DNA from: Micromonospora peucetia
Lineage (GTDB): Bacteria > Actinomycetota > Actinomycetes > Mycobacteriales > Micromonosporaceae
Assembly (NCBI RefSeq): GCF_900091625.1
Contig: NZ_FMIC01000002.1
Location: forward strand, 4,588,001 to 4,652,000
Direction: 5' to 3'
DNA length: 64,000 bases
This document shows, in pieces, positions 1 through 64,000 of this stretch (position 1 is its first letter; every line of letters begins with the position of its first letter). Under the pieces are notes generated by a model. The model did no database searches, had not been told where the DNA came from, and saw only the letters and a list, made by a program, of their open reading frames with translations. A program made the position numbers and the translations under genes.

Positions 1-3000
1 AATCGGCCCTGCGGGGCCTGCTGTCGGCCGGTGACGCCCCGGTGGTGCTCGTTGACACCGGCCACGACACCGGGGCCGGTCGCGGCGACGGCACCGGAGC
101 GGTGTCGCTGCCGGCCACCGACCCCGACGCTGCCGCCTACGTCATGTACACCTCCGGATCGACCGGCCGGCCCAAGGGGGTCGTCGTCACCCACGCCGGT
201 ATCCGTAACCGGGTGCTGTGGTCGGTCGAGCAGTACCGGCTCACCGCCGCCGACCGGGTGCTCCAGAAGACCGCCCTCGGCTTCGACGCCTCCATGTGGG
301 AGTTCCTGGCCCCACTGGTCAGCGGCGGCACGGTCGTGCTGGCCGCCCCGGACGCCCACCGCGATCCGGGCGCGATGCTGCGGGCGGTGCGGGCGCACGA
401 CGTCACGGTGCTGCAACTGGTGCCGTCCGTGCTGCGGGTGCTGCTGCACGAATCCGACCTGTCCGGGTGTGCCGCGCTGCGGCTGGTCTGCTCCGCGGGG
501 GAACCCCTGCCGGCGGCGCTCTGCGCGCAGCTTCGCGCCCTGCTGGCCGTGGAGATCTGGAACACCTACGGCCCCACCGAGTGCGCGATCGACGCGACCG
601 CCTGGCGCTACCGTGGTGACGAGGGAACCGGGACCGTCCCGATCGGCGGGCCGCTGCCTGGCTGCACCGTCCTGGTTCTCGACGCCGGCGACCGGCCGGT
701 GCCGGTCGGGGTGGCCGGCCAGCTCTGCCTCGGCGGGGTCGGCCTGGCGCGTGGTTACCGGGGTCGACCCGCCCTGACCGGGGAGAAGTTCACCCCCAAC
801 CCGTACGGCGGCACGCCGGGGGAGCGCCTGTACCGCACCGGCGACCTGGCCCGGTGGCGCGACGACGGCAGCCTGGAGTACCTGGGCCGGCTCGACAACC
901 AGGTCAAGCTGCACGGGGTACGCATCGAGCCGGGTGAGGTCGAGGCGGCCCTGCGGCGGCACCCGACCGTCGAGGCGGCGGTGGTGACGCTGTACCGCCC
1001 GCCGTCCGGCGACGCCGAGCTGGTCGCGTACGTGGTTCCCGCCGCCGGTGCCCGGATCGATCCGGACGGACTGCGGGACGCGCTCGCCGACCGGCTGCCC
1101 GCCGCGCTGGTCCCGTCCACCGTGATCAGCCTGGACACCCTTCCGCTGACCGCGAACGGCAAGCTGGACCGGACGGCCCTGCCGGCGCCCGACGGCCCCC
1201 GCCCCGGCGCCGACCGGAGGTACCTGCCGCCGGCCACCGACACCGAGCGGACCATTGCCGGGATCTGGGCCGGTCTGCTCGGCGTCGAGCGGGTCGCCCG
1301 GGACGACAACTTCTTCACCCTCGGCGGCCATTCCATGCTCGCCATCCGGGGTGTGCTCCGGGTACGCCGGGCACTCGACGTGGAGCTGACCGTCGGGCAG
1401 CTCTTCACCGCCCCCACCGTCGCCGAGCTCGCCGCCCTGGTCGACGAGGCCCGCCCGGGCGCCGACGAGCCGGCAGGCGCGGCGATCCGACCGGTGGCGC
1501 GGGACGGGAGCCTGCCGCTCTCCCTCGGCCAGCGCCGGCTGTGGTTCCTGGACCAGCTCGAACCGGGCAGCCTCGAATACCTGATCCCGATCTCGATGCG
1601 GCTGACCGGCCCGTTCGACGTGGCGGTGTTCCGGCGGGCGGTGGACGAGGTGCTCAACCGGCACGAGATCCTGCGGACCCGCTACCACTCGGTCGGCGGC
1701 GAGCCGGTGCAGGTGGTCGACCCGCCGGGACCGGTCAGGTGGGAGCTGATCGACCTCAGCGGCGCACTGGACGTCGTCGACGGTGCCGAGGCGCTGCTGC
1801 GGGTCGCGGCCAGCCGGCCCTTCGACCTGGCCACCGAACGCCCGATCCGGGCCCAGGTGATCCGGGTCGCCGCCGACGAGCACCTGGTCGCGCTGACCAT
1901 GCACCACATCGCGTTCGACGTCTGGTCGATGGACATCCTCCTGCGCGAACTCGACACCCTCTACCGCAGGTACGCGCGGGGCGGCGCGGCCACCGTACTG
2001 CCCGACCTGCCCGTGCAGTACGCGGACTTCGCGGCCTGGGAGACGGCCCGCCAGGACAGCCCCGAACTGGACGCCCAGCTCGCCTACTGGTCCCGACAGC
2101 TGGCCGGGTCGACCCCGCTGGAGCTGCCCACCGACCGGCCCCGCCCGGCGCTGCGGGACCCGGCCGGTGACAACGTCGTCGTCGAGGTGCCGACTGATGT
2201 CGGGCGGGCGCTGGCCGAGCTGGGCAACCGGGAGGGCGCCACTCTGTTCATGGTGTTGCTGGCGGCCTTCCAGGTCATGCTCGGCCGGTACGCCGGGCAG
2301 CACGACGTGGCCGTCGGCACCCCCGTCGCCGGTCGGACCCGACAGGAGACCGAGGACCTGCTCGGCTTCTTCGTCAACAACCTGGTGATGCGCACCGAAC
2401 TGGTCGACGACCAGCCCTTCCCGGTCCTGCTCGACCAGGTGCGCCGCACCGTGACGGACGCGTTCGGCAACCAGGACGTCGCCTTCGAGCGGCTGGTCGA
2501 CGCGCTGCGGCCGGACCGGGACCTGTCCCGCAATCCGCTGTTCCAGGTGATGTTCGAACTGCAACACCTGGAACGGATGACCGCGACCCTCGGCCCGACC
2601 ACCATCGAGCACGTCGACAGCGCGTACCCGGTGGCCAAGTTCGACCTCACCCTCTCCGTGGAGCAGCACCGGGACGGCCGGCTGCGCTGCGGGTTCGAGT
2701 ACGCCACCGCGCTGTGGGACCGCCGCACCATCGAACGGATGGCCGGGCACTACCTGCACCTGCTCGCCCAGGTGGCGACCGCCCCGGGAACCGCCCTGCG
2801 CGACCTGACCCTGCCCACCGACGCGGAGCGGGCGTACCTGATCGGGCCGTGGGCCGGCGAACCGGTCGAGCCGGTCAGTTCCGGCGAGCCGGCCGGACCG
2901 TTGACCGCCGCCGGACCCGCCGGTACCGGCGTGGTGGAGCTGTTCGGCCGGCGGGTCCGGCGGCACCCGGACGTCGTGGCGGTGGAGTTCGACGGCCGGC

Positions 3001-4766
3001 GGCTGACCTTCGCCGAGCTGGACACCCGGGCCAATCGGCTCGCCCACCATCTGCGCGGACTCGGGGTACGCCCGGAGGTCCCGGTCGCGGTCTGCCTGGA
3101 ACGCGGCCTGGAGGTGGTGGTCACGCTGCTCGCGGTGCTCAAGGCAGGTGGGGTGTACCTACCGGTCGACCCGGACCATCCCACCGAGCGGCTGCGTTTC
3201 ATGCTCGCCGACGCCGGGGCTGCGGTGGCGGTCACCGTGGAGCGCTTCGCCGACCGGGTCGCCGCCGAAGGGGTGGCCGTGGTCGCCGTGGACACCGACC
3301 GGGCGGTGATCGCCGGTCGGGACGGTACCGCGCCGGACCCGTCGACCGGGTCGGACGATCTCGCCTACGTCATCTACACCTCGGGCTCCACGGGGTGGCC
3401 CAAGGGCGTGATGATCCCGCACGGTGCGTACGCCCACCACTGCGGCGTCATCGCCCGGGCGTACGACATCGACCCCGGCGACCGGGTGGTGCTGCTCTCC
3501 GCGCTCACCTTCGACGTGGCGATGGACGGCATGATGGCCACCCTGCTGGCCGGGGCGACCCTGGTGGTCAGCGACCCGCTCTTCTGGAGCCCGGCCGAGC
3601 TGCCGGACCGGCTCGAACAGCACCGGGTCACCCACATGGAGATCACCCCCGCCTACTACCGGGAGGTGATGGACGCCCTGCCGGCCGGTGACGACCGGCT
3701 GCGGCACCTGAAGCTGATGAACGTCGGCAGCGACGTGGTCACCGTCGCCGACGCCCGGCGTTGGGCGGCCACCGGACTGCCCGGCCGGTTCCTGGTCAAC
3801 TACGGCCCGACCGAGGCGACCGTCACCTGCCTGCTGCACCCGGTCACCGGCGACCCGCCCGGAGAGCGGATCGAGGCGGCCCTGCCGATCGGCCGCCCGG
3901 TCCCCGGCACCCGGGCCCACGTGGCCGACGAACACCTGAACCTGGTGCCGGTCGGGGTGCCCGGTGAACTCCTGCTCGGCGGGGTGCGGCTGGCCCGGGG
4001 ATACCTGAACCGGCCCGGACTGACCGCCGACCGGTTCGTGCCCGACCCGTTCGGCGACGGCCCCGGCGGCCGGCTCTACCGCACCGGCGACCTGGTCCGG
4101 TACCGGCCGGACGGGACGATCGAGTTCCTCGGCCGGATCGACCAGCAGGTCAAGATCCGGGGGTTCCGGATCGAACTCGGCGAGATCGAGTCGGCGCTGG
4201 CCGAGCACCCGGCGATCCGCGCGGTCGCGGTGCTGGCCCGGGAGACCCAGCCGGGGGAGAAGGGCCTGGTCGCCTACCTGGTCTGCCGGGACGGCACCCC
4301 GCCGGCGGTCGGTGAACTCCGGGCCCACCTGCGGGACCGGCTGCCGGACCACATGGTTCCGGCCCAGTGGATGGTGCTGGACGCACTGCCGCTGACCAGC
4401 AGCAAGAAGGTCGACCGCCGGGCCCTGCCCGCCCCGACACCCGTCCGCGCCGACCTCAGCCGAGCGTACGAGGCACCCCGTACCCCGTTGGAGGAGGCCG
4501 TGGCCGGCGTCTGGGCCACCGTGCTGGAGGTCGACCGGGTCGGCATCCACGACGACTTCTTCGACCTCGGCGGGCACTCGCTGCTCGCCACCCGGGTGCT
4601 CGCGCACCTGCGGCAGGGCTTCGACCTCGACCTGCCGCTGCGCCTGCTGTTCGAGCAGACGACCGTAACCGACCTCGCCGGCGCGGTGCACACGGCCATC
4701 GAGAACGAGATCGCACAGCTTTCCGACGCCGAGGTGGCGGAACTGCTGATGGAGGGAAACCTGTGA
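1..4766 (+). CDS. Non-ribosomal peptide synthetase, 5' partial (A-T-C-A-T)
   Basis: The reading frame is open from base 3, so the gene begins upstream of the window. Visible domains: an adenylation domain lacking its N-terminus (A3 motif YTSGSTGRPKG near nt 150), a carrier domain (LGGHS, phosphopantetheine Ser codon at nt 1332), a condensation domain (about nt 1510-2800), a second adenylation domain (YTSGSTGWPKG near nt 3380) and a carrier domain (Ser codon at nt 4578). The condensation motif reads HHIAFDV (nt 1902-1922): the catalytic second His is present but the usual final Gly is Val. My manual specificity code for the first A domain is D-A-W-Q-C-A-T-I-D-K (Gln-like); for the second it is D-V-D-E-M-V-N-V-T-K, with no clear match but two acidic pocket residues. 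The stop overlaps the next NRPS start (GTGA), so the two are translationally coupled. There is no thioesterase, so the chain passes to the next protein. Confidence 0.96.
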   Translation, partial: SALRGLLSAGDAPVVLVDTGHDTGAGRGDGTGAVSLPATDPDAAAYVMYTSGSTGRPKGVVVTHAGIRNRVLWSVEQYRLTAADRVLQKTALGFDASMWEFLAPLVSGGTVVLAAPDAHRDPGAMLRAVRAHDVTVLQLVPSVLRVLLHESDLSGCAALRLVCSAGEPLPAALCAQLRALLAVEIWNTYGPTECAIDATAWRYRGDEGTGTVPIGGPLPGCTVLVLDAGDRPVPVGVAGQLCLGGVGLARGYRGRPALTGEKFTPNPYGGTPGERLYRTGDLARWRDDGSLEYLGRLDNQVKLHGVRIEPGEVEAALRRHPTVEAAVVTLYRPPSGDAELVAYVVPAAGARIDPDGLRDALADRLPAALVPSTVISLDTLPLTANGKLDRTALPAPDGPRPGADRRYLPPATDTERTIAGIWAGLLGVERVARDDNFFTLGGHSMLAIRGVLRVRRALDVELTVGQLFTAPTVAELAALVDEARPGADEPAGAAIRPVARDGSLPLSLGQRRLWFLDQLEPGSLEYLIPISMRLTGPFDVAVFRRAVDEVLNRHEILRTRYHSVGGEPVQVVDPPGPVRWELIDLSGALDVVDGAEALLRVAASRPFDLATERPIRAQVIRVAADEHLVALTMHHIAFDVWSMDILLRELDTLYRRYARGGAATVLPDLPVQYADFAAWETARQDSPELDAQLAYWSRQLAGSTPLELPTDRPRPALRDPAGDNVVVEVPTDVGRALAELGNREGATLFMVLLAAFQVMLGRYAGQHDVAVGTPVAGRTRQETEDLLGFFVNNLVMRTELVDDQPFPVLLDQVRRTVTDAFGNQDVAFERLVDALRPDRDLSRNPLFQVMFELQHLERMTATLGPTTIEHVDSAYPVAKFDLTLSVEQHRDGRLRCGFEYATALWDRRTIERMAGHYLHLLAQVATAPGTALRDLTLPTDAERAYLIGPWAGEPVEPVSSGEPAGPLTAAGPAGTGVVELFGRRVRRHPDVVAVEFDGRRLTFAELDTRANRLAHHLRGLGVRPEVPVAVCLERGLEVVVTLLAVLKAGGVYLPVDPDHPTERLRFMLADAGAAVAVTVERFADRVAAEGVAVVAVDTDRAVIAGRDGTAPDPSTGSDDLAYVIYTSGSTGWPKGVMIPHGAYAHHCGVIARAYDIDPGDRVVLLSALTFDVAMDGMMATLLAGATLVVSDPLFWSPAELPDRLEQHRVTHMEITPAYYREVMDALPAGDDRLRHLKLMNVGSDVVTVADARRWAATGLPGRFLVNYGPTEATVTCLLHPVTGDPPGERIEAALPIGRPVPGTRAHVADEHLNLVPVGVPGELLLGGVRLARGYLNRPGLTADRFVPDPFGDGPGGRLYRTGDLVRYRPDGTIEFLGRIDQQVKIRGFRIELGEIESALAEHPAIRAVAVLARETQPGEKGLVAYLVCRDGTPPAVGELRAHLRDRLPDHMVPAQWMVLDALPLTSSKKVDRRALPAPTPVRADLSRAYEAPRTPLEEAVAGVWATVLEVDRVGIHDDFFDLGGHSLLATRVLAHLRQGFDLDLPLRLLFEQTTVTDLAGAVHTAIENEIAQLSDAEVAELLMEGNL

Positions 4767-7700
4767 CCGCCAGCCACACCCCGAGCGCGCCCCTACGACA
4801 GGAACTGCTGGATCGGCGCCTGCGTGGTGCCGGTCGGTCCCGCCGCGCCGACACCGTCACCCCGGCGCCCCGGACCGGTCCGCTACCGCTCTCCTTCGGG
4901 CAGCACCGGCTCTGGGTGCTCGACCAGTTGCAGCCCGGCGGCACCGGGTACCTGATGTCCGTCGGCCTACGGCTGCGCGGCCCGCTGCACTCCGACGCGC
5001 TGTGCCGGGCGTTGACCGAACTGGTTGCCCGGCACGAGATCCTGCGGACCCGGTACGTGGTGGTCGACGGCGAGCCGGCACAGGTCGTCGACCCGCCCAC
5101 TCCGGTCGAGGTGGCGGTGACCGACCTCGGCCACACCGCCCAGGAGACGGCCCGGCAGCGCCTCACCGAGCTGCTCGGCACGCCGGACCCGGTCGACCTG
5201 ACCACCGGTCCGGCGTTGCGGGCCCGGCTGGTCCGGCTCGTCGAGGACGAGCACGCCCTGGTGCTGACCATGCACCACATCTCCTCCGACGGCTGGTCGG
5301 AGGGGATCATCCTCCGCGAACTGGCCGCCCTGTACGGCGCATTCGTCGCCGACCGGCCCTCCCCGCTCGCCCCGCTGCCGATCCAGTACGCGGACTTCGC
5401 CCTCTGGCAGCGGACCCGGCTCGCCGGAGACCGGCTGGACCGGCAGGTCGACCACTGGCGGGACCGGCTGACCGGGCTGATGCCGTTGGAACTGCCGACC
5501 GACCGGCCCCGGCCGCCGGTCTGGCACCCGGACGGCGGGCTGGTCACCTTCACGGTGTCGGCCGCCGTCGCCGGTCGGCTCCGTGAACTGGGCCGGGCGT
5601 CGAACGCCACCCCGTTCATGGTGCTGCTGGCCGCGTTCCAGATCCTGCTGGCCCGCTACACCGGGCAGACCGACCTCGCGGTGGGCACCCCGGCCGCCGG
5701 CCGGGACCGGTTGGAGGTGCACGGCCTGGTCGGACTCTTCCTCAACACGTTGGTGCTGCGGACCGACCTGTCCGGCGAGCCGACCTTCGTCGAGGTGCTG
5801 GCCCGGGTCCGGGAGGCGGTGCTGGACGCGCAGTCCCACCAGGACGTGCCGTTCGAACGGATCGTGGACGCGTTGTCCCCGGAACGGGACCTGTCCCGCA
5901 ACCCGCTGTTCCAGACCATGTTCCTCTTCCAGGAGGGCGGGTCGACCGGCTTCGACGCGGGCGGCCTGGTGGGGGAGGAGCTGTCCGCCGGCCCGGCCAC
6001 CGCGAAGTTCGACCTGACGCTCGGGCTGGTCGAGGAGGCCGACGGCTCCCTCTCCGGCGGAGTGGACTTCCCGACGGCGTTGTTCGACACCGCGACCGTG
6101 CGGCGGTTGGCCGGGCACTACCAGCGGTTGTTGACCGCGGTCGTCACCGACCCGGACACCCCGGTCACCCGGCTGCCCATGCTCACCGACACCGAAACGG
6201 CCCAACTCACGGCCTGGAACGACACCGCCGTCGACCACCCCCACCACACCCTGACCGAGCTGCTGGACGCGCAGGCGGCCCGTACGCCCGACGCGGTCGC
6301 GCTGCGCTTCGGCGGCGAGGAGCTGTCGTACCGCCGATTGCACGCCGAGGCCGGCGTCCTGGCGCGGCGGCTGCGCCAAGCCGGAGTCGGACCGGAGTCC
6401 GTCGTGGCCGTCTGCCTGCCCCGCGGCCTGGACCTGGTGCGGGCGCTGGTGGCGATCCTCAAGGCCGGTGCCGCCTATCTGCCGCTGGACCCGGACCTCC
6501 CGGCGCGACGCCGCGCCTTCATGGTGCGCGACTCCGGCACCCACCTGGTGATCACCGAGGACTTCATGTCCGCCGAAGAGCACGCGTCTCCCACCGGCGA
6601 TCCACCACCGTCCGAACCGATCACGCCCGGGCACGCCGCCTATCTCATCTACACGTCCGGGTCGACCGGGCGGCCGAAGGGCGCCCTGGTCGAGCATCGC
6701 GCGATCGTCAACCGCCTGCTGTGGATGCAGGACGCCTACCGGCTCGACGCCTCGGACCGGGTGTTGCAGAAGACGCCGGTCGGGTTCGACGTGTCGGTGT
6801 GGGAGCTCTTCTGGCCGCTGGTCACCGGGGCGACGCTGGTCCTCGCCCGCCCCGGTGGGCACCGCGACCCGGCTTACCTGGCCGACCTGATCAGGACGGA
6901 GAGGATCACCACCATCCACTTCGTACCGTCGATGCTGCGGGCCTTCCTGGCCGAGCCCGTCGGAGCGCTGCCGTCCCTGCGGCGGCTGATCTGCAGTGGC
7001 GAGGCGCTCCCGCCCGAACTGGTGACCCGGATGCACGAGCGGATCGGATGCGAACTGCACAACCTGTACGGCCCGACGGAGACCGCGGTCGACGTCACCG
7101 CGGTGCGGTGCGACCCCGGTGAGCCGGTCACCATCGGCCGCCCGATCGCCAACACCACCGCCCACATCGTCGACGCCGACCTTCAGCCCGCCCCGGTCGG
7201 GGTACCCGGCGAGCTGCTGATCGGTGGCGTGCAGCTCGCCCGGGGCTACCTCGGCCGGGCCGCGCTGACCGCCGAACGGTTCGTCCCCGACCCGTTCGCC
7301 GCCGTGCCGGGGCGACGCCTGTACCGCACCGGTGACCTGGCCCGCTACCGTCCCTGCGGCAGCATCGAGTACCTCGGCCGGATCGATCACCAGGTGAAGA
7401 TCCGTGGACAGCGCGTCGAGTTCGGTGAGGTCGAGGCCGTGCTGCACGAGGCCCCCGGCGTCACCGCGGCGGCGGTGGCCGTCCATGACGAGCAGCTGGT
7501 CGGCTACCTCGTCGGGCCGGAGACCGTCGAGGGGGTGCGTGCGTACCTGCTCGACCGCCTGCCGGACGCGATGGTCCCGGCGCGCTGGACGATCCTGCCT
7601 ACCCTGCCGCTGACCGCCAGCGGCAAGGTGGACCGCCGCGCCCTGCCGGCACCTGACTTGGTACCGGGCGGGGTGACCGACGGCTACGTCGCCCCGCGCG

Positions 7701-10700
7701 ACGAGCTCGAGGAGCGGATAGCCGACGCGTTCGGCGTGGCGCTCGGCATCGACACGGTCGGTGTGACGGACAGCTTCTTCCTGCTCGGCGGCGACTCGAT
7801 GCGGGCGATCCGGATGGTGGGGCTGCTGCGCGCGGCCGGCCTCGCGGTGTCGGTCCAGGACCTGTTCACGCACCAGAGCGTGGCCGACCTGGCGGGCGTG
7901 GTCGTCCGGACCGGGCCGGACGGGGAGACGGAGCCGACCGTCGGCCGGTTCGCGCTGGTGAGCGACGCGGACCGCAGCCGGCTGCCGGACGGGCTGGTCG
8001 ATGCCTATCCGATCACCCAGAACCAGGCGGGCATGCTGTTCGAGATGCTGTCCGGTGGCGACCGGCCGGTCTACCGCAACGTCTCCTGCTACCGGATCAG
8101 CGACCGGCTGCCGTTCTCGCTGGACGCGCTGCGGGAAGCTGGCCGGCTGCTCACCGACCGGCAGGAGATCCTGCGTACGTCGTTCGACCTGTCCGGCTAT
8201 TCCGAGCTGATGCAACTCGTCCACGCGTCGGTCGACCTGTCGATCGGCTACGACGACCTGCGTGGGCTGCTGCCCGACAACCAGGAGGAGGTGGTACGCG
8301 CGCACCTGCGGGCCGAGCGTCTCCGGCCGTTCGACGTCACCACGGCGCCGCTGCTGCGCTATCACGTGCACCAGCTCAGCGACTCCGAATGGCGGCTGAC
8401 CCACTCGGAGAGCCACGCGATCCTCGACGGCTGGAGCCACACCTCCACGGTGGCGATGCTGATCTCGTCGTACCGGACGCTGCGCCGGGGCGAGCGGCCC
8501 GCCCTGCCGCCACCGCCGGCGGTGCGGTTCGCCGACTTCGTCGCCCGCGAGCGTGAGTCGCTCGTCTCGGTGACGGACCGTGGCTTCTGGGCGGCGACCA
8601 TCGCCGGGTCGGACCGGCTCGAGCTGCCGCCGGAGTGGGGCATCGAGTCGGATGCTCCGGCGACCGTCATCGAGGTGCCGTGGGCCGATCTGCGTCCCGC
8701 ACTGCGCCGGCTCTCCGCTGCCGCCGGCACCTCGCTGAAGAGCGTGCTGCACGCCGCACACCTCAAGGTGATGAGCATCGTCACCGGCCGGCAGCGGTTC
8801 TTCAGCGGCCTGCTGTGCAACGGCCGGCCCGAGCGGCTGCGCGGCGACGAGGTGTTCGGCATGTACCTCAACACCGTGCCGTTCGCCGCCGACACCTCCG
8901 CTCCTACCTGGCGCGCTCTGGTCCAGGCCGTCTTCGCCGGCGAAGCGCGCCTCTGGCCGCACCGCCGCTACCCGCTGCCGTCCATGCAACGGCAGTGGGG
9001 CAACGGCACGCCCCTGCTGCGGGTCGGCTTCTCGTACCTGGACTTCCACGTGCTCGACGGCCCCGCCGAATCGGTCGAGATGGTCGACGACTTCAGCCCG
9101 AGCAGCGTCGGGCTGGACGTCTGGACCTTCCCGGGAGTCCTGCGGCTGGGCGCCCGGCCCGCCGACATCGACCGGCAGTACCTCGAACTGCTGGCCCGGA
9201 CCTACCGGCACGTGCTGGAGGCGATGGCCGCCGATCCGGACGGCGACCCGGACGTCGGCCTGAGCGCCGCCGACCGGGCCTGGGCGGTCGAGGCGTACCA
9301 GCCCGTCGAGCGGTTTGCGGCGGCGCCCTTCGTCCACGACCTCGTCGCCCAGCGCGCGACCGCCGCGCCCGCCGCGGTGGCGGTGCGGCACGGCGACGGC
9401 ACGCTCACCTACGGGGAACTGGACGACCGGTCCGACCGTCTCGCCGCGCGCCTGGGAGAGCTGGGCGTCCGGGCCGACACGATCGTCGGCATCCACCTGC
9501 CCCGCGGGATCGACCTCATCGTCGCGATGCTGGCCGTCCTCAAGGCCGGCGGGGCATACCTGCCGCTCGATCCGGCCTATCCCGCCGAGCGGGTCGGCGA
9601 CATGATCCGCGACGCGGCGCCCGTGGTCGTGCTGACCGACGGCGACCGGGCCCCGAGGCTGCCGTGCACGACCGCGACGGTGCTGGTCGCCGACCTCGCG
9701 AACGGTCGACCCCGGGTGGCCTACCCGCCAGCGGTACGGCTCAGCGGGGACAACCTCGCCTACGTCATCTACACGTCGGGCTCCACCGGCCGGCCCAAGG
9801 GCGTCGCGGTCACCCACCGCAGCGTGCTCAACTTCTGCCACGCCCAGCGGCGGATCCTGGACGCGCACGCCGGGGACGAGGTACTGCAGTTCGCCTCGCC
9901 GAGCTTCGACGCGTCGGTCTGGGAGATCCTCCTGGCCCTCGCCAACGGCGCGGCGCTGGTGCTGCCCCCGCCGGACGCCGACCCCGGTGACCTTCGCCGC
10001 CACGCGGCCGAACTCACCCACATGACCCTGCCGCCGCCGCTGCTGGACCGCCTCGACCCGGCCGACTTCCCGCGGCTGCGGGTGCTGACCACCGGTGGCG
10101 AGGCGTGCACGGCCGACCAGGCGGCGCGGTGGGCCGACCGGGTTCGCGTCCTGCACGCCTACGGACCCACCGAGACCACCGTCGTCGCCACCATCGCGGA
10201 GCTGCGGGCCACGGACACGGCACCGCCGCCGATCGGGCTTCCGCTGGACAACGTACGTGCCTACGTCGTCGACGACGAACTGCGACTGCTGCCCCCCGGC
10301 GTACGCGGGGAACTGGTGCTCGGCGGGGCGGGCGTGGTGCGCGGCTACCTCAACCGGCCGGAACTCACCGCCGAACGGTTCGTGCCGGACCCGTACGCGT
10401 CCCGACCGGGTGAGCGCATGTACCGCACCGGCGACGTGGTCTCCCGTGACCCCGACGGCACCCTGCACTTCCACGGGCGACGCGATCACCAGGTCAAGGT
10501 CCGCGGGTTCCGGATCGAACTCGGCGAGATCGAGAACGCCCTCGCCGCCCACCCGGCGGTGGCCGCCGCGGTGGTCGCCGTACACCGGGCCGGCAGCCCG
10601 GACGCCTCGCTCGTCGCCTACACCCGCCCCGCGAACGGGACCGTGGCGTCCGCGTCCGCGCTGCGCGACCACCTGCGGGAGCGGTTGCCGCAGCACCTCG

Positions 10701-11887
10701 TCCCGCACCACTACCTCTGCGTGGACGACTTCCCGTACACGCGCAACGGCAAGGTCGACCGGACCGCCCTTCCGGCGCCGGACGGCTCGCGGCCGGTGAC
10801 CGACGTCGAGTACGTCGCGCCGCGCTCGGACATCGAAGAGCACATCGCCACCGCCTGGAGCGAGGCGCTCGGCATCGAGCGGATCGGTGTGCACGACGAC
10901 TTCTTCGCGCTCGGCGGTCACTCGCTGGCGATGATGCGGCTGACCGCGACGCTGCGCAGCCGGCACGGCTACCAGCTGACGTTCGGCTCGTTCGTCGAAC
11001 ACCGCACCGTCGCCGGGCTGGCCGCGACACTTGAGGACCCGGCGGCGGCGCCAGCCGGCGCGATGATGTGGCTGCGGCGCGGCGGCGACGGCCGGCCTCC
11101 GCTCTTCTGCGTGCACCCCGGCGGCGGCAGCGCCCACTGGTACCTGCGCCTGGCTCCGCACCTGCACCCGGACCAGCCGGTGGCGGCGTTCGAATGGCCG
11201 GGTCCGCATCCGGCGGGCACGCCCACCACGGCGCAGATGGCGGAGCGCTACGACGACGAACTCCGCCGGGCCCAGCCGCACGGACCGTACCGGCTGTTCA
11301 GCTGGTGCGGTGGCAGTGGCATCGCCAGCGAGATGGCCCACCGGCTGGTCGAGGACGGACACGAGGTGACGCTGATCCTGCTCGATCCGGGCCTGGACAT
11401 CCACACCCGCGCCGACGCCTGGAACGAGCTCGGCCTGATCCGCCGCCTCGAACTGCTGCTCCACGAGGTGGACACCGGTGGCGACGAGGCCGACACGCCG
11501 GAACGCCGCCGGGAGATCCTCGACCTGCTCGAACACCTCGTCGACGACGTCGACGAGGAGGCCGGCATCGCGCTGCCCGAGCACGGCGTGGGGGACTCCT
11601 GGCCACGGACCGTCCGGATCTGGCGCGAGGTCATGGAGGTGGACGTCGAGTACCGGCACCGGCCCTGGCCGGGACGGCTGGAACTGATCGTCAGCGACGA
11701 GCTCGCCGACGGCCAGCACGAGGTCACGTCCGGCCAGAGCTACCCGGACTACCTGGCGCGCTGGGAGGAGCTCTGCGCCGGCGGCGTACGGGTGCACCGG
11801 GTGCCCGGTGACCACTTCAGCGTCATCAAGCCGCCGCTCGTCACCGAGCTCGCCCGCGTCGTCACCGACGTGCTCGACGCGAACTGA
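4763..11887 (+). CDS. Terminating NRPS (C-A-T-C-A-T-TE) with a cysteine-nucleophile thioesterase
   Basis: GTG start overlapping the upstream stop; 2374 residues. Domains: C (about 40-460, HHISSDG), A (about 495-970), T (GGDS, Ser1012), C (about 1083-1490, HAILDG), A (about 1520-2005), T (GGHS, Ser2054) and a type I thioesterase (about 2100-2370). My manual code for the first A domain is D-V-W-H-I-S-L-V-D-K, very close to the serine signature; the second is D-A-W-T-T-G-A-V-V-K, which looks hydrophobic or aromatic. The thioesterase elbow reads FSWCGGSG, so Cys2182 (codon 11306-11308) sits where the catalytic Ser of the usual GWSxGG lies; the Asp (LLDPG) and His (GDHFS) of the triad are present. 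Cys thioesterases are known in the sulfazecin and obafluorin pathways. No epimerisation or methylation domain is visible. The two proteins together would add at least four residues. Confidence 0.97.
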   Translation: MTASHTPSAPLRQELLDRRLRGAGRSRRADTVTPAPRTGPLPLSFGQHRLWVLDQLQPGGTGYLMSVGLRLRGPLHSDALCRALTELVARHEILRTRYVVVDGEPAQVVDPPTPVEVAVTDLGHTAQETARQRLTELLGTPDPVDLTTGPALRARLVRLVEDEHALVLTMHHISSDGWSEGIILRELAALYGAFVADRPSPLAPLPIQYADFALWQRTRLAGDRLDRQVDHWRDRLTGLMPLELPTDRPRPPVWHPDGGLVTFTVSAAVAGRLRELGRASNATPFMVLLAAFQILLARYTGQTDLAVGTPAAGRDRLEVHGLVGLFLNTLVLRTDLSGEPTFVEVLARVREAVLDAQSHQDVPFERIVDALSPERDLSRNPLFQTMFLFQEGGSTGFDAGGLVGEELSAGPATAKFDLTLGLVEEADGSLSGGVDFPTALFDTATVRRLAGHYQRLLTAVVTDPDTPVTRLPMLTDTETAQLTAWNDTAVDHPHHTLTELLDAQAARTPDAVALRFGGEELSYRRLHAEAGVLARRLRQAGVGPESVVAVCLPRGLDLVRALVAILKAGAAYLPLDPDLPARRRAFMVRDSGTHLVITEDFMSAEEHASPTGDPPPSEPITPGHAAYLIYTSGSTGRPKGALVEHRAIVNRLLWMQDAYRLDASDRVLQKTPVGFDVSVWELFWPLVTGATLVLARPGGHRDPAYLADLIRTERITTIHFVPSMLRAFLAEPVGALPSLRRLICSGEALPPELVTRMHERIGCELHNLYGPTETAVDVTAVRCDPGEPVTIGRPIANTTAHIVDADLQPAPVGVPGELLIGGVQLARGYLGRAALTAERFVPDPFAAVPGRRLYRTGDLARYRPCGSIEYLGRIDHQVKIRGQRVEFGEVEAVLHEAPGVTAAAVAVHDEQLVGYLVGPETVEGVRAYLLDRLPDAMVPARWTILPTLPLTASGKVDRRALPAPDLVPGGVTDGYVAPRDELEERIADAFGVALGIDTVGVTDSFFLLGGDSMRAIRMVGLLRAAGLAVSVQDLFTHQSVADLAGVVVRTGPDGETEPTVGRFALVSDADRSRLPDGLVDAYPITQNQAGMLFEMLSGGDRPVYRNVSCYRISDRLPFSLDALREAGRLLTDRQEILRTSFDLSGYSELMQLVHASVDLSIGYDDLRGLLPDNQEEVVRAHLRAERLRPFDVTTAPLLRYHVHQLSDSEWRLTHSESHAILDGWSHTSTVAMLISSYRTLRRGERPALPPPPAVRFADFVARERESLVSVTDRGFWAATIAGSDRLELPPEWGIESDAPATVIEVPWADLRPALRRLSAAAGTSLKSVLHAAHLKVMSIVTGRQRFFSGLLCNGRPERLRGDEVFGMYLNTVPFAADTSAPTWRALVQAVFAGEARLWPHRRYPLPSMQRQWGNGTPLLRVGFSYLDFHVLDGPAESVEMVDDFSPSSVGLDVWTFPGVLRLGARPADIDRQYLELLARTYRHVLEAMAADPDGDPDVGLSAADRAWAVEAYQPVERFAAAPFVHDLVAQRATAAPAAVAVRHGDGTLTYGELDDRSDRLAARLGELGVRADTIVGIHLPRGIDLIVAMLAVLKAGGAYLPLDPAYPAERVGDMIRDAAPVVVLTDGDRAPRLPCTTATVLVADLANGRPRVAYPPAVRLSGDNLAYVIYTSGSTGRPKGVAVTHRSVLNFCHAQRRILDAHAGDEVLQFASPSFDASVWEILLALANGAALVLPPPDADPGDLRRHAAELTHMTLPPPLLDRLDPADFPRLRVLTTGGEACTADQAARWADRVRVLHAYGPTETTVVATIAELRATDTAPPPIGLPLDNVRAYVVDDELRLLPPGVRGELVLGGAGVVRGYLNRPELTAERFVPDPYASRPGERMYRTGDVVSRDPDGTLHFHGRRDHQVKVRGFRIELGEIENALAAHPAVAAAVVAVHRAGSPDASLVAYTRPANGTVASASALRDHLRERLPQHLVPHHYLCVDDFPYTRNGKVDRTALPAPDGSRPVTDVEYVAPRSDIEEHIATAWSEALGIERIGVHDDFFALGGHSLAMMRLTATLRSRHGYQLTFGSFVEHRTVAGLAATLEDPAAAPAGAMMWLRRGGDGRPPLFCVHPGGGSAHWYLRLAPHLHPDQPVAAFEWPGPHPAGTPTTAQMAERYDDELRRAQPHGPYRLFSWCGGSGIASEMAHRLVEDGHEVTLILLDPGLDIHTRADAWNELGLIRRLELLLHEVDTGGDEADTPERRREILDLLEHLVDDVDEEAGIALPEHGVGDSWPRTVRIWREVMEVDVEYRHRPWPGRLELIVSDELADGQHEVTSGQSYPDYLARWEELCAGGVRVHRVPGDHFSVIKPPLVTELARVVTDVLDAN

Positions 11888-11945
11888 CCGCTGTCACGGA
11901 TGCCGGCCGCGCCTGCTCGGGCGGCCGGACGAAAGGAGGAACTGG

Positions 11946-12836
11946 ATGAGTACCCGCACGAGCCCGGAAACGCTCAAGGTAGCGATCGTGGGCACGGGCA
12001 ACATCGGGACGGACCTGCTGTTGAAGGTCGGGGCGTCCCCCCTGCTGGAGTGCGTCCTGTTCGCCGGGCGCCGCGCCGGATCCCCCGGGATCCAGCTGGC
12101 CGAGCGTCACGGGGTGCCCACCAGCGTGGCCGGGATCGACGCGGTCACCGCCCGCGCCGAGCACATCGACCTGGTCTTCGACGCGACCTCGGCCGACGAC
12201 GCGACCCGCCACTGGTCGGTCGTCGCGCCCACCGGGCTGCCGTTCGTCGACCTCACGCCGGCGCACCTCGGGAAGTTCTGCGTACCGGCGCTCAACCTGG
12301 CCGACTGCCTCGACGAGCAGTACCTCAGCATGGTCACCTGCGGGGGACAGGCGGCGGTCCCGATGGCCCACTGCATGGCGGAGGCCGCGGACGGGATCGA
12401 CTACCTGGAGATCGTCTCGGCCAGCGCCTCGGCCACCGTCGGCCCCGCGTCCCGGGCCAACCTGGACGAGTACGTGCACACCACCGAGCAGGCGACCATC
12501 GAGTTCTGCGGCGTGCGGCGCACCAAGACCGTGCTGGTGATCAACCCCGCCGACCCCGGCATCGTCATGCGCAACTCCATCGCGGTGACGGCCGCCGAAC
12601 GAATCGACCTGGACGCCCTACGCGCGTCCGTCGGCATGATGGAGAAGCTGATCAGGTCGTACGTCCCCGGCTATCGCGTCGTCGTCCCGCCGGTGGCCGC
12701 CGGAGACCGGGTCACGATCATCGTGGAGGTCGAGGGCCGGGGCGACTGGTTCCCGCGCTACGCCGGCAATCTCGACATCATCACGTGCGCCGCCCTCGCG
12801 GTCGGCGAGGCCCGGGCAGAACGGCGGCGGTCATGA
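11946..12836 (+). CDS. Acylating acetaldehyde dehydrogenase (MhpF/DmpF family)
   Basis: 296 residues, the normal family length. ATG preceded by AAAGGAGG. N-terminal NAD-binding motif VGTGNIGTDL (15-24) and the catalytic cysteine in MVTCGGQA (Cys132, the same number as in DmpF). Family reaction: acetyl-CoA + NADH to acetaldehyde + CoA, reversible. In meta-cleavage pathways this enzyme forms a channelling complex with 4-hydroxy-2-oxovalerate aldolase, and here the aldolase gene follows with a 4-base overlap. No ring-cleavage dioxygenase or upstream aromatic degradation gene is present, and the gene lies 58 bases after the terminating NRPS. A role in supplying acetaldehyde, or another aldehyde, for a peptide building block is therefore more likely than catabolism. 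That direction is inference. Confidence 0.93.
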   Translation: MSTRTSPETLKVAIVGTGNIGTDLLLKVGASPLLECVLFAGRRAGSPGIQLAERHGVPTSVAGIDAVTARAEHIDLVFDATSADDATRHWSVVAPTGLPFVDLTPAHLGKFCVPALNLADCLDEQYLSMVTCGGQAAVPMAHCMAEAADGIDYLEIVSASASATVGPASRANLDEYVHTTEQATIEFCGVRRTKTVLVINPADPGIVMRNSIAVTAAERIDLDALRASVGMMEKLIRSYVPGYRVVVPPVAAGDRVTIIVEVEGRGDWFPRYAGNLDIITCAALAVGEARAERRRS

Positions 12837-13864
12837 GCGGCGCACCGAAACTCAGCATCTGCGACACGACCCTGCGCGACGGCAACCACGCGGTCGCCCA
12901 CCAACTCGGCCGCGCGGACATCAGCGCCTACGCGCGGGCGGCCGAGGCAGCTGGTGTGGACGTTGTCGAGGTCGGCCACGGCAACGGACTCGGTGCCTCG
13001 TCCATCCAGGTCGGCATGGCCGCGCTCAGCGACGCCGAGATGCTGCGGACCGCCAAGGCCGAGCTGCGTACCGCCCGGCTCGGCGTGCTGTCCATTCCCG
13101 GGTTCGCCAGTGTCGAGCGCGACCTCAGGCCGGCGCTGGACTGCGGCGTGGACGAGGTCCGGGTCGGCGCGCACTGCACCGAGGCGGACGTCACCCGGCA
13201 GCAGGTCACGATGCTGCGGGCGATGGGCGTCGCCGTCAAGGGGATGCTGTTGATGAGCCACATGGCCTCTGCGGCGAAGCTGGTGGAACAGGCCCGGCTC
13301 ATGCAGAGCTACGGTGCCGAGGCGGTCATTCTGATGGACTCCGCCGGCGCGTACACGCCGGAGAAGGTCCGCGAGAAGGTCGGCGAACTCGTCGAGAACC
13401 TCGACATCGCGGTCGGTTTCCACGCGCACAACAACCTCGGTATGTCGGTCGTCAACAGCATGGCGGCGATCGAGGCCGGGGCCACCATCGTCGACGTCAC
13501 GGCGCGTGGCTTCGGAGCGGGCGCGGGTAACGCGCCGATCGAGCTCGTCGCGGCCAACCTGCATGTCGGGCAGATCGAGACCGGCGTCCAGCTCTTCGGC
13601 GCGTTGGACGCGGCCGACGTGGCACAGGAGCGGTTCGTCAAGCACGTACCCACCAACGACAGCGTCACCATCGCCAGCGGGATCGCCGGGGTGTTCTCCG
13701 GGTTCGCCGCGCCGGTGCGGCGGGCGAGCGCCCGCTTCGGCGTCGACCCCCGCAAGATCCTGCTGGAGCTGGGCAACCGGCGGGTGGTGGCCGGCCAGGA
13801 AGACACCATCATCGAGGTCGCCATGTCGCTGGCCGCCGAGCAGCAGGCATCGAGCCGGGTGTGA
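12833..13864 (+). CDS. 4-hydroxy-2-oxovalerate aldolase (MhpE/DmpG family)
   Basis: 343 residues, standard for the family. ATG overlaps the dehydrogenase stop (ATGA). HMGL-like TIM barrel with the opening motif CDTTLRDGNHA (catalytic Arg15, metal ligand Asp16, His19) and the metal-binding HAHNN motif (His197, His199). Family reaction: reversible aldol reaction between pyruvate and acetaldehyde giving 4-hydroxy-2-oxopentanoate, with a divalent metal. The C-terminal region corresponds to the DmpG communication domain that docks the dehydrogenase, so the pair probably forms the usual complex. In this operon the enzyme would run toward C-C bond formation, producing a 2-oxo-4-hydroxy acid for the methyltransferase or hydratase genes that follow. 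Substrate and direction are inferred from context. Confidence 0.93.
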   Translation: MSGAPKLSICDTTLRDGNHAVAHQLGRADISAYARAAEAAGVDVVEVGHGNGLGASSIQVGMAALSDAEMLRTAKAELRTARLGVLSIPGFASVERDLRPALDCGVDEVRVGAHCTEADVTRQQVTMLRAMGVAVKGMLLMSHMASAAKLVEQARLMQSYGAEAVILMDSAGAYTPEKVREKVGELVENLDIAVGFHAHNNLGMSVVNSMAAIEAGATIVDVTARGFGAGAGNAPIELVAANLHVGQIETGVQLFGALDAADVAQERFVKHVPTNDSVTIASGIAGVFSGFAAPVRRASARFGVDPRKILLELGNRRVVAGQEDTIIEVAMSLAAEQQASSRV

Positions 13865-13905
13865 GCGGGTCGTCAGGGTTCGCATCAAATGATGTAGGAG
13901 GAGCA

Positions 13906-14892
13906 ATGCAACGCCATTCCTCGCTCGACGACGCGGCCGACCTGGCCGCGGTCGCCGCGCTGCTGCAGATCGGCGCGGAGATCGGAGTGGACCGACTGCT
14001 GGACTCGGGCGACACGTTCAGCTCCGCCGAGCTGGCCAGGATCGCCGATCTCCCGCAGGCCGGCGTGGACGACTACCTCGCCGCGCTGGTCGCCGCCGGA
14101 CTGGTGGTCGGCACGGAGGCCCCGGACCGGTTCCAGGCAGCCTCGGACTACCCGGACCGGCGGTACGCGGCCGGATATCTGTCCTGGGCGATGAGCGCGA
14201 ACGGCCCGTTCCTCGTCAACGCCCGGGAGTTCCTGGCCGACCGCGACGCGGCCGCCCGGGTCCACCGGCGCAACGGGCGCCGGGTGGCGGTCAGCTCCCG
14301 GTGGATCGGCGAGCGGGCGTTCTATCCGCCGATCGTCGACCGGGTCGTCTCGGCCGGTGCCTCGCATGTGGCCGACCTCGGCGCCGGCGCTGGCGGGTTG
14401 CTCGTCAGGCTCCTGGGGCAGGACCCGGCGCGTACCGGCGTGGCGCTCGACAGCAGCGGCGCCGCGTGTGCCGCGGCGCGGGAGGCCGCCGCCGCCGCGG
14501 GGGTGGACGACCGGCTCCAGGTCGTCGAGCGTACTGTCCAGTCGCTTGCGGACGACCCCGGGCCGGTCGAGGGTGCGAACGCCGTGCTGGCGTGTTTCGT
14601 CATGCACGACATCGTGGCGGACGCGTCGGTGGCCAAGGCCGTCCTGGGCGCCTGCCGCGACGCGCTTGCTCCCGGCGGCTTCATGGCGGTCGCCGACGCC
14701 GTCTCCTACGCGCCCGATCCCGTGGAGCGAAGGTTCAGCGCGCTGTTCACCTACCTGCACGCCAGCTTCATGAGCGTGACTCTCCCGTCCGAGCGGCATT
14801 GGCTGGACACGTTCCAGGCCGCGGGCTTCTCCAAGACCGAGTGCGTGCCGCTCGGCGTGCCCGGCGGCCGGCTCTTCGTGGCGGTCAGGTAG
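13906..14892 (+). CDS. SAM-dependent methyltransferase, MppJ/SgvM-like alpha-keto-acid C-methyltransferase
   Basis: 328 residues. ATG 13906 chosen for its strong TAGGAGGA site; a GTG at 13861 overlaps the aldolase stop but has none. Layout is that of small-molecule (O-methyltransferase-fold) enzymes: an N-terminal helical dimerisation/winged-helix part (1-95), SAM motif DLGAGAGG (157-164) and a C-terminal catalytic part. The motif ACFVMHD (His234) and a second histidine in TYLHASF (His285) line up, with nearly the same spacing, with the two histidines I recall as iron ligands in MppJ (phenylpyruvate beta-methyltransferase). SgvM and MrsA are relatives acting on other 2-oxo acids. With aldolase and hydratase genes on either side, C-3 methylation of a 2-oxo acid before transamination is the best reading. 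An O-methyltransferase cannot be excluded. Confidence 0.75.
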   Translation: MQRHSSLDDAADLAAVAALLQIGAEIGVDRLLDSGDTFSSAELARIADLPQAGVDDYLAALVAAGLVVGTEAPDRFQAASDYPDRRYAAGYLSWAMSANGPFLVNAREFLADRDAAARVHRRNGRRVAVSSRWIGERAFYPPIVDRVVSAGASHVADLGAGAGGLLVRLLGQDPARTGVALDSSGAACAAAREAAAAAGVDDRLQVVERTVQSLADDPGPVEGANAVLACFVMHDIVADASVAKAVLGACRDALAPGGFMAVADAVSYAPDPVERRFSALFTYLHASFMSVTLPSERHWLDTFQAAGFSKTECVPLGVPGGRLFVAVR

Positions 14893-15677
14893 TGGCCACC
14901 AGGCTGTCCCTGCACCGCGAGCTCGCGGGCGAGCTCCGGACGGCGGCGCGGACCCTTCGTGCCGTGCCGCCGGTCTCGGTCCGGCATCCGGAGCTCGACC
15001 TGGCAGACGCCTACGCCATCCAGAGCGAGCTACGCGAGATGGATCTGGCGGCCGGCGCGGTCCTGGCCGGGCTCAAGATCGGTGCGACCAGCGAGGCGAT
15101 CCAGTCGATGTTCGGCATCGACCATCCCGACTTCGGTTACCTGACCGACCAGATGGTGCTCCACGACGGTGCCGACCTCGACCTGAGCCGGTTCATCGCG
15201 CCGAAGGTCGAGGGCGAGATCGCGTTCCGGTTCGCGGCGGACCTCGCCGGCCCGGCCGTGACCGCGCATGACGTGCTGGCCGCCACCGCGGAGATCCTGC
15301 CGGCGCTGGAGGTGCTCGACAGCCGGATCCAGGACTGGCGGATCGGCCTGGTGGACACCGTCGCCGACAACGCTTCGTCGGCGTTGGCCGTGGTCGGCGC
15401 CGGCATGCCGCCCGACACCACGGACCTGGCCGGCGCGCGGATGGAGTTGCGTAGCCGCCACGTCGTGCAGGAGGGGCGAGGCTCGGCCGTGATGGGGCAT
15501 CCGGCCGAGTCCGTGGCCTGTCTGGTCCGCATCCTGTCCGGGTTCGGCACCGGGATCAGGGCCGGGCAGCTCGTGCTCTCCGGTTCCTGGGCGGCGGCCG
15601 TGGACCTTGTGCCGGGTGACACCGTGCGGGCCTCCTTCGGCGCCCTGGGCGCGGTGTCGCTGACCACCCGCGGCTGA
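14892..15677 (+). CDS. 2-oxopent-4-enoate hydratase-like enzyme (MhpD/DmpE family)
   Basis: 261 residues, typical of the fumarylacetoacetase-fold hydratase/decarboxylase family. The GTG start shares one base with the methyltransferase TAG. The family signature is present: Lys62 in GLKIGATS, metal ligands Glu107 and Glu109 in KVEGEIAF, and Glu140 in ALEVLDSR, each one residue from the E. coli MhpD positions. The reversible reaction adds water to 2-oxopent-4-enoate to give 4-hydroxy-2-oxopentanoate; relatives decarboxylate 4-oxalocrotonate. Downstream of the aldolase in an anabolic setting it could dehydrate the aldol product to an unsaturated 2-oxo acid. It is the last gene before a strong hairpin and probably ends the NRPS-headed transcription unit. 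Confidence 0.88.
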   Translation: MATRLSLHRELAGELRTAARTLRAVPPVSVRHPELDLADAYAIQSELREMDLAAGAVLAGLKIGATSEAIQSMFGIDHPDFGYLTDQMVLHDGADLDLSRFIAPKVEGEIAFRFAADLAGPAVTAHDVLAATAEILPALEVLDSRIQDWRIGLVDTVADNASSALAVVGAGMPPDTTDLAGARMELRSRHVVQEGRGSAVMGHPAESVACLVRILSGFGTGIRAGQLVLSGSWAAAVDLVPGDTVRASFGALGAVSLTTRG

Positions 15678-15684
15678 CGTGGTC

Positions 15685-15704
15685 CGGGGCCCCTCGGGGC
15701 CCCG
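15685..15704 (+). terminator. GC-rich hairpin after the hydratase gene
   Basis: CGGGGCCCCTCGGGGCCCCG: 9-base perfect arms starting 8 bases after the stop codon. There is no U tract, as is common in actinomycetes. It sits in the 113-base gap before the aminotransferase and probably separates, or attenuates between, two transcription units. Confidence 0.55.
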
Positions 15705-15790
15705 ACACCAGCGGCGGTACCAGTCGGGGAGCACGCACCTGACGACCTGTTTCGACGACGAGACGACTACGACCGAGGAGACCCGGACCG

Positions 15791-17086
15791 ATGACCATGC
15801 TGGTGGACGAGACGGTACCCCCGCACAAGGCGGCCTACGACTTCTCCCTCTTCGAGGCGATGGAGTCGGAGGTGCGTTACTACTGCCGCAAGTTTCCGGT
15901 GGTGTTCGACCGGGCCCAGGGCGCCGAGCTCTACGCCGAGGACGGTCGGATGTTCACCGACTTCTTCTGCGGCGCAGGCACCCTGAACTACGGCCACAAC
16001 CATCCCTACCTCAAGCGTCGTATCACGGAGTACCTCGCCAGGGACGGCGTGATGCACGGCCTGGACATGTACACCGTGGCGAAGCGGACCTTCCTGAGCC
16101 GGCTCCGGGAGCAGGTGCTGGCCCCGCGAGGGCTGGACCACAAGGTGCAGTTCTGCGGGCCGACCGGCACCGACGCGGTGGAGGCGGCGCTGAAGGTGGC
16201 CCGTCGGGCCACGGAACGGCGTGGCGTCGTCTCCTTCACCGGGGCCTACCACGGCATGTCCCGCGGGTCGCTGGCGGTCAGCGGTGGCCGCCGGGCCCGC
16301 GCCGCCGGGCAGGTGGGCACGGCGGATGTGACGTTCGTGCCGTACGAGGACGGTCCGGCGGGACCGTTCGACTCGATCGGATACCTGGAGCGGATGCTGT
16401 CCGACCCGTCGTCGGGGATGGACATCCCGGCCGCGGTGATCGTCGAACCGTTGCAGATGGAGGGCGGGGTGTACCCGGCCTCGGCCGACTGGCTGCGCCG
16501 GCTGCGCGGGGTGACCACCCGGTACGGCGTTCTGCTCATCTTCGACGAGATCCAGTCCGGCTGCGGACGGACCGGCACGTTCTTCTGTTTCGAACATGCC
16601 GGCGTGGTGCCGGACATCATCACCGTCTCCAAGGCGATCGGCGGGTACGGGCTGCCGTTGTCGATGGTGCTGTTCCGACCGGACCTTGACGTCTGGTCGC
16701 CGGGGGAACACACGGGCACCTTCCGGGGCAACCAGCTCGCCTTCGTCGCCGGTGCCGCCGCCTGCGAGCTCTGGGGCCAGGACGGATTCCGGACCACCGC
16801 CGCCGTCGGCGCCCGGCGTCTGGAGCGCTTCGGCGCGGAACTGCGCGACAGCGATCCGGCGCTCGCCGTGCGGGGTCTGGGCATGGTTCTCGGCATCGAT
16901 CTGCGGGCGGCTGGGGGCGCCGAGCGGGCCGATCGGATTCAGCGGCACTGCTTCGAGACCGGGCTGATCGTCGAACTCTGCGGACGCGACGACGAAGTGA
17001 TCAAGGTGATGCCGCCGCTCACCATCGACCTCGCCCGGCTGGAGCGGGGCCTCACCGTACTGCACCGGGCCATCCAGGCCAGCTGA
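15791..17086 (+). CDS. EctB-like diaminobutyrate--2-oxoglutarate aminotransferase (PLP class III)
   Basis: 431 residues; ATG after GAGGAGACCC. It closely follows EctB along its length: ESEVRYYCRKFP (26-37), GTLNYGHNHP (63-72), MHGLDMYTVAK (88-98), KVQFCGPTGTDAVEAALK (118-135), FDEIQSG (251-257, PLP-ring Asp252) and the PLP lysine in TVSKAIGGYGLPLS (Lys281). EctB converts L-aspartate 4-semialdehyde and glutamate to L-2,4-diaminobutyrate. No ectA or ectC lies nearby, so ectoine synthesis is unlikely; the enzyme probably supplies diaminobutyrate, or another omega-amino acid, for the NRPS. The carbamoyltransferase gene 44 bases downstream could modify the side-chain amine. Action on the mhp-derived keto acid is a less likely alternative. 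Confidence 0.9.
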   Translation: MTMLVDETVPPHKAAYDFSLFEAMESEVRYYCRKFPVVFDRAQGAELYAEDGRMFTDFFCGAGTLNYGHNHPYLKRRITEYLARDGVMHGLDMYTVAKRTFLSRLREQVLAPRGLDHKVQFCGPTGTDAVEAALKVARRATERRGVVSFTGAYHGMSRGSLAVSGGRRARAAGQVGTADVTFVPYEDGPAGPFDSIGYLERMLSDPSSGMDIPAAVIVEPLQMEGGVYPASADWLRRLRGVTTRYGVLLIFDEIQSGCGRTGTFFCFEHAGVVPDIITVSKAIGGYGLPLSMVLFRPDLDVWSPGEHTGTFRGNQLAFVAGAAACELWGQDGFRTTAAVGARRLERFGAELRDSDPALAVRGLGMVLGIDLRAAGGAERADRIQRHCFETGLIVELCGRDDEVIKVMPPLTIDLARLERGLTVLHRAIQAS

Positions 17087-17130
17087 CGCCTCCCGCCACC
17101 TGCCGCCGCGACCGATCCTGGAGGGTCCCG

Positions 17131-18057
17131 ATGGACCGTCGTCCCCGCCGTCACCTGCTGTCGATCCAGGACCTCAGCGACACCGACCTGCGGCATCTGG
17201 TGGCTCGCAGCGCCGATCATGCCGCCGGTCGGGTCCGCCCCGCCGACCAGTTGCGCGGTCTGGTCACCGCGGTCTACTTCCGCCGCACCTCGACCCGGAC
17301 CCGCACCGCCTTCTCCAGCGGCGCTCTGCGGCTCGGCTCGCATCTGATCAGCTACGGCCCGGGGGATCTGCAACTGAACACCGGTGAGACGGTCGAGGAC
17401 ACCACCCGGGTGCTGTCCGGGATGGTCGACCTGTTCGTCGCCCGGACCGCCGACCCGGTCGCCGAGTTGCGGGCCTTCGCCGAGCAGGACCGGATGGGGG
17501 TGATCAACGCGATGAGCGCCGAGGAGCACCCCACGCAGGCGCTGGCCGACCTGAGCACCATGACCCAGCGGTTCGGCCGGGTCGACGGGCTGCGGGTGCT
17601 CTACGTGGGGGAGGGCAACAACACCGCCGCCGCGCTCGCGCTCGCCCTCAGCCGGTTCACCGAAACCCGGCTGTACCTGCGCACGCCGCCCGGGTACGGG
17701 TTGGACCTGGACCTCCTCACCGCCGCTCAGGTGGCCGCCGAGCGGACCGGCTCGACGGTCGCCGAGGCGCACCACATGACGGACCTGCCGGAGGTCGACG
17801 TCGTCTACGCCACCCGCTGGCAGACCACCGGCACCGCCAAGCCGGATCCGGACTGGCGGCGGGTCTTCGCGCCGTTCCAGGTCGACGGGGCGGTCCTGGC
17901 GGCGAGCCCGCAGGCGGTGTTCATGCACGACCTGCCGGCGCACCGGGGTGAGGAGGTCACCGCCGGGGTGCTGGACGGTCCCCGCAGCATCGCCTTCGAG
18001 CAGGCCCAGCACAAGATGTTCAGCGCCCAGGCCGCGCTGGAGTGGTGCGCCGGGTGA
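17131..18057 (+). CDS. Atypical ornithine/aspartate carbamoyltransferase family enzyme
   Basis: 308 residues; ATG after CTGGAGGGTCCCG. The carbamoyl-phosphate half is intact: FRRTSTRTRTAF (STRTR at 54-58) and HPTQAL (133-138). The amino-acid half is hybrid. Where ornithine enzymes have an SMG loop, this protein has VVYATRWQTTG (225-235), resembling the TRxQ loop of aspartate carbamoyltransferase. The HCLP motif, whose Cys contacts ornithine, is HDLP (266-269), although the following PAHRGEEVT is ornithine-type. It should transfer a carbamoyl group from carbamoyl phosphate to an amine other than ornithine's. Next to an EctB-like aminotransferase, the obvious acceptor is diaminobutyrate, giving 4-ureido-2-aminobutyrate. 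VioL of viomycin synthesis is a family precedent. A primary-metabolism argF or pyrB is unlikely given the altered residues. Confidence 0.85.
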   Translation: MDRRPRRHLLSIQDLSDTDLRHLVARSADHAAGRVRPADQLRGLVTAVYFRRTSTRTRTAFSSGALRLGSHLISYGPGDLQLNTGETVEDTTRVLSGMVDLFVARTADPVAELRAFAEQDRMGVINAMSAEEHPTQALADLSTMTQRFGRVDGLRVLYVGEGNNTAAALALALSRFTETRLYLRTPPGYGLDLDLLTAAQVAAERTGSTVAEAHHMTDLPEVDVVYATRWQTTGTAKPDPDWRRVFAPFQVDGAVLAASPQAVFMHDLPAHRGEEVTAGVLDGPRSIAFEQAQHKMFSAQAALEWCAG

Positions 18058-18091
18058 GCCCGGAGGCCGGTCGCTCCGGCGCCGCCCAAAT

Positions 18092-18110
18092 ATGGGTACC
18101 GGTTACCCAT
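18092..18110. promoter_or_regulatory. Candidate operator palindrome upstream of lanM
   Basis: ATGGGTACCGGTTACCCAT: 7-base arms ATGGGTA and TACCCAT around CCGGT, in the 86-base gap between the carbamoyltransferase and the proposed lanM start. Its centre is about 43 bases before GTG 18144, and a weak -10-like CGATAC lies at 18134-18139. This suits an activator site if the transcript starts at or near the GTG. The nearby LAL regulator is a candidate binder, by inference only. Confidence 0.45.
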
Positions 18111-18143
18111 GTGACCCCTCCAGGACACCGGCACGATACCGGC

Positions 18144-21100
18144 GTGGACAGATCGGGGACGCGGGATACGGCAGCGGTGAGTGGTGCGGGCAGCGCTTGG
18201 TGGGCGCCCGGCCGCACCCTCGCCGAACGGGTACGGGCAGCCGACCACGGCGGGCCGGTCGCCGCTGACCCCGTGTCGGAGCACGCCATGCGGCGGCTGC
18301 GGGACTGGCGCTCGGCGTACGAGCTGGGGGCGACGGGTCAGTTCGCGAACCGCCTGGCGGCCCTGGGGATCACCGAGCGGCAGTTCCTGGCCCTCCTCGA
18401 CCGACCGCCGGCGGCGCTGGCGAACGGGTCGGGCGCGCCCGGGTGGGCCGAGTTCACCGAACGGGCGCTCGGCATCGCCCCCGACGGAGCCCGCCACCTG
18501 CCCCCGGACACGCCGTGGTCCGACGCGTTCGCCGGCGTGCTGGCGCCGTTCGTCACGGCCGCCTGCGCCGACCTGCGGCAGCGGGTGCGTACTCCCGGGA
18601 TGTCCGTGGTGGCCGACCTCGACGCGGTGTACGCCGGGTTCGCCGACGCGCTCCGCGTCAGGCTGGTCGCGATGGCGTCGCGTACCTTCGTCCTGGAACT
18701 CAACGTCGCCCGGGCCGCCGGCCGGCTGGCGGGCCCCACGCCCGAGCACCGGTTCGCCGCCTTCGTGGCAGACCTCGCCCAGCGCGAGCGGCTGACCCGG
18801 GTGATGACGGACTACCCCGTGCTGGCGCGGCTTCTGGCGACCGCCTGCCGGCACGCCGTCGAGGCGACAGCCGAGCTGCTCGACCGGTTCGTCGCGGATC
18901 GGGCGGAGATTCTCGGCCGGTTGCTCGACGGCCGCGATCCGGGACCGCTGGCCGGATTCGACGTGGCGGGGGACTCACACGGGCACGGGCGGGCGGTGGC
19001 GATCCTGCGCTTCGCCTCCGGTGCCCGGGTGATCTACCGGCCGCGCTCGGTTGCTGTCCACGTGCACTTCAACGAGGTCCTGGACTGGCTGAACGGGTTG
19101 CTGCCCGAGCTGGAGCTGCGCACGTTGACCGTGCTCGCCCGCGATGGCTACGGGTGGATCGAGGCTGTCGACCGTGTCGCCTGCGCCGACGTGGGCCAGG
19201 TGGGCGCGTTCTACCGCCGGCAGGGGGTGCTGCTCGCGCTGCTGTATCTGCTGGGCATGACGGACATCCACCACGAGAACCTGATCGCCTGCGCCGACCA
19301 GCCCGTCCTCGTCGATGTCGAGACGCTGATGCACCCCGATCTCCCCGTACCGACCGCCGCGCCCGATCCCGCCGCCCGGGCGCTGCGGACGTCGGTGTAC
19401 CGCACCGCCCTGCTGCCCCAGCCGCTCATCGGCGAACGCGGTCTGTTGGACATCTCCGGCCTGGGTGGCGACCCCGGCGCGCAACAGCTCCGAGAGACCG
19501 TCGCGTGGGCTGCGGCCGGCACCGACACGATGCACCTGGTGCGTCGTTCCGCGCCCGTGCGGGCCGCCGAGAACCGCCCGACGCTGGACGGCGTCCCGGC
19601 CGATGCCGCCGAGTACACGGCCGAGCTGCTCGCCGGATTCCGGGCCGCGTACCGCGCCATCGCCCGGCGAGCCGGCGATCTGATCGGCCCGGACGGCCTG
19701 CTCCGGCGGTTCGCCGCCGACGAGTTGCGGGTCATCGTCCGGTCGACGCGGACCTACACCGTGCTGCTGAGCGAGTCCACTCATCCCGACGTGCTGCGCG
19801 ACGCGCTCGACCGTGATCAGATCTTCGACCTGCTCTGGGCGGCCTCGGTGGACGACCCGGTGCGTAACCGTCTGGTGTCCCGCGAGATCGAGCAGCTCTG
19901 GGCCGGCGACGTCCCCCTGTTCACCTGCTGTCCGGACGACCGCGACCTGACCGGTGGTGACGGCGTCGGGTTCGTCGACGTGCTCGACGAACCGGTACTG
20001 GCAACCGCGCAGCGCAAGATCGCCAGCATGGGCGTGATCGACCAACGCGACCAGGAGTGGATCGTCCAGGCCGCGCTCGCCGGCCGGCTCGGTGGGGCAC
20101 GCCACGAGTGCGCCGAGCCGGTATCGGTCCGGTGGGAGGCGACGGCACCGGACCCGGGCAGGCTGCTCACAGTGGCCTGCGGTATCGCCGACAAGATCAT
20201 CGCGGACGCCTACGACGACGGCGTGTTCGCCAACTGGCTCGGGCTCGAGCCGGTGGACGGCGGGCACAGCACGATCATGCCGCTGGGCGCGGGGCTGGGA
20301 AACGGATACCCGGGCACGGCCCTCTTCCTGGCCGAACTGGCCCGGCTCACGGACGTCGACCGCTACGCCGAGGCCGCTGGCCGGGCGGTGCGCCAGCTGC
20401 CCGTGTTGCTCACCGCGCTGGACGCTCGGCCGCACCTGGCGAGCACGATCGGCAGCGGTGGCTTCACCGGCCTCGGGGGGATCGCCTACACGGCGGCCCG
20501 GCTCGCCGACCTGCTTCAGGACGACGCGCTCGGCGACTCGGTCGAGAGGGCGGTTCGCCTCGCGGCGATCGCCGCCACCACGGAGACCAACCTGGGCGTG
20601 CTGGACGGGCTTGCCGGTTGCCTTGCCGCGATGCTCGCCGTCAGCGACCTGACCGGTCTGCCGCTGGCGGCCGCGACGGCCCGAGACTGTGCCCAGCGGC
20701 TGCTCGCGGCCGGCTCCTCGCTGCCCGCGCAGCCCGGCTTCGCCACCGGTACGGCCGGGATCGGCTGGGCCCTGCTGCGATTCGCGCAGGTGGGAGGCGA
20801 CGAGCGGCACGCCGAGGCCGGCAGCGCGATGTTGGCCCGTGCCGCCACCGGCCCGATCCCGGGCCCGTCGACGCACTCCTGGTGCCACGGCGTCCCGGGA
20901 ATCGCGGTCGCCATCGCCGACCAGCGCCGGTTGCTGGCGGACCCCGCACTGGCGGCCTTCGTGGACCGCGCGGCGACCGCCGTGTCGCAAACCGGACTGG
21001 TCAGCGACCACAGCCTCTGCCACGGGGAGATGGGCAGGCAGGAGATGTTGTCGGTCGCCGCCGCGCGCGGTCGCCGGGCTGCGGTGAGCGTTCGGTTCGA

Positions 21101-21302
21101 CCAGGCCGGACAACTGGTCGCGGCGCTGGACCAGGCCGGCCCGAGGTGCGGTGCCGCCGGCGACGTGAGTGTCGCCGGCCTGCTGGACGGCCTGGCCGGG
21201 ATCGGCCACGGACTGCTCCGTATCGGCTTCGCCGATCATGTGCCCTCGGCACTGCTGCTGCATGCCGAGCCGACGACATCCGGACGCGGTGTCGAGAACT
21301 AG
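18144..21302 (+). CDS. lanM: Class II lanthipeptide synthetase (LanM)
   Basis: About 1052 residues, typical of LanM. The N-terminal DUF4135 dehydratase shows GDSHGHGRAVAILRF (from about 276) followed by a YRPRS motif; such enzymes phosphorylate and eliminate Ser/Thr hydroxyls in a precursor peptide. The C-terminal LanC-like cyclase has zinc ligands WCHG (Cys914) and SLCHG (Cys959, His960), 45 residues apart much as in NisC. The start is uncertain: GTG 18111, 18144 and 18177 are in frame and none has a clear ribosome site. GTG 18144 is chosen because it lies beyond the palindrome and before the conserved WWAPGRTLAER region; a leaderless transcript is possible. The gene is followed after 12 bases by a small cysteine-free peptide gene. 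No LanT transporter/protease is nearby. Confidence 0.93.
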   Translation: MDRSGTRDTAAVSGAGSAWWAPGRTLAERVRAADHGGPVAADPVSEHAMRRLRDWRSAYELGATGQFANRLAALGITERQFLALLDRPPAALANGSGAPGWAEFTERALGIAPDGARHLPPDTPWSDAFAGVLAPFVTAACADLRQRVRTPGMSVVADLDAVYAGFADALRVRLVAMASRTFVLELNVARAAGRLAGPTPEHRFAAFVADLAQRERLTRVMTDYPVLARLLATACRHAVEATAELLDRFVADRAEILGRLLDGRDPGPLAGFDVAGDSHGHGRAVAILRFASGARVIYRPRSVAVHVHFNEVLDWLNGLLPELELRTLTVLARDGYGWIEAVDRVACADVGQVGAFYRRQGVLLALLYLLGMTDIHHENLIACADQPVLVDVETLMHPDLPVPTAAPDPAARALRTSVYRTALLPQPLIGERGLLDISGLGGDPGAQQLRETVAWAAAGTDTMHLVRRSAPVRAAENRPTLDGVPADAAEYTAELLAGFRAAYRAIARRAGDLIGPDGLLRRFAADELRVIVRSTRTYTVLLSESTHPDVLRDALDRDQIFDLLWAASVDDPVRNRLVSREIEQLWAGDVPLFTCCPDDRDLTGGDGVGFVDVLDEPVLATAQRKIASMGVIDQRDQEWIVQAALAGRLGGARHECAEPVSVRWEATAPDPGRLLTVACGIADKIIADAYDDGVFANWLGLEPVDGGHSTIMPLGAGLGNGYPGTALFLAELARLTDVDRYAEAAGRAVRQLPVLLTALDARPHLASTIGSGGFTGLGGIAYTAARLADLLQDDALGDSVERAVRLAAIAATTETNLGVLDGLAGCLAAMLAVSDLTGLPLAAATARDCAQRLLAAGSSLPAQPGFATGTAGIGWALLRFAQVGGDERHAEAGSAMLARAATGPIPGPSTHSWCHGVPGIAVAIADQRRLLADPALAAFVDRAATAVSQTGLVSDHSLCHGEMGRQEMLSVAAARGRRAAVSVRFDQAGQLVAALDQAGPRCGAAGDVSVAGLLDGLAGIGHGLLRIGFADHVPSALLLHAEPTTSGRGVEN

Positions 21303-21314
21303 AAGGGGGAAGAT

Positions 21315-21521
21315 ATGCGGGACGACTTGACTGTTTCTCACCCGGCGGGATCGGCCGAGGAGCACGAGTCAGCCGACACGCACCCGGCGGGCGAGATAAA
21401 GCTCAGTTTCCTGGGGCACATCGGGAGGCGGACAGGCATCCTGACCGGCCTGATGATCGCCGCGCCCGCCATCGCGGCCATCATCGACACCGGTGGCACC
21501 GGCGGTCACTCGTCGGCGTAG
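21315..21521 (+). CDS. Candidate LanM substrate peptide without cysteine (68 aa)
   Basis: ATG preceded by AGAAGGGGGAAG, one of the best ribosome sites in the window, 12 bases after lanM. The N-terminal half (1-28) is acidic and polar, as leader peptides are. The C-terminal half has a basic turn (HIGRRT, 35-40), a hydrophobic stretch LMIAAPAIAAII (46-57) and a Gly/Ser/Thr tail DTGGTGGHSSA. Possible dehydration sites are Ser31, Thr40, Thr44, Thr59, Thr62, Ser66 and Ser67. There is no Cys, so lanthionine rings cannot form within this peptide alone; it could be dehydrated only, be cyclised by another nucleophile, or pair with a second peptide. A small membrane protein is the alternative. No known lanthipeptide family was recognised. 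Confidence 0.7.
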   Translation: MRDDLTVSHPAGSAEEHESADTHPAGEIKLSFLGHIGRRTGILTGLMIAAPAIAAIIDTGGTGGHSSA

Positions 21522-21527
21522 GCCCGG

Positions 21528-21600
21528 GAGCGGCACCTTCCCGTGTCGCTTCATCGACAGCGGGCGCCCCGCGTCGGACACGGCAACGCGGGTGCCGCTC
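21528..21600 (+). terminator. Nested three-helix stem-loop between peptide gene and LAL regulator
   Basis: Outer helix GAGCGGCACC (21528-21537) with GGTGCCGCTC (21591-21600); middle helix CCGTGTC (21541-21547) with GACACGG (21577-21583); apical hairpin GCGGG-CGC-CCCGC (21560-21572). All three are perfectly paired and nested. It begins 7 bases after the peptide stop and ends 16 bases before the regulator ATG. It may be a terminator, an mRNA-stabilising end or an attenuator. Confidence 0.5.
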
Positions 21601-21616
21601 GCGTTAGCCTGCGGGC

Positions 21617-24556
21617 ATGCGCTTCTCCTCGCCGGTGGTGATCGGACGTGATTCCGAACTCCGCGTCGTCAACGCTCGACTGACGACCACTCGGGCCTCG
21701 TCCGGCGGCACGCTCTTCCTGATCGGCGAGGCCGGGATCGGCAAGACCCGACTGGCGGAGCACTGCGCCCGCGCGGCGGCGGGGGCCGGCATGGAGCTGC
21801 TACGGGGCCGTAGCAGCTCCACCGGCCCCATCGTCCCGTTCCGCCCGCTGACCGAGGCGATCTTCTCGCTGTCCCGTACGGGCCGGCTGCCGGACAACAC
21901 GGAGCTGGCACCCTATCGACCGGCCCTCGCCCGGCTCATCCCGGAATGGCGGGATCCCGCGGTGCCGGAACGGGTGGCCTCGATCGTCGAACTGGCCGAG
22001 GCCGTACTGCGGCTCGTCACCGCCGTGGCTGGCAGCCGGGGCTGCGTTCTCATCCTCGAAGACATCCACGACGCCGACGCCGAGACCCACGCTGTCGTGG
22101 AGTACCTTGTCGACAACCTCGCCGACCTGCCCATCCTGATGGTGGCCACCATGCGGCCGGGCAGCGGCCCCGCGACCGATCTGGCCTGGGCCGCGGCTGT
22201 GCGTCGGTCCGCGACCGTCGTCGAACTCCACCCCCTGTCCGACCAGGAGGTGCACGAACTCGCCTCCGCCTGCCTCGACACCGATGCCCTGCCCGTCGAA
22301 CTGACCGACCGGCTGGTGCGTGACAGCGAAGGCAACCCGTTCGTCGCCGAGGAACTTCTCAACAGCATGATCGGCGCACGCGCACTGGTCCGCGACGGTG
22401 ACGGCTGGCGGTTCACCGACGACCCGGCCATCGCGTTGCCGAACACCGTCACGCTCAGCGTGACACGCCGGTTGGCCGGCCTCGATCCGCAGGCGCGAAC
22501 ACTGCTCCACACCGCCGCCGTGCTGGGCCGTCGTTTCCCGGTGGCTGCGGTCCGGGCGGCGACCGGCCTCGAGGAGCGGGCGATGCTGAGCCATCTGAGG
22601 TCCGGGGTGGACGTCGAAGTCATCATGCCCGACCGGTCGACGCCCGACTGGTACTCCTTCCGCCACGCGTTGACCGCCGACGCGATCCTGGCCACGCTCA
22701 CCCCGGCCGAACGGTCCGCGCTGGCGAAGCGCGCCGCCGACGCGCTGGAGGCGGCGTACGCCGGGTTACCCGGACACTGGTGCCAGCTCGCGGCCGAGCT
22801 CAGGCAGACCGCCGGTGACAACCGCGCCGCGGGCCTGTTGTTCGCGGAGGCGGGCCGGCGGGCACTCGGCGACGGCGCGACCACGTCGGCCGTCACCCTG
22901 CTCGACCGCGCGTACCAGATGATGTCCGACCCACCTGACCCCGACGCCCGCGCTGGCATCCTCGAATCGCTGCTCAACGCCCTGGCCGAAGCCGGCCACG
23001 CGGACCGGGCGTTCGCTCTGGTCGACGACGCGACCTGGGCGAACGCCGTGACCCTCGGCGTCGAGCAGCACGTCAGCCTCCGAACCCGGCTCGCCTGGGT
23101 CGCGGTCGTGACCGGACGGTGGTCCGACGGCGCGTCCCAGGTACGCATCGCCCGGGCGATCCTCGGCAGCAGTCCGCCGCCGGGGCCGGCGGCCCAGGTG
23201 GACGTGGTCGAGGCACATTTGATCTTCGGCGACGGCCACGGCTGCGGCCGGACCACGCAGGCCGAGCAGCTCGTGCTCCAGGCCCTGGCGGTGGCTGAGC
23301 TGGCGCCGATGGCGGAGACGGCGTGTCAGGCACTGCAACTCCTGGCCATGATCGCCCGAGGCCGGAGCTTCGACGAGGCGGAGTCCTACCTGACCAGGAT
23401 GCTGATGATGGCGGAGGAACACCGCCTGCCCCTGTGGCGCATCAACGCGCTGTTCCGGCTCGGGGTCAACCAGAGTATGCGGACCGGCGAGCAGACGCTG
23501 CTGCGCCAGGCGGAGCAGGCCGCGCAGGTGTCCGGCGCCATCATGCTCAGGCACAGTATCGAGGGCGTGTACGCGATCCGTGCCGTGATGCAGGGCGACT
23601 ACCCGACAGGTGACGAGCTCGCCGCCCGTTGCGCCGCGGCGACCGCCCGGCTGCGCAACATCGACGACCAGCAGTTCGCCCTGGTCACGGCCGCCGCCTC
23701 CGCCGCCCACCGTGGACAACGGCGACTGATGGAGCTCAGGCTCGAGGAGTTCCGGGCGGCCGGTGGGGGAGAGTCCGGGCACGTCCCCCTCGCCTACGGC
23801 TTCTGCGAAGCGGTCTGCGCGCTGCTGGAGGAGGACCGGCCGGCGGCGATCCGGGCCCTCGACCTGGCCCGGGCGTGGGAGGACGACCACCCGAACACCT
23901 ACTACATGACGGGTCGCTTCGGGCTGAGGCCGCTCCTCGACGCGCTGGCCGGGTCCATGGACCGCACCGGCATGGAGGCGGTGGCGTTGGCCCCGGCAGC
24001 GACCCTGCGCTGGAACCGGCAGTTCCTGCACCTGGCGAAGGCGGTGGTGCACGGGCGCGCGGGGCAGGGTGAGCGGGCCACCGCGGAGGTCGCGCTGGCC
24101 CTGGACGCCGCGGCGCCGTACCGCATGACCTTTCACCTGGGGCTGCGGCTGGTCGCCGAGGCCGCGCTCGCCGACGGGTGGGGTGAGCCCGTTTCCTGGC
24201 TGCGGGCAGCGGAGGACCACTTCCACAACGTCGACGCGCCGGTGATCGCCGGCGCGTGCCGGGGCCTGCTTCGTCAGGCCGGCGCATCGCTCGGGCAACG
24301 GCGCTCCGGTCACGACCGCATCCCGACCCGACTGCGCGCCGTCGGGGTGACCGTTCGCGAGCACGAGGTGCTGGTGCTGCTCGCGAAGGGCCACGACAAC
24401 CAGGACCTGGCCACGCTGCTGCACCTCTCGCCGCGTACGGTCGAAAAGCACGTCGCCAGCCTGCTGCTCAAGACCGGGCACGCGAACCGGAGGGCGCTGC
24501 GCGACAGCGTGGACGATCTGCTGCGGACCGACAGCCGCTCCGGAAGCCGCCGGTGA
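21617..24556 (+). CDS. LAL-type LuxR-family transcriptional regulator
   Basis: 979 residues. N-terminal AAA/STAND ATPase with P-loop GEAGIGKTRL (about 36-45), a long helical TPR-like middle, and a C-terminal LuxR HTH: VREHEVLVLLAKGHDNQDLA followed by LSPRTVEKHV. This is the layout of large ATP-binding LuxR regulators (MalT/PikD type), which are often pathway activators in actinomycete gene clusters. A TTA leucine codon lies at 22766-22768 (residue 384), so translation may depend on the rare Leu-tRNA that bldA encodes in streptomycetes. It probably controls the lanM unit (same strand, immediate neighbour) and possibly the NRPS genes. The ATG has only a weak ribosome site and lies just after the nested stem-loop. 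Confidence 0.92.
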   Translation: MRFSSPVVIGRDSELRVVNARLTTTRASSGGTLFLIGEAGIGKTRLAEHCARAAAGAGMELLRGRSSSTGPIVPFRPLTEAIFSLSRTGRLPDNTELAPYRPALARLIPEWRDPAVPERVASIVELAEAVLRLVTAVAGSRGCVLILEDIHDADAETHAVVEYLVDNLADLPILMVATMRPGSGPATDLAWAAAVRRSATVVELHPLSDQEVHELASACLDTDALPVELTDRLVRDSEGNPFVAEELLNSMIGARALVRDGDGWRFTDDPAIALPNTVTLSVTRRLAGLDPQARTLLHTAAVLGRRFPVAAVRAATGLEERAMLSHLRSGVDVEVIMPDRSTPDWYSFRHALTADAILATLTPAERSALAKRAADALEAAYAGLPGHWCQLAAELRQTAGDNRAAGLLFAEAGRRALGDGATTSAVTLLDRAYQMMSDPPDPDARAGILESLLNALAEAGHADRAFALVDDATWANAVTLGVEQHVSLRTRLAWVAVVTGRWSDGASQVRIARAILGSSPPPGPAAQVDVVEAHLIFGDGHGCGRTTQAEQLVLQALAVAELAPMAETACQALQLLAMIARGRSFDEAESYLTRMLMMAEEHRLPLWRINALFRLGVNQSMRTGEQTLLRQAEQAAQVSGAIMLRHSIEGVYAIRAVMQGDYPTGDELAARCAAATARLRNIDDQQFALVTAAASAAHRGQRRLMELRLEEFRAAGGGESGHVPLAYGFCEAVCALLEEDRPAAIRALDLARAWEDDHPNTYYMTGRFGLRPLLDALAGSMDRTGMEAVALAPAATLRWNRQFLHLAKAVVHGRAGQGERATAEVALALDAAAPYRMTFHLGLRLVAEAALADGWGEPVSWLRAAEDHFHNVDAPVIAGACRGLLRQAGASLGQRRSGHDRIPTRLRAVGVTVREHEVLVLLAKGHDNQDLATLLHLSPRTVEKHVASLLLKTGHANRRALRDSVDDLLRTDSRSGSRR

Positions 24557-24627
24557 ACAACGTTGACCGCTGATTGCGCATCGTTCGCACCGGCACCCCC
24601 GAGGCGTCGCAGTCCTCGAAGCTTCCC

Positions 24628-27479
<2,852 letters not shown>

Positions 27480-27535
27480 CGCACCATCATGACCGATCCC
27501 CGCTTTCCGCCCGCCGTTGCGGCACAACGTACGGC

Positions 27536-27573
27536 GGCCGGCGCCGTCACCGGACGAGGTGACGGCGCCGGCC
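27536..27573 (-). terminator. 16-bp perfect hairpin after the hexosaminidase gene
   Basis: Arms GGCCGGCGCCGTCACC (27536-27551) and GGTGACGGCGCCGGCC (27558-27573) with loop GGACGA, starting 5 bases beyond the hexosaminidase stop on the minus strand. It is a very stable factor-independent-type terminator without a U tract. It isolates the hexosaminidase transcript from the ROK gene. Confidence 0.8.
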
Positions 27574-27578
27574 GGCGG

Positions 27579-30013
27579 TCAGGCGGCGCGAACGGTGACG
27601 GTCAGCGGTGCCTCGACCGGGGCCAGCCCGGCCGAGCGCACCGACAGCGTCCCGGTGTACGTTCCCGGCGTGCCGAACGTGCGCCGGGACAGCACGGTGA
27701 ACGCGCTGTTGACCCGCATCGCCGGGATGCTCGGCTCGCGCGTGGCGGTCGGCGTCAGCGCCTCCACTTGCCCGTCACTCCAGGTGACCGTGGCGGTCAG
27801 GTCGGCGGTGCTGACCCCGGGGGCGGTGACCGTCCAGGCGGCGCCGGCCGGTGCGCCGACGGCCACGGTGACCGATCGGCCGATCGCCTGCCTACGCCAG
27901 GCCACGTCGGTGGTGGGGAAGAAGTTGACGCCCTGGACCGTCAACCGGCCCCCGGCCACCGACAGGCGCGTGGTGAAGTCGGCGTAGTCGCGTTGTGCCT
28001 GCGGCGTCCATCCCACCTCGGCGGTGGCGATCAGGCGCGGAAGGCTGTAGTACTGCGCCTGGCCGAGGCGGCGGATGAACTCGCCCCAGAGCGCCGATTC
28101 GACACCGAGCACGCTGGTCTCGGCGATGTTCGGGATGAAGGTGCCCGGGTCCCAGTTGTAGTGCCGGTCCAGCCCGCACGGTCCGCCGCAGGCCCAGGTG
28201 CCGCCGAGCGGCTGGCGGGAGTCCTGCTTCTGCGGCACGTACGTGTGGGGGGGGCGGGGGAGAGGACGACCTTGGCGCCGCGCCTGGTCACCGCGTTGGC
28301 GACCGCGGTGCGGTCGCCGTTCCAGTACTGCACCACGGCCTTGTCCTGTGGCAGCGCCGTGCCGGCGTACTCGTTCCAGCCGACCACGGTCTTGCCGAGT
28401 GAGGCGACCGTCGCGTTGAAGGAGTCGACCATCGTGGTGTAGTTCGCGCGGCTGGTGACATGGGCCTCGTCGCCGCCGATGTGCAGGTAGGGGCCGGGGG
28501 TCATGGCGGCGATCTGGGTCAGGACCTGGGTGACGAACTCGTACGTCGCCGGGCTGGCGGCGTCGAGCGTGGAGTAGCCGACGTTGCCGGTGCCGTTGGC
28601 CGGGGCGGTCTGCGCTCCGGTCGCCGGCTTCGGCGCGGCACCGGCCGTGTTCAACTGGGGGATGGCGTGCAGCGCCGCGTTGGTGTGCCCCGGAATGTCG
28701 ATCTCCGGCACGACCGTCATGCCGTTCAGGCCGGCGTAGCGCACGATCTCGGCGTAGTCGGCCTTGGTGTAGAAGCCGGTGACGCCCAGCTCGGTGCCCA
28801 TCAGTTGGCCGTTGTCGTTGTAGGTCATGGCGGTGCGTCCGCTGACCGAGGTGAGCAGGCCGTAGTCGATGCCCGCCGGGTTGCTCGCCGGGTTGTCGAC
28901 GGCGATCCGCCAGCCCTGGTCGTCGGTCAGGTGCAGGTGCAGGCGATTGATCTTGTACTGTGCCGCAGCGTCGATGTACGCCTTGACCTCGTGCACCGGG
29001 TAGAAGCTGCGGGCGACGTCGAGCATCATCCCGCGGTGGGCGAAGCGTGGATGGTCGGAGATGGTCACCGCCGGCACCGTCCACGGGGCGTCGACGACGG
29101 TGTCGGACTCCACCCACTGGGGGAGGAGCTGCCGCAACGTCTGCACCCCGTTGAGTGCCCCGTTCGGCGTGTCGGCGCTGATCTGGATCTTCGCGGTGGT
29201 GACGACCAGCCGGTACCCCTCGGCGGCCTGTCCGGCGGGTCCCTTGCCGGCGCCGACCTCGACGACGATGGGCGCGGGTGCGGAGCTGCGGGTGACCACC
29301 GGCAGCCCGTACCCGGTGGCCGGGCGGAGGAGGCCGGCGAGGTAGGTCGCGGGCGCGGTCGCCTGTGGCCCGACCGCGACGACGGGCGTGTTCCGGTTCA
29401 GGGTGTACGGCGTGCCGCCGGTCTCCGACATCGACACCGGTCTGGGCAGCAGGCCCCGCGAGGGCGCGGGGGCCGGCATCGTGGTGTTCCAGATCTCGAA
29501 CTCGGAGATCGAGTAGCCGTAACCCGCCCACCGCTGGTGTCCCTGCATCCGCACGTGGGACACCGGTTGGGACGAGTTCACCGCGATGACGTCGGTCCGG
29601 GGGCAGGTGTCGCGCTGGACGCGGGCGACGTCGGTCCAGGTGGTGCCGTTGGCGGAGGTCTGCAGGGTGAAGTCACGGGCGCACGCGTTGGGCCAGCTGA
29701 GCACGACGTGGTCGACCGTGGCGGCGGTCGCCAGCCGCACCTGCACCCAGTTGTCGTCCTGGTACTTCGACGACCATCGGGTGCCGCGGTCACCGTCGTT
29801 GACCTGCGCGGCGACGAAGTCGGCCCGGTCGAGTTCGACGCTCGACGCGGTGGCGGCGCCGGTCCGGGCCAGGTTCACCGGCGCGGTTGCGGCGGCGGCC
29901 GGGGCCGCGGAGGTGGCGGGTGCGACGAACGTCGCGGCGATCAGCACGGCGAGGTGCGCCGCGATCGACCGGCGTCTCGATCCGGGGACGGGGCGGGAGC
30001 GCGGAATCGGCAT
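27579..30013 (-). pseudogene. Secreted beta-N-acetylhexosaminidase (GH20) with CBM32, frameshifted
   Basis: ATG 30013 after AGGAGT. Signal sequence (about 1-42), an F5/8-type (CBM32) domain starting NLARTGAATASS, a GH20 N-terminal domain, the GH20 barrel (HLHLTDDQGW; catalytic Asp-Glu in HIGGDEAH) and a C-terminal beta domain. Family role: removal of terminal GlcNAc/GalNAc from chitin oligomers or glycans outside the cell. The frame breaks near 28247-28260, where eight Gs, a C and five Gs occur on the plus strand: KVVLSP ends one frame, and HTYVPQKQDS...WDPGTFIPN continues in another to the stop at 27579. The shift fits loss of one base. A sequencing error in the G tract or a real mutation are both possible; the rest of the C-terminal part looks undecayed. 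Confidence 0.85.
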
Positions 30014-30186
30014 GGGACTCCTTCGTCCGTCGCCCGGATCGCCGGGCGACTGGGTGGCTCGGTACGCCGGCAGTCTGGCCGCACCCCTCTAATTCCGTCA
30101 ATGGGTTGCACATTAATTCGCCGGGCGGTGCGCGTGGGCCGGCGTCGTTCCCCGTGCGGAGCCTCGTAGGCTGTCGGCGCCCCGGA

Positions 30187-30203
30187 GCTCACGCTTTGTG
30201 AGC
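30187..30203. promoter_or_regulatory. Candidate operator between divergent hexosaminidase and ABC operons
   Basis: GCTCACGCTTTGTGAGC: perfect 6-base arms around GCTTT, in the 343-base divergent region (30014-30356). Placement between the two sugar/sulfate-related units makes it a candidate site for the ROK protein. I see no gene in this region. Confidence 0.4.
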
Positions 30204-30256
30204 GCGGGGAAGGCGGCTGGGCAAGGGCGGCTGGCTCGGCAATTTAGTCCGAAGGG

Positions 30257-30286
30257 TTGACATGATTAGCCGCGTACCGAAAGATT
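30257..30286 (+). promoter_or_regulatory. Candidate promoter of the ABC/sulfatase operon
   Basis: TTGACA (30257-30262) with an 18-base spacer and AAGATT (30281-30286), about 70 bases before the permease GTG. The -35 is perfect; the -10 is weak. Confidence 0.45.
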
Positions 30287-30356
30287 CCCTTACCTTGAGC
30301 GCCGCCTGCCGGGAAGGGGAGGCGCCCACATCCGAGTTGGGCTACGGAGGGCCACC

Positions 30357-31172
30357 GTGCCGATAGACGTTCAACCACCCCGGACCCGCGGGCCGGACAC
30401 CACCCGCGCGGCGTCGCCGCCGCGTCGCGCCGTACCGCTGCCGGTGTGGAACCTGCTCGCCGTCGTGCTCGGCCTCGGCATCTGGACCGTGCTCGCCCGG
30501 GTCGGAGTGTCGGGCCTTCCCGGGCCGCAGGCGGTCGCCGTCCGCGCCGGTGAACTCGCGATGGACGGCACCCTGCTCGACGACAGCCTCGCCAGCCTGC
30601 GCCGGGTGCTCATCGGATTCGCGCTCGGCAGCGCCCTCGCGGTGCCGGTCGGCTTCCTCATGGGCTGGTACCGGACGGCCCGGGGCCTGATCGAGCCCTA
30701 CGTGCAGTTCTTCCGCACGATCCCGCCGCTGGCCGTCATCCCGCTGGCCATCCTGCTGATGGGCATCGGGGAGACCCCGAAGATCTTCGTCATCTTCCTG
30801 GCCGCGTTCCTGTCCTGCGTCGTGTCGACGTTCCAGGGCGTGGTGAGCGTCGACGCCACCATGATCAACGCTGCCCGGGTGCTCGGGGCCAACGACGCCG
30901 TGGTGTTCCGCCGGGTCGTGGTCCCCGCCTCCACCCCGTTCATCCTGGTCGGCATGCGCGTCGGCCTCGGCGCGGCGTGGGCGACCCTGGTGGCGGCCGA
31001 GCTGATCGCCGCGCAGGAAGGCCTCGGCTACCGGATGCAGCAGTCGCAGATCTACTACGACCTGCCGAGCATCTTCGTCGGCCTGATCACCATCGGCGTG
31101 CTCGGCCTGATCATGGACCGGCTGCTGCTCGCCGCGGAGAAGCGCCTCACCGGATGGCAGGAACGCCGATGA
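30357..31172 (+). CDS. ABC transporter permease (SsuC/TauC/AtsB-like)
   Basis: 271 residues; GTG start after GGAGGGCCACC. Six predicted membrane segments, with the binding-protein-dependent permease (EAA) loop around [21 protein letters not shown] (about 170-190). Family: inner-membrane channel of importers for taurine, alkanesulfonates, sulfate esters or nitrate. First gene of a six-gene coupled operon, with a 4-base ATGA overlap with the ATPase. A cytosolic sulfatase is encoded downstream, so sulfate esters are the likely cargo (inference). Pyrimidine-precursor uptake by this family is the main alternative. Confidence 0.92.
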
Positions 31173-31951
31173 CCGAGAAGATCTCCTTCCGCTCCGTCAG
31201 CCGCACCTTCGACGTGGGCGGGCAACCGTTCCACGCGCTGCGGGACGTCGACCTGGACATCGCCGACCGCGAGTTCGTCACCGTGGTCGGACCGTCCGGG
31301 TGCGGCAAGTCGACCCTGATGAACATCGCGGCCGGCCTCGTCGAACCCACCGGCGGTGAGGTGCTCGTCGACTCGCGGCCGGTAAACGGGCCCAGCCCGG
31401 AACGCGGCGTCATCTTCCAGCAGTACGCGCTCTTCCCCTGGCTGACCGTGCGTCAGAACGTCGAGTTCGGTCTCCGGATCGCCAAGGTCGGGCGGGCCGA
31501 GCGGCGACGCCGGGCGCAGCACTTCATCGACCTGGTGGGCCTCACCGACTTCGCGGACGCGCTGCCCCGGATGCTCTCCGGCGGGATGCGGCAGCGCTGC
31601 GCGATCGCCCGCGCCTACGCCGTCGACCCCGGCATCCTGCTCATGGACGAACCCTTCGGCGCCCTCGACGCCCTCACCCGGGTGCAGTTGCAGGATCAAC
31701 TGCTGGCCACCTGGGGCTCCGAGCGCCGCACCGTCATGTTCATCACCCACGACGTCGACGAGGCGGTCTACCTCGCCAACCGGGTCGTCGTGATGGCGGC
31801 CAGGCCAGGCCGGGTGTACGAGGTCATCGACGTGGACCTGCCGTACCCGCGTACCGAAGCCGTCCGCCTCTCGCCGGAATTCTCCCAGATCCGCAATCGG
31901 GTCTGGCGCGCCGTCTACCACCAGACCTCTCCGGAAGGTGCATCGCTATGA
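31169..31951 (+). CDS. ABC transporter ATP-binding protein (SsuB/TauB-like)
   Basis: 260 residues; the ATG overlaps the permease stop. Walker [11 protein letters not shown]-loop [11 protein letters not shown], signature LSGGMRQR, Walker [13 protein letters not shown] and switch His in ITHDVDEA are all intact. It energises import with the permease and the lipoprotein partner. It overlaps the binding-protein start by 4 bases (ATGA), so the three subunits are probably made in step. Confidence 0.94.
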
Positions 31952-32952
31952 GCCCTCTGTCCCGTCGTGCCGTCCTGGCCGGCCTCGTCGGCCTCGGCAC
32001 CGCCGCCGCCCTCACCGCCTGCGGCGACGACGAGCAGTCCGCAGCCGGCGGCTCCGGCGGTGGCGAACCGGTGAAGCTGGGCTACATCGCCGACTTCACC
32101 GGTGCGAGCCTGATGGCGATCGCCCAGGAGAAGAAGCTGTGGGCCCAGCACGGCCTGAAGCCGGACCTGAAGGTCTTCACCAACGGACCCCTCCAGGTGC
32201 AGGCGCTCGGCGCCGGCGACCTCGACTTCGGCTACCTGGGCCCGGGTGCGATGTGGCTGCCGGCCTCCGGCAAGGCCCGAGTCATCGCCGTCAACTCGCT
32301 GGGGTTCGCCGACCGGGTCATCGCCCAGCCGGGTATCACCTCCATCGCCGCGCTCAAGGGCAAGAAGATCGGCGTGCCGGAGGGTACCTCCGGCGACATG
32401 ATCGTGCGGCTGGCGCTGCGGCGCGCCGGGCTCTCCATCGACGACGTCCAGAAGGTCGCGATGGACGCCAGTACGGTGGTCACCGCCTTCGGTTCCGGCC
32501 AGATCGACGCGGCCGGCATCTGGTACCCGCTGATCGGCACGATCAAGAAGCGGGTGCCGGACCTGACGGAGCTGGCCAAGAACGAGGACTTCTACCCGGA
32601 CATCAGCTTCCCGTCCGCCTACGTCGGGCGCAACGACGTGGTGACCGGCAAGCCGGAACTGGTGAAGAAGGTGCTCGCGGTACTGCGTGCCGCCAACGAC
32701 GAGCGGGCGGCCGACGTGGAGGGGGCGGTCGCGCTCACCGCGAAGTTCCTCAAGTCTGCACCGGTCGACCAGTTGCGCGCCGAAGCCACCAACGCCCGGT
32801 TCCTGCCGTCGGCCGAACTCGCCGCCAAGTCCACCGACGGCACCGTCGCGGGCTGGCTCAACGGCCTCAACGGCCTCTTCAAGGACCTCGGCAAGCTGCC
32901 GGACGTGGTCGACCCGAACACCTACTACGACGCCGCCGCGTACGCGTCCTGA
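31948..32952 (+). CDS. ABC transporter substrate-binding lipoprotein (SsuA/NMT1-like)
   Basis: 334 residues. N-terminus [13 protein letters not shown] with a twin-arginine pattern, then lipobox LTAC (Cys about 29): a Tat-type lipoprotein anchored outside the membrane. The mature part has the NMT1/THI5-like periplasmic-binding fold (KLGYIADFTGASLMAIAQEK; PLQVQALGAGDLDFGY; LKGKKIGVPEGTSGD). Such proteins bind sulfonates, sulfate esters, nitrate or pyrimidines. It is coupled to the ATPase gene and followed after 29 bases by a sulfatase gene, the same logic as the atsRBC importer plus arylsulfatase genes of pseudomonads. Confidence 0.93.
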   Translation: MSPLSRRAVLAGLVGLGTAAALTACGDDEQSAAGGSGGGEPVKLGYIADFTGASLMAIAQEKKLWAQHGLKPDLKVFTNGPLQVQALGAGDLDFGYLGPGAMWLPASGKARVIAVNSLGFADRVIAQPGITSIAALKGKKIGVPEGTSGDMIVRLALRRAGLSIDDVQKVAMDASTVVTAFGSGQIDAAGIWYPLIGTIKKRVPDLTELAKNEDFYPDISFPSAYVGRNDVVTGKPELVKKVLAVLRAANDERAADVEGAVALTAKFLKSAPVDQLRAEATNARFLPSAELAAKSTDGTVAGWLNGLNGLFKDLGKLPDVVDPNTYYDAAAYAS

Positions 32953-32981
32953 GCACCAGTCGTTTCAGAAAGGATCAACCC

Positions 32982-34394
32982 GTGCGGCCCAACATCGTCT
33001 TCATCATGGCCGACGACCACGCCGCGCACGCGGTCGGCGCCTACGGAAGCAAGATCAACCAGACACCGCACATCGACCGCATCGCGACCGGCGGTGCGCT
33101 GCTGGAGAACTGTTTCTGCACCAACTCGCTCTGCGCGCCCAGTCGGGCCACCATCCTCACCGGCACCTACAACCACGTCAACGGCGTGCAGACGTTGTCG
33201 ACCGAGTTCGACAACCGGCAGCTCGTCTTCCCGGAGCTGCTGCGCCGGGCCGGCTACCAGACGGCGTTGGTCGGCAAGTGGCACCTCGGGCACGGCCCGG
33301 AGCACGACCCCCGCGGCTTCGACTACTGGGAGGTCGTGCCGGGCCAGGGCCGCTACCGCGATCCGGTCTTCATCGGCATGGACGGCACCGAGCGGGTCCG
33401 CCCGGGCTACTGCACCAACATCATCACCGACCTGGCCGTCGACTGGCTCGACCAGCGCGACCCGCAGCGCCCCTTCTGCCTGCTGGTGCACCACAAGGCG
33501 CCGCACCGCAACTGGGAACCCGACGACAAGCACCGTGACCTGTACGTCGACGACGTGGCCGTGCCGGGCTCGTTCGACGACGACCACTCCGGGCACGCCG
33601 CCGCGGCCCGGGCCGCACGGATGCGGGTGGACCGGGACCTGACGGCTGACGACATCAAGGAGATGCTGCCGCCGCACCTGGATCCGGACGAGGCCGCGCT
33701 CTGGACCTATCAGCGGTACATCAAGGACTATCTACGCTGCGTCGCCGGGGTCGACGACAACGTCGGCCGCCTGCTCGACTACCTCGACGAACACGGGCTG
33801 ACCGACGACACCATCGTCGTCTACACGTCGGACCAGGGTTTCTTCCTGGGTGACCACGGCTGGTACGACAAGCGGTTCATGTACGAGGAGTCGCTGCGGA
33901 TGCCATTCCTGATCCGCTACCCGGCGGAGATCCCGGCCGGCTCCGCCAGCAACGCCCTCGCCATGAACGTCGACTTCGCCCAGACGTTCCTCGACTACGC
34001 CGACGTGCCGGCCGACCCCCGCATGCAGGGACGCTCACTGCGGTCGCTGCTGCGCGGCGAGGACGTCGGCGACTGGCGGCAGTCGGTGTACTACCGCTAC
34101 TGGGAGCACGACGACGACGAACACCACGTGTGGGCGCACTACGGCGTACGTACCCACGACCACAAGCTGGTCTACTACTACGCCGACGGGCTCGGCCTGC
34201 CCGGCACCTCCGCCACGGCCCAGGAGCCGGAGTGGGAGCTGTTCGACCTGCGGGCCGACCCGTGGGAGATGCGCAGCGTCTACGACGACCCGGCGTACGC
34301 CCAGATCCGGGTGGCGCTAATCGAGGAGTTGGCCCGCGTCCAGCGGGAGTGTGGGGACACCCCGTGGCAGCCCTCGGTGCCGGTCGCCGGGTGA
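32982..34394 (+). CDS. Type I (formylglycine) sulfatase, cytoplasmic
   Basis: 470 residues; GTG start with AGAAAGGA upstream. Metal site IMADDHAAHA (near residues 8-17), the formylglycine motif CAPSRATILTG (Cys about 50 is the residue oxidised by the formylglycine-generating enzyme), GKWHLGH, and the C-terminal metal pair YTSDQGFFLGDHGW. The end WELFDLRADPWEMRSVYDDP is the usual sulfatase C-terminal block. It hydrolyses sulfate esters. There is no signal peptide, so it acts inside the cell on imported substrate, consistent with the ABC genes. No formylglycine-generating enzyme is in the window. The substrate is unknown; amino-sugar 6-sulfates are a guess from the nearby hexosaminidase. Confidence 0.93.
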   Translation: MRPNIVFIMADDHAAHAVGAYGSKINQTPHIDRIATGGALLENCFCTNSLCAPSRATILTGTYNHVNGVQTLSTEFDNRQLVFPELLRRAGYQTALVGKWHLGHGPEHDPRGFDYWEVVPGQGRYRDPVFIGMDGTERVRPGYCTNIITDLAVDWLDQRDPQRPFCLLVHHKAPHRNWEPDDKHRDLYVDDVAVPGSFDDDHSGHAAAARAARMRVDRDLTADDIKEMLPPHLDPDEAALWTYQRYIKDYLRCVAGVDDNVGRLLDYLDEHGLTDDTIVVYTSDQGFFLGDHGWYDKRFMYEESLRMPFLIRYPAEIPAGSASNALAMNVDFAQTFLDYADVPADPRMQGRSLRSLLRGEDVGDWRQSVYYRYWEHDDDEHHVWAHYGVRTHDHKLVYYYADGLGLPGTSATAQEPEWELFDLRADPWEMRSVYDDPAYAQIRVALIEELARVQRECGDTPWQPSVPVAG

Positions 34395-34789
34395 CGGACG
34401 AGGCACCTTCCACGTCGGTCGGCCCGGGCGAGCGGCCGGGACCAGCCGATCCGCGCTGGCCGCGCCGGGTCTACGGGGTGGGCACGGAGCCGGACCCGCG
34501 GTTCACCCTCGCCAACGAACGCACGTTCCTCGCCTGGCTGCGGACCGCCCTGGGGCTGATGGTGGCCGCCGCGGCGGTCAGGGCCTTCGGCACGGACGGC
34601 TCGCGGTGGACGGCGGCCGTGCTGGCGGTGCTGGCCGTCGGGGTGGCTGCCGAGGCGTTCCCCCGGTGGAGCCGCAACGAGCGCGCACTGCGGCAGCAGT
34701 TGCCGTTGCCGTCCACCCCCGTCGCGGTCGTCTCGGCGGTGGGGGTGGTCGCGGCCGGCGTGACGATCGCCGTCGTCGTGTCGATCTGA
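34391..34789 (+). CDS. DUF202 membrane protein (first of pair)
   Basis: 132 residues from GTG 34391, overlapping the sulfatase stop (GTGA). Conserved DUF202 segment FTLANERTFLAWLRTALGLMVAA (about 41-63) followed by two more hydrophobic segments: three predicted membrane helices. The acidic/Pro-rich N-terminus is cytosolic. DUF202/YidH proteins have no established function. Coupling to an ABC-sulfatase operon and to a second DUF202 gene suggests the two work as a heteromer. Confidence 0.88.
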   Translation: MTDEAPSTSVGPGERPGPADPRWPRRVYGVGTEPDPRFTLANERTFLAWLRTALGLMVAAAAVRAFGTDGSRWTAAVLAVLAVGVAAEAFPRWSRNERALRQQLPLPSTPVAVVSAVGVVAAGVTIAVVVSI

Positions 34790-35106
34790 TGGAGCCGCAG
34801 CTCGCCGACCGGGGGGCACAGGCCGAACGCACCCTGCTCGCGTGGCTGCGTACCGCGATGGCGACGGCCACCGTGCTGGTCGCCGTCGGCCGTGAGCTGG
34901 TGCCGCGTCATCCGTTCGCCGGAGGGCTCGTGCTGGCCTGCGCTCCGGTCGCCGTCGCGATGGCCGTCCTGGCCAAACGCCGGTATCGCGCCGTCCGGCT
35001 GCCCACCCACCTCGGCCGCCCGGGAGGTGCCGTTCTGCTGGCCGCCGGCAGCGCACTGGTCGTGGCGGGCGGGTTAGCGGTCCTCGCCTACGTCGTCGCC
35101 CGATAG
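34789..35106 (+). CDS. DUF202 membrane protein (second of pair)
   Basis: 105 residues; the ATG overlaps the preceding stop by one base. DUF202 signature AERTLLAWLRTAMATATVLV near the N-terminus, then two further hydrophobic helices. A TTA leucine codon lies at 35074-35076. Last gene of the operon. Function unknown. Confidence 0.87.
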   Translation: MEPQLADRGAQAERTLLAWLRTAMATATVLVAVGRELVPRHPFAGGLVLACAPVAVAMAVLAKRRYRAVRLPTHLGRPGGAVLLAAGSALVVAGGLAVLAYVVAR

Positions 35107-35247
35107 TCGCCGTGTTGTAGGGCCGTCGCAGCGGAGGTGTCCTCGTCCAGACACGCAGATCGCTTGCGGGCGATCGTTAGCATTGATGTCGCTGGATGGA
35201 TTGCCCGGGTCGGAATGCCGGTCCCGGCACGACGGGGGAGGACGCCG

Positions 35248-36324
35248 ATGCGAGATTCTGACGAGGGCGTGGCCACTACGGGTCCCGGCGCCGCGGCCCT
35301 GTCCCGGCGGCACGTGCTGCACGCCGGGGCAGCGGCGGCGGCCGGTGGTGCGCTGCTGATCGGCGCCGCCGGGGCGGTTCAGGCGGCGCCGCGCGGTGGG
35401 CGGCCTCCGGTCCGGGCCCGTGCCCTGGTCCCCGGTGACCGGGTTCGGGTGGTGTCGCCGGGCAGCACCCCGGACCCCGCCCTGATGGACCGTGGCATCG
35501 AGATCCTCCGTGGCTGGGGGCTGAAGGTGGAACTGGGCCAGCACGTCTTCACCCGGTACGGCTACCTGGCCGGCACCGACGCGCAGCGGCTGGCCGACGT
35601 GAACGCCGCGTTCGCCGACCCGGGTGTGCGGGCTGTCTTCGCCGCCCGTGGCGGCTACGGCACCCAGCGGATCGTGGACCGGATGAACGTGTCCGCCCTG
35701 CGTCGCGACCCGAAGGTGGTGGTCGGGTTCAGTGACATCACCAGCATCCACGGTCGACTGTGGCGCGAGGCCGGCCTGGTCAGCTTCTACGGCCCGATGG
35801 TCAACTGGACGGACAGCCGGACCGGTCCGGACTCGGCCGAGGCGCTGCGCCGGGCGGTCATGACCACCACGCCGATCACCATCAACCGGGATCCGGCCGA
35901 GACCGCCGCCTCGGTCATGGTGCCGGGTCGGGCGACCGGCCGGCTGCTCGGCGGGTGCCTGACCCTTATCTCGACCTCGCTGGGCGCCGGGGACGCACCG
36001 GACTTCGACGGCGCCATCCTGTTCTTCGAGGACGTGGACGAGGCTCCGTACAACTACGACAGCATGTTGACCGAACTGCGCCGGGTGGGCGTGCTTGGCC
36101 GGGTTGCCGGGGTGGTGGTCGGTCAGGTCACCAACAGCGTCGCCGAGCCCGGCGAGTGGGACGCCGTGGCCGTACTCAGGGATCGTCTCTGCGACCTCGG
36201 CGTCCCGGTGCTTGGCGGGCTCCGTCTCGGGCACGGCAACGGCCAGCTCACCATCCCGCTCGGCGCCCGGGCCGCAATCGACGCCGAGGCCGGGACGCTG
36301 ACCGTGGAGGCCGGCGTCCGGTAG
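35248..36324 (+). CDS. Exported LD-carboxypeptidase / MccF-like peptidase (family S66)
   Basis: 358 residues; ATG 35248 chosen for the GGGGGAGGA site 5 bases upstream (longer in-frame starts have none). Twin-arginine signal (LSRRHVLHAG, then an Ala-rich segment) directs folded export. S66 fold: ALVPGDRVRVVSPGS start, ARGGYGTQRI, nucleophile region VVVGFSDITS (Ser), Glu in FFEDVDEAPY and catalytic His in LRLGHGNGQ. Family members cut L,D-peptide bonds in peptidoglycan tetrapeptides or, as in MccF, detoxify peptide-nucleotide antibiotics. Export fits a wall-recycling role. It has no operon partner; a hairpin covers its stop codon. Confidence 0.9.
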   Translation: MRDSDEGVATTGPGAAALSRRHVLHAGAAAAAGGALLIGAAGAVQAAPRGGRPPVRARALVPGDRVRVVSPGSTPDPALMDRGIEILRGWGLKVELGQHVFTRYGYLAGTDAQRLADVNAAFADPGVRAVFAARGGYGTQRIVDRMNVSALRRDPKVVVGFSDITSIHGRLWREAGLVSFYGPMVNWTDSRTGPDSAEALRRAVMTTTPITINRDPAETAASVMVPGRATGRLLGGCLTLISTSLGAGDAPDFDGAILFFEDVDEAPYNYDSMLTELRRVGVLGRVAGVVVGQVTNSVAEPGEWDAVAVLRDRLCDLGVPVLGGLRLGHGNGQLTIPLGARAAIDAEAGTLTVEAGVR

Positions 36325-36330
36325 CCGGAC
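36316..36330. terminator. Small hairpin over the S66 stop codon
   Basis: GTCCGG-TAG-CCGGAC, with the stop codon as loop, in the gap between convergent S66 and XRE genes. Short but perfect; it may act as a bidirectional terminator. Confidence 0.35.
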
Positions 36331-36381
36331 CCGCTTACCGCCGGCCGTCAGGATGACGGGTCAGGTAGCCGCGTCCCGGTC

Positions 36382-37323
36382 TCACGGGGTGTCGACACCG
36401 GGGTCCTGCGGCAAGCGGCTACCGGGGTGTGCCGTGCCTCGGCCTGATCCTGTGGTTCGGCCGGAGGCTTCTGGGGTGCACCAGGTGGACAGGAAGGCGA
36501 GGGCTTGCGCGGTGGGGCCGGTGGGTTCGAAGGTGTAGGTGACGATGGTCAGGTCCGGATCGCCGGGTAGCTGGAGGGCTTCGCCGGTGAGTTCGAGGTC
36601 GCCCGCGATCGCGTGGTGCATCGTCTTGGTGGCGGTGTGGTGCAGCCTCACGTTGTGAGTGGCCCACCAGGTACGAAAGTGCGCGCTGCGGGTGCTGAGT
36701 TCGCCGATCAGATCGGTGAGGCCGCGGTCGTAGGGGGTGCGTCCGGCTTGGGTGCGTAAGGCGGCGACGCAGTCTGCGGCTACGGTCTCCCACTCGCGGT
36801 AGAAGTCCTGCGAGCGGAGGTCGAGGAAGAGGTGGCGGGCGAGGTTGAAGGTGGCACCCGTGCCCACGGCGTCCGCGTAAAGCGCGTGACCGAGTCGATT
36901 CATGGCCAAAACGTCGAGACATCCGTTGCGGGCGTACGCGGGGGCGTTGATGGTGTCGAGGATGCGCTGTACTCCCTGACGGACGATCGTCCGGCTTGTC
37001 GGGCGTCGGGGCGGGCGGCCTGTGACCGCACGTCCGATGGCGTTGGCGGTGTCGGCCAGGTTGAACAGGTGTGTGCGCTCGGCCTCGTCGAGCTGCAGAG
37101 CCCGGAACAGGGCTTCGAGCACCGAATGGGAGACGCCGGCCAGGTTGCCGCGTTCGAGACGGGTGTAGTAGTCGGTGCTGATTCCGGCGAGCATCGCGAC
37201 CTCTTCGCGGCGCAGTCCCTTGACCCGTCGCTTGCCGCCGAAGAACGGCACCCCCGCCTGCTCGGGGGTCAGCCGCTCCCGGCGGGTGATGAGGAAGTCG
37301 CGAACCTCGTCCCGGTTGTCCAC
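36382..37323 (-). CDS. XRE-family regulator with MmyB-like ligand-binding domain
   Basis: 313 residues from GTG 37323, where family members normally begin (DNRDEVRDFLITRRERLTPE); an ATG at 37371 would add 16 residues. The N-terminal HTH covers GLRREEVAMLAGISTDYYTR and ERGNL (about 30-60). The C-terminal part (about 95-290) is the PAS-like MmyB ligand-binding domain. Such proteins often repress the adjacent oxidoreductase gene, here the divergent aldo/keto reductase, in response to a small lipid or redox ligand. The effector is not visible from sequence. Confidence 0.88.
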   Translation of the reverse strand: MDNRDEVRDFLITRRERLTPEQAGVPFFGGKRRVKGLRREEVAMLAGISTDYYTRLERGNLAGVSHSVLEALFRALQLDEAERTHLFNLADTANAIGRAVTGRPPRRPTSRTIVRQGVQRILDTINAPAYARNGCLDVLAMNRLGHALYADAVGTGATFNLARHLFLDLRSQDFYREWETVAADCVAALRTQAGRTPYDRGLTDLIGELSTRSAHFRTWWATHNVRLHHTATKTMHHAIAGDLELTGEALQLPGDPDLTIVTYTFEPTGPTAQALAFLSTWCTPEASGRTTGSGRGTAHPGSRLPQDPGVDTP

Positions 37324-37497
37324 GTCCTCGACCGTACGACGCCCGTGCGGCAGGCAGGGAGGGTCTGGCATTACCGGGCAGGACCGTCACTGCCTGCCGC
37401 GCGGGAAATCAGGTTTCGTGGAGTCAGCGGAAGGAACTGACCGACTACCGGCCCACCCGGGCTGGCAGAGCCCACTGAACCTGCGGAGGAAGTCATC

Positions 37498-38355
37498 GTG
37501 GCACCACAGAACCGACTGATCACGCTCAACAACGGCGTCCAGATGCCGATTCTCGGCTTCGGCGTCTTCCAGGTCCCCGAAGACCAGACCGAGCAGGTTG
37601 TCACGGACGCTCTCGCCGCCGGCTACCGGTCCATCGACACCGCCGCCTCGTACGGCAACGAGGAAGCCGTTGGCCGCGCGATCAAGGGCAGCGGAATCCC
37701 GCGCGAGGAGTTGTTCATCACCACCAAGATGTGGATCCAACACACCGGCGAGGACACCGCCAAGCGCGAATTCGACAATTCTCTGCGGCGCCTGGGCCTG
37801 GACTACCTCGACCTGTACCTCATTCACCAGCCCCTCGGGGACTATTACAGTTCCTGGCGGGCTATGCAGAAGCTGTACGGCGAAAGTCTGATCAAAGCGA
37901 TCGGGGTTTCCAACTTCTACCCCGACCGGCTCGTCGATTTGATCCAGCACAACGACGTTACCCCGGCCGTGAACCAGATCGAGACGCACCCGTTCTTCCA
38001 GCGCCAAGCCGACCAGCAGCTCATGCGCGAACACGGTGTACAGATCGAGTCCTGGGGTCCGTTCGCCGAGGGCAGGAACGACCTGTTCACCAACCCCGTC
38101 CTGGCCGAGATCGGCAGTGCGCACGGCAAGTCCGTCGCCCAGGTCGTCCTGCGGTGGCTCACCCAGCGTGATGTCGTGGTCATTCCGAAGTCCGTACGTC
38201 CCGACCGCATGGCCGAGAACCTCGACATCTTCGACTTCGACCTCACCGACGACGAGATGACCCGTGTCGCGGCCCTGGACACGGGCGCGACCGTCTTCTT
38301 CGATCACCACGACCCCGCGATGGTCGAGTGGCTCGGCGGGCGCCGCGTCGACTGA
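37498..38355 (+). CDS. Aldo/keto reductase
   Basis: 285 residues; GTG with GGAGGA 8 bases upstream. NADPH-dependent AKR barrel with the catalytic tetrad: Asp and Tyr in [11 protein letters not shown] (about 43-53), Lys in ITTKMW and His in YLIHQP. The cofactor-binding signature [14 protein letters not shown] is near the end. AKR5-like enzymes reduce small aldehydes and ketones. Divergent from the XRE regulator and followed by a flavodoxin-like lipoprotein gene, a set repeated in many actinobacteria that suggests an oxidant or carbonyl response. Confidence 0.93.
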
Positions 38356-38479
38356 CGCGCCAGCCCGTTGAGGGCACCGCCGTGGTGCGAAAGCGGTCGC
38401 CCGACGCCGCGCCTGGCTACTGGCCGAGGGCGACCCGCCCCCTTGATGAACACCGACGACCAACGTGGAAGTGGATGAC

Positions 38480-39172
38480 ATGCAGGACTCGCCACTGGCG
38501 ACACGACGACGGTCGCTGCTGCAACTGGCCGGTCTGGTGACGGTGAGCGCCGTGGCCGGGAGCAACCTCGCCGGCTGCGTGGCCGGTACGTCCGGCCAAA
38601 CGACCGCGAGCCCCGCGCCTCGCGGCTCGGCCACATCCAGCGGGCGTCCCAGAGTGCTGCTGGCGTACTTCTCCCGCGCCGGCTGGAACTATCACTACGG
38701 AGGCCGCACCCACCTGCGGACTGGAAACACCGAAGTGCTCGCCGTCATGATCAGCAGGCTCATCGAATGCGACGTCCACCGCATCGAAGCAGCCGAGCCC
38801 TACTCCGACGACTACCAGGACACCGTCGAGCGCAACGTGCGAGAGCAGAGCACCGACGCGCGTCCCGTGATCGCCGACCCACTTGCGTCCATCGACCAGT
38901 ACGAGATCGTCCTGCTGGCCAGCGGGATCTGGAACGTCCGCGCACCCATGATCATGTCAAGGTTCGCCGACAGCTACGACTTCGCCGGCAAGACCGTCCA
39001 CCCGGTTACCACCCACGCCATGAGCGGGCTGGGCACCACCGAACGCGACTACGCGGCCACCTGCCGCGGTGCTGTCATCGCCGACGGACTCGCCGTACGC
39101 GGCGAAGAAGTCAACGATGCCCGTCCCGCGGTGGAAACCTGGCTGCGGCAGAACGGCCTGCTCAACCCGTGA
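38480..39172 (+). CDS. Flavodoxin-like lipoprotein
   Basis: 230 residues from ATG 38480; an in-frame GTG at 38465 would add five residues. The N-terminus has a twin-arginine-like TRRRSLLQLAGL and lipobox LAGC, then a Ser/Thr/Pro linker. The remainder is a flavodoxin fold: VLLAYFSRAGWNYHYGGR at the phosphate-binding loop, TGNTEVLAVMI, and YEIVLLASGIWNVRAPMI. The protein would bind FMN and act in electron transfer outside the membrane. It follows the aldo/keto reductase by 124 bases and probably shares its regulation. Confidence 0.88.
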   Translation: MQDSPLATRRRSLLQLAGLVTVSAVAGSNLAGCVAGTSGQTTASPAPRGSATSSGRPRVLLAYFSRAGWNYHYGGRTHLRTGNTEVLAVMISRLIECDVHRIEAAEPYSDDYQDTVERNVREQSTDARPVIADPLASIDQYEIVLLASGIWNVRAPMIMSRFADSYDFAGKTVHPVTTHAMSGLGTTERDYAATCRGAVIADGLAVRGEEVNDARPAVETWLRQNGLLNP

Positions 39173-39258
39173 CCACGCACCAGGGCATCCCGGCGCTCCT
39201 GGCGGCTGTCCGGGGTCGATGAGGTCGCGTTGAGCGGTGACGGGCTGTACCGCGAACA

Positions 39259-39313
39259 TTGACGAAGCGATCCCATCTCCCTAAGTTGAGCCGGTAGCAC
39301 TCAACTTTGAGTG
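39259..39313 (+). promoter_or_regulatory. Promoter with overlapping operator for the MFS gene
   Basis: TTGACG (39259-39264), 17-base spacer, TAAGTT (39282-39287): a good sigma-70-type promoter. Just downstream is CACTCAACTTTGAGTG (39298-39313), 7-base perfect arms around CT, at the expected transcription start. AGTTGAG (39284-39290) also pairs with CTCAACT (39300-39306). This is a repressor-type arrangement, but no repressor gene adjoins it. Confidence 0.6.
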
Positions 39314-39376
39314 ATGGGGCGTTCGGTGTCCTGCGCGGAGGCCTCGCGCCAGCCGGACAACGCTGCTGGAGGTTCG

Positions 39377-40663
39377 ATGAGTGGCAGCTCGCACGTCCTA
39401 CGGGACCGCAACGGGGCCGCCTACCTGGGTGCGGTGGTCGTCTCCGGATTCGGTACCAGCGCGATGATGCTGGTCGCCGGGATCTGGGTGATGACACTGA
39501 CGAAATCGACCAGCCTGGCCGCCCTGGTGACCTTCCTGGTGTGGGCGCCGACCCTGGTCGGGCCGGTGATCGGGGCCGTGGTCGACAAGGTTCGCCAGCG
39601 CCGCCTCGTCCTCATCGTGTCGAACCTGGTGATGGCCGTTCTGCTGCTTTCGCTGCTGCTGGTCCGCTCTGCCGACCAGGTCTGGCTCTTGTTCGTGGTC
39701 ATGTTCCTCTACGGCATCAGCTTCGTCGCGTCGGACGCGGCCGAGACGGCGATTCTGCCGTCCGCCATCCCTGACAACCTGCTCGCCGATGTCAACGGAC
39801 TCCGGATGTCGGCCTCCGAAGGCATGAAGCTCGTCGCGCCGCTGGCCGGAGCGGGACTGTTCAGCCTCCTGGGCGGCTCCGCAGTGGCGGCGCTCGATGC
39901 CGCCACGTTCGTGCTGGCCGCGTACCTGTGTGCGCTGATCCGACCCCGGCCCGGGCTCCCGGTGACCACCGGGGCGGAGTCCGACCACACTGAGGGTTGG
40001 CTGCGTGGGCTCGTCGAGAGCACCCGCCTGCTCTGGCACCATGCCGCGCTGCGCCGGCTGGTGCTGGTCGGCTCGGTGACGATGTTCGTCGCCGGTGTCG
40101 GCGGTGCCACGGTGTTCGCCATCGTCGACCAGGGCCTGCACCGGGCTCCGGCCCTCGTCGGCGTGCTCGCCGCGGTTCAGGGCGGTGGTGCCGTGGTAGG
40201 TGGCCTGCTTGCGGGGCCGCTGATGAAACGGCTGAGCGCGCGCCTCTTCGTGGCCATGGCGGTCGTGCTGTTCGCGGTCGGCGTGCTGATGCGGGCCACC
40301 CCGTCGCTGTCTCCGGTGGTGGTGGCGAGCTTTCTCGGCGGTCTCAGCCTGCCGTGGGTGCTCGTCGTCGTGGCCACCTCGGTGCAGCGCGACATCCCGT
40401 CGGCCTATCTCGGGCGGGTGGCGGCAACCGTCCACATGCTCACGTTCGCTCCGAACGCTCTCGGTCAGGCGCTCGGCGCCGGCCTGCTCGTCTTCGTCGG
40501 CTACCGGATGATCCTCCTCGTGGCCGGCGCCATTGCTCTGCTGGCCGTCCTCGGCTGTCTCTGGCGGTTCCCCGTCGACCGGAAGCAGGCCGGTGAAGAG
40601 GCCGGACGCGCGGACGAGCAGGTTCCGGCGCGCCCCACCGCAGAGAGTGTGGACGCGCCCTGA
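39377..40663 (+). CDS. MFS transporter, probable drug exporter
   Basis: 428 residues from ATG 39377 (GGAGG five bases upstream; the longer frame from 39311 lacks a site and is not conserved in style). About 12 hydrophobic segments, with the MFS loop between helices 2 and 3 reading GAVVDKVRQRRLVL. It resembles the MFS_3/enterobactin-exporter-like group (MacB-independent macrolide or siderophore efflux). Basic/acidic C-terminal tail. Expressed from the operator-controlled promoter upstream; a 170-base gap separates it from the divIVA-like gene. The substrate cannot be read from sequence. Confidence 0.9.
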   Translation: MSGSSHVLRDRNGAAYLGAVVVSGFGTSAMMLVAGIWVMTLTKSTSLAALVTFLVWAPTLVGPVIGAVVDKVRQRRLVLIVSNLVMAVLLLSLLLVRSADQVWLLFVVMFLYGISFVASDAAETAILPSAIPDNLLADVNGLRMSASEGMKLVAPLAGAGLFSLLGGSAVAALDAATFVLAAYLCALIRPRPGLPVTTGAESDHTEGWLRGLVESTRLLWHHAALRRLVLVGSVTMFVAGVGGATVFAIVDQGLHRAPALVGVLAAVQGGGAVVGGLLAGPLMKRLSARLFVAMAVVLFAVGVLMRATPSLSPVVVASFLGGLSLPWVLVVVATSVQRDIPSAYLGRVAATVHMLTFAPNALGQALGAGLLVFVGYRMILLVAGAIALLAVLGCLWRFPVDRKQAGEEAGRADEQVPARPTAESVDAP

Positions 40664-40833
40664 CGGCCCGCAGTTTGCAGACGCGGGGGTGGACCATCGC
40701 TGCTATATGATGCGCGATGGCACTCGCGCTCGTTGCGCATCCGACGGTGACGGGGTTACTGCATCCGCAGCACGGTAGAGCGAACCCTGGCTCGACGGGC
40801 GATGTCGCTCAGCGACCGATCCAAGGAGTTCCT

Positions 40834-41535
40834 ATGCCCCTGACGCCGGCCGACATTCACAACATGGCCTTCAAGAAGCCCTCGCTCGGCAAGCGGGGGT
40901 ACGACGAGGAAGAGGTGGATGCCTTCCTCGACGAGGTCGAACGTGAGATCCAGCGGCTCGCGGACGACAACAGCGCTCTGCGGGCGCAGGTCGAGACCGG
41001 TGTCGGCGCGCACGACCGGCTCGGCCCGGAGTTGCAGGAACTGCGGGCGCAGTTGGACCGGTCGCAAAGAGAGCGGGCGGCCGCTGAGCAGGCCGCGCAG
41101 GACGCGCAGCGACAGTTGGAGTCGGCGCGCGCTCAGGCCAGGGAGGACGCACCCGATGAGGGAAGCAGGGGCCTGCCGGTACTCATGATGGCGCAACGCA
41201 CCGCCGATGAGTATCTGAGCAAGGCGCGTCTGGAAGCCGATGAACTGCTGTCGGGAACCCGTGCGAAGATTGAAAGAATGGTTCAGGAGGCGCAGGCCAA
41301 GGCGCAGAAAACAGAGACGCAGGCCGTTGGTCGCCACAAGGAGGCGATCGAGGGCCTCGACGTCAGTCTGACGGAGGCACAGCGGCACATCATCACTCTC
41401 ACTCATTTTGCGCAGGATTACCGCAGGCGCCTACAGGAGCATCTGTCGAGTCTGATGAACGACATGGATGGTGCCGGCATCAGGGACAAGCACATCCCCG
41501 ACGAGCTGCCGGCCCAGCTCAGCTCCGAAAACTGA
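40834..41535 (+). CDS. DivIVA-domain protein, paralog 1
   Basis: 233 residues from ATG 40834 with AAGGAG upstream; a longer in-frame start at 40717 adds unconserved sequence. The N-terminal DivIVA/Wag31 domain [20 protein letters not shown] plus [19 protein letters not shown] is followed by coiled-coil segments rich in Glu, Gln and Ala (about 65-110 and 140-210). Wag31/DivIVA marks curved membrane and poles and steers tip growth. The main copy normally sits in the cell-division (dcw) cluster with sepF and ftsZ, absent here, so this is an extra paralog. A close relative follows in tandem. Confidence 0.92.
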
Positions 41536-42003
41536 GGGTGCTCGCCGAGCCTGCGGGTGGTCGCTTCGGCCCGCCCGACAGTGGCGGATTCTGGCGTGCG
41601 AGCGGGTGACCTCGTAAAGCCGGTCCCGGCGGCGATCTTCTGTCACGTGCGAGGGCGTCCGCACCCCGGCGCGCCACCCGCTTCCGTCAGCCGTACGCCG
41701 CCTCCCGCGACACCCGAGGCCGCGCCGCGATCTCACACACCGACACCGACCCACCCTGCGGGAACCACCCGGTCGCCCGTCCCCACGTGGACAGCCCACC
41801 ACCATCGGGATACCTCATGGCACCCATCCACCCGAAGCCACGCCAGCAAGCACATCCACATCGGACGAGCCTGACCTTTCATGATCTGTAATGAAGGCCA
41901 CTCGTAACGGCGACATTGTTGATGCGCTGCGTCCATCCGCACCGGCTGAGGTACTCTGTCTCGCGCTACGCCGTGCACGCGGGGCGAACTTCAGGGAGCC
42001 AAG
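41536..42003. other. Intergenic region between the two DivIVA paralogs
   Basis: 468 bases without a convincing gene: a 105-codon plus-strand frame is Pro/Thr-rich with no ribosome site or recognisable domain. The last 120 bases are less GC-rich than the surroundings and should hold the promoter of paralog 2 (TACTCT at 41952-41957 is a possible -10). Confidence 0.5.
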
Positions 42004-42762
42004 ATGCCATTAACTCCGGCCGACATCCATAACGTCGCTTTCAAGAAGCCGCCGATCGGCAAAAGGGGCTACGACGAGGAGGAAGTCGACGCCTTCCTCG
42101 ATGGGATCGAACATGAAATCATTCGATTGATCGAGGAAAATGAATCACTGCGTCGAAGGTCCGTGCATGGCCCATCCGCCCATGAGGGGGACAGCCTCAG
42201 CGCAGCCGGCTACGCCGAGCTATCGGAACTGCGGTCGAGGCTCCAGCGGGTGATGAGCGAGAAGGCGGACACCGAACGGGTTCGGGATCTGCTGCAGGAT
42301 GATCTGGAGCGTGCCCGTGCGCAGGCTGCGTCTCGCACCGAGGGGGGCGCACAGGACGGTCAGGTGACCCGTGTGCTCGAGATGGCGCAGCAGACGGCGG
42401 ACGGCCACATCGCGGACGCCCGCCGCGAGGCTGACAAGCTGGTCGGGAGCGCCCTGGGGCAGGCACAGTCGCTGGTGGACGAGGCGCAGGCGAACGCCGG
42501 GAAGACCGAGGATACGGCCCTCCAGCGCTACCGCGACGCGATCCGTACGTTGGAGAACGAGCGCGACGCTCTACAGCGGCGGGTGGAAGAACTCACCGGC
42601 TTCGGGCGCGACTACCAGGAGCGCCTGCGAGTCGAGGTGACGCACCGGATGCACAACATGAAGGACATCCCCAAGCTCGGCCCGGCCCCGGTGTTCGACG
42701 AGAGCGCCTGGCTTCGCCATCGGCGTCCGGGTCGGCAGAACGTGAGTGGTGACGCCCGCTGA
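42004..42762 (+). CDS. DivIVA-domain protein, paralog 2
   Basis: 252 residues; ATG with AGGGAGCCAAG upstream. The same N-terminal block as paralog 1 ([20 protein letters not shown], then [18 protein letters not shown]) and a similar coiled-coil body with matching stretches [20 protein letters not shown] and [12 protein letters not shown], so the pair arose by tandem duplication. Codon 3 is TTA (42010-42012), absent from paralog 1, which may limit translation to stages when the UUA tRNA is charged. The C-terminus is basic. Likely a polarity or septum-associated scaffold. Confidence 0.9.
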
Positions 42763-42849
42763 GCAATACGTGTTGGGCGGGGGCGCGGTCTCGCTCACCC
42801 TGCGCTCTTCGCGCGTGATCACGCACGGCTCGTGTTGTTCGACTGGCTA

Positions 42850-42999
42850 CACAACCCTCTCGCCGGCCTGCGTGACGGGTTCCTGCCCCCGCCCGACCTC
42901 GACCTCGTCGAACCGGTCGGATTCGATGATGGCCGCGGCGGCTGCCTTGCCGATGTCGTCGACTGCGAGGGAGCGCCGGGTCCCGGGCTTCAGCACAGT
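42850..42999 (-). pseudogene. Remnant of an NmrA-like NAD(P)-binding protein
   Basis: A short frame reading TRRSLAVDDIGKAAAAAI and ESDRFDEVEV matches the conserved VDDIG-A-AAA-DP-RF segment of NmrA/SDR-type proteins. The rest of that protein is not found in any frame nearby, and there is no start. Interpreted as a decayed fragment. Confidence 0.4.
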
Positions 43000-43015
43000 C
43001 ACCAGGCCGCCCTCG

Positions 43016-43123
43016 GTGCTGTACGCCCGCGCCCGCGAACTGGCCGACGTAGCCGACTCTCGCGCCGCGCTGCCGAAGTGGCTGAGCTCCGTCACCGCGT
43101 ACGCCGCAACTGTCCGAGGACTG
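43016..43123 (+). pseudogene. Remnant of a TetR-type regulator C-terminus
   Basis: The frame YARARELADVADSRAALPKW followed by LSSVTAYAATVRGL looks like the start of a TetR-family ligand-binding domain. No HTH precedes it in frame, and the frame degenerates afterwards. It lies head-to-head with the NmrA fragment, an arrangement usual for intact TetR/oxidoreductase pairs. Confidence 0.35.
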
Positions 43124-43166
43124 GATCGCGCTGACCCGCGACAGAGTTGCCGCCCCCGACGTGGCG

Positions 43167-43200
43167 CTCGGTGAGCTGCGCCGAGGCGCAGCTCACCGAG
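43167..43200. terminator. 15-bp perfect hairpin with CGAG tetraloop
   Basis: CTCGGTGAGCTGCGC, loop CGAG, GCGCAGCTCACCGAG. It lies in the 560-base region between DivIVA paralog 2 and the convergent secreted-protein gene, which otherwise holds only decayed fragments. Likely a bidirectional terminator. Confidence 0.6.
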
Positions 43201-43322
43201 GAGGGCGAACCACTGGTGCGCCGCGAATGACGGTGCGTTGGCACCGGGCGTGACCGGCACCGACCTGCTCACGCCCTTCGCCGCGCGGCGCCGACAGCTG
43301 TGGCAGACGCCGCGCGGCGCGG

Positions 43323-44177
43323 TCAGCTGCCGCAGACGCCGTACCCGCTCAGGCTCCACGTGCCGGCGAAGCCGTCGGCGTCCTCGTCCGCTCGTACGCG
43401 CAGGGTGGTGCCGGCGGTGATGTTGAGCGCGCTGAGCAGCACCTGCCCATTGCCGGCGTTGATGTCCGCTCCGATGCTGTAGAGCGCCTTGCCGGCCGGG
43501 CAGGTCTTCAGGTGGGTGGTGGCGGGGTCACTCGCGCTGGTTCCCGTAACCACGATCCGCTCCAACCCGGCGGGCGCGGTGGCGCAGACCGCGAACGAGG
43601 TGGCGCTCCAGCCGGTCGGTGCCGTGCCCTGGACCGCGACCGCCCGGACGGTCACCGACGTCAGGTCGAACGACGGCACCACCTGGTCGAGCACAACGTC
43701 ACCCTGGCCGCCGTTGATCCGTCCGCCCATCCCGATGACCTTCTTCGTCCCGCAGCTCGCGGTGACGAACTCCGTGCCGGCGGCCCCGGTCGTCGCGACG
43801 ACCTGGTAACCGGCCGGTGGGGTGGCGCACTGGCCGATGGCCTGGAGCCCCCACTCGCCGGTGAAGTTCGTCGGGCCGACCTCCCGCATGGTCGTGAAGA
43901 AGCCACTGCCGTTCGCCAGTGGTTCCAGGCGGTCCAGCCCGACCCTGCCCTGCGCACTCGACCCGGCGGTGAGGAACCCGCCTCCGCCGGTGACGACCTT
44001 GCCGGCTGGGCACGGCGCGAGCGCCGACTTGTCCTGGCTGCTGTCGGCGGCCGTCCCGACGACGGTCTCCAGCCCGGCGGGAGCTGCCGCTGCCGGGGTC
44101 GCCCAGCCCATCGCGGCCAGCACCGTAGCCGCTCCGAAGGCTGCCGTCAGCAGGCCGCTTCTCGTGTTCGCTCGCAT
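43323..44177 (-). CDS. Secreted three-repeat protein of unknown function
   Basis: 284 residues; ATG 44177 after AGGGAGATC. Sec signal peptide (about 1-33: basic RANTR, hydrophobic core, AAAA-P). The mature part contains three degenerate repeats of about 80 residues, each with a C-x-x-(G)K segment then a Gly-rich strand (CPAGKVVTGGGG, CGTKKVIGMGGRI, CPAGKALYSIGADI) and ending near another Cys-Ala/Gly. The paired cysteines suggest disulfides. Beta-rich, no enzyme motif. Repeats of this kind occur in secreted actinomycete proteins without known role. It is divergent from the SARP gene. Confidence 0.85.
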   Translation of the reverse strand: MRANTRSGLLTAAFGAATVLAAMGWATPAAAAPAGLETVVGTAADSSQDKSALAPCPAGKVVTGGGGFLTAGSSAQGRVGLDRLEPLANGSGFFTTMREVGPTNFTGEWGLQAIGQCATPPAGYQVVATTGAAGTEFVTASCGTKKVIGMGGRINGGQGDVVLDQVVPSFDLTSVTVRAVAVQGTAPTGWSATSFAVCATAPAGLERIVVTGTSASDPATTHLKTCPAGKALYSIGADINAGNGQVLLSALNITAGTTLRVRADEDADGFAGTWSLSGYGVCGS

Positions 44178-44369
44178 GTCGATCTCCCTGTCCGCTGCTG
44201 GCCGGCGCTGGTGCCGGCCGTTGCTCCCACCGCAGGATCTTGGCCGGTCGGTCTGGAGAAGCCTGGGCGCCGAGCTTTGTCGTCCGCTATCCGACCGCTT
44301 GCCGTAAGCCGCCCCGTCCGATCCGTCCATAGAATTCGATCGTCAGGTCACGACCGGTAAGGGAACGTC

Positions 44370-47225
44370 ATGCGGTGGTCCGTCCTCGGTCCGGTCCAGG
44401 TCGCTGTCCGGGATCGGGTCCTTCCCATCGGGCGGCCCCAGCAACGCGCGGTGCTCGCGCTGCTGCTGCTCGACGCCGACCGGCTGGTCTCCGTCGATCA
44501 CCTCGTGGCGGCGCTCTGGGCGGACGACCCGCCCGCCAGCGCCCGGACCCAGGTGCAGGTGGGTGTCTGCCGCATCAGGACGGCACTACGGGCCGAGGGA
44601 GCGGCTGACCTGTTGGTCACGCAGGGCAGCGGATACCGGCTCGCGGTGCACGGATCGGCGCTGGACCTGACCGAGTTCGAGATGGCAGTCGAGAAGGCCC
44701 GCATCGAGGAGGCGGCCGGAAGGCCGGATGAGGCGGCGCGGCTGCTGCGCAGCGGCCTGACGTTGTGGCGTGGGCCGGCGCTGAGCGGCGCCGCCGGGGC
44801 ATTCGTCGCCACCGCAGCGGCGGGCCTGGACGAGCGACGCCTGGCCGCCCACGAACGGCTGGCCGCTGTGGAGCTCGGCCTCGGCCGCTTCGCCGAGGTC
44901 GCGCAGACCCTGCGCCCGTTGGTGACCGACCATCCCCTGCGGGAGACGTTGGTGGCCGGTTACCTGCTCGCCCTCGCCGGTGGGGGCCAGCAGGCGGCCG
45001 CGCTGCGCCTCTTCGAGGCGACCCGGATCCGACTCGTCGAGGAGTTGGGAGTGGAACCGGGACCCGAGCTGGCCGCTGCCCACCTGCGGGTGCTACGTGG
45101 GACACCGCTGGCCCTGCCGGCCGCCCCGGCGGTCGTCACGTCGCCGCCCGCGCCCGCGCCGGTGGGACCGCCACCCGCGCAGCTCCCCGCTGATCCCGCC
45201 TGGTTCACGGGCCGGACGGCGGCGCTTCGCGAGCTGGACGCTCTGTTGCCCGCCGACCCCACCGGCGCCGGGACCGCCCAGGCGGTGGTCATCTCCGCCA
45301 TCGCCGGTACGGCCGGGGTGGGCAAGACCACCCTGGCGGTGCACTGGGCGCGCCGAGTCGCAGCCCACTATCCGGACGGTCAGCTCTACGTCAACCTGCG
45401 CGGGTTCGACCTGGACGGCCGGGCCGTGACACCAGGAGAGGCACTCCGCGGTTTCCTGGACGCGCTGCACGTACCGCCCCAGCGGGTGCCCACTGACGTG
45501 GCCGGGCAGGCGGCCCTGCTCCGGACTCTGCTGGCCAACCGGCGGGTGCTGATGCTGCTCGACAACGCCCGCGACGACGCGCAGGTCCGGCCCCTGCTGC
45601 CGGGAGCGCCGGGCAGCCTGGTCGTGGTGACCAGTCGCAACCGGCTCACCGGGCTGGTCGTGAGCGACGGGGCCCATCCGGTGACTGTGGACCTGCTGTC
45701 TCCCCAGGAGTCCCGGGACCTGCTGACCCGCCGGCTCGGCCCGGTCCGTGCCGCTGTCGAGGCGGCGGCCGTCGACGAGGTTGTGCGCTGCTGCGCCGGC
45801 CTTCCCCTGGCGTTGGCCATTGTGGCGGCCCGAGCCGTGCACCACCGGGAGATGCCGCTGGCCGGCCTGGCCGCGGAACTGCGCCATACCCGCCCGGACC
45901 GTCTGGCGGCGCTGGAGACCGGCGACCCCGCGACGGACGTACGGGCGGTCTTCTCCTGGTCCTACCGAGTGTTGGACGCCGCATCCGCCCGACTCTTCCG
46001 GCTCCTCGGGCTGCACCCCGGTCCCGACGTCGCGCGGCCGGCGGTGGCCAGCCTGGCGGGCCTACCGCAGGCTCAGGTCGAGCCGCTACTGACCGGGCTG
46101 GTCCGGGCGCACCTGCTGACCGAGTGGAGCCCCGGGCGGTACGCCATGCACGACCTGCTCCGCTGCTATGCCTCTGAACTCTGTCAGCGGGGCGAACCAG
46201 ACGCCGAGCGCGGGGCGGCCCGACGGCGGATGCTCGACCACTACCTGCATGCGACGTACGCGGCGGACCACCTCCTCGACCCGTACCGACTGGCCCGTCC
46301 GGCGGCGTTGCCGCAGCCGGAACCGGGGGTGACGGTGGGCGACCGTCCAGACCACGCCTGGGCGATCGACTGGTTCGCCGCCGAGCGCCACGTCCTGCTC
46401 GCCGCCGTGGAGCAGGCTGCGGGCACCGGTCTGGACCAGCATGCCTGGATGCTGGCAGCCGCCCTCACCACGTACCTCGACCGCAGTGGGCACTGGCTCG
46501 AACTGGCCGCCGCACACCGGACCGCGCTGGCGGCTGCGCGTCGTTGCGATGACCTGTCCGGGCAGGCCACGGCGCACCGAGGGCTGGCGATCACGTGTAC
46601 CTGGCTCGGCGACCACCCGGCCGCCCGCGGGCACTACAAACGGGTGCTCGAGCTCTACCGCGAGATCGGTGACGACACCGGCCAGGCACACACTCACCTG
46701 GGGGTGAGCTGGGTGTTGGCCCGACAGGGCAGGCACCGGGCGGCGCTCGAAGAGACACGGCGGGCCCTCTGCCTCTACTGGGCCACCGGCGACCAGGTCG
46801 GGCAGGCCAAGGCCCTCAACAACCTTGGCTGGCTGCACGCCCGGGTCGGCGAGCACGGGCCGGCGCTGCGCTGCTGCCGGTCCGCACTGCGCCTGCACGA
46901 GCGGACCGGCGACCGGCACGGCGCGGCCCTGACCTGGGACAGTCTCGGCTACGTCCACCACGGGCGTGGCGAACACGCGCAGGCCGCGGACTGTTACCGC
47001 AGAGCCCTCGCGCTGCACCGGGAACTCGGCGACCGGTACGACGAGGCGGAGGTGCTGGACAACCTCGGCGACAGCCGACGCGCCGCCGGTGACCTCGCCG
47101 GCGCGCGCTCGGCGTGGCGCGAGGCGCTCGTGATCTTCGACGACCTACGTCATCCCGACGCCGACCGACCCAGGTCGAAACTGGCCACCACCGCGCGGCC
47201 GGAACGGCACGCCAAGGTGCGCTGA
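44370..47225 (+). CDS. AfsR/SARP-family regulator (OmpR HTH-BTAD-NB-ARC-TPR)
   Basis: 951 residues; ATG with AAGGGAACG upstream. Order: OmpR-type winged helix (LGPVQVAVRDRVLPIGRPQQ, 1-90), bacterial transcriptional activation domain (about 95-245), a Pro/Ala linker, NB-ARC ATPase (P-loop GTAGVGKTTLAVHW near 313; MLLDNARD Walker B) and C-terminal TPR repeats (about 700-930). Large SARPs of the AfsR kind activate specialised-metabolite genes after sensing nucleotide or phosphorylation state. It is about 20 kb from the NRPS and lanM genes, so direct control of them is unproven. No TTA codon was noticed. Confidence 0.94.
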   Translation: MRWSVLGPVQVAVRDRVLPIGRPQQRAVLALLLLDADRLVSVDHLVAALWADDPPASARTQVQVGVCRIRTALRAEGAADLLVTQGSGYRLAVHGSALDLTEFEMAVEKARIEEAAGRPDEAARLLRSGLTLWRGPALSGAAGAFVATAAAGLDERRLAAHERLAAVELGLGRFAEVAQTLRPLVTDHPLRETLVAGYLLALAGGGQQAAALRLFEATRIRLVEELGVEPGPELAAAHLRVLRGTPLALPAAPAVVTSPPAPAPVGPPPAQLPADPAWFTGRTAALRELDALLPADPTGAGTAQAVVISAIAGTAGVGKTTLAVHWARRVAAHYPDGQLYVNLRGFDLDGRAVTPGEALRGFLDALHVPPQRVPTDVAGQAALLRTLLANRRVLMLLDNARDDAQVRPLLPGAPGSLVVVTSRNRLTGLVVSDGAHPVTVDLLSPQESRDLLTRRLGPVRAAVEAAAVDEVVRCCAGLPLALAIVAARAVHHREMPLAGLAAELRHTRPDRLAALETGDPATDVRAVFSWSYRVLDAASARLFRLLGLHPGPDVARPAVASLAGLPQAQVEPLLTGLVRAHLLTEWSPGRYAMHDLLRCYASELCQRGEPDAERGAARRRMLDHYLHATYAADHLLDPYRLARPAALPQPEPGVTVGDRPDHAWAIDWFAAERHVLLAAVEQAAGTGLDQHAWMLAAALTTYLDRSGHWLELAAAHRTALAAARRCDDLSGQATAHRGLAITCTWLGDHPAARGHYKRVLELYREIGDDTGQAHTHLGVSWVLARQGRHRAALEETRRALCLYWATGDQVGQAKALNNLGWLHARVGEHGPALRCCRSALRLHERTGDRHGAALTWDSLGYVHHGRGEHAQAADCYRRALALHRELGDRYDEAEVLDNLGDSRRAAGDLAGARSAWREALVIFDDLRHPDADRPRSKLATTARPERHAKVR

Positions 47226-47482
47226 CAGCCAACGGAATATCTCGGCTGGGCTGGGAGGACTTCTCGTGCACTCACCGGACCGGCGTTCGTGACTTCACAG
47301 GAGCCTGGCCAGAGGCCCGTCACTGTCTTGTCCATCCCGCCCGGCTGGTGCGCGCCGCCCTGTCTGATGAGGACGAGGACGGTCATCACCACCATTGCAC
47401 AGGTTTACGTCTGTTGCTGGGCGCGCCTACCTTGGGTTCCAGCCGCCCCACACCCAGCCGGTGGCCCCCCGAAGGAGTGGTC

Positions 47483-48112
47483 ATGTCCGTTCGAGCCCTG
47501 CGCCGCCCCGCCGCCGTCGCCCTGGTCGTCGTGCTCGCGGCCAGCGGCTGCACGTCCGCGACGAGTTCCACGGAGTCCACCGCGTCGACGACGGTGACCG
47601 AGGCTCCCGATGACGCGGCTTCGGCACCGGGCGCCGTCGCGACGACCAACGCTCGCGGTGGCTCCGGCACCGCGACGACCAGTGCCCCCGGTGGCTCCAA
47701 CACCGGGCCGACTGGCGGTGGCTCGAAGGGCGGTGGCTCGACCGGCGGCGGCACCGGCAGCAGCGGCAGTCAGTCCGGGACGAAGTCGAGCGGTCCCACC
47801 ATCGCCTACTTCCGGGTCGCCCACAAGCCGTCCTGCCCGGCCGGGACCAACATCAACCCGATCGCCGGGACCCCGGTCCTCGTCGAGTGGAAGGCCAGCA
47901 ACGTCGACTCCGTCGCCCTTTCGATCGACGGCCCCGGCGTGTACGCCGACGACTACCCGGCGGCCGGCAGCGAGGCTTTCAACTTTCCCTGTTCCGGCGG
48001 CGGGGGCGACATCCAGAAGCACACGTACCTGCTGACGGTCCGCAACGCCCACGGCACGCAGACGAGGACCCTCGTGGTGAGCGCCCGGGTGCACGACATC
48101 CCGGTGGTGTGA
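47483..48112 (+). CDS. Small lipoprotein with Gly/Ser/Thr-rich linker
   Basis: 209 residues; ATG 47483 has GAAGGAGTGG upstream. Lipoprotein signal with lipobox LAASGC (Cys about 24), then about 85 residues of low-complexity Ser/Thr/Gly, typical of wall-spanning linkers. The C-terminal domain of about 100 residues (PTIAYFRVAHKPSCPAG to HDIPVV) has an Ig-like look, with WKASNVDSVALSIDGPGVY and LLTVRNAHGTQTRTLVVSA strands and two Cys. No function is recognised; a surface-displayed binding domain is the modest inference. Confidence 0.85.
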   Translation: MSVRALRRPAAVALVVVLAASGCTSATSSTESTASTTVTEAPDDAASAPGAVATTNARGGSGTATTSAPGGSNTGPTGGGSKGGGSTGGGTGSSGSQSGTKSSGPTIAYFRVAHKPSCPAGTNINPIAGTPVLVEWKASNVDSVALSIDGPGVYADDYPAAGSEAFNFPCSGGGGDIQKHTYLLTVRNAHGTQTRTLVVSARVHDIPVV

Positions 48113-48202
48113 CCAGCACCTCCTGATCGGCTCCGAGGGTGGATCCGAGGTGGCCACTGGGGGAGAGAATGAGGCTGAGCGTCTGGTCGTAGGTCGCGAA
48201 GA

Positions 48203-49930
48203 TCACCGGCGTGGGTGTAGCAGCCCTGCCCGGGCCTGGAGGGTTGCCGTTGCGGCCTCCAGTTCGTCCTCGTCGGTGAACGTGGTGTTGCCCTGGTACG
48301 TGACCCCTGGGGGTGGGTCCGCGGCGCCGATGGGGTCGGCGTCCCAGAAGTTGTTCCGATAGACCACGTTCTCCAGCGGCGGCGAGACGGTCAGGACGGA
48401 GGTGCTGTCCGCGCGGAGGACGATGTTCTCCTCGACGGTGACCCACGTCGCGCCGTAGTCGGTGTAGAGCCCGAAGTTGTACGGCGTGCGGGTGTCGGTG
48501 ATGAGGTTGCCTCTGATCACCGCGCCGTTGTCGGATGAGCTGCCCTGGGGTCCGGACAGGTAGACGCCACCCCCGTCAGCCAGTACGCCCATGGTGCGGG
48601 CGGTGAGGTTGTGCAGGATGCGGGTCCGCTCGCCTGGCCCGGCGACAATGCCACAGTGCGGCACGTCGGTGACCTCGTTGTGCGCGACCGTGCAGCTACG
48701 GGTATCCGTGATCGCGATGCCGGGGGAGCCGGAGTACTCCAGTCCGATGTGGTGGACGCGGTTGTCCTCGATCAGGACCGCGGTGGCATCGGTGACCGTG
48801 ATGGCCGAGGCCGACAGCGTGTCGAAGTCGCAGCCGCGTACCGTCAGGTTTGAGCCGCGCGAGAATCCGGCACCGGTCGCGCCCATCCGGGTGAAGCGGC
48901 ACCCCTCGATCTCCACCCGGGCGCTGTCGTCGAACTGGACGCAGGCGGGAATTGTGGATGATTCAGCCGGGACCATGACCCAGGCCCCTTCGTCGAAGGC
49001 GACCTGGTCGATCGGACCCCCCTCGTAGAAGTCGTTCCCGTGGTAGTGCAGGAATCCCCGCTCGCGGCCGGGCCGCAGCCAGGTGGCGTCAGCGAAGACC
49101 AGGCCGCGGAAGCTGACATCACACGTACCCTCGGCGTGGAGCAGTGTCTCCAGGACCGGGGCGACCACCCTGGTTTGTTCCGGATGCTCGCCCTCGCGGG
49201 GCAGATAGCGCAGGACGTGCTTGCCGGGGCGTGAGCGGTCGAGGACGAAGGTGCCGGGCTCGGTGAGGAACGAGGCGTCGTTCTCCACGCGGGAAGGCAG
49301 GCCGGGGCCGTTGGTGGTCTGGCCCTCGTATGCGGAGTTGTACAGGTCGACGGCCCAGCCGAAGGCCGGTTGGACCATGGTGATCGTGACCGGGCCGTCG
49401 CCGGTCACCGTGGCGACGGCGCAGCGGGCCTCGGTCCAGGGGTAGACACCCCGATAGACGAACTCGACGTCGGCGGGGCTGTGCCAGCCCAGCGGACCGG
49501 CGCTGCCGAGGAGGTAACCGGTCGCGGTTGCCGTCGCTGAGCCCGGCAGGCCGTCGATGCCGGCGCGTTCGACCCTGCGGCCAGCCACGTGAAGTTGGCG
49601 GGTGTCCAGGTCGCCCACCTCGGCCAGCCATACGCCATCATCGACTCGCCAACCGGTGACCTCACGGCCGCCGCTGATGACTACCTCCTCCTGGGACTCG
49701 AGCCCATAGCCGTAAGCCTGGTACACGATCCGGTGCCCGTGCCGGCCGGAGTCGGCGCCGGTCAACTTGAAGGGCGCGGTCAGTGAGTGGGTGCCGGCTC
49801 TGAGATTGACCACGACATCGCCGTCCGCCGCCCTGGCCGCCTCGCGGGCCCGGGTGATCGTGGCGAACGGTCGCTCCGCCGTGCCAGGCCATGCGTCGTC
49901 GCCCGTGAGGGCGACGTAAAACTCAACCAT
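48203..49930 (-). CDS. Right-handed parallel beta-helix protein
   Basis: 575 residues; ATG 49930 with GAGAGGTGG upstream. It starts with EFYVALTGDDAWPGTAERPF and TITRAREAAR, the entry motif of pectate-lyase-like beta-helix enzymes. The C-terminal two thirds are helix rungs (VEIEGCRFTRMG, VRGCDFDTLSASAITV, LIEDNRVHHIGLEY, VAHNEVTDVPHCGIV). No signal peptide is visible, which is unusual for a polysaccharide-active beta-helix. Probably a glycoside hydrolase or lyase of uncharacterised specificity. It is followed by a peptide deformylase gene with no evident functional link. Confidence 0.87.
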   Translation of the reverse strand: MVEFYVALTGDDAWPGTAERPFATITRAREAARAADGDVVVNLRAGTHSLTAPFKLTGADSGRHGHRIVYQAYGYGLESQEEVVISGGREVTGWRVDDGVWLAEVGDLDTRQLHVAGRRVERAGIDGLPGSATATATGYLLGSAGPLGWHSPADVEFVYRGVYPWTEARCAVATVTGDGPVTITMVQPAFGWAVDLYNSAYEGQTTNGPGLPSRVENDASFLTEPGTFVLDRSRPGKHVLRYLPREGEHPEQTRVVAPVLETLLHAEGTCDVSFRGLVFADATWLRPGRERGFLHYHGNDFYEGGPIDQVAFDEGAWVMVPAESSTIPACVQFDDSARVEIEGCRFTRMGATGAGFSRGSNLTVRGCDFDTLSASAITVTDATAVLIEDNRVHHIGLEYSGSPGIAITDTRSCTVAHNEVTDVPHCGIVAGPGERTRILHNLTARTMGVLADGGGVYLSGPQGSSSDNGAVIRGNLITDTRTPYNFGLYTDYGATWVTVEENIVLRADSTSVLTVSPPLENVVYRNNFWDADPIGAADPPPGVTYQGNTTFTDEDELEAATATLQARAGLLHPRR

Positions 49931-49954
49931 GGCGTACCACCTCTCGGACAACCG

Positions 49955-50509
49955 TCACAGCTGGGTGTCCTGCTCGATCCCGGCGCCGACGCCGGGGTGT
50001 TCGGCGCTGGCGGCCAGGATCTGCTTGCGCTGCTTGACGGGAAGCCGGTCGACGTAGGCGAGGCCGTCGAGGTGGTCGACCTCGTGCTGGAAGCAGCGGG
50101 CGAGGGTGCCGGTGCCGTCCAGGCGGATCGGCTCGCCGTGCAGATCGACCCCGGTGACGGCGGCGGTGCCGGACCGGGCCAGGTCGGCGTGCTGCCCCGG
50201 CACGGACAGGCATCCCTCGGAGTCGATCACCAGTTCCCGCTGCTCAGGCAGGTGAAGCACCGGGTTGATCACGTGGGTGACGGTGTGGGCGCCGGTGGCA
50301 TCGGGGCAGTCCACGACGAAGATCCGGGCATCGACACCGATCTGGTTGGCGGCCAGGCCCACCCCGTTGGCCGCGTACATGCTGGCGAACATGTCGTCGA
50401 CGAGTGCGGCGAGCGCGTCGTCGAACACGGTCACCGGGGCGCACCGGCGGTGCAGGACCGGGGTGCCGTAACGGGTGATCGGCCTCGGGGTGCCGGCATG
50501 CCTATCCAT
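49955..50509 (-). CDS. def: Peptide deformylase
   Basis: 184 residues from ATG 50509. All three family motifs are intact: GVGLAANQ (49-56), EGCLS (98-102, metal-ligand Cys) and HEVDH (142-146). It removes the N-formyl group from nascent proteins. The gene is alone, not next to fmt or priA as housekeeping copies often are, so it may be a second copy. Extra deformylases can protect producers of deformylase inhibitors, but nothing else here points to one. It is not coupled to the beta-helix gene, which begins 24 bases beyond its stop. Confidence 0.94.
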   Translation of the reverse strand: MDRHAGTPRPITRYGTPVLHRRCAPVTVFDDALAALVDDMFASMYAANGVGLAANQIGVDARIFVVDCPDATGAHTVTHVINPVLHLPEQRELVIDSEGCLSVPGQHADLARSGTAAVTGVDLHGEPIRLDGTGTLARCFQHEVDHLDGLAYVDRLPVKQRKQILAASAEHPGVGAGIEQDTQL

Positions 50510-50808
50510 AGTCGCCCATCCTAGGCAACTGCATGGTGGTGGCAGTACCAGAGGGAGCGCTGTCCCGCCGGTGACCTCGACCAAGCCCGGCCGGGCCACG
50601 GCGCGGGGCTGAGTGCCGCGCCGCGGCCCATCACCTCGTGGAATGAACTTCACCTCTGGGAGGGGCGCGCTCGGGCCGTCGAGCAGATGCCCCGCCGCCC
50701 CCGCAGGTGCAGATCGAAGAACGCGAGGGGGTACGCCTGCTGGATCCGCAGCGCCCGAGCGGGATGGGGAGGGTACCGATCCAGCCCTGAAGCTCCTCGT
50801 CACGGCCC
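50510..50808. other. Intergenic region, no feature seen
   Basis: 299 bases between the deformylase start and the NACHT gene end. Short frames here show no ribosome site or recognisable domain. Confidence 0.5.
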
Positions 50809-53800
50809 CTACCCGGTGTCGAAATCTGACGGGTCGTACGGCTGGTCGTAGAGATCCGGGAACGGGTCGTGGTCGACCGACAGCGGTGCCGGGGTCGCCC
50901 GCAGCAACTGCGTGACCGCCTCGTCCGACACGCCGTGCACGCCGCCGGTCATGCTGACGTGCTCGAGCTTCGGCAGGCCGTAGAGCCCGGAGATGTCGGT
51001 GAGTGAGGTGCACCGGTCGAGCGTGACCCGGCGCAGGTTTCGTAACCCCTCAAGGAAGTCGAGGTTCCAGATTCCGGCGCCGCTCAGGTCCAGTTTCTCG
51101 ATCGACCGGCACTCCCGCAGGGCGGCTGCCGTCCGCAGGTTGGTGGCACCGGTGACGCGCAGGTCGGCGAGGCGGGGCAGCGAGCCGATCAGCGCGATCG
51201 AGTCCAGCTCCGCCGCGCCATCGATGGCGAGCTGCCGCAGTTCGCGCAGCGAAGCCAGCCGGGTGAGGGCCGCTGAGGTCGTATGGCCCGACAAGCGCAC
51301 CGACGTCAGGCCTGGCGGCAGCTCCGGGAGCGCCACGCCGTCGGCCAGACGCAGCTCGAGGCGCCGCAGCCCGCCGCAGGTGGCGATCCCGGCCGCGTCG
51401 GTGACACCCTTGACGGTCCGAGCCCGCAGGGTGCGCAGTTCCGGCAGGCCGGCGCAGATGTCGAGCGATCCGAGATTGCAGTCCGTGATCGACAGCGTGG
51501 TGAGCGTCGACAGCCCGGCGACCACGGAGAAGTCCGCCACCCCGATGGCGCCGTCGACGCAGAGGACCCGCAGCCCGGGAAGCCCGCCGACCGGCCGGAG
51601 GTCGACGATCTCCGGGCACTCGACGAGGTACAGCTCGCGCAGTGCCGGTAGATCGGCGATGGCGGAGATCTCGGCGAGGTGCGGGTTGCGGCTGAGATTG
51701 AGTCGCCGGAGTCGGGTCAGCGGCACGATGCCGGCCGCGGACCGCAGGCTCGGCAGTCGCTGGGCGTCGAGATCACGCAAACCGCGCAGCGGCAAGACGA
51801 ACGACAGGTCGGGCCGGCCGAGGTCGGCCTCCACCCGGGCCGATTGCAGGGTGGGGATGGATGCGGCTGCGGTTACCTGTTCCGCCGTGCCCAGCGGCAC
51901 CAGCCGTTGGGAAAGGTCGACGTTTCGCAGCACCTTGGCGGCGTAAGCGGACGGTTCGAAGTAGCCCCAGTTGTCCACGAACACCTGGGCGACCTCGCGA
52001 CCTCGCGCCGACTGGCTGTGCCGCGCGATCGTGTTCAACGCCTCCGGTCCGCCGATCTGGGCCGCCGCGGAGACGCATGCCTCGACCACCGCCGCCGACA
52101 TGTCGTCGCGGACGTCGAGCCACGGCAGCAACGCCTCACCGAGGCCGGGCAGCAGTTCGGCTTCCGCCACCGAGCGCGGTGGCAGTACCGCCGACACCGC
52201 CTGGCGGGCCGCGGCCGCGACCTCGGGGTCGACCTGCCCGGCGGCGGTGACGCACTCCGCGACCAGGAGAAGGATCTCGCGGTGCGGGGCGGCATCGGGC
52301 CTGGCCGCCGCCAGCAGCCGCCGGACGAGCCTCGTCGCGAAGTCCCGCTGCCCGGCGGTCCCCGCGGCGAAGGCCAGCACCCGGTGCCAGTCCTGGGACT
52401 CGACGTTGCGTAGCAGCCCCTCGACGTCGCCGCGGTAGCCGAACGCCCGGCCGGTCAGGAACTCCTGGATCGATCGGTGCACGAAGTGGCCCTGATTGTT
52501 GCCGACGCGTTGGAACACCACGCTGCGGTCGAGGAAGTGGTCGAGCACCTCACCGCCGGACATGCGGACGGCGACCATGCCCCTCAGTTCGGCGTCGAGC
52601 ACCTCCAGCGCGGTCGGCTCGGTGATGTTGTCGGCGATTCGTGCGTCGAACCTGCCGCCGAACTCGATGAGCTGCGCCAACGGCCGGAGGCGAATCGTCG
52701 CCTTCGATCGGACGGTCATGAAGGCGGCGAGCGACTGCAACAGCAGCAGCTTCTCCCGGGACGCCAACTGGAAGTCGCCCTGCGGCACCTGTTTGCCCCG
52801 CTCGCGGAGGTCGACGAGGGTCGTGACCACCTGGTCGTACAGGTCGACACGGCTGTCAGGCGCCGCGCCGGAGAGCCGGTTGGCGTAGAGGGCGCTCAGC
52901 ATCGCGCACAGCAGCGGGGTCTTGCCCAGGTCGATGACGTTGCGGTTGGTGCGCAGGTCAGCTAGCAGGTGGTCGCGCCGCTCGACGTACTTGGTCCGGT
53001 CCTCGGGTGAACTCGCGCTGATCAACGCCTTGAACCACCGGCGTACACACTCCTGAGCCTCGTCCGGCGTGGTCTCGAGCAGACCCAGCTGCTGGAACCC
53101 GTGCGCCGCGAACCGTGCGTAGTCGACGTTGTCGGGCCGGGACGTGACGACGTAGTGGGCGGCGGGATGGGCCTCGACGACCTTCTCCATCCACGCCATC
53201 GTCGAGGTGACGTCATGCGGCGCCAACTCGTCGAGCCCATCGAAGATGACGATGGCGCGGCCGGCATCGAGTTTCTTCTGGATCCAGCTGACCAACTCCG
53301 CTTTGCCCCGATGCGCCGAAGCCCGGACCATGCTCTCGTACGACGGCCGGGTGCCGCCGCTGTGCACGTGGCGCAGTTGGACGACGATCGGCACGCAGTC
53401 CTGCAGGTGCGAGAGCGTCACGGGGAGCCGCTGCTCGGCGAGCGTGATCGCGAGCCACTGGGTGATCGTCGTCTTGCCCGATCCCGCGATGCCGGTGAGC
53501 AGGATGCGGACGCCATCGGTGCCACGTGCCATGACTGCCTTGACCGCGCGGCCCAGTGTCGCATCGACCTTCAGGGGGTCACGGTCAGTGGCCTCGGCGC
53601 TCCTGTGGGTGTCCGACGGCGCGTGCGGCGGCGTCGAACGTAGCCGCATGTACGCGACGCGCACCGGCTGTCGACGCAGCTCGGCCGGGAGATTGAGGCC
53701 GATCAGCTCGGAGTACTTGTACTCCGTGACGATGTCCGTGCGGTATGCGGCCTCCAGCCGGCTCTCCTCCGGCAACGCGTCGGCACGGTACTGGGGCAGG

Positions 53801-54360
53801 ACGATGTTGGCAATCGCCGCATCGAGCATGAAGTCGAGCTTGCGAGTGGTGATGTAGGTTTCCCAGACCACCTCGCTGTCGAAGCCGGGCAGGTCGCGGA
53901 CCATGCCGACGACGTATGCGCACGCCTCGCGGAGAAAGATGTCGCCATACCGGATGGCGGCTTCGCCGAGATCTGCCTGCCGCCACGCGTGCCGTGCGGC
54001 TGGACGCAGCTGGTCGTACAAGACCTCCTCCGTGACAGCGCCCCGGACAAAGCCCTCCATCGTGGGATTGGCCTTCTTCAACGACGCGACGACGCCCTCC
54101 ACCGCGAGGTCGCGCTCCGCTTCGTCGAGCGAGGGGAACTCGACCGCCTCGATTCGTTCGAGGCGCAGGGCGATGTGGTCGGCAGCCTCCTCCAGGCGCC
54201 GCGGCAGGGCTCGGGCCGCCCGGCTGTTCTGGTCGAGGCCCGAGATGGCGGAACTGATGTCGCGGATCGCGTCGATCCGATCGGCGGAGCTCGGGAACAG
54301 CAGCTTGAACGCGGAGAAGATGATCGAGTTCGCGAGACCGTCTTGACGCGGCTTGGTCAC
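50809..54360 (-). CDS. NACHT NTPase with leucine-rich repeats (bacterial NLR-like protein)
   Basis: 1183 residues from GTG 54360, preceded by GAGGGGGG; an in-frame ATG at 54477 is possible. N-terminal alpha-helical region (1-240) of a kind seen in bacterial NACHT proteins. The NACHT module has Walker A GIAGSGKTT (about 290-298) and the diagnostic Walker B IVIFDGLDEL (about 370-379), sensor SRPDN and a winged-helix/helical part. The C-terminus has about a dozen leucine-rich repeats (LRRLNLSRNPHLAEI, LRELYLVECPEIVDL and so on). It has the tripartite plan of animal NLR immune receptors. Bacterial NACHT proteins include anti-phage sensors, so a defence role is likely, with the LRRs sensing a ligand and the N-terminus as effector. 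It is a single-gene system with no defence partners beside it. Confidence 0.92.
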   Translation of the reverse strand: MTKPRQDGLANSIIFSAFKLLFPSSADRIDAIRDISSAISGLDQNSRAARALPRRLEEAADHIALRLERIEAVEFPSLDEAERDLAVEGVVASLKKANPTMEGFVRGAVTEEVLYDQLRPAARHAWRQADLGEAAIRYGDIFLREACAYVVGMVRDLPGFDSEVVWETYITTRKLDFMLDAAIANIVLPQYRADALPEESRLEAAYRTDIVTEYKYSELIGLNLPAELRRQPVRVAYMRLRSTPPHAPSDTHRSAEATDRDPLKVDATLGRAVKAVMARGTDGVRILLTGIAGSGKTTITQWLAITLAEQRLPVTLSHLQDCVPIVVQLRHVHSGGTRPSYESMVRASAHRGKAELVSWIQKKLDAGRAIVIFDGLDELAPHDVTSTMAWMEKVVEAHPAAHYVVTSRPDNVDYARFAAHGFQQLGLLETTPDEAQECVRRWFKALISASSPEDRTKYVERRDHLLADLRTNRNVIDLGKTPLLCAMLSALYANRLSGAAPDSRVDLYDQVVTTLVDLRERGKQVPQGDFQLASREKLLLLQSLAAFMTVRSKATIRLRPLAQLIEFGGRFDARIADNITEPTALEVLDAELRGMVAVRMSGGEVLDHFLDRSVVFQRVGNNQGHFVHRSIQEFLTGRAFGYRGDVEGLLRNVESQDWHRVLAFAAGTAGQRDFATRLVRRLLAAARPDAAPHREILLLVAECVTAAGQVDPEVAAAARQAVSAVLPPRSVAEAELLPGLGEALLPWLDVRDDMSAAVVEACVSAAAQIGGPEALNTIARHSQSARGREVAQVFVDNWGYFEPSAYAAKVLRNVDLSQRLVPLGTAEQVTAAASIPTLQSARVEADLGRPDLSFVLPLRGLRDLDAQRLPSLRSAAGIVPLTRLRRLNLSRNPHLAEISAIADLPALRELYLVECPEIVDLRPVGGLPGLRVLCVDGAIGVADFSVVAGLSTLTTLSITDCNLGSLDICAGLPELRTLRARTVKGVTDAAGIATCGGLRRLELRLADGVALPELPPGLTSVRLSGHTTSAALTRLASLRELRQLAIDGAAELDSIALIGSLPRLADLRVTGATNLRTAAALRECRSIEKLDLSGAGIWNLDFLEGLRNLRRVTLDRCTSLTDISGLYGLPKLEHVSMTGGVHGVSDEAVTQLLRATPAPLSVDHDPFPDLYDQPYDPSDFDTG

Positions 54361-54487
54361 CAGCCCCCCTCGCCGGATAGCGACGTGGTTCGTTGTATCA
54401 ACTGGCAGCCGAGCGGACAATCGGGCGATCGGATTCTCAGTGTCCACACCGCCACGCAGGCGCTGTTCGATGACCAAGCCCGGGTGG

Positions 54488-54511
54488 GGCCTCAGCCGTA
54501 CGGGTGAGGCC
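54488..54511. repeat. Inverted repeat between NACHT and crcB genes
   Basis: GGCCTCA, 10-base loop, TGAGGCC, in the 198-base divergent region. It could be an operator or a barrier between the divergent units. Confidence 0.35.
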
Positions 54512-54558
54512 TTCCCGACCTGCGCGGGTACGCAGGGCGCAGGTGGGCTAATAGGTGC

Positions 54559-54957
54559 GTGACAGTCCTAGCGATCATCGTCGGTGGCGGCATCGGTGCC
54601 ACCCTGCGGTACGTCCTGGGGCTGAATCTCGCCCCGTCCACGCCGCCGGACTTCCCCTGGGTCACCTTCGTGATCAACTTGGTCGGCGCCTTCGCCCTCG
54701 GCGCCGTGATGACGCTGCTCGCGGCGCACCGGCTGCCGGGGCCGTGGGGCAAGCCGTTCCTCTCGACCGGTGTCATCGGCGGCTTCACGACCTGGTCGCA
54801 CTTCATCGTCGAGGCCGATCAACTGATCGGAGCGCGGCGCAGTGGGGTGGGCATCGCCTACCTCGTCCTGAGCATCTTCGGGGGAGTGATCACCGCGGCA
54901 CTCGGTGCCCGTCTCGCGGAACTCCGGGTGGGGCGTCCGACGGGCAGGCGAGCGTGA
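54559..54957 (+). CDS. crcB: Fluoride channel subunit (CrcB/Fluc), first of pair
   Basis: 132 residues from GTG 54559. Four membrane helices with the Fluc hallmarks IGATLRYVLG, pore Asn in VINLVGAFALG and STGVIGGFTTWS. Fluc channels export cytoplasmic fluoride as antiparallel dimers. The stop overlaps the ATG of a second, divergent-sequence subunit, so the two probably form a heterodimer of fixed opposite topologies. I found no fluoride-riboswitch-like sequence upstream. Confidence 0.93.
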   Translation: MTVLAIIVGGGIGATLRYVLGLNLAPSTPPDFPWVTFVINLVGAFALGAVMTLLAAHRLPGPWGKPFLSTGVIGGFTTWSHFIVEADQLIGARRSGVGIAYLVLSIFGGVITAALGARLAELRVGRPTGRRA

Positions 54958-55352
54958 TGTGGGTGGGAATCGGGGTGTTCCTGGCCGGCGGGCTCGGAGC
55001 GCTGAGCCGCGCCGGCGTTGACGCGCTGGTGAAGCCGTGGTGGAAGGCGCGGGTCACCGGATCCAGCAGAGCCTTCCCGGCGAGCACCTTCCTGATCAAT
55101 GTCTCCGGTGCCTTTGTCCTCGGCATCGTCACCGGCTATGCCGCGAAGAACGCCGCTGGTGGGGCGCAGGACTTCGCCACGATCGCCGGGGTCGGCTTCC
55201 TCGGCGCCTACACCACCTTCTCCACCGAGGAGTGGCACACGCTGGGACTGCTGCGCAAGAACGCCGCCGTCGAGGCCTTCAACGTGCTCGGCAGCCTCGG
55301 CGCGAGCCTGGTGCTGGCCGCGTTCGGCCTGTGGCTCGGCGGTCTGATCTAG
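54957..55352 (+). CDS. crcB: Fluoride channel subunit (CrcB/Fluc), second of pair
   Basis: 131 residues; the ATG overlaps the first subunit stop (ATG/TGA sharing one base). Four helices; LGALSRAGVDAL, pore Asn in LINVSGAFVLG and the TTFST motif in GAYTTFSTEEW. A longer loop after helix 1 (KPWWKARVTGSS) distinguishes it from its partner and may set the opposite orientation. Confidence 0.93.
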   Translation: MWVGIGVFLAGGLGALSRAGVDALVKPWWKARVTGSSRAFPASTFLINVSGAFVLGIVTGYAAKNAAGGAQDFATIAGVGFLGAYTTFSTEEWHTLGLLRKNAAVEAFNVLGSLGASLVLAAFGLWLGGLI

Positions 55353-55425
55353 GGCCTCGTCATTGAACGTCGATCGGGTTGTCCACTGGTTCTGATGTTG
55401 AGTCAGCGGGGCAGAACATCGCTGC

Positions 55426-55499
55426 GCTGATGTCGCAGACGATTCACCGCCGTCTGGTGCCACAGCGGCCCAGAAACCGCTGATGTCACAGACGACTCA
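55426..55499 (+). repeat. Two 21-base direct repeats in a gene-free region
   Basis: GCTGATGTCGCAGACGATTCA (55426-55446) spelled in two parts is GCTGATGTCG plus CAGACGATTCA; the second copy (55479-55499) differs at two bases. The period is 53 bases. A related CTGATGTTGAGTCAG lies at 55392-55406. The whole gap 55353-55881 (529 bases) has no convincing gene. The repeats may be binding sites or leftovers of a mobile element; no transposase is seen. Confidence 0.4.
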
Positions 55500-55881
55500 G
55501 CTCGACAGCGTCATACGGCCATCTCGCCCACGGACCGGCTCGGCGACCACCACCGCCCCACGCAGTGCGGATCACCCGCTCAAGGCTGTATGCATGGAAT
55601 CAGGGCACCTGGCCTTCGACCGCCCAGGTGTGACCCAGGTCACGATCTTGCCTCCCTTCGGGCCTCGCCCGGTCATTCGCGGTGCACTCGGACTGGCCGG
55701 ACCTGCGACTCCCGCAGGTCCGGTCCTTCTCGTCCCGCCAGCCCCGGCCCCGGTGCGCCCACCGCCGCCCGCCGACGGTGCCTGTCGTGTCGGTCGTTAC
55801 TGTTAGCGTGCCCTGCGTTGGTCGATCGCGGCCGATTCCTCACGAAATCTGGCTGATTCGCCACTGCGGAGGGTGTTCTTG

Positions 55882-56739
55882 ATGGGCTGGCTACCGGTGG
55901 GAGACTCGTACGAGATCTCTCTCGTGGACGGAAAGGTGGCGGCCCGGTCCACCGGCTCGCGGGCCACCGGCCGTCCACTGAAGACGTTGCCGAAGGCGCT
56001 GCGCGACGATCCCGAGGTGGACCGGTTGCGCCAACTCGCCCAGTGGCTGGACCGGCACACCGCTGAATGCCTGGCCCGGGTCGACGCCTGGGTGGTGTCC
56101 TCGCTGCCGGTGCCGACCGGGCTGCTGGCCCGGGTCTGGCCGGACCCGGCCTGGCAGGACGCGCTGCGCGACCTCGTGGTGCTCGGGGACGACCCGGCCG
56201 AACCGGGCTTCCTGCGGGACATCACCGACACCGGCGACCTGCGGGTGGTCAACCTGGAGGGGGACACCGTCCGGCTCTCGCCGGTCAGCGCCACGCTGCC
56301 CCACCCGGTGCGCCTGCCCGACCTGGCCGACCTGCGCGAGTTCGCCGACGAACTGGACGTCACCCAGCGGGTCGAGCAACTGCACCGGGGCACCTGGGGC
56401 AGGCCCGCCAACCTGAAGGACCGCGACACCACGATCACCGACTTCCGCGGCACCACGGTCCCCAACCGGCTGGCCGCCCGGGCCGGCACGCTCGGCTTCC
56501 GGGTCTCCGGCTCGCAGGTCAGGTGCCGGGTCTGGGAGGCCGGACGCACGATCGAGGCCGCCATGTGGTTCGACGAGGACTACTGGGACTCCGAGGCGAC
56601 TCTGGGCACCCTCTCCTGGTCGGTCGTTGAGGGACCGACGCTGCGGTTGACCGAGGTCGGGCCGGTGGCCTGGTCGGAAGGAATGCGGATGGCGACGGCC
56701 CTGTCCGGCGCCGTGACCGGAACGGGGGAGAAGGCGTGA
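55882..56739 (+). CDS. DUF4132-like protein, first gene of a MoxR-associated operon
   Basis: 285 residues; ATG 55882 with GGAGGG eight bases upstream. Soluble, no signal peptide. The C-terminal half resembles the end of DUF4132/MolR proteins: RVEQLHRGTWGRPANLKDRD, FRGTTVPNRLAARAGTLGF, and a final VGPVAWSEGMRMATAL matching the family's PxxFSExMRD end block. DUF4132 function is unknown. The stop overlaps the start of the giant gene by 4 bases, and the MoxR and DUF5682 genes follow, so it should be one component of that system. The family call is from memory of short motifs. Confidence 0.75.
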   Translation: MGWLPVGDSYEISLVDGKVAARSTGSRATGRPLKTLPKALRDDPEVDRLRQLAQWLDRHTAECLARVDAWVVSSLPVPTGLLARVWPDPAWQDALRDLVVLGDDPAEPGFLRDITDTGDLRVVNLEGDTVRLSPVSATLPHPVRLPDLADLREFADELDVTQRVEQLHRGTWGRPANLKDRDTTITDFRGTTVPNRLAARAGTLGFRVSGSQVRCRVWEAGRTIEAAMWFDEDYWDSEATLGTLSWSVVEGPTLRLTEVGPVAWSEGMRMATALSGAVTGTGEKA

Positions 56740-59700
56740 CCGGGATGACGACCATGTCGGGCGAGGACTCGGCCGAGAGCCTGCTGGCCGCGGGCGCGGT
56801 GCTGCCGGCCGACACCGCCGGGGTCGGCGACCGGGCGGTACCCCTCACCGTCCGCGCCTACCGGCATCCGGCCCTCGACGACCGGCTGGTGGTCCGCCTG
56901 GTCGACGCCGCCCTGGGCGAGGGTGAGGACATCGCCGTCGGGTTCCTCGGCCTGACACCGGGAGCCGAGCCGGCTGTCGTCGGGCTGGGCCCGCGCCGCC
57001 CGTTGGCCTTCCCGGAGTGGGTGCTGGTGCACCATCCGGCGGACGGCCGGCACGCGTTGGCGGTGGTGCCGGAATTGCAGAAACTGGCCAAGCAGGTTCG
57101 GTCGCGGCCGAAGGCCGCCCTGGACGGGCACCAGGGTCTCGCCGACCGGTTCGCCCGTACGCTGCCGCACTTCCTGCCGACGTTCTTCGAGCAGGCGGCG
57201 CGGGTGTTCCTGGCCGCCGGGCAGGACGCCTATGCGACGCAGCTTTTCAACAAGGCGCGCAAGGCGGAGGCGCAGCACGGCCTGCCGGTCGACCTGAACC
57301 GGCTGGACGAGGTCTACGTGGAGTTCGCGGCGGCCAAGGTGGTCTCCGCGACCGCGTTGGCCGGCCACGCGAAAGAGCTGTCCGCCCAGTTGCCGGCCGA
57401 CGAGGCGCTGGAGCGGTTCAGCCGGCTGGCGCTGCGGGCCGCGAACGCCGGAGTGGTTCCCTCCACACAGTCGGCCACCGCGGTGAACCGGTTGGTCCGG
57501 ACCGCCACCAAGGCCGCTGGCAAGGCGGGCGCCGCCGCCGTCGCCGACCGTGAGGCGGCCTACCTTGCCGAGCTGCTCCGGCTGCCGCTGGCCGCCGAGG
57601 CACCGGCCGGCTGGTGGAAGGCGCACCTGCCAGCGGTGACGGCGCTGGCGGGCCGCGACCCGGCTATCCGCGGCAGCCTGCTCGACCTGATGCCCACCGA
57701 CCGGGACAACCTGGTCACGTGGCTGGCCCTGTTGACCGACACCGGTGCCCTCGCCGGGCTTCACGACCCGGAGGTGCCGGACACGGCCCGCCCGCAGGAC
57801 GGCTCCGTCGGGTGGCTGCGCCGCTTCGTGAGCCGGGCCAACTCCGGCCACCGCCGCAGGCCGCTGTCGCAGCTGTATCCGCTCGTCGAGCAGATGGCCG
57901 AACGGCTGCGCGCCGAACTGACCGACAGCGGCGAGATCCTCGCCGCCGCCGATGACCTGGACCTTCTCGACCTGCTGCTTGCCCTCGACCTGCCGGTGAC
58001 CCCGCCGAAGAAGCTCGACATCCTGGACCTGGCGCACTGGGTCAGCGTTGGGGGAGCGCGGGAGTTGCTCGCCGTGGCCGGCGACGACCGGTTCACCGGG
58101 GCCCTGCGCCGGGGCCTCGACCAGCTCGACGACCAGCAGCAGGCCCTTCGCCGGCTGGCCGTGACGCCGGGCATCCGGCCGTTGCTGACCGACTGGCTGC
58201 GGGCCCGGATCCGCGACCGGTTCGCCACCGGGCTGCCGCACCTGCGGAAGTCGGCGGACTGGCTGGGCAGGCTCCCGGTCGAGGCGCTGCGCCTGGTCTC
58301 CGGCGACCTCGACGGGGCCGGTGATCCCGGTCAAGGCGATGAGCTCAGGCAGGTCTTCGAGATCGACCTCGCCGAGCGCGTCACCCGCAGCCTGCGTGGC
58401 GGAATCGTCGACGAGCTGGGCTGGCCGGACTGGGAACTGGCCTGGCAGGAGGTGACCGACGGCGACCACCGGGTCGAGCTGACCTGGCAGGAAGCCTGGC
58501 CGTACGTGATCCTGGGTGGGCCGACCACGGTGCGAGTGCTCGGCGCCGAGGGCATCGTGCTCCGTCACGACCTGCGCATCCCGGCCGGCGACATGTGGGG
58601 CCAGCCCGGCTACCACTACGTCGACGGCCAGCTGCTGGTCTACTGGCGTTCCAAGGCGTTCGGTTACGACCTGTGCGGCTACTGGCACACGTCGCCCGGC
58701 GAGCCGCAGGCCATCAACGGCCGTCGCCACGGCAGCCAGCCGCGCCGGAACGTGATCACCCTGCCGCTGGCCGGCGGCGGGCGGACCACCGGTGACGGCG
58801 TGCTGCACGCCGGTGACACCGCTGTCCCGGCGGAACTGCCGGTCATCACCGACGGCACCTCCCACTGGGTCTACCGCTCCGGCGAGGAGGGCGGCGACCA
58901 CGGCTGGCGCGAGTACGACCCGGCCAGCAACACCCACGGCCGGCGCAGCCTGCCCCGGTTCCTGGCCGACCTCCCGGTGGGCGGAAGCCGCCTCCAGGAG
59001 TCGGCCAGCTGGCTGCGGCCGGCCCTGTCCGACCGGGCCACCCCGGCTGCCGCTCCGGTGGACGGTCTGCTCGGCTGGCGGGTGGTCACCCTGCCGGACG
59101 GTTCGGTACGCGGCGAGGACCTGGCCGGTCGTACCGTCACCGTGGCTCCGGGACAGGAACCGATCGCGGCGCTGGTGCTGCCCGGCGACGACCGGCCGCG
59201 GGCCGTGCTCAAGGGTTTCGTCCTGGTCGACCCGGACGGGGTGACATCGGCCGCCGGACCGTCCTCCAGCCGGGACGACACCTCCGCCACGATCCCGCTG
59301 CCGGGACAGAAGTTTCTCGGCAACATGCTGCCCCGGGACCCGGCCGGCTCCACGGCCCTGCGCCGGTTGGACCGGGACACCGCCGCCGTGCTGTTCAAGG
59401 GCGCCCTCGACGAACGCCGCGCCGTCCTGGCCGAAGCGGCCGCGCGGGCCGCAGCCCCAGCGGCGACCCGAACCCGGTTGACTGCGGCCACCCAGGCCAT
59501 CACCGGCCTTCCCGTCGCGGTCCCGGCGTCCATGGTCGGCGCACCGGCTGGCACCTCCGGCTCCGGAGCAGCCACCACCGGCGCCACCGCCGACGAAGAC
59601 GACAAGGACGCGTTGGTCGAGCTGGTCCGCTCGACGTTGCCGGTGGTCAGCCACGACGCGGTGCTGGCCGGGGTGGCCGGGGTGCTGCGTCTGGCCGCCC

Positions 59701-61811
59701 GGGTGCGCACCGACCTGGACGCGGTGGCCGAGCGGCTCACCAGGTCGTTGTCCGCCCCGGCGGCGGTGGCGCCGGCGGCCACCGCGACCGGACCCACCGA
59801 CGAGCAGCTCAACCTGGCGCTGAACGGTCTGTACTCGGCCCGCAGGGCGGGCAACTCGCCCCACGCCTTCACCCAGTTGAAGGCGATCGCCGCCCAACGC
59901 TCCGCCACCACCCGCGGCGAACCCTCCGTACGGCTGCACCTCGACGGGCCGCCGCTGCCGGCCGCTCTGGACTGGTGGCACCTGCTCGGCGCTGTCGCGG
60001 CCGTCGCCTACCGGGCCGTCGTGGCGGTCACCCCGGACGAACACCGGGAGACGCTGTGCGACCTGCTCACCGAGCTGGATCGGCTCGGCCTGAGCGCGAT
60101 GGCCGAACCGGCCCGGTGGCGCAGGCTCTCCCTGCACCTGCTGGACGACGACCTGTACAACCCCGACGGCACGCGCCGGTACCCCGGGCCGGGCATCCTG
60201 CCGTTGCCCGACGGGGCGTTCATCGCCGTCCTCAACCCCAGCGGCACGGGCACCGGCTACTTCTTCGACGCGCTGTACCACGACCCGGCCGGCGTGTTCG
60301 CCGTGCCCGAGCCGTACACGGTGCGGTCCTCGGCGCCGGTCGGTGACGAACGGCCGGTCGGCTGGCTGGCCGGTTTCCTCACCGAGCGGGCCGCGCGCGG
60401 CCCGCTCGCCTGGCGGCCGGAAGCGGCCGAGCGGTTCGCCGAGCTGACCGGCGTCACCCCCACCGCCGGGAAGCTGCTGCTGGCCGGCCTTCTGTACGGG
60501 AACTCGATGAAAGACGCGCCGACCGAATTGCGCAAGGCGCTCGGAATCAAGCAGGCCCGCGAGGTCAACCTGGCCTACGAAATACTGTACGAGGCCAGTC
60601 CGGCGGTCCGGCTGGCCGCGGTCTCGGCGCTGCTGCCGGACGACCCGGCCCGGTTGTGGACCGAAGGTCCGGACGTCGCCGCCGCGGCGGCGGTCTGGAA
60701 TGCCGCGGTGGGACGCCGGGTGGTGGTGCCCGAACACTTGTTCGCCGACGCGGTGCGGGCGATCCGGACCGGCTGGGAACCCGCGAAGGCATTGCCGGCG
60801 CTGCTCGACCCCGCCCGTTCGGTCGCGCTGAGCACCGACCTGGCCTTTGAGATCAGAGGCGACCGGGCCCGGCAGGTCGACGGCCAGACGGCGGGGTTCA
60901 CCGGTGAGGTGCTGCGCTCCACGGTCGCCCTGGCGGCCTGGGTCGCCCACCACACGCCAGCCGGCGACCCGTGCCGGGCCGTGCTGCCGGCCGCGCTGGC
61001 CGTGATCCGGGACCGGCTGGCCAACCCCGGCCTGCTGCTCGACCTCAACCAGTACGTCTCCCTGCCCGCGTTCCGCCAGGTGGCGGGCAACCCGTCGGAG
61101 ACCGGCCCGGGCTGGGAACGGTACGGCGCCATCGTTCTGGCCACCCAGGACAGCCAGCCCTCGCCCGCGCTGCGGCCGGACCTGCTCGACGCCGACGGGA
61201 CGGACCCGTACCTGCCGGCGCTGCGGTCAGACGCGGCCAAGCCGTACCCGATGGAGGTGGCGCTGCGCCTGGTCCGCGACCCACGGTTCGCGGCGCTGCT
61301 CGGCGATCCGGGGGAGCCGGGCGGCGGTGCACGGGCGACGGACGGGACCTGGTGGCCGCAGGACCCGACCCGGTCGGTGCCCGACCTGGTCGCCGAGATG
61401 GCCGGGGAGCACGGCCTGGGCGCCGACGCGGCGGCGGTGTACCTGATGCTGCTGGCGATGCCGGACCCGACCGACCGCAACACGGCGAAGTGGACCGGCT
61501 GGAAGCCGGCCCGGCTGAAGGCGGCCCGCGCCGAACTCGCCGGCACCGACCTGGTCGTCGAGGCCAGCCGGTCCCGGTCCGGCCGGTCGCTGTTCCTGCC
61601 CGGCCCCTGGCTGGAACGAGGCAGCGGGCAGGCACCGATCGAGGGCTGGAAGGTCACCCTGTTCGACCTCGCACCCGACGGTACGGCCGGGCTCGGCGTG
61701 ACGGTGCCGTTCGAACCGCCCGCCGACCTCTACCGACGGGCCTGGCAACGCCTTCGCGACGGGGACCGGCCCCGGTTCGACAACCTGCCCACCCGTGGCA
61801 CCCGCCGCTGA
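56736..61811 (+). CDS. Giant protein of unknown function (1691 aa) in the MoxR operon
   Basis: 1691 residues; the ATG overlaps the preceding stop. No signal peptide or membrane segment. The N-terminal third is helical and repeat-like (QLFNKARKAEAQHG; ANAGVVPSTQSATAVNRL). A middle beta-rich segment repeats Gly-Trp and Asp-rich turns (YHYVDGQLLVYWRSKAFGYD, GTSHWVYRSGEEGGDHGW), like a beta-propeller or carbohydrate-like fold. The C-terminal part is helical again. I do not recognise a catalytic motif or a named family. Its place directly before a MoxR ATPase and DUF5682 suggests a scaffold or substrate-binding partner of the ATPase, as in MoxR/VWA systems. Confidence 0.9.
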   Translation: MTGMTTMSGEDSAESLLAAGAVLPADTAGVGDRAVPLTVRAYRHPALDDRLVVRLVDAALGEGEDIAVGFLGLTPGAEPAVVGLGPRRPLAFPEWVLVHHPADGRHALAVVPELQKLAKQVRSRPKAALDGHQGLADRFARTLPHFLPTFFEQAARVFLAAGQDAYATQLFNKARKAEAQHGLPVDLNRLDEVYVEFAAAKVVSATALAGHAKELSAQLPADEALERFSRLALRAANAGVVPSTQSATAVNRLVRTATKAAGKAGAAAVADREAAYLAELLRLPLAAEAPAGWWKAHLPAVTALAGRDPAIRGSLLDLMPTDRDNLVTWLALLTDTGALAGLHDPEVPDTARPQDGSVGWLRRFVSRANSGHRRRPLSQLYPLVEQMAERLRAELTDSGEILAAADDLDLLDLLLALDLPVTPPKKLDILDLAHWVSVGGARELLAVAGDDRFTGALRRGLDQLDDQQQALRRLAVTPGIRPLLTDWLRARIRDRFATGLPHLRKSADWLGRLPVEALRLVSGDLDGAGDPGQGDELRQVFEIDLAERVTRSLRGGIVDELGWPDWELAWQEVTDGDHRVELTWQEAWPYVILGGPTTVRVLGAEGIVLRHDLRIPAGDMWGQPGYHYVDGQLLVYWRSKAFGYDLCGYWHTSPGEPQAINGRRHGSQPRRNVITLPLAGGGRTTGDGVLHAGDTAVPAELPVITDGTSHWVYRSGEEGGDHGWREYDPASNTHGRRSLPRFLADLPVGGSRLQESASWLRPALSDRATPAAAPVDGLLGWRVVTLPDGSVRGEDLAGRTVTVAPGQEPIAALVLPGDDRPRAVLKGFVLVDPDGVTSAAGPSSSRDDTSATIPLPGQKFLGNMLPRDPAGSTALRRLDRDTAAVLFKGALDERRAVLAEAAARAAAPAATRTRLTAATQAITGLPVAVPASMVGAPAGTSGSGAATTGATADEDDKDALVELVRSTLPVVSHDAVLAGVAGVLRLAARVRTDLDAVAERLTRSLSAPAAVAPAATATGPTDEQLNLALNGLYSARRAGNSPHAFTQLKAIAAQRSATTRGEPSVRLHLDGPPLPAALDWWHLLGAVAAVAYRAVVAVTPDEHRETLCDLLTELDRLGLSAMAEPARWRRLSLHLLDDDLYNPDGTRRYPGPGILPLPDGAFIAVLNPSGTGTGYFFDALYHDPAGVFAVPEPYTVRSSAPVGDERPVGWLAGFLTERAARGPLAWRPEAAERFAELTGVTPTAGKLLLAGLLYGNSMKDAPTELRKALGIKQAREVNLAYEILYEASPAVRLAAVSALLPDDPARLWTEGPDVAAAAAVWNAAVGRRVVVPEHLFADAVRAIRTGWEPAKALPALLDPARSVALSTDLAFEIRGDRARQVDGQTAGFTGEVLRSTVALAAWVAHHTPAGDPCRAVLPAALAVIRDRLANPGLLLDLNQYVSLPAFRQVAGNPSETGPGWERYGAIVLATQDSQPSPALRPDLLDADGTDPYLPALRSDAAKPYPMEVALRLVRDPRFAALLGDPGEPGGGARATDGTWWPQDPTRSVPDLVAEMAGEHGLGADAAAVYLMLLAMPDPTDRNTAKWTGWKPARLKAARAELAGTDLVVEASRSRSGRSLFLPGPWLERGSGQAPIEGWKVTLFDLAPDGTAGLGVTVPFEPPADLYRRAWQRLRDGDRPRFDNLPTRGTRR

Positions 61812-61860
61812 CCTCTGTGCCGAACACCCATCCGAACCAGAGAGAGATCGAGGAATATCA

Positions 61861-63051
61861 GTGACCGTGACGGAACACGTCCGCCCCACCGCGGCATCGG
61901 AGACCGCCGCCCAGGTTCTCTCCGCCGAGCAGCGGTACGCCGACGAGCTGGCCTTCCTGGCCGGGTACGACGACGGGGCCCGGCCGCCGGGCTGGGCGCT
62001 GACCCCGCGCGCCGTGGTCACCTTCATCCAGGGCAGCGAGGGCGAGGCGTTGAAGCTGCCCGCCGACCGGCGTACCGGCCCGGACGGCACCGAACTGCCG
62101 GCCAGCATGACCATCCCGGCGAAGTTCGTCGGTGAGCGGAGCCTGGTCGAGCGGTGCGTGGTCACCCTGGCCGGTGAGCGGGGCCTGCTGCTGGTCGGCG
62201 AACCCGGCACCGCCAAGTCCATGCTGTCCGAGCTGCTGGCAGCCGCGGTCAGCGGCACCAGCGCGCTGACCGTGCAGGGCACCGCCGGCACCACCGAGGA
62301 TGCCTTCCGGTACGGCTGGAACTACGCCCTGCTGCTCGCCCAGGGCCCGACCCCGCAGGCGCTGGTCGACTCGCCGGTGCTGACCGCGATGCGCACCGGC
62401 CGGGTGGTCCGGATCGAGGAGGTCACCCGCTGCCTGCCCGAGGTGCAGGACGCGCTGGTGTCCATCCTGTCCGACCGGCGGATGAACGTGCCGGAGCTGA
62501 GCGGCACCGAGGGTGGCCTGATCCGCGCGGTGCCCGGGTTCACCGTGATCGCCACCGCCAACCTGCGGGACCGGGGCGTTTCGGAGATGTCCTCGGCCCT
62601 CAAGCGCCGGTTCAACTTCGAGACCATCCACCCGATCTCGGACGTGGACACCGAGACCGACCTGGTCCGTCGGCAGGCCACCGCCGCCGTGCAGCGTGCC
62701 GGCGCGGCGTACACCGTGGACGACGCGGTGCTGGACGCCCTGGTCACCGTGTTCCGTGACCTGCGTTCCGGCCGGTCGGGCGAGGGTTGGGACGTGGAAC
62801 GGCCCGGCACGGTCATGTCCACCGCCGAGGCGGTGCAGGTGGCGGCGTCGCTCGGCCTGGCCGCCGCGTACCTGCCCGGCGGGGACGCGCTCGACCTGGT
62901 GCCCGGGCACCTGCTCGGCGTGGTCCGCAAGGACGATCAGAACGACCACGCGCGGCTGCTCGGCTACTGGGACGGCCCGGTCCGCCGCCGCGCCGAGGAC
63001 GGCTCGGCGATGTGGCGCCGGCTCTGGGACCTGCGGGAGAGCCTCCGGTGA
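61861..63051 (+). CDS. MoxR-family AAA+ ATPase
   Basis: 396 residues from GTG 61861, preceded by GAGGAATATCA. Walker A GEPGTAKSML (about 118-127), Walker B region RVVRIEEVTRCLPEVQDAL (Glu pair), sensor 1 in VIATANLRDRG, and arginine finger SSALKRRFNF: a complete MoxR ATPase. MoxR proteins act as chaperone-like remodellers with von Willebrand A (VWA) proteins. The DUF5682 gene overlaps its stop (GTGA), and a VWA gene is expected just beyond the window. The N-terminal 90 residues carry a substrate-specific extension (TFIQGSEGEALKLP). Confidence 0.94.
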   Translation: MTVTEHVRPTAASETAAQVLSAEQRYADELAFLAGYDDGARPPGWALTPRAVVTFIQGSEGEALKLPADRRTGPDGTELPASMTIPAKFVGERSLVERCVVTLAGERGLLLVGEPGTAKSMLSELLAAAVSGTSALTVQGTAGTTEDAFRYGWNYALLLAQGPTPQALVDSPVLTAMRTGRVVRIEEVTRCLPEVQDALVSILSDRRMNVPELSGTEGGLIRAVPGFTVIATANLRDRGVSEMSSALKRRFNFETIHPISDVDTETDLVRRQATAAVQRAGAAYTVDDAVLDALVTVFRDLRSGRSGEGWDVERPGTVMSTAEAVQVAASLGLAAAYLPGGDALDLVPGHLLGVVRKDDQNDHARLLGYWDGPVRRRAEDGSAMWRRLWDLRESLR

Positions 63052-64000
63052 CGACCATCGCCAGCACGTCGACCGGTACGGCCGGTCCGGTGGGCGCCGG
63101 CCCGTCGACGGCTGATTCGACGCCGGTCGACCCGCGAGCCGTGGTCGACACGCTCGCCGGTGCGGTCCGGCCGTACCTGATCGGGGTGCGGCACCACAGC
63201 CCGGCCCTGGCGGCGGTGGTCCCGGCGCTGCTCGACGCCGCCGCGGCCGAGGTGGTCTGTATCGAGCTGCCGGCCGACTTCCAGCGCTGGCTGCCGTACC
63301 TGTCCGACCCGGCCGCCCGGGCCCCGCTGGCCCTGGTCGGCAGCCACGGCGCGGACGGGCCGATGGGCTTCTATCCGTTCGCCGACTTCTCCCCCGAACT
63401 GGCCGCGATCCGCTGGGCCCGGCAGCGCGGCGTCGAGGTGGTCTGCTGCGACCTGCCGCTGGCCGACTCCGGCTGGACCACCGACCCAGCCGCCGACTCC
63501 GACCCGGCTGCTGGTTCCGGGCCGACTGCCGACTCCGAGCCGACCGCCGGTTGCGCCCCGGACGCCGGTGAGCCGGTGCCCGGCCTGCGCCGGTCCGGCT
63601 ACGCCGCAGCCCTGAGGGCCAGCGGCACCGGCCGGGACGGCGACGACCTGTGGGACCGGGTGGTCGAGGTACGCGCTCCGGGCAGCCCGCCCGAGGCGGT
63701 CCGTCGGGCCGCCCTCGGCGTCGGCTGGGCGATGCGTACCGACAGCGCCGGCGGTGACGGCATACCGGCCCGGGACCTGGCCCGCGAGCGGCACATGCGC
63801 CGGGTGCTGGCCGAGGCCGGCGCAGACGGCCGGCGGGTCGCCGCCGTCATCGGCGCCTTCCACGCCCCGGCCCTGCTCGCCGCCTCGTCGACCGTCGCCG
63901 GCCCCGCCCGGACGGTCAACGGGGCCGGCGACGCCACCCCGACGGGTCCGGTCCGGTCCGTGACGACCCACGGGCCGGCCACCAAGGGCGGCAGCACGGC
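63048..64000 (+). CDS. DUF5682-family protein, 3' partial
   Basis: GTG 63048 overlaps the MoxR stop; open to the window end (317 codons). After a Ser/Thr/Pro-rich start comes the conserved PYLIGVRHHSPALAAVVPAL (about 44-63), with its HHSPA motif, then VVCIELPADFQRWLPYL and the later segments FYPFADFSPELAAIRWA and RGVEVVCCDLP. These are the DUF5682 hallmarks seen next to MoxR and VWA genes in actinobacteria. A Pro/Ala/Asp-rich insertion follows (about residues 143-175). Function unknown; the paired His motif suggests a metal-dependent enzyme (inference). Confidence 0.85.
   Translation, partial: MTTIASTSTGTAGPVGAGPSTADSTPVDPRAVVDTLAGAVRPYLIGVRHHSPALAAVVPALLDAAAAEVVCIELPADFQRWLPYLSDPAARAPLALVGSHGADGPMGFYPFADFSPELAAIRWARQRGVEVVCCDLPLADSGWTTDPAADSDPAAGSGPTADSEPTAGCAPDAGEPVPGLRRSGYAAALRASGTGRDGDDLWDRVVEVRAPGSPPEAVRRAALGVGWAMRTDSAGGDGIPARDLARERHMRRVLAEAGADGRRVAAVIGAFHAPALLAASSTVAGPARTVNGAGDATPTGPVRSVTTHGPATKGGST

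Follow-up and report, generated by a model that had tools for sequence, protein, structure and literature searches.

A likely cyclomarin-type amino-acid cassette in an otherwise different NRPS cluster of Micromonospora peucetia

Four genes at positions 11946–15677 of the window, i.e., the whole stretch of 64,000 nucleotides that was analysed from Micromonospora peucetia, very likely constitute an amino-acid cassette of the cyclomarin (ADH) type, whatever the aldehyde that it uses. The genes are adjacent in an NRPS cluster, where they form one tightly packed operon directly behind NRPS genes, and the methyltransferase and the aldolase are closer to the cyclomarin-type enzymes than to catabolic enzymes or SgvM. 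The favoured residue is ADH, 2-amino-3,5-dimethylhex-4-enoic acid, to which we give about an even chance. The four genes are as follows:

11946..12836, + strand: DmpF-type acylating aldehyde dehydrogenase (TIGR03215, 326.8 bits, cut-off 282.25)
12833..13864, + strand: DmpG-type pyruvate aldolase (TIGR03217, 356.4 bits, cut-off 286)
13906..14892, + strand: predicted SgvM/MppJ-type C3-methyltransferase of 2-oxo acids (PDB 8ftr, E 2.4e-87; MppJ, E 4.9e-12)
14892..15677, + strand: 2-oxopent-4-enoate-hydratase-type enzyme (best match TIGR03220, 229.9 bits, E 3.2e-68, cut-off 408.8)

Protein-family scans covered selected ORFs of the window and of related loci. The coordinates and enzyme identities of the initial annotation were correct, as judged by the matches to TIGR03215, TIGR03217, TIGR03220 and PDB 8ftr, although the call of the hydratase is at family level only because its TIGR03220 score is below the cut-off. 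The dehydrogenase and aldolase genes overlap by 4 bases and the methyltransferase and hydratase genes by 1 base, and inspection of the sequence revealed good ribosome-binding sites before the dehydrogenase and methyltransferase genes. The Cys of the CGGQ motif of the dehydrogenase, which we take to be catalytic, is kept in 34 of 34 aligned rows. The Lys, Glu-x-Glu and Glu motifs of the hydratase, presumably active-site residues, are kept as well.

Related loci, 39 in number, were collected from public genomes with the methyltransferase as the sole query. The search of genomes for the four-gene set beside NRPS genes that had been suggested as a check was thereby run; all four genes were present within the fetched flanks of 28 of the 39 loci, and as these were found by the methyltransferase alone the grouping is not a matter of chance. 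In the fetched stretch of 20 of the 28 there was a condensation or adenylation match of at least 200 residues (in L015 at 26% identity only). The survey holds at least four kinds of neighbourhood, i.e., with a DMATS gene, of the window type, with hydroxyphenylglycine-type genes, and with LnmK. The gene order DmpF-DmpG-methyltransferase-hydratase, identical to that of the window, was found directly behind a DMATS-type (cyclomarin-type) prenyltransferase in six of the 39 loci. These six, with a DMATS gene beside the set, are what is meant here by cyclomarin-type loci; the cyclomarin cluster of CNS-205 itself is not among them, and no CNS-205 locus was returned by the single genome scan with the methyltransferase. 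That cluster, from Salinispora arenicola CNS-205, was reportedly described by Schultz in 2008, and in keeping with the six DMATS loci we take the four gene types to be the enzymes of the cyclomarin cassette. PMC8068612 describes a "four-gene cassette" that homologates isobutyraldehyde with pyruvate for the ADH of cyclomarin, so that the route, which the initial annotation had supposed to be undescribed, is already in print. Of the 28 loci, 11 that lie in a second branch match an LnmK-type acyltransferase/decarboxylase, with an ACP match in all 11 and a match to a HisC-like aminotransferase in eight, a grouping that suits synthesis and not breakdown; LnmK apparently supplies this branch with a unit of propionyl type.

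The methyltransferase has the traits of the SgvM/MppJ class, i.e., full-length homology and a His pair for the metal. His234 and His285 are invariant in an alignment of 26 rows, and they had been likened to the metal ligands of MppJ, the mannopeptimycin C-methyltransferase, in which the metal is iron. The His pair is real: it aligns with H244 and H296 of SgvM, the viridogrisein C-methyltransferase, and the SgvM paper names these two as its metal ligands, zinc as the metal and alpha-ketoleucine as the substrate (PMC10502145). The proposed C-methylation of a 2-oxo acid by an enzyme of this class is, as far as sequence comparison goes, supported by the SgvM match together with the His pair. At the positions of SgvM F329 and T331, loop residues that were altered to widen that enzyme, the window methyltransferase has Val and Gly. 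It is 69% identical to a protein of S. arenicola CNS-205, which in the tree is grouped in the clade of the six DMATS-bearing loci (branch 100/100), and the clade of the window enzyme is the sister of this cyclomarin-type clade (joint branch 100/98).

It is conceivable that the genes are instead a catabolic meta-cleavage operon, remnant or complete, which merely adjoins NRPS genes and carries an O-methyltransferase, as could be suggested by the family names and by a further copy elsewhere in this genome that is probably catabolic. We regard this as extremely improbable. The His pair is that of a C-methyltransferase, and the match to SgvM is far better than that to any aromatic O-methyltransferase among the matches listed; the linkage to NRPS genes is repeated among the loci. 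Two other aldolase copies of the same genome, one of them (L005) lying in a kynurenine-type operon and probably catabolic, are 42% (L005) and 50% (L006) identical to the window aldolase. The window aldolase keeps Arg17, Asp18, His21, His200 and His202 of 1NVM while Phe replaces Tyr291, and Tyr is found at this site in 1NVM and the catabolic copy whereas L006 also has Phe.

The absence of a dioxygenase that the initial annotation had remarked upon was upheld, as no ring-cleavage dioxygenase was found near the four genes among the selected ORFs or in the genome searches with TIGR03211 and PF02900. Across the 28 genomes TIGR03211 was matched in 25 (over the cut-off in 6) and PF02900 in 26, at 144 places altogether. 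If contig numbers are ignored, nine of these places fall by their coordinates within five of the 28 loci: the three for L010 sit on other contigs than its own (C33), at those in L018, L022, and L046 other genes are present, and that of L041 is an opposite-strand ORF without a Pfam match. As all nine coincidences are explained individually, all 28 loci are free of TIGR03211 and PF02900 matches, and a complete catabolic operon with a ring-cleavage dioxygenase, the finding in relatives that was to speak against a biosynthetic role, did not appear there. Weak matches on the same contig but outside the locus lie about 26 kb beyond L010 (G002:C33:72197, 32.8 bits) and about 29 kb beyond L035 (G182:C1:9610301, 44 bits). 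With the dioxygenase-profile places outside all 28 loci, the catabolic operon was rejected.

A biosynthetic, i.e., reverse, direction of the meta-cleavage enzymes is well supported, and the earlier idea that they build a 2-oxo acid for the NRPS agrees with the published cyclomarin precedent and the recurrent NRPS linkage. In the proposed pathway the DmpF-type dehydrogenase would convert an acyl-CoA, most likely isobutyryl-CoA, to the aldehyde and pass it to the aldolase, which would form a 4-hydroxy-2-oxo acid from it and pyruvate. Acting as a dehydratase, the hydratase-type enzyme would turn this into a 2-hydroxy-2,4-dienoate (dienol), and the methyltransferase would methylate C3 of the dienolate on its metal centre to give a 3-methyl-2-oxo-4-enoic acid. 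After amination by an unlinked transaminase the amino acid, ADH if isobutyryl-CoA is the donor, would be taken up by the last NRPS module, encoded just upstream, before the thioesterase. We infer the direction of the reactions, the order of dehydration and methylation, the aldehyde, and the loading module. The C5 product proposed in the initial annotation is not supported, as the choice of aldehyde is not fixed by any evidence and the published set works with a C4 one. If dehydration did not take place, the 3-methyl-4-hydroxy-2-oxo acid would be aminated to a gamma-hydroxy, beta-methyl residue of the 4-hydroxyisoleucine type. This is chemically possible, and the hydratase scores under its equivalog cut-off; it is nevertheless improbable, as all 28 of the loci that carry dehydrogenase, aldolase, and methyltransferase genes have a hydratase gene too, and the motif residues of the hydratase are conserved.

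The NRPS genes that precede the cassette are:

1..4766, + strand: 3' part of an NRPS gene, C-A-T-C-A-T, with its start some 1755 bases before the window; the first A domain has the code DAWQCATIDK
4916..11887, + strand: NRPS gene, C-A-T-C-A-T-TE; A codes DVWHISLVDK and DAWTTGAVVK
9326..10795, + strand: last adenylation domain, code DAWTTGAVVK

The coupling of the cassette to NRPS genes stands, but the NRPS part is larger than the two genes first noted, with eight adenylation domains that lie partly upstream of the window. The code DAWQCATIDK is presumably Gln-like and DVWHISLVDK presumably Ser-like. DAWTTGAVVK is the sole clearly hydrophobic code in the cluster, which makes the last adenylation domain the candidate loader of the cassette amino acid. 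The last code is DAMVLGVVAK in five of the six cyclomarin-type loci (five being readable). As this differs from that of the window and ADH is residue 7 in cyclomarin, either the residue itself or the module that loads it may not be the same, and adenylation codes were rejected as proof of the same residue. Two code readings disagreed for the second adenylation domain in the NRPS gene that ends at 4766 and for the second of L004:6290-12748.

The same route could also be fed with acetaldehyde or propionaldehyde, giving 2-amino-3-methylpent-4-enoic acid (beta-methyl-allylglycine) or 2-amino-3-methylhex-4-enoic acid. This possibility, which we consider rather unlikely, overlaps with our confidence in an ADH-type cassette as the aldehyde alone differs. 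It draws on the naming of the dehydrogenase and aldolase families for acetaldehyde and 4-hydroxy-2-oxovalerate, on the unlike last A code, and on the sister branch with its apparent LnmK-made propionyl-type supply. The aldolase moreover has Leu and Ile at the sites of BphI Leu87 and Leu89, resembling the acetaldehyde enzyme, and is therefore without the small residue 89 by which engineered BphI took longer aldehydes. On the other hand the aldolase is 86–88% identical to those of the six cyclomarin-type loci and only 50–53% to those of the order-II loci, and the seven motif blocks compared are identical to L012 and differ at one position in L009 and L010. The corresponding identities to the six loci are 75–79% for the dehydrogenase and 72–77% for the hydratase. 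The open Val/Gly loop of the methyltransferase, against Phe/Thr in the C6-acid enzyme SgvM, argues weakly in the same direction, because it is not peculiar to the branch of the window and the LnmK branch mostly has Met and Gly. Among the best 120 of 7109 scored aldolase matches, Leu/Met-Ser-(Ile/Met/Leu) at positions 88–90 was found in 83 of 83 with at least 65% identity, that of the window included, and in none of 37 at 55–61%. Phe at position 291 was rejected as an exclusive signature of the cassette; it is present in all 37 of the 55–61% matches (of the same best 120) as well as in L006, and thus marks a wider subgroup.

Downstream of the favoured ADH-type cassette lie two further genes:

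15791..17086, + strand: EctB-family diaminobutyrate transaminase (NF006733, 575.5 bits, cut-off 438; TIGR02407, 546.8, just under 552.2)
17131..18057, + strand: carbamoyltransferase of the ornithine carbamoyltransferase family (NF001986, 236.4 bits, cut-off 306), divergent as its score is under the cut-off

The adjoining aminotransferase had been thought to act on the 2-oxo acid, which is not supported, and it was rejected as the amination step in favour of diaminobutyrate (Dab) supply. It belongs to the EctB family, it fits a ureido-Dab residue together with the carbamoyltransferase, and L018 is the one locus of the 28 with all four genes that has a close relative (96%), the match in L017 being at 26%. 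L018 also carries a 91% copy of the carbamoyltransferase. In padanamide a carbamoyltransferase is proposed to act on Dab to give 2-amino-4-ureidobutyrate (PMC4581275). From family and neighbourhood the two enzymes of the window probably make the same compound from Dab, as a separate residue. The cluster yielded no transaminase dedicated to the 2-oxo acid.

The presence of the cassette in a different NRPS cluster implies that it moves between peptides, and it may be of use in genome mining, as a marker of peptides that contain branched, unsaturated residues. The survey also supplies natural variants of the aldolase and the methyltransferase, some of which mirror engineered changes (Phe for BphI Tyr290; Val/Gly at the SgvM loop). 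Tentatively, the cassette may be one branch of a pyruvate-homologation family whose acyl donors are interchangeable (free acyl-CoA for the branches of cyclomarin and the window, LnmK-made propionyl-ACP elsewhere) and in which each branch makes its own beta-methyl, gamma,delta-unsaturated NRPS amino acid, that of the window being undescribed and placed in a new ureido-diaminobutyrate/diaminopropionate peptide. We know of no chemistry for the strain, and in a literature search that covered few subscription journals no other cluster was found described with this cassette.

With SgvM and MppJ the window enzyme shares full-length homology and the metal His pair and, judged from sequence, would share the class of 2-oxo-acid substrates; SgvM differs by its loop Phe/Thr and its alpha-ketoleucine substrate, where the window enzyme has Val/Gly and would act on a dienol made by the cassette. 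The DmpEFG/HsaEFG lower meta-cleavage pathway has the same enzyme families and dehydrogenase-aldolase pair, whereas the window has no dioxygenase nearby, Phe for Tyr291, a C-methyltransferase in the operon, and the opposite proposed direction. A carbamoyltransferase that is proposed to act on Dab is common to padanamide and to the window, which adds an EctB-type transaminase alongside. The cyclomarin cassette has in common the four-gene set in an NRPS cluster, the gene order of the six loci and a methyltransferase of the sister clade. The window differs from the cyclomarin cluster in its NRPS, with eight A domains, in its last A code, and in the lack of a PF11991 match for a DMATS-type prenyltransferase: there were 0 in its genome in a search where the control profiles were likewise silent, and among the 11 genomes searched the matches were in the six cyclomarin-type genomes, with weak ones in two others. 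Unlike in cyclomarin, diaminopropionate and ureido-diaminobutyrate genes surround the cassette. The homologation trick is the known part, from cyclomarin, and what looks new is the setting, i.e., the surrounding peptide of an otherwise different Micromonospora-type NRPS cluster with diaminopropionate and ureido-diaminobutyrate genes and Ser-like modules.

The window (C2:4588001-4652000) is part of a 7.37 Mb genome in two contigs, and its four-gene cassette lies in an NRPS cluster that begins upstream of the window. Within the cassette the dehydrogenase and aldolase genes overlap by 4 bases and the methyltransferase and hydratase genes by 1 base. In the list, L004, L007 and L008 are upstream stretches of the same genome and other coordinates are those of the window.

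Genes of the cluster and its surroundings
Upstream (L004, L007, edge of L008), minus strand: A-T-C NRPS gene
Upstream (same stretches), minus strand: SbnB and SbnA (2,3-diaminopropionate)
Upstream (same stretches), minus strand: PanD
Upstream (same stretches), minus strand: MFS exporter
Upstream (same stretches), minus strand: C-A-T-C-A-T NRPS gene
Upstream (same stretches), minus strand: A-T NRPS gene and MbtH
L004:15101-16090, just upstream of the window, plus strand: TauD-type oxygenase
Extending into the window from upstream, plus strand: NRPS gene
11946-15677, plus strand: acylating aldehyde dehydrogenase (DmpF type), pyruvate aldolase (DmpG type), methyltransferase, hydratase
3' of the cassette, in order: EctB-family transaminase, divergent ornithine-carbamoyltransferase homologue, LanM, LuxR-type regulator
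24628-26076: FAD aromatic-hydroxylase-type gene

LanM is a type 2 lanthipeptide synthetase (18273-21302) directly behind the cluster. Further away, a protein that combines a NACHT domain, an NNH1 N-terminus and leucine-rich repeats (50809-54360) is possibly a defence protein.

When named genomes were scanned once with an alignment of the methyltransferase, 39 loci emerged, of which 28 held all four genes inside the fetched flanks and ten had no dehydrogenase or hydratase partner; aldolase matches of 28-29% in L027 and L033 were left out of the partner count. L023, where the match sits 6.6 kb from a contig end, showed methyltransferase, hydratase and LnmK matches only. The window gene order was found in 13 four-gene loci, methyltransferase-hydratase-DmpF-DmpG in 12 and other orders in three. 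Of the 28 stretches that were fetched, 20 contain a condensation or adenylation match of at least 200 residues (L015 by 26% identity only), and six of the eight loci without one (L017, L019, L020, L022, L026, L037, L041, L047) are on stretches of 9.6-15.9 kb. In L019 (631-9571) the cassette adjoins HPPD-fold, FMN-dehydrogenase (also in L021), Trp-halogenase and prephenate-dehydrogenase genes, which suggests a hydroxyphenylglycine-containing halogenated peptide carrying the same residue type. Across the genus, a methyltransferase match (E <= 1e-40) occurred in 12 of 160 genomes, four of them, including the window's, at 89% identity or more. The nearest named relatives of the window methyltransferase are Micromonospora proteins, including that of L018 (Micromonospora sp. 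C31), a locus that keeps the transaminase (96%), carbamoyltransferase (91%) and LanM (90%).

Neither nearby oxygenase-type gene, TauD-type or FAD aromatic-hydroxylase-type, is a ring-cleavage enzyme. Dioxygenase searches covered 28 genomes, that of the window plus 27 that carry the 28 loci (L015 and L024 are from one genome); TIGR03211 matched in 25 and PF02900 in 26 of these 28 genomes, with no match to either inside a cassette locus. The single matches of the window genome, at C2:97024 (28.5 bits, in-frame stop) and C2:5427182, are both far from the cluster. A second dehydrogenase-aldolase copy of this genome, L005, with Tyr in the aldolase, stands in a kynurenine-type operon with Trp 2,3-dioxygenase, kynureninase, an FAD protein and an aldehyde dehydrogenase, and is probably a catabolic copy. 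The third pair (L006:8277-14187; G000:C2:5295946-5301856), with Phe in the aldolase, adjoins Cupin_8, class I/II aminotransferase, HpcH/HpaI-type aldolase and ornithine-cyclodeaminase-family genes and looks biosynthetic.

The best structural match of the window methyltransferase was PDB 8ftr (E 2.4e-87), which from its His positions we take to be SgvM; MppJ matched with E 4.9e-12. In the alignment His234 and His285 correspond to H244 and H296, which the SgvM study gives as zinc ligands (PMC10502145), and this pair is present in all 28 four-gene loci. The same study reports that the SgvM pocket was widened by F329 to Val and T331 to Ala, together with M144V (PMC10502145). At these two positions the window enzyme has Val and Gly; the four-gene loci have Gly at T331 (28/28) and a residue other than Phe at F329 (26/28), and the ten loci devoid of partners have Phe (9/10) and Thr (8/10). 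The aldolase keeps the catalytic residues of 1NVM, except that Tyr291 (BphI Tyr290) is Phe. In BphI, Y290F is reported to abolish C4 stereocontrol, L87A to reduce acetaldehyde specificity and L89A to increase specificity for longer aldehydes (PMC3962088). Such stereocontrol would be unneeded if dehydration removes the C4 hydroxyl. As Leu and Ile occupy BphI positions 87 and 89 (1NVM 88 and 90), there is no sign of widening at position 89. Among the matches listed, Phe replaced Tyr291 in 83 of 83 of at least 65% identity and also in 37 of 37 at 55-61%, and it was therefore rejected as an exclusive mark of the cassette.

Eleven of the 28 four-gene loci (L017, L025, L028-L032, L035, L041, L045, L046) also match an LnmK-type acyltransferase/decarboxylase encoded in L045, always together with a match to the L045 ACP; the incomplete locus L023 belongs to this group in part. 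The L045 HisC-like aminotransferase was matched in 13 of the 28, including eight of these 11. Family scans, covering L045 and L028, identified LnmK by TIGR04098 (280.4 bits, cut-off 100) and PF18238, and the L045 ACP by PF00550. LnmK turns methylmalonyl-CoA into propionyl-ACP, and these loci therefore probably supply propionaldehyde and probably form a second, propionyl-ACP-fed branch of the cassette. This branch independently supports a synthetic direction for the family as a whole. Relatives of the TauD-type oxygenase (72-74%) occur in L028-L030, Micromonospora and Verrucosispora loci of this branch.

The first five A-domain codes of the cluster read DVCRLSLVEK, DVWHVSLVDK, DPLQLGIVWK (DPLQVCIVWK in a second reading), DVPHVSLVEK and DAWQCATIDK; the sixth gave no safe reading, the seventh is DVWHISLVDK and the eighth, last before the thioesterase, DAWTTGAVVK. 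Going by code tables, most are presumably Ser-like, Gly-like or Gln-like and the last is the sole clearly hydrophobic one. The transaminase and carbamoyltransferase of the window fit a step described for padanamide biosynthesis, carbamoylation of diaminobutyrate to 2-amino-4-ureidobutyrate (PMC4581275), a candidate residue for the Gln-like module.

In the favoured reading an acyl-CoA, presumed to be the substrate, would be converted to an aldehyde and joined with pyruvate by the aldolase; dehydration to a dienol would come next and C3-methylation after it, an order that we infer. Counted against this reading are the last A code, which differs from DAMVLGVVAK of the cyclomarin-type loci (five readable of six), the aldolase pocket, which has no sign of longer-aldehyde use, and the failure to find a transaminase for the 2-oxo acid within the cluster. 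Cyclomarin-type loci were defined by our own marker, a DMATS prenyltransferase match beside the set, here directly 5' of it in L009-L012, L014 and L016; the same prenyltransferase search was positive in these six genomes and found none in the window genome. The four cyclomarin genes are said, in work by Schultz from 2008, to belong to the enzyme families of the cassette, and this agrees with the six DMATS loci. The methyltransferase of the cyclomarin strain Salinispora arenicola CNS-205 (P0023) falls inside the eight-row clade that holds the six DMATS loci (support 100/100), to which the six-row clade of the window methyltransferase is sister (100/98). The initial annotation had proposed that meta-cleavage enzymes run in reverse feed the NRPS together with a keto-acid methyltransferase, and thought the route undescribed; that novelty is not borne out, as the route is known in kind from the published cyclomarin cassette, which makes 2-amino-3,5-dimethylhex-4-enoic acid from isobutyraldehyde and pyruvate (PMC8068612). 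A dienolate methylated at C3 would keep a C4-C5 double bond, matching its position in that residue, and this would account for the hydratase gene found together with the other three in all 28 loci.
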